A stretch of DNA of 34,135 nucleotides from assembly GCF_007990525.1 (NCBI RefSeq), contig NZ_AP019824.1, positions 1-34,135 on the forward strand. The letters run 5' to 3'. This document shows, piece by piece, positions 1-34,135 of this stretch. The position numbers and the translations under genes are program-made. The DNA comes from Leptotrichia hofstadii (lineage in GTDB: Bacteria; Fusobacteriota; Fusobacteriia; Fusobacteriales; Leptotrichiaceae). The notes below the pieces were generated by a model. The model saw only the letters and a program-made list of their open reading frames with translations. It was not told where the DNA came from and searched no databases. Each line of letters starts with the position of its first letter. The stretch's first letter is position 1.

Positions 1-358
1 TTATTGTTTCTTACATATGAGAAATAATAGTCAATATGAAAAAGAAAAGAACCTTTTTGTTAATGATAAAATTATATTTTTTTAAAAAAAGTTTTATATT
101 CAAATTTGAATTTTTATTTAAATTATGCTAAAATTACTCAGTTTAAATTTAGGGAAATTGACTTTAATTCAAAAAAATATTAATTCATAGACTTTTTCCT
201 CTTAGAAATCACATATTTTTTCTTTATATCAATAAAATTAAGAAGATTATCAATATTTAACAGAATAAATAAAAGAAAATTTTTAATAAATAATCAAAAA
301 ATCTCAAAATATAAAGAAAAATATTTTTTAGAAAACTTTGAATAAGAAAGGATAAAAT
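1..358. other. AT-rich intergenic stretch, no gene seen
   Basis: No open frame with a ribosome binding site is visible. A TTGACT hexamer at 158-163 could be a -35 element, but nothing 16-18 bases downstream resembles a good -10 box. The segment ends with the Shine-Dalgarno sequence AAGAAAGGA (344-352) of the next gene. It presumably holds that gene's promoter. Confidence 0.5.
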
Positions 359-1831
359 ATGAAAAAGAGATTATTACTAGGAATTGTTTTATTAGGTATA
401 AATTCATTTTCTAAAATGACAATAACATCGTACAATAACGGATCATCAGTATCAAATGGATCATTAACTGAAGCAGGTCATAATTTTTCAGGCATTGTTC
501 AGTTTTTAGGAAATCAAGGCGGAACATATGTAATAAAATTAGACAGTGGAACTAAAATAGAAACAGGAACAAGATTTGATTTAGATCCAAATACAACTAT
601 TACAATAGAAGGAGCGAATGGTACAATAGGAACAATAGTAAATGGAAGCAGTGCCTATCCAGTAGGAGCACCAGTTTCTACAAAACATTATTACTTTTGG
701 CAAGATTTAGATGAAAATTCTGCTACTTTACCAGAATCTGGAGTATTAAATGGTAATTTATACACTCCATCTGTTATATCTAGATCAAATAACGCCAGCA
801 CTGCTATTACTCACGTAACGACAAACGTTTTACCGCCAAATACAGCCTCAACAACTACACCAGGTATTTCAACACCGACTCCAAGCACACCTTCAACAGG
901 AACAACTCCAATAACAGGAAATGTAGCACCTTCAAATAAAAGAAAAAAAGTTTTAGTAATTCCAAGATCACGTGTTGATTTAGATTTAGTAGAAAATGCT
1001 AAAATGACTATGATAAAAAATGTTGAGAAAAAAATAGAAAAAGGAGAATGGGATTTAAATATTGAATATGTAGGTGGAGTAGGAACTAAATATACCGATA
1101 AAACACATGATACTTTACAATATAATGGAAAGAGTAATGGAGTTATTCTTTCTTTGAATAAAAATTATGATAAACTAACATTAGGAGGCTTATTTGGATA
1201 TCAAAATTCAAAAGTAAAATATAAAGATTTTTATAACGGAATAAAAGAAAAAATTGATTCATACCAATTTTTATTGAATGCAAAATATGATTTTAATGAG
1301 AAATTTGATTTAATAGGAACTCTAGTATATTCTACAAATAAACATAAATTTGATGGAAGTAATATTATTTCGTATAATTGGATAAATGATGCAGAATATA
1401 CTTCAAATATATTCGACATTGAAACAAGATTAGGATATAAATATCTATTTACAAATGGATATATAAAACCATATTTAGGTATCGGAGTATTAAATCTTAA
1501 AGAAGGAGCAATTAATAAAATAGGAGCTAAAAAAACCTCTGAAACAGCGTTAAATAGTGTATTAGGTATTTATGGTGTAGCAGAGTTAAACAAAATAGAT
1601 TTGTATGGAAATGTAGAATATAGACAAAAATATGGGAAGAATTCGTATCATAATAAACGAGATGTCGACTTAACAACAAAAATTGATGCTTTAAACTATA
1701 AAAAAACAACAGTCAATGCCAATATTGGATTAAGATATAAAATTACAGATATGTTTGATATAAATACTTCATATGGATTAAATAATCTAAAAAATAATAT
1801 AATAAAAATAGGTATTGGAATTCAATACTAA
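359..1831 (+). CDS. Autotransporter-like outer-membrane barrel protein with short passenger
   Basis: This 490-residue protein starts with a signal peptide (KR, then a hydrophobic run, ending near residue 18 at NSFS). Residues about 19-150 form a small Gly/Thr/Asn-rich exported region. About 155-195 is a Pro/Thr/Ser linker (PSTPSTGTTPITG), followed by a basic, probably helical stretch at about 196-225. From about 235 to the end, alternating amphipathic segments (GGLFGYQNSKVKYKDF, YKYLFTNGYIKPYLGIG) and the last residues IGIGIQY, with a terminal aromatic, fit a beta-barrel translocator of the autotransporter type. That places it in the outer membrane with the passenger exposed. The passenger is far shorter than in classical autotransporters, so it may be a small adhesin or a remodelled one. 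The start is set by AAGAAAGGA seven bases upstream. It is monocistronic: a hairpin terminator follows at 1863. I cannot name the passenger. Confidence 0.7.
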   Translation: MKKRLLLGIVLLGINSFSKMTITSYNNGSSVSNGSLTEAGHNFSGIVQFLGNQGGTYVIKLDSGTKIETGTRFDLDPNTTITIEGANGTIGTIVNGSSAYPVGAPVSTKHYYFWQDLDENSATLPESGVLNGNLYTPSVISRSNNASTAITHVTTNVLPPNTASTTTPGISTPTPSTPSTGTTPITGNVAPSNKRKKVLVIPRSRVDLDLVENAKMTMIKNVEKKIEKGEWDLNIEYVGGVGTKYTDKTHDTLQYNGKSNGVILSLNKNYDKLTLGGLFGYQNSKVKYKDFYNGIKEKIDSYQFLLNAKYDFNEKFDLIGTLVYSTNKHKFDGSNIISYNWINDAEYTSNIFDIETRLGYKYLFTNGYIKPYLGIGVLNLKEGAINKIGAKKTSETALNSVLGIYGVAELNKIDLYGNVEYRQKYGKNSYHNKRDVDLTTKIDALNYKKTTVNANIGLRYKITDMFDINTSYGLNNLKNNIIKIGIGIQY

Positions 1832-1862
1832 AAAAATATTGTAAACTTGCTAAATTAATAAT

Positions 1863-1895
1863 AAACTGTCTTATAAATATAAGATGGTTTTTTTT
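1863..1895 (+). terminator. Rho-independent terminator after the barrel gene
   Basis: An inverted repeat (AAACTGTCTTATA and TATAAGATGGTTT, two G-U pairs) is followed directly by a run of T. It closes the barrel-protein transcript before the two-partner operon. Confidence 0.75.
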
Positions 1896-1930
1896 ATGTT
1901 TAAAATAAAAAAATTACTTTTACATCAAAC

Positions 1931-1959
1931 TTGACTTTTTTTTTAATTTATGTTAGCAT
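1931..1959 (+). promoter_or_regulatory. Probable promoter of the two-partner secretion operon
   Basis: TTGACT (1931-1936) and TAGCAT (1954-1959) are separated by 17 bases. A TG one base before the -10 gives an extended -10. It lies about 30 bases upstream of the tpsB start, between the preceding terminator and the GGAGG ribosome binding site (1981-1985). Confidence 0.55.
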
Positions 1960-1991
1960 ATTTTAATCTTTTATTAAAAAGGAGGTAAATT

Positions 1992-3800
1992 TTGGGATAT
2001 AAGAAAATAATAATTTTTGGTACATTTTTGCTTACAAATCTTGCCTTTTCAGCTCCAGTCAATGAGGCTAACAGAATCATTGATATTCAGCAGAGACAGC
2101 TTGAACAGGAGAGAGTCAGGCAGCGGCAGGAGAAAATGCAGAAGGAATTTGAAAATACAAAATTTGATAATTCTCAGATACAAATTAATAATGAAATTGA
2201 GAATGATAACAACAATTCTAATAAATTTTTAATTGAAATAATTAATTTAAAAGATGATAACAAGCTTCTATCCAAAAAGGAAAAAAGTAAAATTATCAAA
2301 AAGTATCTTTACTCTGAATTAAGCTCAAATGATATAAGAAATCTTCTTACAGATATTACTAACAAGTTAATTTCAAAAGGATATACTACTTCTAGTGTAG
2401 CATTGGATGAAAATAATGATTTAACTACTGGCATTTTAAATTTAGATATTATTGCTGGTAAAATTGAAGATATTAAGATCAATTCTAATAATAAACTTGA
2501 CAGATATAAACAATTTTTCATGTTTCCAGTAAATAAAGAGAAAATTTTTAATATCAGGGACATTGACACAGCGACTGATAACTTCAACTCAATTAATGCT
2601 AATAGCATGACTATGGAAGTTCTTCCAGGCACAAAGGAAAATCATTCAAGAATACAGGTAAAGAATACTCTAAAAAATAAATATACTGTCGGAATCCTAG
2701 CTAACAACTATGGGGACAGCAGGCAGAACGGAATATGGAGAAGAGGAGTGCATCTGAATATTGACAGCCCTCTTGGAATTGGGGACAACTTCTATTTCAC
2801 ATATATGACTGTTCCCAAGAAAAATCCCAATAGAGACTGGAAAAAGCCGGTGGAGCAGCTTGAGCCGGGAGAAATCTTGCCAATCGGGCCAGCTGGATAT
2901 AATCCTGCAAATGGGGATACATTGCCGTACAAAAGACGGCTTGACATGTTTAATTTCGGATATACAATGAAATTTAGGACATATACTTTGAAACTTAATT
3001 CAAGTAAAAGTATTCAGGAAAGCAGCTTCTATTCAGCAAATACAGTATATGATATGTATTCAGGCAGCCATACGTTGTCTGCCGATCTGGAAAAAATACT
3101 GTTCAGGAATCAGAAAAGCAAGGTTACTCTTGATTTAGGGATTAAAAGAAAGCATAACCAGAGCTATCTTGAAAAGTCGGCACTGTCTGACAGGAAGCTT
3201 GCTATAGGTACTTTAAGCCTTAATGCTACAACTTCACTTTTCGGAGGGATTTTCGGAAGCTCTTTCGGATATGAGAGAGGGCTTAAAATATTTCATGCCG
3301 AAAGGGACAGCGGAAAGATAGATACTACGCCAAAGGCGCAGTTCCATAAATACAGCATGAACCTTAGCTACTACAAGCCCATAACGAACAAGCTTGTATA
3401 CAGGGCAAATATTAGCGGGAGCTACTCAAACGACGTCCTGTACGGAAGTGAAAGACAGACAATAGGCGGTGTCGGAAGTGTAGGGGGCTACCATACAAGG
3501 GAGTCCATTCAGGGAGACAAGGCTATAGAAGTCAGCAATGAGATTGCATACAGTATTCCAGTTAAGAAATTTGCGGTTGTTTCCCCATATGTTAATTATG
3601 GATACGGGGCTGCAAAGTATAACAGGGACAAATCTAAATACAGGACTGGATATGTAACTGGAATGACAGCTGGAATCAGGCTTGATACAAAAATCTTTGA
3701 CTTTGACTTTGGATATGCAAGGCCAATGTCGCATTCAGACTATTTAAGCCCTAAGAAGCAGGAAATGTATTTTAGCGGATCCTTGAAAGTAAGTTTTTAG
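1992..3800 (+). CDS. TpsB-type outer-membrane transporter (FhaC/ShlB family)
   Basis: This 602-residue protein is the predicted pore that secretes the downstream exoprotein. The start is TTG, fixed by GGAGG six bases upstream; the next in-frame residues form a signal peptide ending LAFS-AP at about residue 20. Then comes a Gln/Glu/Arg-rich helix (QRQLEQERVRQRQEK), as at the N-terminus of FhaC-like proteins. A POTRA-like region spans about 75-225 and includes LISKGYTTSSVAL and LNLDIIAGKIEDI. A 16-strand barrel follows, with the loop-6-like signature SVGGYHTRES near residue 500 in place of the usual VRGY/F, and a final strand ending in Phe. Length fits the family (about 550-600). The gap to tpsA is 73 bp without a terminator, so the two are probably cotranscribed. 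The DNA is AT-rich up to about 2680 and clearly richer in GC afterwards, so the gene looks mosaic. Confidence 0.92.
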   Translation: MGYKKIIIFGTFLLTNLAFSAPVNEANRIIDIQQRQLEQERVRQRQEKMQKEFENTKFDNSQIQINNEIENDNNNSNKFLIEIINLKDDNKLLSKKEKSKIIKKYLYSELSSNDIRNLLTDITNKLISKGYTTSSVALDENNDLTTGILNLDIIAGKIEDIKINSNNKLDRYKQFFMFPVNKEKIFNIRDIDTATDNFNSINANSMTMEVLPGTKENHSRIQVKNTLKNKYTVGILANNYGDSRQNGIWRRGVHLNIDSPLGIGDNFYFTYMTVPKKNPNRDWKKPVEQLEPGEILPIGPAGYNPANGDTLPYKRRLDMFNFGYTMKFRTYTLKLNSSKSIQESSFYSANTVYDMYSGSHTLSADLEKILFRNQKSKVTLDLGIKRKHNQSYLEKSALSDRKLAIGTLSLNATTSLFGGIFGSSFGYERGLKIFHAERDSGKIDTTPKAQFHKYSMNLSYYKPITNKLVYRANISGSYSNDVLYGSERQTIGGVGSVGGYHTRESIQGDKAIEVSNEIAYSIPVKKFAVVSPYVNYGYGAAKYNRDKSKYRTGYVTGMTAGIRLDTKIFDFDFGYARPMSHSDYLSPKKQEMYFSGSLKVSF

Positions 3801-3873
3801 ATAATAACTCAAAATAAAAATTATAGGAAATTTCAAATTTTAATCAGTAAAAATATCGAAAGGAGATGAATGG

Positions 3874-6800
3874 ATGAAAGAAAAAAGTAAGATATTACGT
3901 AAATTAACTGCGGCGCTGCTGCTAAACGTGTTCAGCTTCAACATTCTTGCCGACGGACTTCAGGTTGATCCTAATTCAAGGTACAACACAAGCCTTGACA
4001 GGGCTCAGAATGGCGTGCCTGTCGTTAATATTTCCACTCCGAATGGCCGTGGTGTAAGTATTAACGAGTTTTTAGAGTACAACGTGGGACGTGAGGGGCA
4101 GGTTCTTAACAATGCCGACAACATCGGTAGAAGCCATCTCGCAGGAATCATCAATGCAAATCCAAATCTTGGGCCGAATCAGGCCGCAAATCTTGTCCTG
4201 CTTCAGGTAAATGGAGCAAACAGATCGCAAATTGAGGGATATATCGAGGCTCTCAGCAGACAGAAAGTGAATGTAGTTTTAAGCAACGAAAATGGAATAT
4301 ATTTAAACGGCGCAGGGACAATCAACATAAAAAACTTTATCCCTACAACTGGAAAAGTTAAGCTGAAGGACGGGGATGTAATCGGAATTGACGTCGAAAA
4401 GGGAAGGGTCATTATCGGGGCTAATGGCTTTGATGCGACTAATACAGACTATGTAAACGTCATTGCAAAGGCAATGGAGCTGCAGGGCAATCTTGTCGGA
4501 AGCAAGGTTGACGTAACTTTGGGGGAAAATACTGTTGACTCTAGCGGAACAGTAACTTCCAAAAATGGAATAAATTCAGTTGCAATTGACGCAAGCAATC
4601 TTGGATCGATGTATGCGGGGCAGATAAAGATAGTCAGCACGGACAAGGGGGCAGGAGTAAACTCCAATGGACTTATCTACTCAAGGGATACAAAATTAGA
4701 AATTACGGCTGACGGGAAAATCAATGTCGCAAAGATTAAAGGGAACGGCATTGAAATAAACGGGACTGAGTATGCCCAAAGTGAGCTTGCAAGCTCTGAC
4801 AAGGGGATTAATATTAATGCGGCTAAAATAAAGCTGGATGGGGAGACTCAGGCAAATGAGGACATTAACCTTAATGGGAATGTTGAGAACAAGTCCAACA
4901 TATACACAGGTGGAAACCTGAATACGCTTGACATGATAAATTCAGGAAATATCAACGCTTCAGGGAACATAACGGCAAAGGATTTTAAAAACTCTCTTGC
5001 GGCAGTTCTTTCAGGAGGAAGCTTTAATGTAAGGAACTTGGACAATTCTGGAAATATACAGGTTTCAGGAATTACAGACATTAACGGAAAATTTGATAAC
5101 ACAGGAGCATTGACTTCCGTTAGACGTATTTCAGTCTCAGGAAATATAGGCAGTACAGGAAATATTTTGACAAATGAGGATTTAACGGCTAAAAATACGG
5201 TAACATCAGGAGCAATTGCGGCTAAAAATTTAAGAGTGGATAACCTTACTAATGATGGGAAAATAAGCGCAAATGGCGAATTGATTGCAAAAGATGTGAA
5301 AAATACGGGGGATATTTTAGCATCAGGCAGAATTTCAGGAAGCAGCCTTGTCACTTCAGGAAAGGTTCAGACAAATGAGACTCTTGACATTGACGGTCTT
5401 CTTGACAACAGCGGGACAGTCGGGGCTTCAAAGGACATAACAGTTGCCGATAATGTATTAAATTCAGGGGAGATCCTTACTAACGGGGACTTTGCTTCAA
5501 AGAATATGGACACTTCAGGAACTGTAGTTTCAAATAATTTAAGAACTGGGAACCTTAAGAATGATGGTAAAATTGTAGCCAATAAGGACCTGACAGCTAA
5601 AAAGGTTGAAAGTGCAGGAGATATTACTGTTGTCGGTAAAATAATGGCTGACAGCCTGAAGTCATCAGGGTCATTGAGAACGAACGAGGCGCTTGATATT
5701 AACGGGGACTTTGGAAATGACGGGACAATCGAGACTCCGAAGGATGTGACGGTTGCGGGGGACATCAGCAATACTGGTAAAATAATTGCAGGCGGTAATT
5801 TAAGCGGTAGGAATGCTGTTTCAGCTGGAGTCATTGCTTCAAGGAACATAAATGTTGATGACTTAAAGAACGATGGGAAAGTTACAGCAGGAGAAAATAT
5901 CACAGCTAAAAAAGTAACTAATACTGGAGACATTGCTGCGGCCGGAACAGTTTCAAGTGACGATATGTCAACTTCAGGAACTGTAAAGGCAAACAAGACA
6001 GTTACAGTTGCAGGAAAGCTTGAGAATGACGGGACAGTGGAAACTGCTGAAGATGTGAAGGTGTCTGGAAATATCAGAAATACTGGAAGAATTGCCCTAA
6101 ATGGAGATTTGACAGGAAAGGACACAGTTACTTCAGGAACAATTGCGTCAAGGAATGTAAAAGTTGATAATTTAAGCAATGACGGTGTAATTGTGGCAAA
6201 TGAAAATCTGAATGCCAAGAATGTCAGCAACACAGGAGACATTGTGGCAGTCGGGACAGTTTCATCCGATGACCTGGTAACGTCAGGGAATGTAAGGTCC
6301 AATGGAAAAATCACAGTTTCAGGAAAGCTGGAGAACAGCGGGGCTGTTGAAACCGCTAAGAACATATCAGTTGCCGGGAATATAAGAAATGACGGCAAGA
6401 TAGCCGCAAATGAGGACTTGACAGGGAAGAATGCTGAAAACAATGGGAACATCTATGTCAAGAATCTGGAAGTCAATAACCTGAAGAATACTGGAAAAGT
6501 TGAAGGCGTGGACCTTAAGACGGATGACATTACAAACAGCGGAGACATTACGGCAATTGGCAAGATTTCAGGCGGAAACATTGACAATTCAGGAAAACTG
6601 CTTGCCAATGATACAATTGATGCCAAGAATATAAAAAATGCCACTACTTCCAGCAAAATTGCGGCTGGAAAAGGTATTACAGGAGAGAGAATTGAAAACT
6701 CTGGAACATTTGCCACAAATGGGAATATTAAGGCGGCAAGCTCGCTTGTGAACAGCGGAACGGTTGATGGAAAAGGAATTGATGTTGCAGGTTCTGAGTT

Positions 6801-9800
6801 TACAAACTCAGGAAAGATAAATGGGGAAAACATCAAGGCCAATGTATCCAGTACTAAAAATGACGGCTTCATCTATTCAGGAAATGATGTTGACCTGGCT
6901 ACGAATACGTTGACCAACACCAAGGAAATTATGGCAGTCAGCAACATAAATGCTGCAAATGCAATTGTTAGTAATAGCGGAAAGATTGCCTCAAATAACA
7001 GGGTTCTGCTTGACGGTTCAGCAATTGCAAATACCGGGGAAATCCTGTCAGGCGAAATATTTATGAGAAATGCCCGAAAATTTGATAATGCTGGGACGAT
7101 AAGGGGGAACAATGTTGAGCTTGGCGTTAACCAGGACATTAACCTTGCAGGGAATCTTCACGGGCAGCAGAGGCTTGTAATTTCAGGGAACAATATTACA
7201 AACAATGGCAACACTACTGGAACAGGACTAATTGAGATCAACTCGAATGACTTTACGAATAACAAGGAGCTTGCGTCTGATACGGTTATTGTAAATGGAC
7301 GCGGGGAAATCGTTAATAACAATATGATTACCGGAAATAACGGAAAGATTTCAGGAAGAAATATTACGAATAATGATTTAATCGCATTTGAGAACTATCT
7401 TGAGATGAACGCTCAAGGCAAGGTTCAGAACAACAAGGAAAAAGCCATCTATGGCGGGAAGGCTCTTGTTATCAAGGCAAATGAGATAATGAATGACGAG
7501 GCTGAAATACTTGGCGGAAACATGGATCTTAATGCCGCAAAGATTACGAACAATGTGGCTACAATCCAGTCGACAGGGGATATTGTGATTACTTCCAGTG
7601 ATTTTCAGAATATTGGAAGAGTTAAAGGCTTAGGGAACTATGAAAAATATTTTGAAACTTGGGACGGGCTTAAAATTACCGAGCAGGAAATTAGGAATGA
7701 ATGGGCAATTCATGACGGATATGACTGGGGACATGGAAAATACAAGGATGCAATAGATGACCAGAAAGTGGAGTTTGAGAAGTTTGTTACAAAAAACAGG
7801 AACTCAAGGTTCAAGTCGTATCTGCTTACCAAGCATGAGGACTTTTTCAGAAGCATATTAGGGAAAGACCTCGGATATGGCGATGAATTTAAGACCGGAA
7901 CGGCACAGTTTCCGGCTGAGGAGCTGAGGGAAAGGCTGAAAAGCAATGCGGACACTGAGTACGGGAAAGTTCTTGCAGGCGGGAATATTACAGTAAATTC
8001 AGGCAATTTTAAGAACAAGGACAGCATAGTTTCAGGTGGAGGCCTAGTCAATGTTAATGCAACAAATTTTGAAAATTCTGTAACCATTGACGCATCAAAT
8101 CCAATAAGATTAAGAAAAGGCTATGAATATTTGGAACTGAATGTTGAGGAAAGAGGGCATGGCTACGACATGACGGCCTTTCACGACAGGCAGATTGACA
8201 CAAGGAACTTCCTGACGGGATATGCCGCAGGACAGCCTGCCGTTATTGAAGGCGCCGCTGTAAGAATAAATGCTCCAAATATCATAAGAAGCCCGTTCGA
8301 GGACGCAAACGGAGAGGAACTGGAAAATGGCGGGGCGACTGGCAGGGAGCTGATCTCTTCAAATTCAATAGGAATTAAGAAGGGGACAGGCTCAGTTAAT
8401 GGAGCGGTGCAGGTCGCTGGAAACGCTTCGCTATCAAAATTAACCGGAAGCTTTAGCGGAAATTCGCAGGTCAATGGAAGTCCGAACCTGAACAGCCAGG
8501 TAAGCGGAACTTTTGACAACGTTGTCGAGATTGAAGGGAACAACGCAGGGATAAAGGACATCAAGAGCACAGGAGTAATCAGTGTCAATCCGATACTCGC
8601 AAGTGCAATGTTCAAGGCAAATATGAACCCAAGTTCAAAATATGTCATGGAGACCCGTTCAAGCTACATAAACCTGAGCGACTACTACGGAAGCGACTAC
8701 TTCCTTGAAAGGGTCGGATACTCGGAAGTGTGGGACAGGGCAAGACGTCTTGGGGATGCCTACTACGAGAACCAGCTCCTTACAAGGTCAATTGCCGAAA
8801 AGCTGGGAACAGCCTTCATAAATGGCAAGTCCAACAAGAAGCTGATACAGGCAATGATGGACAACGCCTCAGCTGAAGGCAAGAGGCTTGGGCTTAAGGC
8901 AGGGCAGGAACTGACTCAGGAACAGATAAACAGCCTGAACGAGGACATCATATGGTATGTGACAAAAAATGTAAACGGCATTGAAGTTCTTGCTCCGCAA
9001 GTCTATTTAAGCAAGAATACACGTTCATCAATTAGCGATGACACTAGAAACAGGGTTGGCGGAATAGACGGAACTTACGTCAAGACCAACGACTTTGTAA
9101 ACAGCGGGACAAAATGGGGTAACGGCGGAGTTACCTATGTTGAGGCGAATACTGTAAGAAATGAAACAACAACAAATCTTCTTTCAGAAATTTCAGGAGA
9201 CCAGACCTACATAAATGCAGTTGGAAATATTGAAAACATCGGCGGAAGAATAAAGGGGAATGAAGTTGTGGCACTAATTTCTGAAAACGGAAAAGTAGTA
9301 AATGACACAACAAAAAGGCGAATAGGCTACGATAACGGAAGATATGACAGCAGCTGGCACGATGAAGCCGCTTCGCTTGGAGAAATATCTTCAAATGGAA
9401 CAACTTACATAAAGGCTAACGAATACACTACAACTGGTGGAGTTCTGTCAACAAAAAATATGATCTGGGATGTCAACAGCCTGAACGCAAATGCCCTGAA
9501 ATTAAGCGGTGAAGACAGAAACGGAGTAAACAGTGATAATTATGGAAGATACAGCCAGACAACACATCTAGGAGCTGGAATAGTTGCAGATACGACAACA
9601 GGAAGAATTGGAGATATGAACTTAGTAGGCTCAACTTTTGCAGGCGGAGATACTAATGGACTTACAATCAGCGGAAATGTAAATGTTGAATCAGTAGTAA
9701 ACAGCTATGAAAATGAATCAAAGAGAACAAATAAAGGGTTTTTATCTTCAGACAGCCGTTATGTAAATGCTCACGAGGAAGAAAATGTGGCAGGAAACTT

Positions 9801-12800
9801 GCAGCTGAACGGAGCAAGAATTGAAGGAAACCTGACAGGAACTGGAAGCAACATCGTTCTTGGAGAAAACACTTTTGTAGGTGGAAAAGTTACAACGGAC
9901 TCAAGAGAATTACACAATAGCTACTACGAAAAGAATAAGAATAAAGGCTTTAACAGCGGAATAAGCCATGGAAGAGCCTCAGTCGGGTATGGGAAATCGC
10001 AGAACACGTACGATGAAAAGAGTACAGTAAATGCAAAATCCAGCCTGCAAGTTGGAGATGGCTCAGTCTTGAACAGGGGAGCAGAAATTACAGCCACAAA
10101 CTTTGAATATGGAAATATCCAGATCAATAACGGCGATGTAAAATACGATGCAAGAATTGACACAAGGGACGTGCATACTTCAAGCAAGAGCAGCGGATTT
10201 ACAATATCGGCAGGAATAAACAGCCCGATTAAGGACAGGATTAAGCAGGCTGAGCAAGCTGTAAAGCAGATTAAAAATGGCGACACGATTGGTGGCGCAA
10301 TGGAAACAATAAATGTAGCAACTGGTACAGTTAAAGACATGTCAGGGAACATCACAAGACATAACGGATCAAGAGCCACAATGAAGGACATCGAAAACGG
10401 GGATTTCAAAGTAAACAATGACTTCTATGTGAGCGGAAATATTAATGCAGGATTTAAGAAGTCGAAATCAAGCACAGATTCGCACACAGAAAGTGCCGCT
10501 GTTACAACAATGAGACCTCTGAACGAAAATTCAAGCATCACGTACAACAACGTAAACAACATAACTTATCAGGGAACACAGGCTCAAGGTGGAACATTCA
10601 TTTACAATAACGTGGCAAATATTCAAAAAGAGGCGGTTGAACTGAGAAACAGGTACAGTTCTGAAAGTTCAGGCTTTGGATTTGGAGTAAGTGCTGGAGT
10701 AGGCTCAAATGGACAAATAAAGCCAAACAGCATTAGTGGAAATATTTCCATAAACGGAGGCAATCAGAATACAGCTGAAACTGTCTATGCAAACGGAAAC
10801 TTTAAAAACGTAAATGAAGTCCACAACAACACAGGCTCAATGACATTATCTGGATTTAATCAGGAAGGCGGAAAAGTAACAGGCAATATCGGTAAACTGG
10901 TTGTAGAGAGCAGACAGAATACAAGTACAACAACAGGAAGCTCAAGTGGAATAGGGCTAGGAATAAGTGCAAACGGAGTGCCAAGTTCCGTAAATGTAAA
11001 TGGAAGCAGAACAAACGGATCAAGAGCATTTGTAGACAATCAAAGTTCATTCATTGTTGGAGAGGGAAGCAATCTTCACGTTGGAACGCTTGAAAATACT
11101 GGTGCAGTAATTGGAAAACAGAGCGATAACAGCACAACATTCAAGATTGACAGCTATGTCGGAAAAGATATTCAAAATTACGACACAATGACAACTACTG
11201 GTGGATCAATGGGAGTTTCACTTGGAGGAAAACCAAGAATAACAAGTGTCGGCTTTAATCAGGACAACAGGGACAAGGAAGGAATTACAAGAAACACAGT
11301 AGTTGGAAATGTGGAGATACAGAATGCTTCAGGAGATGAGATAAACAGGGACTTAGGAAAAGCAAATGAAATAACGAAGGATACTCACAGAAGCACGAAT
11401 ATCAATGTGGAGCCGCAAGTTATAGAATATATTTCAAATCCAACAAAGTTCAAGGAAGATCTGGAAGTAGCAATACTTGAAGGAAAAGCTACAGGAGAAA
11501 CTATATTAAAGTCCATAGAAAATGCTGTAAATGGAAGAAAGAGCAGCGACATTGGAGATCCTGAAAGAAGAACAATCAATGAAATCAAGGAAAGCGTAAT
11601 AAGGGTTAAGACAGCTCCTGAAATGAATCTAATAGCAACTGGAGATTTAAATTCAGAGAAAATATTAAAAGAGCTTGATATATCAGCAGTAGAAAAATAT
11701 GATCCTGATAATCCGAATTTGCCACCAAAAGTAAGAGCTAGAGTAGATAAACTAGCTCAAAAGGGTGAAGTACCTGGTATTTTCTATGACAAAATTACTA
11801 ATAAAATTTTCGTAGATGAAAATATAACGGATGAAGCAGTAATACGGGCAGGAATAGCAAGAGAATGGAAAATATCTGAAGACTTGAAAACTGGAAAAGG
11901 GAAAGAAAATGATGAGGGGCAGCTAAAAGCAACGGTAGCAGGAGAACTGGCCTACGATGACATGATGAAGAGGGCTAGGGAAGGCAAGACTGGGAGTATA
12001 AGTACGAGTGAACTTGATGAAGCTGTTATGGATGTTAATAGTGAGGTTACGGCTGATTTCAATAATAAGCATGTTGATAAATTTTTTAAGGGTCTTGGAG
12101 ATGCTGGTAAGAAATTTAAAAAATTAGATATTATAGGTGGCTTTAAACAATTAGGTAAAGTTGCGAATGATACGACTAGGGTTTTAAATAATGATATTAA
12201 AACCATATCAAAAGGTGGACCTGCTGCCCAAAAAACAATGAAGGAGTCAATAGGTGCTATCAAATATGCTGTTGGCAAAATAGTTCCAAAAGCAAAAAAA
12301 ACTACTGCGGTAAAAAAACCAAAATCTAACAAGCCTAAAAAAACTCAGACAACTAAAAAACCGACAAACTCTAAAACTTCTAATAATAAAAAAGTTGATG
12401 GCATAAAAGGCAAAATAGTAAAAGGAGTCGAAAATATTGGTTATTTTTCAGAAGGAGCAATGCTTGGATTGGTAGAGGAGGTATCCTTTGGAAATATCGT
12501 TTTTAGAGATAAAAATGGAGAGAAAATAGAGCCCAATAATGCATATTATCGTAATGGACGTTCGGTAGCACGTACTTTATCGGAATTAAATGGTGCAACA
12601 GGTTATTTTGCAATGGGAGCATGGTTTGCAATAGCGGAGGATGCGTCCCTTGGAGTAGCAGTTTTTAGAGACAAAGATGGTAAAAAAATAGAACCTAACA
12701 ATGTATATTATCACAGCGGGCAATTAGTAGGACATTCTTTGTCAACTATAGGTGGGGGAGCAGGAGCAGGAGGAGCAGGAGCAGTTGAAGTTGCAGGGAT

Positions 12801-13422
12801 AGCCCTTGCTCCGGAAACGGGGGGAACAACCACGTTAGCAATAATTCCTGCGGAAGCAGTAAGGACATATTCAGCAGGTGTTGCAACTAAAGGTGCTTTT
12901 GGAATTACTGAAAGTTTTATTAAACTTTCAAATCCTAAGAATTCATCTAATTCAGGCAGTAGCACGAACAATAAAAATTCAAATAATGGAAATACTAGCA
13001 GAAGCAGACCTACTTATAAACAATCAGAAAATGATTTGACTAAATCATTAAAAGAAACTTATAAAAATAATCCGGATGTTGAAATATTACCACAAGAAAG
13101 TTACTTGAAAAATGATCCAGTAAAATATGGTACTAAAGGTTCAGTTAGACCAGATAATATGAAATTAAAAAACAATATTCCTGTTGAGAGTTTTGAAATG
13201 AAAAATTATAAACTGCAGAACTATGACAATATGGCTAATACAATAGTTAAACAAGTGGAACAAAGAAGAAAGAATCTTCCGCTGACTGTTACAAAACAAA
13301 ATATTGTGATTGATGCAAGAGGTCAAGGAATTACTTATTCTCAAGAACAAAAAATAATCCAAAAAATAATTGAAAAATCTAATGGAACAATAAAAAAATC
13401 AGATATAACAATATGGAAATAG
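3874..13422 (+). CDS. Giant TpsA exoprotein with C-terminal toxin tip (CdiA/FHA-like)
   Basis: This 3182-residue secreted protein has a signal peptide at residues 1-26 (ending NILA). A TPS/haemagglutination activity domain spans about 27-280, with GVPVVNISTPNGRGVSINEF, a NANPNLG turn and NENGIYLNGAG. A long beta-helix follows, rich in N-S/T-G-x-I units, with four exact-length 103-residue super-repeats at 460-871. Adhesin-type repeats continue to about 2500, then an AGEL-containing segment near 2690, a Lys/Pro/Asn linker, and two 54-residue repeats. The last ~135 residues look like a nuclease tip: D3094 in VRPD, then E3108-M-K3110 in FEMKNY, matching a PD-(D/E)XK layout, followed by IVIDARGQGI. 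It is expected to be exported by the upstream TpsB and deliver its tip to neighbouring cells. The start follows AGGAG (3861-3865). The C-terminal ~1.4 kb is poorer in GC, as expected for swappable toxin ends. Confidence 0.9.
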   Translation: MKEKSKILRKLTAALLLNVFSFNILADGLQVDPNSRYNTSLDRAQNGVPVVNISTPNGRGVSINEFLEYNVGREGQVLNNADNIGRSHLAGIINANPNLGPNQAANLVLLQVNGANRSQIEGYIEALSRQKVNVVLSNENGIYLNGAGTINIKNFIPTTGKVKLKDGDVIGIDVEKGRVIIGANGFDATNTDYVNVIAKAMELQGNLVGSKVDVTLGENTVDSSGTVTSKNGINSVAIDASNLGSMYAGQIKIVSTDKGAGVNSNGLIYSRDTKLEITADGKINVAKIKGNGIEINGTEYAQSELASSDKGININAAKIKLDGETQANEDINLNGNVENKSNIYTGGNLNTLDMINSGNINASGNITAKDFKNSLAAVLSGGSFNVRNLDNSGNIQVSGITDINGKFDNTGALTSVRRISVSGNIGSTGNILTNEDLTAKNTVTSGAIAAKNLRVDNLTNDGKISANGELIAKDVKNTGDILASGRISGSSLVTSGKVQTNETLDIDGLLDNSGTVGASKDITVADNVLNSGEILTNGDFASKNMDTSGTVVSNNLRTGNLKNDGKIVANKDLTAKKVESAGDITVVGKIMADSLKSSGSLRTNEALDINGDFGNDGTIETPKDVTVAGDISNTGKIIAGGNLSGRNAVSAGVIASRNINVDDLKNDGKVTAGENITAKKVTNTGDIAAAGTVSSDDMSTSGTVKANKTVTVAGKLENDGTVETAEDVKVSGNIRNTGRIALNGDLTGKDTVTSGTIASRNVKVDNLSNDGVIVANENLNAKNVSNTGDIVAVGTVSSDDLVTSGNVRSNGKITVSGKLENSGAVETAKNISVAGNIRNDGKIAANEDLTGKNAENNGNIYVKNLEVNNLKNTGKVEGVDLKTDDITNSGDITAIGKISGGNIDNSGKLLANDTIDAKNIKNATTSSKIAAGKGITGERIENSGTFATNGNIKAASSLVNSGTVDGKGIDVAGSEFTNSGKINGENIKANVSSTKNDGFIYSGNDVDLATNTLTNTKEIMAVSNINAANAIVSNSGKIASNNRVLLDGSAIANTGEILSGEIFMRNARKFDNAGTIRGNNVELGVNQDINLAGNLHGQQRLVISGNNITNNGNTTGTGLIEINSNDFTNNKELASDTVIVNGRGEIVNNNMITGNNGKISGRNITNNDLIAFENYLEMNAQGKVQNNKEKAIYGGKALVIKANEIMNDEAEILGGNMDLNAAKITNNVATIQSTGDIVITSSDFQNIGRVKGLGNYEKYFETWDGLKITEQEIRNEWAIHDGYDWGHGKYKDAIDDQKVEFEKFVTKNRNSRFKSYLLTKHEDFFRSILGKDLGYGDEFKTGTAQFPAEELRERLKSNADTEYGKVLAGGNITVNSGNFKNKDSIVSGGGLVNVNATNFENSVTIDASNPIRLRKGYEYLELNVEERGHGYDMTAFHDRQIDTRNFLTGYAAGQPAVIEGAAVRINAPNIIRSPFEDANGEELENGGATGRELISSNSIGIKKGTGSVNGAVQVAGNASLSKLTGSFSGNSQVNGSPNLNSQVSGTFDNVVEIEGNNAGIKDIKSTGVISVNPILASAMFKANMNPSSKYVMETRSSYINLSDYYGSDYFLERVGYSEVWDRARRLGDAYYENQLLTRSIAEKLGTAFINGKSNKKLIQAMMDNASAEGKRLGLKAGQELTQEQINSLNEDIIWYVTKNVNGIEVLAPQVYLSKNTRSSISDDTRNRVGGIDGTYVKTNDFVNSGTKWGNGGVTYVEANTVRNETTTNLLSEISGDQTYINAVGNIENIGGRIKGNEVVALISENGKVVNDTTKRRIGYDNGRYDSSWHDEAASLGEISSNGTTYIKANEYTTTGGVLSTKNMIWDVNSLNANALKLSGEDRNGVNSDNYGRYSQTTHLGAGIVADTTTGRIGDMNLVGSTFAGGDTNGLTISGNVNVESVVNSYENESKRTNKGFLSSDSRYVNAHEEENVAGNLQLNGARIEGNLTGTGSNIVLGENTFVGGKVTTDSRELHNSYYEKNKNKGFNSGISHGRASVGYGKSQNTYDEKSTVNAKSSLQVGDGSVLNRGAEITATNFEYGNIQINNGDVKYDARIDTRDVHTSSKSSGFTISAGINSPIKDRIKQAEQAVKQIKNGDTIGGAMETINVATGTVKDMSGNITRHNGSRATMKDIENGDFKVNNDFYVSGNINAGFKKSKSSTDSHTESAAVTTMRPLNENSSITYNNVNNITYQGTQAQGGTFIYNNVANIQKEAVELRNRYSSESSGFGFGVSAGVGSNGQIKPNSISGNISINGGNQNTAETVYANGNFKNVNEVHNNTGSMTLSGFNQEGGKVTGNIGKLVVESRQNTSTTTGSSSGIGLGISANGVPSSVNVNGSRTNGSRAFVDNQSSFIVGEGSNLHVGTLENTGAVIGKQSDNSTTFKIDSYVGKDIQNYDTMTTTGGSMGVSLGGKPRITSVGFNQDNRDKEGITRNTVVGNVEIQNASGDEINRDLGKANEITKDTHRSTNINVEPQVIEYISNPTKFKEDLEVAILEGKATGETILKSIENAVNGRKSSDIGDPERRTINEIKESVIRVKTAPEMNLIATGDLNSEKILKELDISAVEKYDPDNPNLPPKVRARVDKLAQKGEVPGIFYDKITNKIFVDENITDEAVIRAGIAREWKISEDLKTGKGKENDEGQLKATVAGELAYDDMMKRAREGKTGSISTSELDEAVMDVNSEVTADFNNKHVDKFFKGLGDAGKKFKKLDIIGGFKQLGKVANDTTRVLNNDIKTISKGGPAAQKTMKESIGAIKYAVGKIVPKAKKTTAVKKPKSNKPKKTQTTKKPTNSKTSNNKKVDGIKGKIVKGVENIGYFSEGAMLGLVEEVSFGNIVFRDKNGEKIEPNNAYYRNGRSVARTLSELNGATGYFAMGAWFAIAEDASLGVAVFRDKDGKKIEPNNVYYHSGQLVGHSLSTIGGGAGAGGAGAVEVAGIALAPETGGTTTLAIIPAEAVRTYSAGVATKGAFGITESFIKLSNPKNSSNSGSSTNNKNSNNGNTSRSRPTYKQSENDLTKSLKETYKNNPDVEILPQESYLKNDPVKYGTKGSVRPDNMKLKNNIPVESFEMKNYKLQNYDNMANTIVKQVEQRRKNLPLTVTKQNIVIDARGQGITYSQEQKIIQKIIEKSNGTIKKSDITIWK
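5251..6486 (+). repeat. Four tandem 309-bp (103-residue) super-repeats inside tpsA
   Basis: Units start at 5251, 5560, 5869 and 6178. Each encodes 103 residues with no insertions or deletions, beginning NDGK/V-I and containing DLTAKKV-like, T/SG-D-I and LENDGTVET-like segments at fixed positions. A partial unit (about 37 residues) precedes 5251 and a decayed continuation follows 6487. The DNA has diverged between units while the length is strictly kept, which suggests structural constraint on a beta-helix. Confidence 0.9.
12439..12762 (+). repeat. Tandem 54-residue duplication before the toxin tip of tpsA
   Basis: Units 12439-12600 and 12601-12762 encode two 54-residue segments. Both begin GYF, contain VFRDK-G-KIEPNN-YY at the same positions, and end near an LS motif. 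They lie between the Lys-rich linker and the glycine/alanine-rich hydrophobic stretch that precedes the nuclease-like tip. This is where pre-toxin or translocation modules occur in CdiA proteins; the role here is inferred from position only. Confidence 0.85.
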
Positions 13423-13435
13423 AAAGGAAGAAGAA

Positions 13436-14113
13436 ATGGAAGAATTATCAACAAAAGAATATAATGAACTTTATAAGAAATACTTTAAAGAAATTTTTAA
13501 TAAACCAATGAAAGATTTTGGATATAGAAAGAAAGGAATAGGACGATTTTGCAAATTAAATAAAATAGGATTATTTGAATATATAGGTTTTTTTAGATAT
13601 TATCATGAATTAAGAATAGAGTATGCAATAATACCAATATATAGTTACATAATGAAAGATTCTATAGGAAATGGTGCAAAAACGGAATTTGTAGATTTGG
13701 ACGGAGAAGAAAAGATGGAAAAAGGGATGAAAAGTATTTTAGAAGAAATAAAAAACAAAATAATCCCTTGGTTTAAAAAATATGAAGATTTAGATGCTTT
13801 TTTTGAAGAAATAGTAGGAAATGATAAATTATATATAGGAGCAGAAATTTATAGATATTTATTTAGAGCGGCTACTTTTGCAAAGTTTAAAAAATATTCA
13901 AAAATACAGGAAAATATTGATAAAGTAAGAGAAGAATATAATAAATATTCAAAGAGATATGACTTTTATAACGATATATTAAAAGAAGCAGTTACATTAG
14001 AAGAAAAATTAAAAGAAGGAGAAGAAAGCGTAGAAAAATATATTGAAGAAATGGAATATAAATCACTACTGGACTGGAAAATGGAAAAATTATTAAAAAA
14101 TAAAGTTAAATAA
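13436..14113 (+). CDS. Probable immunity protein to the TpsA toxin tip
   Basis: This 225-residue protein has no signal peptide or membrane segment, so it should be cytoplasmic. It starts 13 bp after the tpsA stop with AAAGGAAG as ribosome binding site, as expected for an immunity gene of a contact-dependent inhibition locus. The N-terminal half (KPMKDFGYRKKGIGRFCK, then an IGFFRYY segment) loosely resembles DUF4304-type proteins, which often occur as cytosolic partners. The C-terminal half is a charged helical region rich in Lys and Glu (about residues 150-225). Base composition is as AT-rich as the toxin tip and unlike the body of tpsA, so the tip and this gene probably moved together. The assignment rests mainly on position; the family match is weak. 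Confidence 0.6.
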   Translation: MEELSTKEYNELYKKYFKEIFNKPMKDFGYRKKGIGRFCKLNKIGLFEYIGFFRYYHELRIEYAIIPIYSYIMKDSIGNGAKTEFVDLDGEEKMEKGMKSILEEIKNKIIPWFKKYEDLDAFFEEIVGNDKLYIGAEIYRYLFRAATFAKFKKYSKIQENIDKVREEYNKYSKRYDFYNDILKEAVTLEEKLKEGEESVEKYIEEMEYKSLLDWKMEKLLKNKVK

Positions 14114-14133
14114 AAAATAAAACTAAATTTTTA

Positions 14134-14171
14134 AATAATCGTTGTTGTAAAAGACAGCGGTTATTTTTTTA
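14134..14171 (+). terminator. Rho-independent terminator of the two-partner secretion operon
   Basis: AATAATCGTTGTT and GACAGCGGTTATT pair through a six-base loop with some G-U pairs, followed by a run of T. It lies 20 bases after the immunity gene. Confidence 0.75.
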
Positions 14172-14365
14172 GAATATAAAATTCTTTTTTATTTATTATA
14201 ATTTAGTTTTTTAAAACAACTTTTTACCCAATAAATTTTAGAAAAATATTTATTTAATTTTCTAAATTAGTTCCTTTTTATTATACCATTTTTATATATT
14301 ATCTTTTTATATACCTTTTTAGGTACTCGCAAACACTTATAGTTACTGACTTTGAAGATATTAAA
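14172..14365. other. AT-rich part of origin 1 with the shared 18-bp origin motif
   Basis: No gene is visible. At 14321-14338 lies AGGTACTCGCAAACACTT, whose complement matches motifs next to the other two iteron arrays (24847-24864 and 33613-33630). In all three cases the motif sits on the far side of the iterons from rep and points the same way. The flanking DNA is almost pure A/T, as expected for an unwinding region. An imperfect inverted repeat built on TTTTAGAAAA and TTTTCTAAA lies at about 14236-14267. Confidence 0.55.
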
Positions 14366-14452
14366 AAACTAGGTTTTCAGTAAATAAAGACAAGTAAATC
14401 AGTAGATTTAAAACTAGAAAATCAGTAAATAAAAACTAGGTTTTCAGTAGAG
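14366..14452 (+). repeat. Iteron array of replicon 1 (four 22/23-bp repeats)
   Basis: Units begin at 14366, 14388, 14411 and 14433. The pattern is AAACTAGRWWWTCAGTAAAT, with the second unit more degenerate. Spacing of 22, 23 and 22 bp is about two helical turns, the classic arrangement of Rep_3 binding sites just upstream of rep. This marks a theta-type origin. Confidence 0.85.
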
Positions 14453-14465
14453 TATAAACAAGGAC

Positions 14466-14494
14466 TTGTTATTATTTTTGGTTAATGATATAAT
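14466..14494 (+). promoter_or_regulatory. rep1 promoter
   Basis: TTGTTA (14466-14471) and TATAAT (14489-14494) are 17 bases apart, immediately after the last iteron. Rep bound to the iterons could therefore repress its own promoter. The GGAGG (14504-14508) follows close to the expected transcript start. Confidence 0.75.
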
Positions 14495-14513
14495 AAGAAA
14501 AAAGGAGGTTTTT

Positions 14514-15434
14514 ATGAATGAAGTTGTAAAATATAATAATAATTTTAATAACATAAGTCTTCGTAATTTTAATGCCAATGAACTTGATATTTTAATGGCA
14601 ATTTGCAGCAGAACGAAAGAAAAAGGCGAAGAGGAGATAACTTTTCATTTTGATAAGCTGAAAAAACTCATTAACTATTCTGACAATACATCAGCAACTT
14701 TTGTAAAGGATCTTGAAAGCACTTATGATAAGTTGATTAGTATTAAGCTGAAAGTTGGAGATGAAAGACGCTTTATAAAGTTTGTGCTGTTTACTCGATA
14801 TTCAGTTGATGTAGACGAAAAGACGGTTGAGATAGCAGTTAATAAAGAATTTGCCTGGGTTCTAAATGAATTGAATGTTACTTTTACAGCATTTGAATTA
14901 AAAGAGTTTATCAGTTTAAAATCAAGTTATGCAAAAGAATTTTATCGAAGAATGAAACAGTTTAAGTCTACTGGAAAATGGAACATATCACTCGAAGACT
15001 TTAAAAGAATAATGGATGTTCCTGTAAACTATAGAATGTGTGATATTGATGTTTGGGTTTTAAAGCCAATACAAAAAGAACTTAAAGAAAAGTACGGATT
15101 AAAAATTCAGAAAACGTATAACACAAAAGGAAGAGGACGTCCTGCCGTGTCAGGCTTCATTTTTACATTTCTGAAAGAAGAACCACAGTCCAGAGAAATT
15201 AAGGAAGAGAAAAAAGAAATACGGACACCTGCCGACTTTTTCATTCACAGAAAAGTCAGAATGATGGACGGAGTAACTGGAATGTTTAACACCTTGACAA
15301 TAAAGTCAATAAATGAACAGAAGAATGGAATGGTTGTTGTTAAAATTCAGAATATTGATGATTTTTACGAACAGGATTTTGCTTTTAACAGTATGGAACA
15401 TTTTGAAAATTGGTTTAGGAAATATGTGATATAA
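14514..15434 (+). CDS. Replication initiator, Rep_3 (RepB) family, replicon 1
   Basis: The product has 306 residues from the ATG that follows GGAGG with a five-base gap. A longer frame with an upstream TTG exists, but it would start inside the promoter. The protein is expected to bind the adjacent iterons and open the origin. It shares with the two other initiators in the window the N-terminus VVKYNNNFN, the central LKSSYAKEFYRRMKQFKSTG helix region and the DVWVLKPIQKELKEKYGLKI segment of the second winged helix. It differs from them at the C-terminus: instead of a Lys-rich coiled tail it has a compact segment (about residues 225-306) around FFIHRKVRMMDG and FENWFRKYVI. It therefore represents a different initiator lineage and probably a different incompatibility group. 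Confidence 0.9.
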   Translation: MNEVVKYNNNFNNISLRNFNANELDILMAICSRTKEKGEEEITFHFDKLKKLINYSDNTSATFVKDLESTYDKLISIKLKVGDERRFIKFVLFTRYSVDVDEKTVEIAVNKEFAWVLNELNVTFTAFELKEFISLKSSYAKEFYRRMKQFKSTGKWNISLEDFKRIMDVPVNYRMCDIDVWVLKPIQKELKEKYGLKIQKTYNTKGRGRPAVSGFIFTFLKEEPQSREIKEEKKEIRTPADFFIHRKVRMMDGVTGMFNTLTIKSINEQKNGMVVVKIQNIDDFYEQDFAFNSMEHFENWFRKYVI

Positions 15435-15520
15435 AAAATTCAAAAATGATAAATACTTGCATTTATTTAGATTACAATTTTTTATTACTTTGGTACTTTT
15501 TGATACGAAAAGTTAATAAC

Positions 15521-15561
15521 AAAAAAGGCTATTTCATAAAATTAACTTTATAAAACAGCCT
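15521..15561 (-). terminator. Terminator of the RelBE-type operon
   Basis: On the minus strand AGGCTGTTTTATAAA pairs with TTTATGAAATAGCCT (G-U pairs included) and is followed by TTTTTTG. It lies just after the toxin stop codon. Confidence 0.75.
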
Positions 15562-15567
15562 CAGTAT

Positions 15568-15840
15568 TTAACTATTATAAATATTTTTTCTATGTCCTAC
15601 TTCTAACGCTAATACTACTAAATTTTCATCTTGGATATTTACAATAACTCTGTAATCTCCTATTCTGTATCTCCATTGTCCTTTTCTATTTGCTTTCAAC
15701 ATTTTTCCTTTACTGCGTGGATCTTCTGCAATATTTTCTAAATAAATTTTTATTCTTTTTTTTACAAATTCATCTAGTTTGCTAAAGTCTTTTACGAAAT
15801 GTGGAGTTGGGATTATTTTATATTTTACAGTTCTTCCCAT
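15568..15840 (-). CDS. RelE/ParE-superfamily toxin
   Basis: The 90-residue basic protein has the typical RelE-fold order. An N-terminal strand and helix (YKIIPTPHFVKDFSKLDE) is followed by a second helix (KKRIKIYLENIAEDPR), then the strand block KGQWRYRIGDYRVIVNIQ and a final strand with LALEVGHRKNIY. The GxYRxRxGDYR-like segment and the C-terminal His-Arg are the conserved catalytic neighbourhood of mRNA-cleaving RelE toxins, so ribosome-dependent mRNA cleavage is likely, though ParE-like gyrase action cannot be excluded. Its start overlaps the end of the antitoxin frame by 16 bp, which implies translational coupling. Confidence 0.88.
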   Translation of the reverse strand: MGRTVKYKIIPTPHFVKDFSKLDEFVKKRIKIYLENIAEDPRSKGKMLKANRKGQWRYRIGDYRVIVNIQDENLVVLALEVGHRKNIYNS

Positions 15841-16040
15841 TTTAAAACTTCTCCTCCATTTTTCAAATAGCTTTCATATTCTGATAATCTTAAATCTGCT
15901 ATTTTGGCATCGTATTCATCTTCTAGTGAGTCAAACACTTTTGATTTTATTAACTCTGACAATGTAACTCCTTCAAATTGCGCCATACTTTGCAAAAATT
16001 TTTTTTCCATATCAGATACTTTTAAACTTATAGAAGCCAT
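15825..16040 (-). CDS. RelB-type antitoxin
   Basis: The 71-residue product starts at the ATG at 16040, eight bases after AAGGAG. An in-frame GTG nine bases further upstream is too close to that ribosome binding site. The N-terminus MASISLKVSDMEKKFLQ and the following helix with VTLSELIKSKVF look like a ribbon-helix-helix DNA-binding domain. The C-terminal acidic part (about 45-71, with YESYLKNGGEVLKWEEL) would wrap the toxin. It would neutralise the RelE-like partner and, with it, repress the operon at the palindrome over the promoter. Confidence 0.85.
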   Translation of the reverse strand: MASISLKVSDMEKKFLQSMAQFEGVTLSELIKSKVFDSLEDEYDAKIADLRLSEYESYLKNGGEVLKWEEL

Positions 16041-16070
16041 AACACTCACTCCTTAATATTTTATTTTTTT

Positions 16071-16108
16071 TGGTAATACCATTATACTACTTTTTAAATT
16101 TTTGTCAA
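16071..16108 (-). promoter_or_regulatory. RelBE-type promoter and operator
   Basis: On the minus strand TTGACA (16103-16108) and TATAAT (16081-16086) are 16 bases apart. Immediately downstream, and touching the -10, is TGGTAATACCA (16071-16081), an inverted repeat with a single central base. It is well placed as the antitoxin's operator. Confidence 0.75.
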
Positions 16109-16180
16109 TAATTTTTACTTCAAATTCATCTGTCATCATAAAAAATATAAAATTATTTTACAGTTAAAAATCTAATTTAC

Positions 16181-16299
16181 AATATAGAACAAGCCTATAT
16201 TAGCCCCATAACAAAAAAATTTTGCATTAGACAAGGATTTGTACCAAAAAACGATTTAACGAACGCTACGGGCTTAATATGACGCAATATGAACTTTGA
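16181..16299 (+). pseudogene. Possible decayed gene tail (GNAT-like?)
   Basis: Conceptual translation gives a protein-like stretch (KKFCIRQGFVPKN). It can be joined by a frame change near 16250 to ERYGLNMTQYEL followed by a stop. The R-Q-G-F turn and the final short strand recall the end of an acetyltransferase fold. There is no start, no ribosome binding site and a frame break, so at most it is a remnant. The identification is weak. Confidence 0.2.
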
Positions 16300-16373
16300 T
16301 TTTTATCATCATCAATTTTATTTTATAATTTCAAGAAATCTTATCCTGATTTTTCTAATATATTTTTTTAATC

Positions 16374-16433
16374 AAAAAAAGAGCTTGTGCAAACATTTTG
16401 GAAGAAAACTCCCAATAATCTGTACATAAGCTC
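16374..16433 (-). terminator. Large minus-strand hairpin with T tract
   Basis: On the minus strand GAGCTTATGTACA pairs with TTTGCACAAGCTC around a loop that contains a smaller stem, and TTTTTTTGATT follows. It looks like a terminator, but no convincing gene lies upstream of it on that strand, so it may end a non-coding or decayed transcript. Confidence 0.5.
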
Positions 16434-16940
16434 AAATATTTTATTTTTTATTCAATTAAATTTTCTTTTGATATTTTAAAATGAGTTGAAGTAAAATTCC
16501 TTAAACTGCCCATCCACTTCCAAAAACTGGGCTCTCATTTTCTACGCTAATCAAATATTACTCCATTTTTTTCAAAAAATCAAGCCTTTTTTATAAAAAT
16601 TTTTCCCAATAAACTTTCCGAAAATTCAAATTTTGGAAAGCACGCTTACAAGTTTCTCAAAAATTAAAAAATTTTAGAAACTTATCGTGATTTTTTCAGC
16701 ACATAAAATTTTGAAAAAGTGGCTTTCGTTTGCACTCAAAAACTCATTTCATTCGTGAAAATAAAGTTACAATTCTTAAATTTAAAGATCATATTTTGCA
16801 TAAATTTCTACAAATTTTGTGCAAAAAAATTCTCATAAAAACAATTTTTAAAGATGAATTTTTATGAATTATCTGCACCTTTATTATAATATTTATCTAC
16901 TATAAAATGTTATATTTTAAAACTGTTATTTATATATATT
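16434..16940. other. Non-coding stretch with several hairpins
   Basis: No supported gene is visible. Inverted repeats are at 16614-16640 (CTTTCC / GGAAAG arms extended by A/T pairs) and 16650-16683 (AAGTTTCT / AGAAACTT arms extended by A/T pairs). A 20-codon minus-strand frame starting MRAQFLEVDG near 16530 has no ribosome binding site. Confidence 0.4.
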
Positions 16941-16943
16941 TGT

Positions 16944-16972
16944 TTGAATGGCTTTCCAAAAAATGGTATAAT
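16944..16972 (+). promoter_or_regulatory. Promoter of the small membrane toxin mRNA
   Basis: TTGAAT (16944-16949), 17 bases, TATAAT (16967-16972). The expected transcript start near 16979 leaves a leader of about 29 bases that contains the hairpin masking the ribosome binding site. Confidence 0.8.
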
Positions 16973-17007
16973 CTGAGCAATCCTTGATGAAAGGAGGTTA
17001 TACACTT

Positions 17008-17088
17008 ATGGATAAGTTATGGATAAAAATCTTAATCATAATTGCTTTACAGATAGCAATTATTTTAATCGAAGAATTTTGGAAGTAA
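17008..17088 (+). CDS. Small hydrophobic membrane peptide, Fst-like type I toxin candidate
   Basis: This 26-residue peptide begins MDKLW. A run of Ile/Leu/Ala with one Gln spans residues about 6-21 and forms one membrane helix, and it ends with a charged and aromatic tail EEFWK. The size and layout match Fst/Ldr-type toxins, which insert in the inner membrane. Ribosome binding site GGAGG is at 16993-16997, ten bases upstream. The leader folds TCCTT (16981-16985) onto AAGGA (16991-16995), which would hide that site. The gene has its own promoter and a strong terminator, so it is an independent transcript. The surrounding antisense promoter and direct repeats make the toxin reading much stronger than the peptide alone would. 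No sequence identity to a named toxin is claimed. Confidence 0.72.
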   Translation: MDKLWIKILIIIALQIAIILIEEFWK

Positions 17089-17091
17089 CGG

Positions 17092-17122
17092 AAAAAGGAG
17101 AGTTAGCGGCTCTCCTTTTTTT
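17092..17122. terminator. Bidirectional terminator shared by toxin mRNA and antisense RNA
   Basis: GGAGAG and CTCTCC form the stem around a seven-base loop, with A runs on the left and seven T on the right. It gives a T tract on both strands and lies between the convergent promoters. Confidence 0.85.
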
Positions 17123-17155
17123 ATACACTTATGGTCTTTATTCTACAGTACTGTT
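17092..17155 (-). ncRNA. Predicted antisense RNA antitoxin (about 64 nt)
   Basis: A minus-strand promoter, TTGATT (17185-17190), 17 bases, TATAAT (17162-17167), points toward the toxin gene. A transcript starting near 17155 and ending at the shared terminator would be about 64 nt. It contains the complement of the 17121-17134 repeat copy plus the terminator hairpin, giving two contact sites with the toxin mRNA. This is the size and layout of RNA II of the pAD1 par locus. It is predicted from sequence only. Confidence 0.65.
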
Positions 17156-17261
17156 GCGTTAATTATAACATTTTGACTAAAAAAAATCAATGATTTAACA
17201 TTAATAATTTTGATTGTAAATTAAAATTTAAGTCTAAAAATTTGTTACTCTGTTTTAATAG

Positions 17262-17432
17262 TTACTCTTCATTTTCAATCAGCTTTTCAAATTCCCTAGC
17301 TGTTTCAGTTCTCTCAATTCTCTTAACAACTTCGTCATCAAATTCAATTTCAATGTCAAAAATATCCCTGTCATATTCAAGATTATTTTCCTCATCATCC
17401 ACATTTTCATCTTCAAAAAATTCATCAGTCAT
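17262..17432 (-). CDS. Small very acidic protein of unknown function
   Basis: The product has 56 residues from the ATG that follows AAAGGA at nine bases; an ATG six codons upstream lacks a ribosome binding site. The protein is dominated by Asp and Glu (DEFFEDENVDDEENN, then FDIEIEFDDEVVKRIE) and ends in a short charged helix. It has no signal peptide or membrane segment. Such acidity could suit a nucleic-acid-mimicking or toxin-binding partner, and a PemK-like toxin gene lies upstream on the same strand. However, a terminator hairpin separates the two, so the pairing is only a possibility. I do not recognise a family. Confidence 0.5.
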   Translation of the reverse strand: MTDEFFEDENVDDEENNLEYDRDIFDIEIEFDDEVVKRIERTETAREFEKLIENEE

Positions 17433-17506
17433 AATTGAAATTCCTTTCATTTTAATTTTTAATCAAGATACTTGTATTTTCAGTTATAACATCATTTTCC
17501 AAAAGT

Positions 17507-17539
17507 AAAAAGGAGCAGAAACAACTACTCCTTTTTTTA
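17507..17539 (-). terminator. Terminator after the PemK-like gene
   Basis: GGAG-x-AG and CT-x-CTCC arms pair within long A/T extensions, leaving T tracts on both strands. On the minus strand it overlaps the stop codon of the 33-residue ORF and would end the PemK-like transcript. Confidence 0.7.
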
Positions 17540-17638
17540 ACTCAGGCGTATAGCCCAAAAATCAATTAACTCAGGTGCTAAGACCCATTTATTTTCTTTT
17601 TCTAAAATTATTTTAACACCTTTTTGAATTTTTTTCAA
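17537..17638 (-). CDS. Tiny ORF overlapping the end of the PemK-like gene
   Basis: This 33-codon frame starts at a TTG that overlaps the stop of the preceding gene (TTGA), which would allow termination-reinitiation. The product begins KKIQKGVKIILEKENKW and ends APELIDFWAIRLS, with a basic, then aromatic character. The frame runs cleanly to a stop in the terminator stem. It could be a translationally coupled small partner, or the displaced former C-terminus of the upstream protein after a frameshift. Codons alone cannot decide this. Confidence 0.35.
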   Translation of the reverse strand: MKKIQKGVKIILEKENKWVLAPELIDFWAIRLS

Positions 17639-18138
17639 TACCTATTTTTAAATAATATTTTTTCTAATCCTTGCTCCAATTTATTCATTTGTTCTGAATT
17701 TAATTTTACTCTTTCATTTCTATTTCTTCTTGGTTGCATTAACATTGCTCTACTTACTGTTGTAATTTGATTAACTAGAGCATAACTTACAATGTTCCTT
17801 CTTGATAAATTTTGTATAATTCCTAACTCGACATTAAAAATATTGGTATTATTTTTAGAAGTCAAAGGAACTACTATCGATGTTTTTCCTTGACTGTACA
17901 AAACAACACAATAATGCCTATCTCTTAAAACTCCTCCCGTTGTAAATCCAAAATCAACAGAATATACGTAACTTCTTCTAGCATTGGCCGTTGTTTCAAT
18001 CGCTGGATTTTTTAAAATTCTCAAATTATTTTTTATTAAATTTATAAAATATTTTAATAATAATTCAAAATCCCTAGCATTCAAAAATTTTTTTATTTTC
18101 CTTTTTTCTCTTTTAAATTTTCTTCCAAATTTTTCCAT
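17635..18138 (-). CDS. PemK/MazF-like toxin
   Basis: This 167-residue protein has a basic N-terminal extension (residues 1-50, Lys/Arg-rich) followed by a MazF-fold region. The region opens with YVYSVDFGFTTGGVLRDRHYCVVL, continues with the strand SIVVPLTSKN, and has YALVNQITTVSRAML where MazF-family enzymes carry their conserved Ser/Thr dyad strand. It is probably an endoribonuclease. The start is fixed by AAAAGGAG five bases upstream, with a TATAAT at 18176-18181 (minus strand). No dedicated upstream antitoxin is visible, which is unusual for MazEF. PemK-like proteins with such extensions do occur alone on mobile elements. A small ORF overlaps its end and an acidic small protein is encoded further downstream. 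Confidence 0.75.
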   Translation of the reverse strand: MEKFGRKFKREKRKIKKFLNARDFELLLKYFINLIKNNLRILKNPAIETTANARRSYVYSVDFGFTTGGVLRDRHYCVVLYSQGKTSIVVPLTSKNNTNIFNVELGIIQNLSRRNIVSYALVNQITTVSRAMLMQPRRNRNERVKLNSEQMNKLEQGLEKILFKNRY

Positions 18139-18246
18139 TTTAACTCCTTTTACATATATTCTGCTGTTTATTTTGATTATATTAATCGTACGAACTTTTT
18201 CAGTTTAATGCAAAACACGCTCTTAGAGTAGTTTTAAAATAAAATT

Positions 18247-18912
18247 TTATAAAATATTTTCCTGCTCACAAAACGTTTTTTTTATTCTAAAAAGTGTCGA
18301 GCGGCTTAATCCAGTCAACTGGACTGCCTCTGATGTTTTAATTGCTTTTAAAATCCACCTGTTTATAATATCTTTTTGTTTCTTTGTTAAATTTTCCACC
18401 TTGTTTGGCCGTCCACAAATTTTTTTGCTCCCATCTTTATTAACTTTTTTGTTGCTCAACTTTCTACCTTTACTATCAACTTCCAATTGTACATAGGCTT
18501 CGGTTTGACGTTCTCTAATCAATTCCCTTTCACGTTCTGCAAAATATCCTAACAGATGAAGAATGATTGGCTGTACGAGTTTTTGGTTTAATTTATCAGT
18601 TTCTGTAATAGGTTTTCTAGTATTTAAAATGTCATTGTCTATAAATTCCAAATAAACTTGCTTCTTTGATAAAAGTTCAAAAGTTTCCTTGATTTCCGCA
18701 TTATTCCGTCCAAGTCTATCTAAACTTTTAACAACTATAACATCATCGACAACCACTTTTGCCATTAATTTTTGCCATTCTTGTCTATCGATAAAATTTT
18801 TTCCTGACGCTTTTTCAATAATAATCTCTTGAACTCCTTTATTTTTCAATGCTTTAATCTGCCTTGCTTCGTCTTGTTCTCTTGTACTGACTCTCGCATA
18901 TCCGTATCGCAT
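18247..18912 (-). CDS. Serine recombinase (resolvase/invertase family)
   Basis: The 221-residue protein has the catalytic serine at residue 9 in YARVSTREQ, the conserved DRLGRN motif near residue 70, and the long E-helix region with YFAERERELIRERQ (about 125-140). A C-terminal helix-turn-helix, TSEAVQLTGLSRSTLFRIKK, lies at about 192-212. Length and layout match small resolvases and invertases that recombine short paired sites. On a plasmid with several duplicated modules it could resolve multimers or cointegrates. The gene starts after AAAGGAG. Upstream lie two palindromic elements, including a perfect 16-bp palindrome at 19039-19054, that could be crossover or regulatory sites. Confidence 0.9.
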   Translation of the reverse strand: MRYGYARVSTREQDEARQIKALKNKGVQEIIIEKASGKNFIDRQEWQKLMAKVVVDDVIVVKSLDRLGRNNAEIKETFELLSKKQVYLEFIDNDILNTRKPITETDKLNQKLVQPIILHLLGYFAERERELIRERQTEAYVQLEVDSKGRKLSNKKVNKDGSKKICGRPNKVENLTKKQKDIINRWILKAIKTSEAVQLTGLSRSTLFRIKKTFCEQENIL

Positions 18913-18950
18913 AAAAAATTTTCTCCTTTTTATTTATTTTAACACATCAA

Positions 18951-19054
18951 TTTCAAAAAGTCGAGTGTGCTTTTGAAACTTTTTTTAGCTATTTTTCTAT
19001 GAAATTTTGTTCTAAAATCATATTTTTCATTAAGTTTAAAAAAGTATACTTTTT
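18951..19054. repeat. Palindromes upstream of the serine recombinase (possible res/operator sites)
   Basis: An inverted repeat at 18951-18979 has arms TTTCAAAAAG and CTTTTGAAA. A perfect palindrome, AAAAAGTATACTTTTT, occupies 19039-19054. Resolvase sites are normally two or three inverted-repeat subsites next to the gene, so the position fits. The two elements are not copies of each other, which weakens the case. Confidence 0.4.
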
Positions 19055-19140
19055 GATATTAGATAATAATTAATTACCCCCTATCCTCTCAATTTCATCC
19101 ACTTCCATTATCACTTGTTTTAATTAAAATAACGCCTAAT

Positions 19141-19170
19141 TTGACAATTGAATTGAAAATAAGTTAAAAT
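19141..19170 (+). promoter_or_regulatory. Strong promoter for the 56-residue orphan gene
   Basis: TTGACA (19141-19146), 18 bases, TAAAAT (19165-19170). It is followed by AAAGGAAGTG as ribosome binding site for the ATG at 19208. Confidence 0.7.
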
Positions 19171-19207
19171 AGAGTAGAAAATAAACTATAAAAGGAAGTG
19201 ATACCTT

Positions 19208-19378
19208 ATGTATAAAGTAATAGAAGAAAAAGATGATAAAGGAAAAGTTTGGTATGTAGTTGATGGAGAAAGATTTTCTAATAGAGAATCTGCACAAAGA
19301 AAAGCAGATAAACTTAATGAACTAGCTCATCAAAGAGGCTTGATTTCTAATAAATCTAATTCTCAAGGAAGAATATAA
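19208..19378 (+). CDS. Small 56-residue protein of unknown function
   Basis: The product is a short charged protein: MYKVIEEKDDKGKVWYVVDG, then a probable amphipathic helix (RFSNRESAQRKADKLNELAHQ), then a Ser/Asn tail. The two strands followed by one helix resemble small single-domain accessory proteins on plasmids, but I do not recognise a family. It has a consensus promoter and a good ribosome binding site about seven bases before the ATG, and a hairpin follows at 19421. It is convergent with the relaxase gene and isolated from other + strand genes. The clean expression signals are the main reason to call it real. Confidence 0.65.
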   Translation: MYKVIEEKDDKGKVWYVVDGERFSNRESAQRKADKLNELAHQRGLISNKSNSQGRI

Positions 19379-19420
19379 ATTCTAATTAATTCTATTTTTT
19401 GTTATCTTTTTAATTTCTCA

Positions 19421-19459
19421 AAGCCTGCTGTCATATTTTAAGATATGGTAGTCAGGCTT
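19421..19459. terminator. Hairpin between convergent genes
   Basis: AAGCCTG and CAGGCTT form the base of a long stem, with CATAT and ATATG near the tip. T tracts are poor on both strands, so it may be a weak terminator for the convergent 56-residue and relaxase genes. Confidence 0.45.
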
Positions 19460-19479
19460 ATTATAATTTTTATTATCTG

Positions 19480-21336
19480 CTATCTACTTCTATGATATTG
19501 AGATTTGTTTTTATTTTGATTACGTACAGTATTTCTCTCCCTGACTGTATTTTCCAACTCAATATTCAGATTATTCTTAAAATCATCCCACCAGCCATAA
19601 GTGTTGTCTGGAACATTTTCAATTGCCACTATTACTGTTTTTTCAATTTCTAAAAGTGAAAACTTTCCATTGGCATCTTCGTGAAGCATATTTGTCATTT
19701 GCTTAATGAATTTATTGCCTGCGTCATGTTTTCGCCTAATATAAGCCCCCTTAATTTTCTCATCAGCCCTAGCTTCAGCTTCTCCAAATAACTTATCATA
19801 TTCTAGTTTGTTGTTCGCTTTAAAATTTAAAATATCCTTGTCTGTAACTTCGTAGTATCTTAAATGTTCACGAACCAGATCATCAACTTCTTTTTGTATA
19901 ATTGGCTGGGCCAGCTTTTCAAGTTCGGCTTTTCTACGTCTTTTCTTTTCTTCCAAGTCCGCATAGCTATCATTAAGCTGTCTACGTTTATTATTAATTT
20001 CTTGCAGTTCTCGTTCCATTTCAAGCCTTTTATCTAAAATATCCTGCTTTATGGCATTATTCTTGGCTTCCTCTTTTTCTACGTCCTTCTTAATATTTCT
20101 CATCAAGGTATCTCCACGTTTTCTTGCTTCATTAAGAGCTTCATTAATAAGTTCCTGCTTTCGCCTTTCTGAAACGACATAAGGTTTTTCCGCTTCTATT
20201 TTCTTTTCCCAGATTTGGTCATCAAGATTACGTATTTCATTATTTTTGCTGTTTTGTTCCTTTTCCAAAAAATTAATTGAACTTTTTAAATTACTCGCTT
20301 CAGTTTCAAGTGTTTTAATCTCAAAATAAAGGTTTTCCCTGTTCTTGATCAGTTCTTCAACTTTTTCTCCTTTTGAATAATCTTCTATTTTTTTATTGAT
20401 TGCTTCAAAATCTACATTCTTAAAGACTTTATCAAATAATTTTATTTCTTTTTTAAGATTTTTCTTGAAATTTTTGTTATTCTGTCTCTGATTTAATTTG
20501 TCCTTGATTATCTTCTTTATATTGAAAATACGCTTAAAATCCGTAATTTCCTTATTACTTTTTCTTACCTTGAAATCTGTTTCACAGTTTTTAAATTCAT
20601 TCAAGAAATCTTCCTTTGAAATTTTTTTCTTTCTGTCAATAATTTCCCTTTTTGAAAGAATTTCCATATATTTCATAAATTCATTTTTTGAATAATCATT
20701 GCTTCCAATCTTGTTTTCAAGATCCTTTTTCTCCTTTTCCATAGCGAATTTTGTCCTGTCAAGATCTTCAGAAGAATTTACTTTTTCAGTCCTTCTGACT
20801 ACAACTTCCGCACCTTCATTTGAAAACACCTTAACCTTATTTTTTAACTCATTAATGGAAGGATTTTTAACCATAAAATCATTTACAAATTCTTCATTGA
20901 AAGTCCTGTAAAAATCTTTAGTAAACGGAGAAGTCCCGCTCTCAAATTTAAATTTTTTATCTGACTTATTTTTGTTCAGCTTGGCTAACTGCCTTTCAAT
21001 GATTTTGGGCTTCTCCTGAACCTTAAATTCCTCAAACGCCTTTTTATACTCATCAGTTCCAGCAATTAACCCAAGCTCCTTATTTCTTCTCAAAAATGCA
21101 CTGGTTAAAGCCGATTTAACTTTTGCTGTGTTAACATCACTTACCGTATATTCGTCTTTCTGATTATTCTCTTCTGAAAAAGTCCACATTGACTGCATGT
21201 GCGGAGTGCTTTCATCAAAGTGAATTACTGCATACACGCAGTGGGCATTTTTGCCAAATTTTTTACTTAAAAACTCAAGATTTTCCTTGTAATACTGCTC
21301 CCACTTTTCAAGAGAAAGCATATATGTCAAATCCAC
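19480..21336 (-). CDS. MobV-like relaxase, large C-terminal part (copy A)
   Basis: This 618-residue product starts at GTG. It contains H39-F-D41-E42-S-T-P-H46, the metal-binding histidine motif of MobV/Pre relaxases, which nick the transfer origin; the last His of the usual PHxH is Gln48 here. Downstream are a Lys-rich region and long coiled coils (about 290-470). The final ~80 residues are helical and end in a basic Asn/Gln/Arg tail. The domain that should precede the motif lies in another frame, in the gene at 21327-21578, which overlaps this one by 10 bp. So the relaxase is split, or joined by frameshifting or coupled translation. In this frame the sequence stays open for another ~14 codons upstream of GTG (ending in NFEARNGVDL), up to a TGA. 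A near-identical copy lies at 28263. Confidence 0.82.
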   Translation of the reverse strand: MDLTYMLSLEKWEQYYKENLEFLSKKFGKNAHCVYAVIHFDESTPHMQSMWTFSEENNQKDEYTVSDVNTAKVKSALTSAFLRRNKELGLIAGTDEYKKAFEEFKVQEKPKIIERQLAKLNKNKSDKKFKFESGTSPFTKDFYRTFNEEFVNDFMVKNPSINELKNKVKVFSNEGAEVVVRRTEKVNSSEDLDRTKFAMEKEKKDLENKIGSNDYSKNEFMKYMEILSKREIIDRKKKISKEDFLNEFKNCETDFKVRKSNKEITDFKRIFNIKKIIKDKLNQRQNNKNFKKNLKKEIKLFDKVFKNVDFEAINKKIEDYSKGEKVEELIKNRENLYFEIKTLETEASNLKSSINFLEKEQNSKNNEIRNLDDQIWEKKIEAEKPYVVSERRKQELINEALNEARKRGDTLMRNIKKDVEKEEAKNNAIKQDILDKRLEMERELQEINNKRRQLNDSYADLEEKKRRRKAELEKLAQPIIQKEVDDLVREHLRYYEVTDKDILNFKANNKLEYDKLFGEAEARADEKIKGAYIRRKHDAGNKFIKQMTNMLHEDANGKFSLLEIEKTVIVAIENVPDNTYGWWDDFKNNLNIELENTVRERNTVRNQNKNKSQYHRSR

Positions 21337-21578
21337 TCCATTTCTTGCTTCAAAATTTCCTGTCTGCTCCTGCTGTCAACTTCTGTATCATAATACTGCC
21401 GTTCAAGGACAGATAAATCCTTGACAAGAATTTTGTTAAACTGTGTCAGTTCCTGATTGACATTATTCTTAAACTTCTCCAGTTCACGGAATGCTTCTCT
21501 TACAACATTGTTAATGCTGCTCCTGCCCGATTTAGAATTGTATTTCTTAAAGTTGTTTATTGCTGAAATCTCAGCCAT
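21327..21578 (-). CDS. MobV-like relaxase, N-terminal part (copy A)
   Basis: The 83-residue product starts at the ATG after AGGGGAATAAAA. Its layout matches the beginning of MobV relaxases: a strand (MAEISAINNF), then KKYNSKSGRSS where MobM-type enzymes have K-H-N-E-R, then helices with REAFRELEKFKNNVNQELTQFN. No histidine is present; Tyr14 occupies the place of the usual catalytic His, which suggests a tyrosine nucleophile. The frame ends at a TGA inside the start region of the large relaxase gene (10-bp overlap). Continuation by -1 frameshift anywhere in the overlap of the open frames (about 21327-21378) would make one ~720-residue relaxase. The copy at 30110-30361 encodes the same protein, so the split predates the duplication. 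Confidence 0.7.
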   Translation of the reverse strand: MAEISAINNFKKYNSKSGRSSINNVVREAFRELEKFKNNVNQELTQFNKILVKDLSVLERQYYDTEVDSRSRQEILKQEMEWI

Positions 21579-21611
21579 TTTTATTCCCCTATATCAAAAA
21601 TGCTTCAATTA

Positions 21612-21892
21612 TTTTCAATTTATTTTAATTATACTTCTTTAAAATTTTTTTTGCAAATCAGAGGTTTTGGGACTGTTCAATTTCTGCATCGGCCAGTCGC
21701 AATGCAAGAGGGCAAAGCCCTTTGCAAAGCTCCTCCATTCATTAAAAATGAATGGCTCGCCTGTCATTTTTTTCAAAAATTACTGCCGAGCTCTCAAACG
21801 CCGAGGGCTTTTCAGGCAAAAAAATGAGTTCGTAATGCGAGCGTTCCACTTCGCAAAACTGAATCATTTTTCTGCCAGCTTCATCTGAAAAA
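21612..21892 (-). other. Candidate oriT region (copy A)
   Basis: 281 bp directly upstream of the relaxase genes are base-for-base identical to 30398-30678. They are much richer in G and C than their surroundings. They contain GCAAAGCCCTTTGC (21712-21725), CCATTCATT / AATGAATGG with a three-base loop (21735-21755), a TGCAT / ATGCA pair (21685-21706), and further short inverted repeats. MobV oriT regions are short inverted-repeat clusters just upstream of mob, which this matches. The nick site cannot be assigned by eye. Frames running across it are not supported. Confidence 0.6.
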
Positions 21893-21974
21893 TTTAGTAA
21901 AAATTTATTATTTCAATTGAAGTAAAAATAATTTATTTAAACAAAAAAAATTTACAAAAAATCAAAAATTATTA

Positions 21975-22003
21975 TTGACGTTTTAAGGAAGTCAAAGTAC
22001 AAT
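21975..22003 (+). promoter_or_regulatory. Upstream promoter of par module 1
   Basis: TTGACG (21975-21980), 17 bases, TACAAT (21998-22003). It lies about 45 bp before the first palindrome, so a repressor bound there could block elongation. A second promoter overlaps that palindrome. Confidence 0.6.
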
Positions 22004-22046
22004 ATTATTAAGTATAACTTTTTATTTCATATTTGTTAATTTTAAC

Positions 22047-22066
22047 ATTTCGACCGCGGTCGAAAT
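22047..22066. promoter_or_regulatory. 20-bp perfect palindrome before parA1 (operator/centromere candidate)
   Basis: ATTTCGACCGCGGTCGAAAT lies within the spacer of a possible promoter (TTAACA at 22042-22047, TATAAA just after). The identical palindrome precedes the next gene at 22900-22919. With its GC-rich core it stands out from the AT-rich surroundings. It is a likely binding site for the ParA partner protein, acting as operator and perhaps partition site. Confidence 0.8.
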
Positions 22067-22101
22067 ATAAAATATAAATAGATTTTTAAAGGAGGTATTT
22101 T

Positions 22102-22893
22102 ATGAAAGTTATAAGCATAGTAAATCCTAAGGGCGGGGCTGGAAAAACCGTTACAGCTGTTAATCTTGCTTATGCAATGAGCTTGAAAGGAAAAAAGATA
22201 TTATTAATAGATACTGACCCAAGAAATGCTGTTTCAACTTATCTTAATTTAAAAAATGATAATACAATTTTTGACTTAATAAAAGAATGTTACGAAACAA
22301 TGAAATTTGATAAGGCAAAATATATTACAAGCAAAAATAAAGTAGATGTTATAATTTCTGATGAAAGATTACTTCAACTTGAAATGCTTTTTGCGAGTTA
22401 TTCTGACAATCAAGCTATCTTTAATATTTTTTCAAATATAACAGAACAGCTGAAACAAGACTATGACTATATCATTATTGATACTGAAGGTTCAATAAAT
22501 AACACGGTAAGGGGTATTTTAAATGCAACAGATTATATTGTCGCACCATCAAAATGTAGCTTAATAGACACAAATGGAATAAACGATCTTATAAAGATAT
22601 ACTTCATTGGTAAAAGAAATAATCCTAAATTAGAATTAAAAAAAGTATTTTTCGTACAGGTAGAAGAACGAACAAAAGTTTTTGCTGATGCATTAAAAGA
22701 ATTTACAGATTTTTTTAATTCAAATGGTTTAGGACTTAATTCTAATATTTTATCAAAAAATTATGTCAGAAAAGACTCAAATATCAATAATGCAATGTTA
22801 GAAAATCTTGATATTATAAATTATAAAAAGTCCTCTCCTTCATCAACAGATTATAGAAATATTGCAAATGACCTGATAAAAGAATTAGAATAA
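22102..22893 (+). CDS. parA: ParA-family partition ATPase, module 1
   Basis: The 263-residue protein has a deviant Walker A box, NPKGGAGKTVTAVN (signature lysine K10 and P-loop K15), an LLIDTDPRNA switch segment at about 34-43, and a Walker B-like IIIDTEGS near residue 130. It lacks an N-terminal DNA-binding extension, so it is of the short ParA type, in which the partner protein does the DNA binding and repression. It should move plasmid copies over the nucleoid. Ribosome binding site AAAGGAGG precedes the ATG. The gene is bracketed by two identical 20-bp palindromes, and the next gene encodes the likely partner. Confidence 0.9.
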   Translation: MKVISIVNPKGGAGKTVTAVNLAYAMSLKGKKILLIDTDPRNAVSTYLNLKNDNTIFDLIKECYETMKFDKAKYITSKNKVDVIISDERLLQLEMLFASYSDNQAIFNIFSNITEQLKQDYDYIIIDTEGSINNTVRGILNATDYIVAPSKCSLIDTNGINDLIKIYFIGKRNNPKLELKKVFFVQVEERTKVFADALKEFTDFFNSNGLGLNSNILSKNYVRKDSNINNAMLENLDIINYKKSSPSSTDYRNIANDLIKELE

Positions 22894-22899
22894 TTTTAT

Positions 22900-22919
22900 A
22901 TTTCGACCGCGGTCGAAAT
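22900..22919. promoter_or_regulatory. Second copy of the 20-bp palindrome, before the ParA partner gene
   Basis: Identical to 22047-22066. It sits six bases after the parA stop and just before a -10-like TACAAT (22922-22927), so it would cover the spacer of a promoter for the partner gene. Two identical sites fit co-regulation of both genes by one DNA-binding protein. Confidence 0.8.
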
Positions 22920-22956
22920 GATACAATCTTTATAAAAATTTCAAAGGGGTATTACA

Positions 22957-23544
22957 ATGGGAAGATTTGACTCATTAAAGAAAATAGATGAATTAACAAT
23001 TGAAAGCATAAAACAATATGAAAGTAATTTTGATTTTTCAGCTTATGAAATAACAGATGATAATTTTATTTCTGAAATAAGAAGTATTGAAAATAATTTG
23101 TATATGGCTTGGAATCTGATACAAAATAGAACAAAAGAAATGTGTAAATATTTATATGAAGCACAGGAAAAATTTAAAACACAAAAAGACGGCTCTTTTA
23201 TGGCATGGTATAAAAGTATGGGACTTTCTAAAGATCAAGTTTCATTCTCCATTATGAAATATAAACAATATTTGGAGTATGGAGAAAATCCTATGGCCTT
23301 GGAAAGTTCTAAAAGAACTGTAAAATATATTAATCAAAACTCAGAAAATTTATCTGATGAAAAAATAGAAGAAATTTTAAATAATCCGAAAGAAGCTCCA
23401 AATATAATAAAAGAATTAAAATCAAAAGTTGAAATAGATTATGCAAAAAGACTTGAAGAAATAAACAAAGAAATTAAAAAATTTCAAAGAAAAATCAGGC
23501 AATTAAAAACTGAAAAAATGGAGATAAAATCACAACTACAATAA
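22957..23544 (+). CDS. Probable ParA partner / centromere-binding protein, module 1
   Basis: This 195-residue protein follows parA1 at 63 bp with AAAGGGG as ribosome binding site. A central segment (FKTQKDGSFMAWYKSMGLSKDQVSFSIMKYKQYLEY, in pieces) forms a helix-turn-helix-like block also seen in the protein at 30826, where it reads as K-G-x-G-F-F-x-K-W-I-E-K-L-G-V-D-x-x-x-A-N. A conserved S-K/N-R-T-V-K segment follows, then a long charged coiled coil to the C-terminus. The same fold recurs next to the second parA and in a remnant at 27551. Its recurrent pairing with parA suggests it binds the palindromes and contacts ParA. It is not a classic ParB; the role is inferred from context. Confidence 0.65.
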   Translation: MGRFDSLKKIDELTIESIKQYESNFDFSAYEITDDNFISEIRSIENNLYMAWNLIQNRTKEMCKYLYEAQEKFKTQKDGSFMAWYKSMGLSKDQVSFSIMKYKQYLEYGENPMALESSKRTVKYINQNSENLSDEKIEEILNNPKEAPNIIKELKSKVEIDYAKRLEEINKEIKKFQRKIRQLKTEKMEIKSQLQ

Positions 23545-23587
23545 TAAATAATATTTTATCTTTTCTTGTTAATTTAAACAAAAAATA

Positions 23588-23640
23588 TACCTCCAATTTC
23601 ATATTCGAGATTGGAGGTACAGTAATAATTTTTTTCTTTT
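23588..23640. terminator. Bidirectional terminator between par module 1 and rep2
   Basis: TACCTCCAAT (23588-23597) and ATTGGAGGTA (23610-23619) form a perfect 10-bp stem. T-rich tracts follow on both strands, so it can end the + strand partner gene and the minus-strand rep2. Confidence 0.8.
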
Positions 23641-23643
23641 TTT

Positions 23644-24720
23644 CTAAACTTTACTAACAAGTAATTCCTCTGCTAATTTAATTATTTCTTGTGTAAGATT
23701 TTCCTCATCAGCCTCAAAAATTGCTTCTAATTGCATATTTATATCTTTTATTTTTTGAATTTTTCCTGGATATTGATCCGTCATTTTTTTTAATTGAACA
23801 TTCCCCTTTAATCCTTCATACATCGCTTTTAATTTTACTATTTCCATATTGTTATCTTCTAATTTTGCTTTTATTTTTTCTCTTAAAGTTTTTTCTTTTT
23901 CTTGTTTTGGGATAGCTTCAATTATTTTTGATTTTATTTCTGGAACTACTTTTATCTCTTCTTTCTTTTTTTGTTTTCTAGGTTTACTCAAAGGATTTGG
24001 ATTATCTTCTTCTTCATTACCTGCTACAATATCTACTTTTTTCTCAGTGGAGAATTTAAACTCAAATCCAGTAACTCTGCTTCTTCCTCGTCCACCAGAA
24101 AATCCATATTTTTTTTCAATTTTCAAGTTGTATTTTTCTCCTAATTCTTTTTGAATTGGTTTTAAAACCCAAGCATCTATATCAGTAATCCTGTACTTTT
24201 CAGGAATATCAAGTAAATTTCTAAATTCTTCAATGCCACATTTCCAAAAGCCTGTACTTCTAAATTGTTTCATTCTTCGATAAAATTCTTTCGTATAACT
24301 TGATTTTAAATCAACAAACTCTTCTAATTCAAATCTTGTCCACTTTCCAGGATCAAAATCATTTAATAAAAATTTAAAACGCTCACTAACTGAAACTGTT
24401 AAAATCTGTTTTTTAGGACTCGTTCTAAATTCTTTAAATAATGCAAATTGAATAATCTCATCGTTTTCTACAAGAGCAAAATTAAGAGCTAATAATTTTT
24501 TATTAATATTCATTATTGATTTTGAAAATTGTTCTATTGTTGGTTTTTTTTCAGACTTTATTAACTGCTTTAATTCATAATAAGAAAACTTAATTTCTTC
24601 TATTTCCCTATTTCTTACTCTATGAAGAATTGTCATCAATAAGTCAAGTTCTTCAGCCGTAAATCCTCTTAATCCTACAGTATTAAAATCATTATCATAT
24701 TTTACAATTTTATTTTTCAT
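23644..24720 (-). CDS. Replication initiator, Rep_3 (RepB) family, replicon 2
   Basis: The product has 358 residues from the ATG seven bases after AAAGAGG; an ATG two codons earlier is too close to that site. It contains the two winged-helix region shared by all three initiators here: IVKYDNDFN at the start, LKSSYTKEFYRRMKQFRSTGFW at about 140-161, and DAWVLKPIQKELGEKYNLKI. A glycine/arginine turn, GGRGRSRVTGFEFKFS, is identical in the replicon 3 protein. The C-terminal ~130 residues are a Lys/Glu-rich tail with coiled coils (KPRKQKKKEE), also shared with replicon 3. It should bind the iterons at 24788 onward. It is closer to the replicon 3 protein than to replicon 1, but its iterons differ from both. 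Confidence 0.9.
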   Translation of the reverse strand: MKNKIVKYDNDFNTVGLRGFTAEELDLLMTILHRVRNREIEEIKFSYYELKQLIKSEKKPTIEQFSKSIMNINKKLLALNFALVENDEIIQFALFKEFRTSPKKQILTVSVSERFKFLLNDFDPGKWTRFELEEFVDLKSSYTKEFYRRMKQFRSTGFWKCGIEEFRNLLDIPEKYRITDIDAWVLKPIQKELGEKYNLKIEKKYGFSGGRGRSRVTGFEFKFSTEKKVDIVAGNEEEDNPNPLSKPRKQKKKEEIKVVPEIKSKIIEAIPKQEKEKTLREKIKAKLEDNNMEIVKLKAMYEGLKGNVQLKKMTDQYPGKIQKIKDINMQLEAIFEADEENLTQEIIKLAEELLVSKV

Positions 24721-24787
24721 TACCATACCTCTTTTTAACTTTTTATTATTATATCATATATATTATATAAAGACAAGATTTCAAAAT

Positions 24788-24830
24788 AAACTTGTTTTTA
24801 AAGTCGTAAAAACTTGTTTTAAATAGTCTC
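24788..24830 (-). repeat. Iterons of replicon 2 (two 22-bp units)
   Basis: AAACTTGTTTT recurs at 24788-24798 and 24810-24820, exactly 22 bp apart. Both units also carry AGTC at the downstream end. Further units are too degenerate to call. They lie about 70 bp upstream of rep2, between it and the shared origin motif. Confidence 0.7.
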
Positions 24831-24846
24831 TAAATCCTTTTTTTAT

Positions 24847-24913
24847 AGGCATTTGCGAACACCTAAAAAATATAAAATATTTTAAAAGATATAAAAATCT
24901 TTTAAAATATTTT
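24847..24913. other. Origin 2 core: 18-bp motif plus 17-bp-arm inverted repeat
   Basis: AGGCATTTGCGAACACCT (24847-24864) is the origin motif shared with origins 1 and 3. Next to it, arms AAAATATTTTAAAAGAT (24874-24890) and ATCTTTTAAAATATTTT (24897-24913) pair perfectly around the loop ATAAAA. Origin 3 has the same loop and arms with paired changes. It is probably the melting region or a cruciform. Confidence 0.65.
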
Positions 24914-24965
24914 TTAAAAGAATAGATGTTTAAATTTTTTATTGTTATAAATACTCCCCTTTTAT

Positions 24966-25075
24966 GTTACAAAAAGTACCCTTATAAATTCAAACACTTT
25001 ATTCATAACACATTCAACTATTTAATACATCAACTATAATAAATAACTTATATTCGTAAAATGTCGTTTTTAATA
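24966..25075. other. Distal conserved blocks of origin 2
   Basis: GTTACAAAAAGTACCCTTAT (24966-24985) and a 26-bp block at 25050-25075 (core CGTAAAATGTCGTTTTTAAT) occur identically at 33711-33730 and 33775-33800 beside origin 3. The second block resembles a replicon 3 iteron (AAAATGTTGTTTTTAAT). They are probably regulatory or incompatibility sites. Confidence 0.6.
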
Positions 25076-25351
25076 TCTATTTTAGTAGATAAATAAGTCT
25101 TCTTATTTTCAAATATTTAATAGTAGATTGAAAAATTTAGTTTGTTATTAAAAAATTCAATTATAATTTTTTAATTCTTACTTATCTAAATATAGATAAA
25201 TATAAATCTAGTCTCCGATTTAAATATCTAGCAAACATATCTGACATTGCCGATATATTGCGCTTTATATAATATTCATCAAAAGCTATATCTCATTCGA
25301 TCAGTAAACTTGATATCTATAAGTGGATATCCTTCCTTTATAAGTTCTAAA
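25076..25351. other. Intergenic stretch, nothing recognised
   Basis: AT-rich DNA with no supported reading frame, RNA gene or repeat, lying between the conserved origin blocks and a MITE-like element. Confidence 0.4.
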
Positions 25352-25516
25352 TTTATTAGGGCGTGTCTGAAAACTCGAAATCTATGTCATTTTTAATGTT
25401 TTTTTAATTTTATAAATTATACAAATCGTGATAAAATCAGTGTTTATTATTTTTGATTTTGGAAAAATTTGTTAAAAATTCATCATTCTGATAGTTTTCA
25501 GACACGCTCTAATAAA
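25352..25516. mobile_element. MITE-like element, 165 bp with 24-bp terminal inverted repeats
   Basis: The left end (25352-25375) and right end (25493-25516) are inverted repeats with one mismatch in 24. The core is GCGTGTCTGAAAACT, extended outward by TTTATTAG. The 117-bp interior is AT-rich and has no reading frame. The size and long terminal repeats fit a non-autonomous transposon derivative. No clear target duplication is visible outside the repeats, so the exact ends are uncertain. Confidence 0.65.
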
Positions 25517-25554
25517 ATTATTTTTGACTTATGAGACCCTCTCTTTTTTTATTT

Positions 25555-25582
25555 ATAAAAAATAGGAGATTTCGCTCCTATT
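25555..25582 (-). terminator. Terminator of the Abi_2 gene
   Basis: AATAGGAG and CTCCTATT pair around a six-base loop directly beyond the stop codon, with T tracts on both strands. Confidence 0.8.
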
Positions 25583-26890
25583 TCATTTTTTATTCAATAT
25601 TTTTATTATCTCGCCTTTAAAATTATTTTCTTCTTCAAATTTATCAACTTCTTTTTCTTCATATAAAATTTCTATATAATCTTTATCTTCTTCTGTTATT
25701 TTTTTATTTTCAATGGTAACCTTTTTCATGTTCAACTTAAATACATAACCTATTAATTTCATACCATACGCTATTTTTAAAGTCAAATCCTTTTCCTGTT
25801 TTAAATAAATTTCTTCTATTTTTGATATAGTTGCTAAGCTGTCAATTTCATCTCCATGTTTGATATAAATAAATTTTTCTATTTTCTCATTTTCTTCCTT
25901 TGAATCAATTTCTTCCCATTCCAATAAATCTCCTATAATTCTCTTCCATTTTATTGGAATTCCCGTTTGGTTTAATATATCGCCAAATACTTTTGTAGAA
26001 TAATTTGATCCTAATTTTTTTATCTCATTACTTATTTCCTTCGCTAATATTTGAAACTCTTTTCTTGTAATAAATAACTTCAAAATTATTAAAACATCAA
26101 ATAATTTTGAACGAAAAGTAAAATCTATATGAGGATGTGTTATCCTATGTATTCTATTTCTGTTTATTCTTACTGTAATATTGTACAGTCTTTCATTATG
26201 GGCACATATATTTCTAATACTATTTATAAATCTCAGTATTTTTTCCATATTCTTTTCATCTACAATAATAGTTTTATCATATTCCTTTTTATATTCAATT
26301 GCTATTTCTTCACATATTTCTTTTTGCAAACTTTCTTCTATGGAAGAGTAAAAATATGATATATTACCAAAAGTTAATTGTTTTGCGAGCACCCATAATG
26401 GCAAATTTCTATGTATATCCAAATAATGAGATATTTGCCTTCCACCAGTATAATTTTGAGACATACAATTTCTTATAACATTTGATATTTCAGCAATTAC
26501 TCTTGTCGCATTTTCTTTTTTAGTTTCATCGTAATTATTGATATTTAAATAATTAAATTCCTGTGTTTTTTCCTTTGAAAAAACATAAGAAATTTTTGTT
26601 TTGATAATATTTTCAAGTTTTAAAATATTCTTTAAAATAATAGAACGAATTTCTGCATCAAATTCATACAAAAGATCAATATCCTTAAAATTTGTCCCTT
26701 CTTTATACACATCATCACCAGATGCTGTTGTAGCTGGTATATCTATAAAATAATCTTTATACCCATTTATAATATCATAATAGTTTTTCCTCTTCAAAAT
26801 TTTTATAACTTCTTCATCATTATCAATTATTAACCTACGGCTTTTAAGCTTTTCCAATTGCTCTTCATATGTATGAAATGGTCTGCTCAT
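25583..26890 (-). CDS. Abi_2 (AbiD/AbiF-like) abortive infection protein with HEPN motif
   Basis: The product has 435 residues from the ATG that follows GGAG; upstream GTG and TTG codons overlap the ribosome binding site. The N-terminus SRPFHTYEEQLEKLKSR, then YYDIINGYKDYF, FKDIDLLYEFDAEIRSIIL and HYLDIHRNLPLWVLAKQLTFG are landmarks of the Abi_2 family. R226-N-I-C-A-H231 followed by NERLYN is the Rx4H signature of HEPN ribonucleases, so RNA cleavage that halts growth on phage infection is likely. The C-terminal ~150 residues (about 285-435) are a charged extension beyond the usual ~300-residue core. A strong promoter, a short two-hairpin RNA and a terminator lie between promoter and gene, so expression depends on read-through. 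AbiF-type proteins are known to pair with adjacent non-coding RNAs and to be related to Cas13 HEPN domains. Confidence 0.88.
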   Translation of the reverse strand: MSRPFHTYEEQLEKLKSRRLIIDNDEEVIKILKRKNYYDIINGYKDYFIDIPATTASGDDVYKEGTNFKDIDLLYEFDAEIRSIILKNILKLENIIKTKISYVFSKEKTQEFNYLNINNYDETKKENATRVIAEISNVIRNCMSQNYTGGRQISHYLDIHRNLPLWVLAKQLTFGNISYFYSSIEESLQKEICEEIAIEYKKEYDKTIIVDEKNMEKILRFINSIRNICAHNERLYNITVRINRNRIHRITHPHIDFTFRSKLFDVLIILKLFITRKEFQILAKEISNEIKKLGSNYSTKVFGDILNQTGIPIKWKRIIGDLLEWEEIDSKEENEKIEKFIYIKHGDEIDSLATISKIEEIYLKQEKDLTLKIAYGMKLIGYVFKLNMKKVTIENKKITEEDKDYIEILYEEKEVDKFEEENNFKGEIIKILNKK

Positions 26891-26908
26891 CAATAACACT
26901 CCTTTTCT

Positions 26909-26982
26909 AAAAAAAAAGTCTTACTTCTTTATTAGACAAGTAAGACTTTGTGAGCTCCCCTCTAAGTTGCTCACGTTCACTT
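26909..26982 (-). ncRNA. Structured leader RNA ending in a terminator before the Abi_2 gene
   Basis: A transcript from about 26982 would be ~75 nt. Hairpin 1 is GTGAGC / GCTCAC (26969-26974 with 26950-26955) and displays the 13-base loop AACTTAGAGGGGA. Hairpin 2 is AAAGTCTTACTT / AAGTAAGACTTT (12 perfect pairs) and runs into a long T tract, so it is a terminator. The Abi_2 ribosome binding site follows within ten bases. The arrangement resembles RNA-antitoxin loci in which a terminator sets the ratio of RNA to toxin mRNA. It could alternatively be a plain attenuator. Confidence 0.7.
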
Positions 26983-26988
26983 GTTGTA

Positions 26989-27017
26989 ATAATACATTAT
27001 TTCAATAAAAATGTCAA
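26989..27017 (-). promoter_or_regulatory. Strong promoter of the leader RNA / Abi_2 unit
   Basis: On the minus strand TTGACA (27012-27017), 17 bases, TATTAT (26989-26994). A MITE-like insertion ends nine bases upstream of the -35. Confidence 0.8.
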
Positions 27018-27025
27018 GGACTTTT

Positions 27026-27235
27026 TAAATTAGTTGCAATTCATCTTTTGTAAAAATTTAACTATTATCCTATGGATTTTAAGTTATTTATCATATTTTA
27101 TACTTAAAAACTATAAATTAATCAATATATACATAAGAAAATTTAATAGAAAATTTACAATAAAAAATAAAATTATGTCTAAATTACAATGTAATTTCAA
27201 ATATTTTTGTAAAAGATGAATTGCAGTAAATTAGT
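27026..27235. mobile_element. MITE-like element with 9-bp target duplication
   Basis: TAAATTAGT at 27026-27034 and 27227-27235 flanks an element of about 190 bp. The element's ends are perfect inverted repeats of at least 15 bp: TGCAATTCATCTTTT at 27035-27049 and its complement at 27211-27225. They extend imperfectly inward (TAAAAAT / ATATTTTT). The interior is A/T-rich, and the frame that crosses it has no ribosome binding site. The right-hand duplication contains the stop codon of the HTH gene. Confidence 0.75.
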
Positions 27236-27503
27236 TCTTTTTTTCTTTTTTTATTTGAGATATTCTTCCTGGAGTTAGATTATATTTTTCAGCTACTGCT
27301 TTACCTGGCAAATGTCTTAATTCCAAAACAATAGCATTATCTCTCATTTCTATTACTTTATCTTGTAATTCTGCTATTTCTTTTGAATGGCTATCTATTA
27401 TTTTTCCTTGTTTTTCAACTTCTTTTCTTAATTCTTCTTGTGCTGCCATTATTGATCTATTAGCTTCCAAAATATGATCTGTTACTGTTTTCTTTTTTCT
27501 CAT
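27231..27503 (-). CDS. Small coiled-coil protein with C-terminal helix-turn-helix
   Basis: The 90-residue product starts after GAAGG. Residues 1-10 are basic, and about 10-60 form a charged coiled coil (EELRKEVEKQGKIIDSHSKEIAELQ). Residues about 64-86, LPGKAVAEKYNLTPGRISQIKK, are a helix-turn-helix of the sigma-region-4/CRP-like sort. It is a probable DNA-binding regulator that dimerises through the coil. The stop codon lies in the target duplication of the MITE-like element, so the last residues (KKEKKN) may have been altered by the insertion. It sits between the Abi_2 unit and a remnant of a partition-partner gene, all on the minus strand. The target is unknown. Confidence 0.7.
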   Translation of the reverse strand: MRKKKTVTDHILEANRSIMAAQEELRKEVEKQGKIIDSHSKEIAELQDKVIEMRDNAIVLELRHLPGKAVAEKYNLTPGRISQIKKEKKN

Positions 27504-27550
27504 TTTAAAACCTTCTTTCGTCCAATATTTAATTTATTAAATTAAATATA

Positions 27551-27748
27551 TCATACATTTTTTAAAATTGCAAGCTTTTTTATATTTCTATTTTTTTTTA
27601 ATTTTTCAATGGAATTTTCTGTTTCAAGATATAACTTGTATTTTCTTATGGCAATGTTCGCACTATTTCTGTCAATCCCTATTTTTTCTATCCGCATGTT
27701 AAAAGTTTCAATACCTTTTTTAGCAAAAATTTGATTTGCTCCATAGAT
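27551..27748 (-). pseudogene. Remnant of a ParA-partner gene
   Basis: Translation gives GANQIFAKKGIETFN, then RIEKIGIDRNSANIAIRKYK and a Lys-rich tail to a stop at 27551. This matches the central block of the partner protein at 30826 (EANQIFANKGNGFF, WIEKLGVDRDSANVAIRKYS). The N-terminal third is missing; upstream the sequence switches abruptly to an AbiEi fragment on the other strand. No start or ribosome binding site remains. It is a decayed third copy of the par partner family, left over from rearrangement. Confidence 0.75.
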
Positions 27749-27749
27749 T

Positions 27750-28139
27750 ACTCAGGAAAATTTGAATATATACTGCATTGATTTTTCCCATGAAACAGCA
27801 ACTTACTTGCAAGGGTTATCTACTAGAATGCCACTCATTTATGTAATGACTGTTCCATTCGGAGATAATGTGAGCAGAGTTAAATCAACAAGGGACAATA
27901 TTATTTTTAAATACAACAAAAAAGATTATTATAACATTGGTAGGACAAGTATAACAAATCCTTTTGGTAGAAAAATTTTTAGCTATGATAAGAAAAGAAC
28001 GATATTAGATATTATCAAAAACAAGAACAGAGTCGACGCTGATGTATTCAGCGAAGCTATGAAGTTGTGTTTTAGAGATAATGACAGAGATTTATTAAAG
28101 ATGTCTAAATACGTTATTTATATGAATATGGAAGAATAG
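27750..28139 (+). pseudogene. N-terminally truncated AbiEi-type antitoxin/regulator
   Basis: About 125 codons encode the central and C-terminal part of an AbiEi-like protein: DFSHETATYLQGLSTRMPL, then VTVPFGDNVSR, ITNPFGRKIFSYDKKRTILD and IKNKNRVDADVFSEAMK. These match the AbiEi antitoxin core. The winged-helix DNA-binding domain that should precede it (about 70-90 residues) is absent, cut at the junction with the par-partner remnant near 27749, and the only start in frame is a TTG at 27762 without a ribosome binding site. No AbiEii nucleotidyltransferase gene follows. The system is therefore not intact here. Confidence 0.75.
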
Positions 28140-28234
28140 TTAAAACAATTACAGAGGTATTATTATAAAAAATGAAATATTGAAATATGTGTGGAACAGG
28201 AGTTTTAAAAATTACAAAAAGAGATTTTTACAAA

Positions 28235-28261
28235 TAAAAAAGGACTTGAAGTCCTTTTTTT
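28235..28261. terminator. Bidirectional terminator between AbiEi remnant and relaxase copy B
   Basis: A run of A, then AGGAC / GTCCT around a four- or five-base loop, then a run of T. It works on both strands and lies two bases from the relaxase stop. Confidence 0.8.
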
Positions 28262-28262
28262 G

Positions 28263-30119
28263 TTAAATATTATAATCTTCTGCCATATTGAGAATTAGTT
28301 CTATTGCGTGTAATATTCCTATCTTTAAATTATTTTCCAGCTCAATATTTAGATTATTCTTAAAATCATCCCACCAGCCATAAGTGTTGTTTGGAACATT
28401 TTCAATTGCCGCTATTACTGTTTTTTCAATCTCTAAAAGTGAAAGTTTCACATTGGTATCTTCGTGAAGCATATTTGTTATTTGCTTAATGAATTTATTG
28501 CCTGCATCGTGTTTTCGCCTGATATAAGCTCCCTTAATTTTCTCATAAGCCCTAGCTTCAGCTTCTCCAAATAACTTATCGTATTCAAATTTATTGTTTG
28601 CTTTAAAATTTAAAATATCCTTGTCTGTAACTTCGTAGTATCTCAAATGTTCACGAACCAGATTATCAACTTCTTTTTGTATAATTGGCTGGGCCAGCTT
28701 TTCAAGTTCGGCTTTTCTACGTCTTTTCTTTTCTTCCAAATCTACATAAATGTCATTAAGCCGCCTACGTTTATTATTAATTTCTTGCAGTTCTCGTTCC
28801 ATTTGAAGTCCTTTATCTAAAATATCCTGCTTTATGGCATTATTCTTGGCTTCCTCCTTTTCTACGTCCTTCTTAATATTTCTCATCAAGGTATCTCCAC
28901 GTTTTCTCGCTTCGTTAAGAGCTTCATTAATGAGTTCCTGTTTCCGCCTTTCTGAAACGACGTAAGGTTTTTCCGCTTCCATTTTCTTTTCCCAGATTTG
29001 TTCATCAAGATTACGTATTTCATTATTTTTGCTGTTTTGTTCCTTTTCCAAAAAATTAATTGAACTTTTTAGATTACTCGCTTTAGTTTCAAGTGTTTTA
29101 ATCTCAAAATAAAGGTTATCCCTGTTCTTGATCAGCTCTTCAACTTTTTCTCCTTTTGAATAATCTTCTATTTTTTTATTGATTGCTTCAAAATCTACAT
29201 TCTTAAAGACTTCATCAAATAATTTTATTTCTTTTTTAAGATTTTTCTTGAAATTTTTGTTATTCTGTCTTTGATTTAATTTGTCCTTGATTATCTTCTT
29301 TATATTGAAAATACGCTTAAAATCCGTAATTTCCTTATTACTTTTTCTTACCTTGAAATCTGTTTCATAGTTTTTAAATTCATTCAAGAAATCTTCCTTT
29401 GAAATTTTTTTCTTTTTATCAATAATTTCCCTTTTTGAAAGAATTTCTGTATATTTCATAAACTCATTTTTTGAATAATCATTGCTGCCAATCTTACTTT
29501 CAAGCTCCTTTTTCTCCTTTTCCATAGCGAATTTTGTCCTGTCAAGATCTTCAGAAGAATTTACTTTTTCAGTCCTTCTGACTACAACTTCCGCACCTTC
29601 ATTTGAAAACACCTTAACCTTATTTTTTAACTCATTAATAGAAGGATTTTTAACCATAAAATCATTTACAAATTCTTCATTGAAAGTCCTGTAAAAATCT
29701 TTGGTAAACGGAGAAGTCCCACTCTCAAATTTAAACTTTTTATCTGACTTATTTTTGTTCAGCTTGGCTAACTGCCTTTCAATAATTTGGGGCTTCTCCT
29801 GAATCTTAAATTCCTCAAACGCCTTTTTATACTCATCAGTTCCAGCAATTAGCCCAAGCTCCTTATTTCTTCGCAAGAATGCACTGGTTAAAGCTGATTT
29901 AACTTTTGCTGTGTTAACATCACTTACCGTATATTCGTCTTTCTGATTATTCTCTTCTGAAAAAGTCCACATCGACTGCAGATGAGGCGTGCTTTCATCA
30001 AAGTGAATTACTGCATATACACATCGTGCATTTTTACCAAATTTTTTACTTAAAAACTCAAGATTTTCCTTGTAATACTGCTCCCACTTTTCAAGAGAAA
30101 GCATGTATGTCAAATCCAC
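28263..30119 (-). CDS. MobV-like relaxase, large C-terminal part (copy B)
   Basis: This 618-residue product also starts at GTG and is nearly identical to copy A over most of its length, including the HFDESTPH motif at residues 39-46 with Gln48 after it. Differences are scattered and mostly conservative, which suggests both copies have stayed functional since duplication. The last ~25 residues differ: after ELEN the frame reads NLKIGILHAIELIL. A one-base shift would instead give KDRNITRNRTNSQYGRRL and a stop, resembling the basic tail of copy A. So this copy has a frameshift near its end. The N-terminal domain is again encoded separately, overlapping by 10 bp. Confidence 0.82.
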   Translation of the reverse strand: MDLTYMLSLEKWEQYYKENLEFLSKKFGKNARCVYAVIHFDESTPHLQSMWTFSEENNQKDEYTVSDVNTAKVKSALTSAFLRRNKELGLIAGTDEYKKAFEEFKIQEKPQIIERQLAKLNKNKSDKKFKFESGTSPFTKDFYRTFNEEFVNDFMVKNPSINELKNKVKVFSNEGAEVVVRRTEKVNSSEDLDRTKFAMEKEKKELESKIGSNDYSKNEFMKYTEILSKREIIDKKKKISKEDFLNEFKNYETDFKVRKSNKEITDFKRIFNIKKIIKDKLNQRQNNKNFKKNLKKEIKLFDEVFKNVDFEAINKKIEDYSKGEKVEELIKNRDNLYFEIKTLETKASNLKSSINFLEKEQNSKNNEIRNLDEQIWEKKMEAEKPYVVSERRKQELINEALNEARKRGDTLMRNIKKDVEKEEAKNNAIKQDILDKGLQMERELQEINNKRRRLNDIYVDLEEKKRRRKAELEKLAQPIIQKEVDNLVREHLRYYEVTDKDILNFKANNKFEYDKLFGEAEARAYEKIKGAYIRRKHDAGNKFIKQITNMLHEDTNVKLSLLEIEKTVIAAIENVPNNTYGWWDDFKNNLNIELENNLKIGILHAIELILNMAEDYNI

Positions 30120-30361
30120 TCCATTTCTTGCTTCAAAATTTCCTGTCTGCTCCTGCTGTCAACTTCTGTATCATAATACTGCCGTTCAAGGACAGATAAA
30201 TCCTTGACAAGAATTTTGTTAAACTGTGTCAGTTCCTGATTGACATTGTTCTTAAACTTCTCCAGTTCACGGAATGCTTCTCTTACAACATTGTTAATGC
30301 TGCTCCTGCCCGATTTAGAATTGTATTTCTTAAAGTTGTTTATTGCTGAAATCTCAGCCAT
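30110..30361 (-). CDS. MobV-like relaxase, N-terminal part (copy B)
   Basis: The 83-residue product has the same sequence as in copy A, starting at the ATG seven bases after a GGGGG ribosome binding site. A frame extending 12 codons upstream is not shared with copy A and starts before that site. It carries the KKYNSKSGRSS segment with Tyr14 and no histidine. It ends at the same TGA, overlapping the GTG start of the large part. Strict conservation of this split in a copy whose downstream gene has diverged argues against a recent sequencing error. Confidence 0.7.
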   Translation of the reverse strand: MAEISAINNFKKYNSKSGRSSINNVVREAFRELEKFKNNVNQELTQFNKILVKDLSVLERQYYDTEVDSRSRQEILKQEMEWI

Positions 30362-30397
30362 TTTTATTCCCCCTTTTATCAAAAAATGCTTCTTCAT

Positions 30398-30679
30398 TTT
30401 TCAATTTATTTTAATTATACTTCTTTAAAATTTTTTTTGCAAATCAGAGGTTTTGGGACTGTTCAATTTCTGCATCGGCCAGTCGCAATGCAAGAGGGCA
30501 AAGCCCTTTGCAAAGCTCCTCCATTCATTAAAAATGAATGGCTCGCCTGTCATTTTTTTCAAAAATTACTGCCGAGCTCTCAAACGCCGAGGGCTTTTCA
30601 GGCAAAAAAATGAGTTCGTAATGCGAGCGTTCCACTTCGCAAAACTGAATCATTTTTCTGCCAGCTTCATCTGAAAAAA
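30398..30679 (-). other. Candidate oriT region (copy B)
   Basis: Identical to 21612-21892 apart from one extra A at the far end. It carries the same GC-rich inverted repeats. Neighbouring bases on the far side diverge, so the block itself is what is conserved or was recently copied. Confidence 0.6.
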
Positions 30680-30747
30680 TTTAGTAAAAATTTGTTGTTT
30701 CGGTTAAAGCCAAAATTCAAAGTAAAAATAATTTATTTCCATATTAA

Positions 30748-30776
30748 AAGAGCAGCCTTTTAGAACTGCTCTTCAT
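30748..30776 (-). terminator. Terminator of par module 2
   Basis: AAGAGCAG / CTGCTCTT around a ten-base loop, with TTTT following on the minus strand, about 50 bp after the partner gene. Between it and that gene, CTATGA-x-TTTTAAT occurs twice as a short direct repeat. Confidence 0.7.
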
Positions 30777-30825
30777 CATCACTACTATGAGTTTTTAATC
30801 TGTAAGTCATTGTCGCTATGAACTT

Positions 30826-31458
30826 TTAATTTAAAGATTTAATTTTTTCCTCAATATCTCTAATTTCTTCTCTTATCTTTTTTATCAAATGCTGTCTTTT
30901 TACTTTCTCTCTTGTTAAAAAAATTCTTTTTTCTTCTACATCGGATAATTTTATTGCTTCTTTCTGTTCTTCTATCTCTTTTAATTTTGAAGTTGGATTA
31001 TCTGATGTAATTACTTCTATAATTTCAGTTTCTTTGAAGTCATCTTTTTTTTGCCCTGTTAAAGTTTTTACAGTTCTGTTAGATAATGTCAAAACTTTTT
31101 CGGGCTCTTCAAGTCCCTTAGTTTGATATTTTAAGTATAAGGAATATTTTCTTATTGCTACATTTGCACTATCCCTATCTACACCTAATTTTTCTATCCA
31201 TTTTCCAAAAAATCCATTTCCTTTGTTCGCAAAAATTTGATTGGCTTCAAATATTGCTTTTGAATATTTAAAAATATGTTCCATTGACTTTTCTTTATGG
31301 AAAGTTATGTCGTTTTCATATTTTATAAGTTTTTCTTTTTCTATTCCCGATATATCAAGTTCCTCATAATTTATATCATAAATGCTTTCAACCTTTGCAA
31401 CTGCTGGAACTTTTTTACTGTTAATTTTACTAAGATCTAGATTAAATTTTTTACTCAT
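30826..31458 (-). CDS. Probable ParA partner / centromere-binding protein, module 2
   Basis: The 210-residue protein overlaps the end of parA2 by four bases (ATGA), so the two are translationally coupled. The core at about 68-115 (FEANQIFANKGNGFFGKWIE, then LGVDRDSANVAIRKYSLYL) is the same helix block found in the module 1 partner and in the remnant at 27551. LSNRTVKTLTGQKKDDF follows, then a long charged coiled coil to the end. The N-terminal ~65 residues differ from module 1, as expected if that part recognises a different site. It probably binds the palindrome upstream of parA2. Function is inferred from the repeated pairing with parA. Confidence 0.7.
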   Translation of the reverse strand: MSKKFNLDLSKINSKKVPAVAKVESIYDINYEELDISGIEKEKLIKYENDITFHKEKSMEHIFKYSKAIFEANQIFANKGNGFFGKWIEKLGVDRDSANVAIRKYSLYLKYQTKGLEEPEKVLTLSNRTVKTLTGQKKDDFKETEIIEVITSDNPTSKLKEIEEQKEAIKLSDVEEKRIFLTREKVKRQHLIKKIREEIRDIEEKIKSLN

Positions 31459-32195
31459 CTTATACCCTCTTTTTTCATTATTTCTTCTGCTAAGTTACTA
31501 TAGTCTTTTGCTCCATTTGCATTTTTTGAATAATCAAATATTGATTGATGTGTAACAATACACTCAGAAAGAGCTACATTTTTTCTTATTATATTTTTTA
31601 ACAAATAATCTTTGTATTCTTCTTGCAACTGTTCCTGTATCTGATCTGACAATGCTGTTTTCTCTTTTCTAATTAATATAATTCCGGATATGTCCTTCCC
31701 TAATCCTTGTGTAAAGTTAATCGTAGCATTAAGCCCTAAAAGTTCATTTATTCCAGGTAATATTACAGGATAAACGCTTGAAGTATAAATTGCTGAAGTT
31801 GTGTAAGCATTAAATGCTGGAGCTGTATCAAATATTATAACATCATATTTTTCTGATAAATTTTCTAAAAAATTATTTAATAGTTGGTAATAATACGGAC
31901 CTTGATTTTTTAATTCTTCCATATCTTTTTCTGCTTCAGAACCTGCACTTATTAAATATAAATTTTCATTTAATATTTCAGGCTGAAAGCCATTTGCTCT
32001 TTCAAGCAAATAATCTCCCAATGAAGAATTTAATTCATTTACATTTACTCCAAAATTTGTGGAAAGATTAAGTTGTGGATCCGTATCTACTGCCAAAGTT
32101 TTTAATCCCTGTTTTGCAAAATAGTGTGCTAAATTAAAAACAGTTGTTGTTTTACCACAACCACCCTTGTTATTTACAATTGATATTTTTTTCAT
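31455..32195 (-). CDS. parA: ParA-family partition ATPase, module 2
   Basis: The 246-residue protein has a deviant Walker A, NNKGGCGKTTTVFN (K10 and K15), the LAVDTDPQLNLS switch segment at about 36-47, and the Walker B-like DVIIFDTAPAF near residue 118. It is of the short ParA/Soj type without an N-terminal DNA-binding domain. It is only distantly similar to the module 1 ATPase, so the two partition systems are of different origin and may coexist without interference. The ribosome binding site GGGAGG lies five bases upstream. The promoter carries an extended -10 and a 24-bp palindrome just upstream of its -35. Confidence 0.92.
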   Translation of the reverse strand: MKKISIVNNKGGCGKTTTVFNLAHYFAKQGLKTLAVDTDPQLNLSTNFGVNVNELNSSLGDYLLERANGFQPEILNENLYLISAGSEAEKDMEELKNQGPYYYQLLNNFLENLSEKYDVIIFDTAPAFNAYTTSAIYTSSVYPVILPGINELLGLNATINFTQGLGKDISGIILIRKEKTALSDQIQEQLQEEYKDYLLKNIIRKNVALSECIVTHQSIFDYSKNANGAKDYSNLAEEIMKKEGIR

Positions 32196-32231
32196 AATAT
32201 CCTCCCTGAAATATATTTATCCTTTATTTTC

Positions 32232-32290
32232 AGTATAACACTATTTATGAAAAAAGCAAATTTTTTGTTTGTCAGTCGTGACTGACAAAC
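32232..32290 (-). promoter_or_regulatory. Promoter and palindromic operator of par module 2
   Basis: On the minus strand TTGCTT (32254-32259), 16 bases, TATACT (32232-32237) with TG one base before the -10. At 32267-32290 is a palindrome with 11-bp arms GTTTGTCAGTC / GACTGACAAAC around GT. It differs in sequence from the module 1 palindrome but has a comparable size and position. Confidence 0.75.
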
Positions 32291-32314
32291 TGAATACATA
32301 ATAATTTTTCCCTA

Positions 32315-33391
32315 TTATTTTTTTATAATCAAATCCTCCGCCAACTCGATTATTTCTTGTGTAAAATCATTTTCATCAATGTTATAAATAGCTTTTAATT
32401 GCATATTCATATTTTTTATCTCCTCTATTTTTTGAGGATATTTTTCAGTCAATTTTCTAAATTGTATCTTATCTTTTAGCCCTGTATATATTGCTTCCAA
32501 ATTTTCTATTGTTTCTGTATTTTCATTAATTTTATCCCATATTTTTTTTCTTAAAGTTTTTTCTTTTTCTATTTTAGGAGGAGCTTCAACTATTCTTGTT
32601 TTTCTTTCTGAAACTACCCTTGTTTCTTCTTTCTTTTTTTGTTTTCTAGGTTTGCTCAAAGGAATTGGATTATTATTATCTTCTTCTTCAGTAACTGCTA
32701 CAATATCTACTTTTTTCTCATTAGAGAATTTAAACTCAAATCCAGTAACTCGGCTTCTTCCCCGTCCACCAGAAAAACCATATTTTTTTTCAATTTTCAA
32801 GTTGTATTTTTCTCCTAACTCTCTCATAATTGGCTTTAAAACACGAGTATCAATATTAGTTATCTTATAATTTTCAGGAATATCCATCAAATACCTAAAT
32901 TCATCAATACTACATCTCCAAAATCCTGTTTTTCTAAATTGTTTCATTCTACGATAAAATTCTTTTACATAACTAGACTTTAAATTCACAAATTCTTCTA
33001 ACTCAAATCTAGTCCACTCTTTATTAAAATCATTAAGTAAAAATCTAAAATCCTCATTTAAAGAAATCATTAATATCTGTTCATCTAAATTTATTTTAAA
33101 AGTTTTAAAAATTGCCATTTGTACAATTGTATTATTTTCTCTGTATGTATAGTTCAATGATAATAATTTTTTATTAACATTCATAATCGTGTTAGTAAAT
33201 TCTTTTACAGTCATATTTTTTTCAAGCATTATTAATTTTTTCAATTCATAAAAAGAGTATTCAAGAACATCTGTACCTCTCTCTTTAAGTTTATGAAAAA
33301 ATGTGACTAATAAATTTAATTCTTCTGACGAAAAGTTTCTTAATGCCTGATTATTAAAATCATTATTATATTTCACAATCTCATTTCCCAT
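32315..33391 (-). CDS. Replication initiator, Rep_3 (RepB) family, replicon 3
   Basis: The 358-residue protein starts at an ATG eight bases after GAGGAGG. It has the shared initiator landmarks: IVKYNNDFN at the start, LKSSYVKEFYRRMKQFRKTGFW at about 140-161, and LKPIMRELGEKYNLKI. It also has GGRGRSRVTGFEFKFS, identical to replicon 2. The C-terminal tail with KPRKQKKKEE and coiled coils is likewise shared with replicon 2, while the N-terminal winged helix is more diverged. This fits closely related initiators that have shifted iteron specificity. It should bind the 21/22-bp repeats at 33442-33591, just upstream of its start. No strong terminator is visible before the par module 2 promoter. Confidence 0.92.
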   Translation of the reverse strand: MGNEIVKYNNDFNNQALRNFSSEELNLLVTFFHKLKERGTDVLEYSFYELKKLIMLEKNMTVKEFTNTIMNVNKKLLSLNYTYRENNTIVQMAIFKTFKINLDEQILMISLNEDFRFLLNDFNKEWTRFELEEFVNLKSSYVKEFYRRMKQFRKTGFWRCSIDEFRYLMDIPENYKITNIDTRVLKPIMRELGEKYNLKIEKKYGFSGGRGRSRVTGFEFKFSNEKKVDIVAVTEEEDNNNPIPLSKPRKQKKKEETRVVSERKTRIVEAPPKIEKEKTLRKKIWDKINENTETIENLEAIYTGLKDKIQFRKLTEKYPQKIEEIKNMNMQLKAIYNIDENDFTQEIIELAEDLIIKK

Positions 33392-33441
33392 TTAAAATTC
33401 CTCCTCAAAAATCATTATACCATATTAAAAATAACACTTCA

Positions 33442-33591
33442 ATAAAAATGTTATTTTTAATCTCCCAAAACGATACTTTTAATTCCCAAAATGTTGTTTT
33501 TAATCTCCCAAAACGATACTTTTAATTCCCAAAATGTTGTTTTTAATCTCCCAAAACGATACTTTTAATTCCCAAAATGATACTTTTATTA
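33442..33591 (-). repeat. Iteron array of replicon 3 (seven units, two alternating types)
   Basis: Six units start with CCCAAAA at 33464, 33485, 33507, 33528, 33550 and 33571, with a degenerate one at about 33442. Type 1, CCCAAAACGATACTTTTAAT, alternates with type 2, CCCAAAATGTTGTTTTTAAT. Spacing is 21 and 22 in turn, giving a 43-bp higher-order repeat. The last unit is a hybrid. Confidence 0.9.
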
Positions 33592-33612
33592 GCTCTCAAA
33601 CTTAATATTTAC

Positions 33613-33679
33613 AAGTGTTTGTGGACACCTAAAAGATATAAAATCTTTTAAAAGATATAAAAATCTTTTAAAAGATTTT
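33613..33679. other. Origin 3 core: 18-bp motif plus 17-bp-arm inverted repeat
   Basis: AAGTGTTTGTGGACACCT (33613-33630), then arms AAAATCTTTTAAAAGAT (33640-33656) and ATCTTTTAAAAGATTTT (33663-33679) around the loop ATAAAA. Relative to origin 2 the changes occur in pairs that keep the stem intact. Part of the motif resembles a DnaA box (GTGTCCACA on the complement). Confidence 0.65.
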
Positions 33680-33710
33680 TTTAAAAGAATTGATTTTTAA
33701 ATTTTTCATT

Positions 33711-33800
33711 GTTACAAAAAGTACCCTTATGAATAATTCCTTCATTTTTAGCACATTCAAAATTTTAATAATCCATATTCGTAAAATGTCGTTTTTAATA
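33711..33800. other. Distal conserved blocks of origin 3
   Basis: GTTACAAAAAGTACCCTTAT (33711-33730) and a 26-bp block (33775-33800, core CGTAAAATGTCGTTTTTAAT) are identical to blocks beside origin 2. The 26-bp block looks like a lone type 2 iteron about 190 bp from the array. Confidence 0.6.
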
Positions 33801-34135
33801 CACTAAAAAAGTATTTGAATTTTGAATAAAAATTAAAATATCTAAGTAAGTGTTCCTTATTAAAAAAATCTAAATTTTCAATATAAACCTTCCTAAACAA
33901 TTTTTTCTTCTTATTCAACTTTCCATATCAAGAAATTTTTTAACGATAAATTTAACCCCTTTCTGACGTTCTCAGATATATTTTTAAAATACATTGACAA
34001 GCTTATCAGAATAAATTTCTAAAATTTCATATTTTTTAATTTTTAAACTATATATCTATCAAATATTAAATTTTTCTTATCCAATATTTCAAAGGACTTT
34101 AAATCATATATGAAGACTTAAATATTAAAATTTAC
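33801..34135. other. AT-rich end of the window, nothing recognised
   Basis: No supported frame, RNA gene or strong repeat. It may be the outer part of the replicon 3 origin, or spacer leading back to position 1 if the molecule is circular. Confidence 0.4.

Follow-up and report, generated by a model that had tools for sequence, protein, structure and literature searches.

What does a short structured RNA do when it is encoded between a strong promoter and the ribosome-binding site of a gene for an AbiF-like HEPN protein? We addressed this question for a locus of Leptotrichia hofstadii lying within a 34,135-nt stretch of DNA (contig NZ_AP019824.1, positions 1 to 34,135), hereafter the window. 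The locus is very likely an AbiF-type, type III-like toxin–antitoxin system on a Leptotrichia plasmid, and by analogy with characterized AbiF systems its two-hairpin RNA very probably holds the AbiF toxin in check.

Organization of the abiF locus and its replicon

The unit comprises the following features:

26989..27017 (-): sigma-70 promoter from a consensus scan, with -35 TTGACA at 27017-27012, a 17-nt spacer and -10 TATTAT at 26994-26989
26909..26984 (-): predicted short RNA of about 71-76 nt, consisting of a 5' single-stranded ACAAGUGAAC, two hairpins and a U-run (covariance model, fold)
26950..26974 (-): hairpin 1, GUGAGC / GCUCAC with the 13-nt loop AACUUAGAGGGGA, read as AA-CU(UAGA)GG-GGA (covariation)
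26909..26949 (-): hairpin 2, the intrinsic terminator, with a 12-bp stem, loop GUCUAAUAAAG and U-run (sequence, covariation)
26899..26903 (-): ribosome-binding site AGGAG, 8 nt before the ATG (sequence)
25583..26890 (-): abiF-like gene encoding an Abi_2 HEPN protein of 435 aa (Pfam, PADLOC, PDB, fold)
26198..26215 (-): HEPN catalytic motif R226-N-I-C-A-H231 (alignment)
25586..25927 (-): C-terminal extension, residues 322-435 (~115 residues), modelled with low confidence
25560..25583 (no strand assigned): terminator-like hairpin at the end of the abiF gene, with a 9-bp stem, T-rich on both strands by inspection

The TTGACA-17-TATTAT promoter (27017-26989, minus strand), first pointed out in a sequence-only reading of the locus, matches the consensus at 11 of 12 positions and has the top score within 2.2 kb; its -35 and -10 region is kept in relatives, and the predicted RNA begins 5-7 nt after the -10. 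The terminator stem, with arms AAAGTCTTACTT (11 nt) AAGTAAGACTTT at 26949-26915 and a T-run to 26909, ends about 11 nt from the AGGAG. With this terminator placed between promoter and ribosome-binding site, full-length mRNA would need read-through, as the same reading had argued and as the comparison with relatives supports. The gene almost certainly starts at the ATG at 26890, giving 435 aa, because the GTG listed as its start, at 26899, overlaps the AGGAG.

By DNA comparison the host replicon is a Leptotrichia plasmid, mostly 90-95% identical over parts of the plasmids of L. wadei, L. trevisanii, L. hongkongensis and L. shahii. It looks like a fusion of related plasmids, with three Rep3-type genes (14466, 23644 and 32315), two ParA-type genes and a pair of near-identical Mob_Pre-like ORFs of 618 aa (19480-21336 and 28263-30119). 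The AbiF unit itself is flanked by two short inverted-repeat elements, at 25348-25520 and 27028-27232 (28 nt at 93% and 30 nt at 83%), which are perhaps MITE-like remnants marking a mobile cassette. The plasmid further carries ParE-like and PemK/MazF-like toxin genes (15568-15840 and 17635-18138) and, at 1992-14113, a two-partner secretion locus resembling a contact-dependent inhibition set, with a TpsB-like transporter, a 3182-aa TPS-domain protein and a small ORF after it.

Family and predicted fold of the window protein

The protein belongs to the Abi_2 family (PF07751; E 3.2e-40, 138.8 bits against a curated cut-off of 25.6) and matches the PADLOC AbiD model (E 4.9e-53, 178.6 bits); its sole sequence relative in the PDB is PbAbiF (8vz6, E 7.8e-8). 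It contains a single Abi_2/HEPN domain with the HEPN RNase motif RphixxxH, the R, N and H of which are invariant in 18 and in 29 aligned homologues. Over residues 1-320 the AlphaFold2 model mostly scores pLDDT 85-97, dipping around 241-260. Structural comparison placed the PbAbiF dimer with its ncRNA (8VZ6) first, with Z 23.6 and rmsd 2.5 over 284 residues (within residues 1-324), and Foldseek matched the model to 8vz6_A at E 4.5e-9. The next matches were Cas13d (Z 9.7) and Cas13b (Z 8.3). The kinship with Cas13 HEPN domains claimed earlier is thus upheld, but it rests equally on the published AbiF–Cas13 link, because Z values of 8-10 among helical proteins can reflect a common arrangement. 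Single-protein scans of genome contigs and viral contigs yielded no homologues of the window protein, whereas alignment-based scans found homologues in both.

One could also take the locus for a decaying AbiF locus whose leader has survived by chance, given that the hairpin loops of the window RNA are degenerate and that one relative (L007) is a decayed pseudogene retaining its RNA. The 435-aa frame, the HEPN motif, the promoter and the ribosome-binding site are nevertheless all intact, and another species-level genome (G014) encodes an identical protein on one of its contigs and also holds the same RNA as the window; such a non-functional remnant is the least probable of the explanations weighed here, to the point of being barely credible.

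A C-terminal extension and degenerate hairpin loops

The window protein is 435 aa long against a family median of ~317 aa. The difference is a C-terminal extension, put at ~150 residues in the sequence-only reading and corrected here to ~115 (residues 322-435). This segment has pLDDT values under 50, and neither Pfam nor NCBIfam offers a useful family match for it (DarA_N, E 0.005, is below cut-off). Searched alone against 98 Fusobacteriota genomes, it gave no convincing relative besides L004. Counterparts occur only in L004, which is identical and belongs to another species-level genome, and in L005, which is 55% identical overall with a diverged tail and whose extension is visible in the full-length alignment only.

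Both extension-bearing homologues (window/L004 and L005) have departed from the tetraloop found in most relatives, with UAGA or GAAUA in hairpin 1 and AAUAA or AAAA in hairpin 2. The C(UNCG/UNAG)G apical loop is absent from the window hairpins, where hairpin 1 has UAGA and hairpin 2 is degenerate, and L005 is degenerate too. That extension and tetraloop loss go together is a lead rather than a result, drawn from two independent sequences. The joint reading, that in this Leptotrichia subclade the extension replaced the lost tetraloops in recognition and that AbiF autoregulates through the terminator, is on balance unlikely.

Structure and conservation of the two-hairpin RNA

The sequence-only reading had described a ~75-nt RNA with a 13-nt loop hairpin and a 12-bp terminator stem before the Abi_2 ribosome-binding site, partnering an AbiF-like HEPN protein. 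Both parts of this description stand. The RNA folds at -23.7 kcal/mol (z -3.9), and only 1 of 200 shuffled sequences folds as well. Comparison of the regions upstream of Abi_2 homologues from Leptotrichiaceae, other Fusobacteriales, phages, plasmids, viral contigs and genome contigs revealed the same two hairpins in the close homologues L005, L006, L007, L067, L147 and L149, preceded by an unpaired AAGNGRA-like 5' tail that is less clear in L147 and L149. In most of these relatives each hairpin has a UNCG/UNAG tetraloop with a closing C-G on an inner stem of 2 bp, which is joined to the outer stem by 2-3 nt on the 5' side and 1-3 nt on the 3' side. A plain-sequence search for the RNA in plasmids found no homologues.

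The covariation check proposed for both hairpins bore the structure out, with compensatory changes in 12-13 of 17 pairs. In the 17-pair structure, 13 pairs were changed on both sides, a number equalled by none of 500 shuffles and reaching at most 6 in slid controls; in an alignment of nine RNAs made with the model, and leaning towards it, 12 of the 17 pairs covary (0/500 shuffles) and pairing holds in 97.9% of cells. The outer and inner stems of hairpin 1 (helices 1 and 2) and hairpin 2 (helix 3) all covary. A covariance model, R1, was constructed from five homologous RNAs, with the window and L005 left out; it recovered the window RNA with a score of 41.1 bits (E 1.3e-8 when the window was searched), had it as the sole match across the host genome (E 1e-6) and found the L005 RNA at E 1.5e-4. 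The window RNA is therefore more than chance, since a model built without the window matches exactly its place.

As both hairpins carry the C(UNCG/UNAG)G loop in most relatives, hairpin 2 of the window repeats, by sequence comparison, the hairpin motif in degenerate form, so that the motif serves also as terminator; lacking the conserved tetraloop, the window copy may therefore act as terminator alone. Antiterminator pairing between the 5' tail and the rest of the RNA was considered and rejected, being near-significant in the window and L067 only and not conserved. Leader-peptide attenuation was likewise discarded: the loop lengths of relatives differ by non-multiples of three, and a ribosome-binding site in the RNA was not seen.

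On the protein tree the RNA classes cluster, with 2 changes needed against a shuffled mean of 5.8 (0/500; 56 rows, a quick method, with some open forks). The clade carrying the window RNA class has members in Fusobacteriota, Melainabacteria and Bacillota. L008, L033 and L023 share the 5' tail, and in each a plain terminator comes after a hairpin 1 with CC(UGAG)GG; L008 and L033 were included in the 56-row tree, where both fall in the window RNA clade.

These data bear on a simpler account, in which the leader is a mere attenuator or riboswitch-like terminator that limits abiF in cis without any binding of AbiF by the RNA. In favour of this account, hairpin 2 makes a good terminator immediately before the ribosome-binding site, and expression is likewise held down in cis by the Clostridioides difficile leader, rising 17-fold when the leader is deleted (PMC12373285). 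Hairpin 1, however, is not a terminator and is yet kept by compensatory change in helices 1 and 2; the C(UNCG/UNAG)G loop present in both hairpins of most relatives is not needed for termination; RNA class tracks protein clade; and the C. difficile RNA is active in trans and binds its protein (PMC12373285). We regard a purely cis-acting leader as improbable and favour the antitoxin reading, against which it counts that the pairing of hairpin 2 would largely also be kept by a plain terminator.

R1 also recovered two RNAs that have no intact partner gene behind them. One, in a relative (L234:1501-1575; G020:C1:158410-158484), has its own TTGACA-TATAAT promoter and the identical loop AATTCTACGAGAGGC in both hairpins; its neighbours are rhuM on one side and hsdS of a type I restriction system on the other, and behind it there appears, by eye, a C-terminal abi remnant of ~50 codons. 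The other (L023:962-1033, on plasmid G012:C2) is a second, solitary copy that directly follows the abi gene of L005 and has none immediately downstream of itself. These orphan RNAs could be leftovers or antitoxins retained after toxin loss, and for the L023 copy a decoy or a retained antitoxin is possible.

RNA-terminator leaders across Abi_2 genes

Homologues with the same protein but no conserved upstream hairpins, which would have spoken against the proposed pairing, were looked for. A terminator-like hairpin lies within 130 nt of the start in 128 of 145 non-redundant Abi_2 loci, compared with 18% of dinucleotide shuffles and with 5 of 41 other genes from three records used as a gene control, leaving the interpretation standing. 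By eye, most of the 17 loci without a called hairpin still have one whose U-run is poor or whose stem is interrupted. Promoters scoring at least 9/12 are likewise present at 128/145 loci (46% of shuffles). An RNA-terminator leader is thus a general trait of Abi_2 genes, given its presence at 128/145 loci.

The C(UNCG/UNAG)G loop falls within the terminator hairpin at 40 of the 145 loci and in 0 of 435 shuffles; in many single-hairpin Abi_2 loci too, such as L158 (GATCATACTCCGGTGACCTACGGGCCCGGGGTTTTTT), the motif-bearing hairpin is the terminator. Such a single-hairpin AbiF leader (GATCATACTYYGGTKWCCTACGGGYCCRRGGT), in which the hairpin doubles as terminator, is widespread and was seen upstream of abi in L158, L156, L161, L163, L164, L170, L176 and L179, and Rfam had no match to it in the three leaders searched (L156, L158 and L161). 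A DNA pattern search for tetraloop-terminators added only L242, a chance match in a terminase-like gene, which was discarded.

The host genome (G000) holds two further Abi_2 genes, at G000:C1:1445595-1446536 and 972322-973038 (L002 and L003), each with its own promoter, an RNA of a different class and a terminator. Insulated toxin-RNA pairs within one cell could be used to test specificity.

Relation to known AbiF systems and to Cas13

Rfam's abiF RNA family, RF03085, gave nothing in the window region up to E 10, no match in the relatives searched and none above cut-off (37 bits) across 33 genomes of the family. Since the positive control, the C. difficile phiC2 RNA, was matched at 37.6 and 19.5 bits, RF03085 is ruled out as the identity of the window RNA, and this mismatch with the AbiF RNA family in Rfam counts against the antitoxin reading. 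Weak, sub-threshold Rfam matches to SpF36, mir-14, the bglG leader and CRISPR-DR40 were dismissed as chance.

AbiF with an upstream RNA antitoxin has already been described as a type III-like toxin–antitoxin system, as set out in PMC12373285 and in PMC12737573, which reviews Zilberzwige-Tal et al. 2025; to call the locus a candidate for a new system would accordingly be too strong. AbiF-Cd of C. difficile is toxic, and its RNA binds it directly and neutralizes it in cis and in trans; the leader lowers expression in cis, RNA deletion causing 17-fold derepression, and the order is promoter, RNA, terminator, abiF (PMC12373285). The window protein resembles AbiF-Cd of phi027 and phage phiC2 in its Abi_2 HEPN domain, with 25% identity over 240 aa and the RNxCAH motif, and, judged from sequence, the window locus has the same layout as the AbiF-Cd/RCd22 locus, one transcription unit running from promoter to two-hairpin RNA, terminator and ribosome-binding site. 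RCd22, in contrast, has the RF03085 motifs and a separate terminator (seen in the phiC2 sequence, L227), whereas the window RNA differs in its loops and uses its second hairpin as the terminator; AbiF-Cd, at 287 aa, lacks the C-terminal extension. Compared at the protein level, PbAbiF (with its RNA AbiFr, 8VZ6) shares the fold over residues 1-324 and the HEPN motif, but sequence identity is 20-23% and the window protein has ~115 extra C-terminal residues.

In ToxIN-like type III toxin–antitoxins, too, the toxin gene is preceded by its RNA antitoxin, and a terminator separates the two; ToxI-type repeats, however, are pseudoknots processed by the toxin, and the ToxIN toxin fold is unrelated to AbiF.

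The likeness to Cas13 (type VI CRISPR) in the HEPN domain invites the idea of RNA-guided defence, in which the RNA loop or 5' tail would pair with phage RNA and AbiF would act as a Cas13-like guided nuclease. The window protein, though, has a single HEPN domain where Cas13 has two, and its RNA, short and mostly paired, has no guide region or spacer-like stretch; the unpaired 5' tail and the loops are largely conserved among relatives, and the window and G014 carry the same RNA. Neither CRISPR array nor spacer was seen in the region upstream of abiF as read. With the RNAs of PbAbiF and AbiF-Cd being antitoxins according to PMC12737573 and PMC12373285, guided targeting is highly improbable, and the antitoxin reading is retained.

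On these comparisons the window RNA represents a second AbiF RNA class, structurally supported and tied to one protein clade spanning three phyla. Judged against Rfam 15, what appears new is the RNA variant; the kind of system is known already.

Proposed mechanism and implications

Under the antitoxin reading, one constitutive promoter would yield mainly a ~75-nt RNA ending at the second hairpin, with a minority of read-through transcripts serving as AbiF mRNA, so that terminator efficiency would set the ratio of antitoxin RNA to toxin. The HEPN protein would be a dimeric RNase toxin, bound and silenced by the short RNA, most likely through one hairpin motif per protomer; toxicity, RNA binding, neutralization and dimerization are here inferred from AbiF-Cd and PbAbiF. 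More speculatively, for both the trigger and a role in phage defence, phage or stress might halt synthesis of the RNA, destroy it or favour read-through, freeing the toxin; the ensuing growth arrest would limit the phage or punish plasmid loss.

In a less likely elaboration, antitoxin motif and terminator are one hairpin and AbiF on the nascent RNA, or its absence, would alter termination directly: the toxin would sense the level of its own antitoxin and set its own read-through, and any phage function acting on termination would free it. The one AbiF RNA family met in Rfam misses the window locus, and the second class builds its terminator from the presumed antitoxin motif. AbiF systems are regarded as ancestors of Cas13; the window locus and its relatives would offer a defined, testable set for following a possible path from RNA antitoxin to guide RNA and the self-dosing of a toxin.
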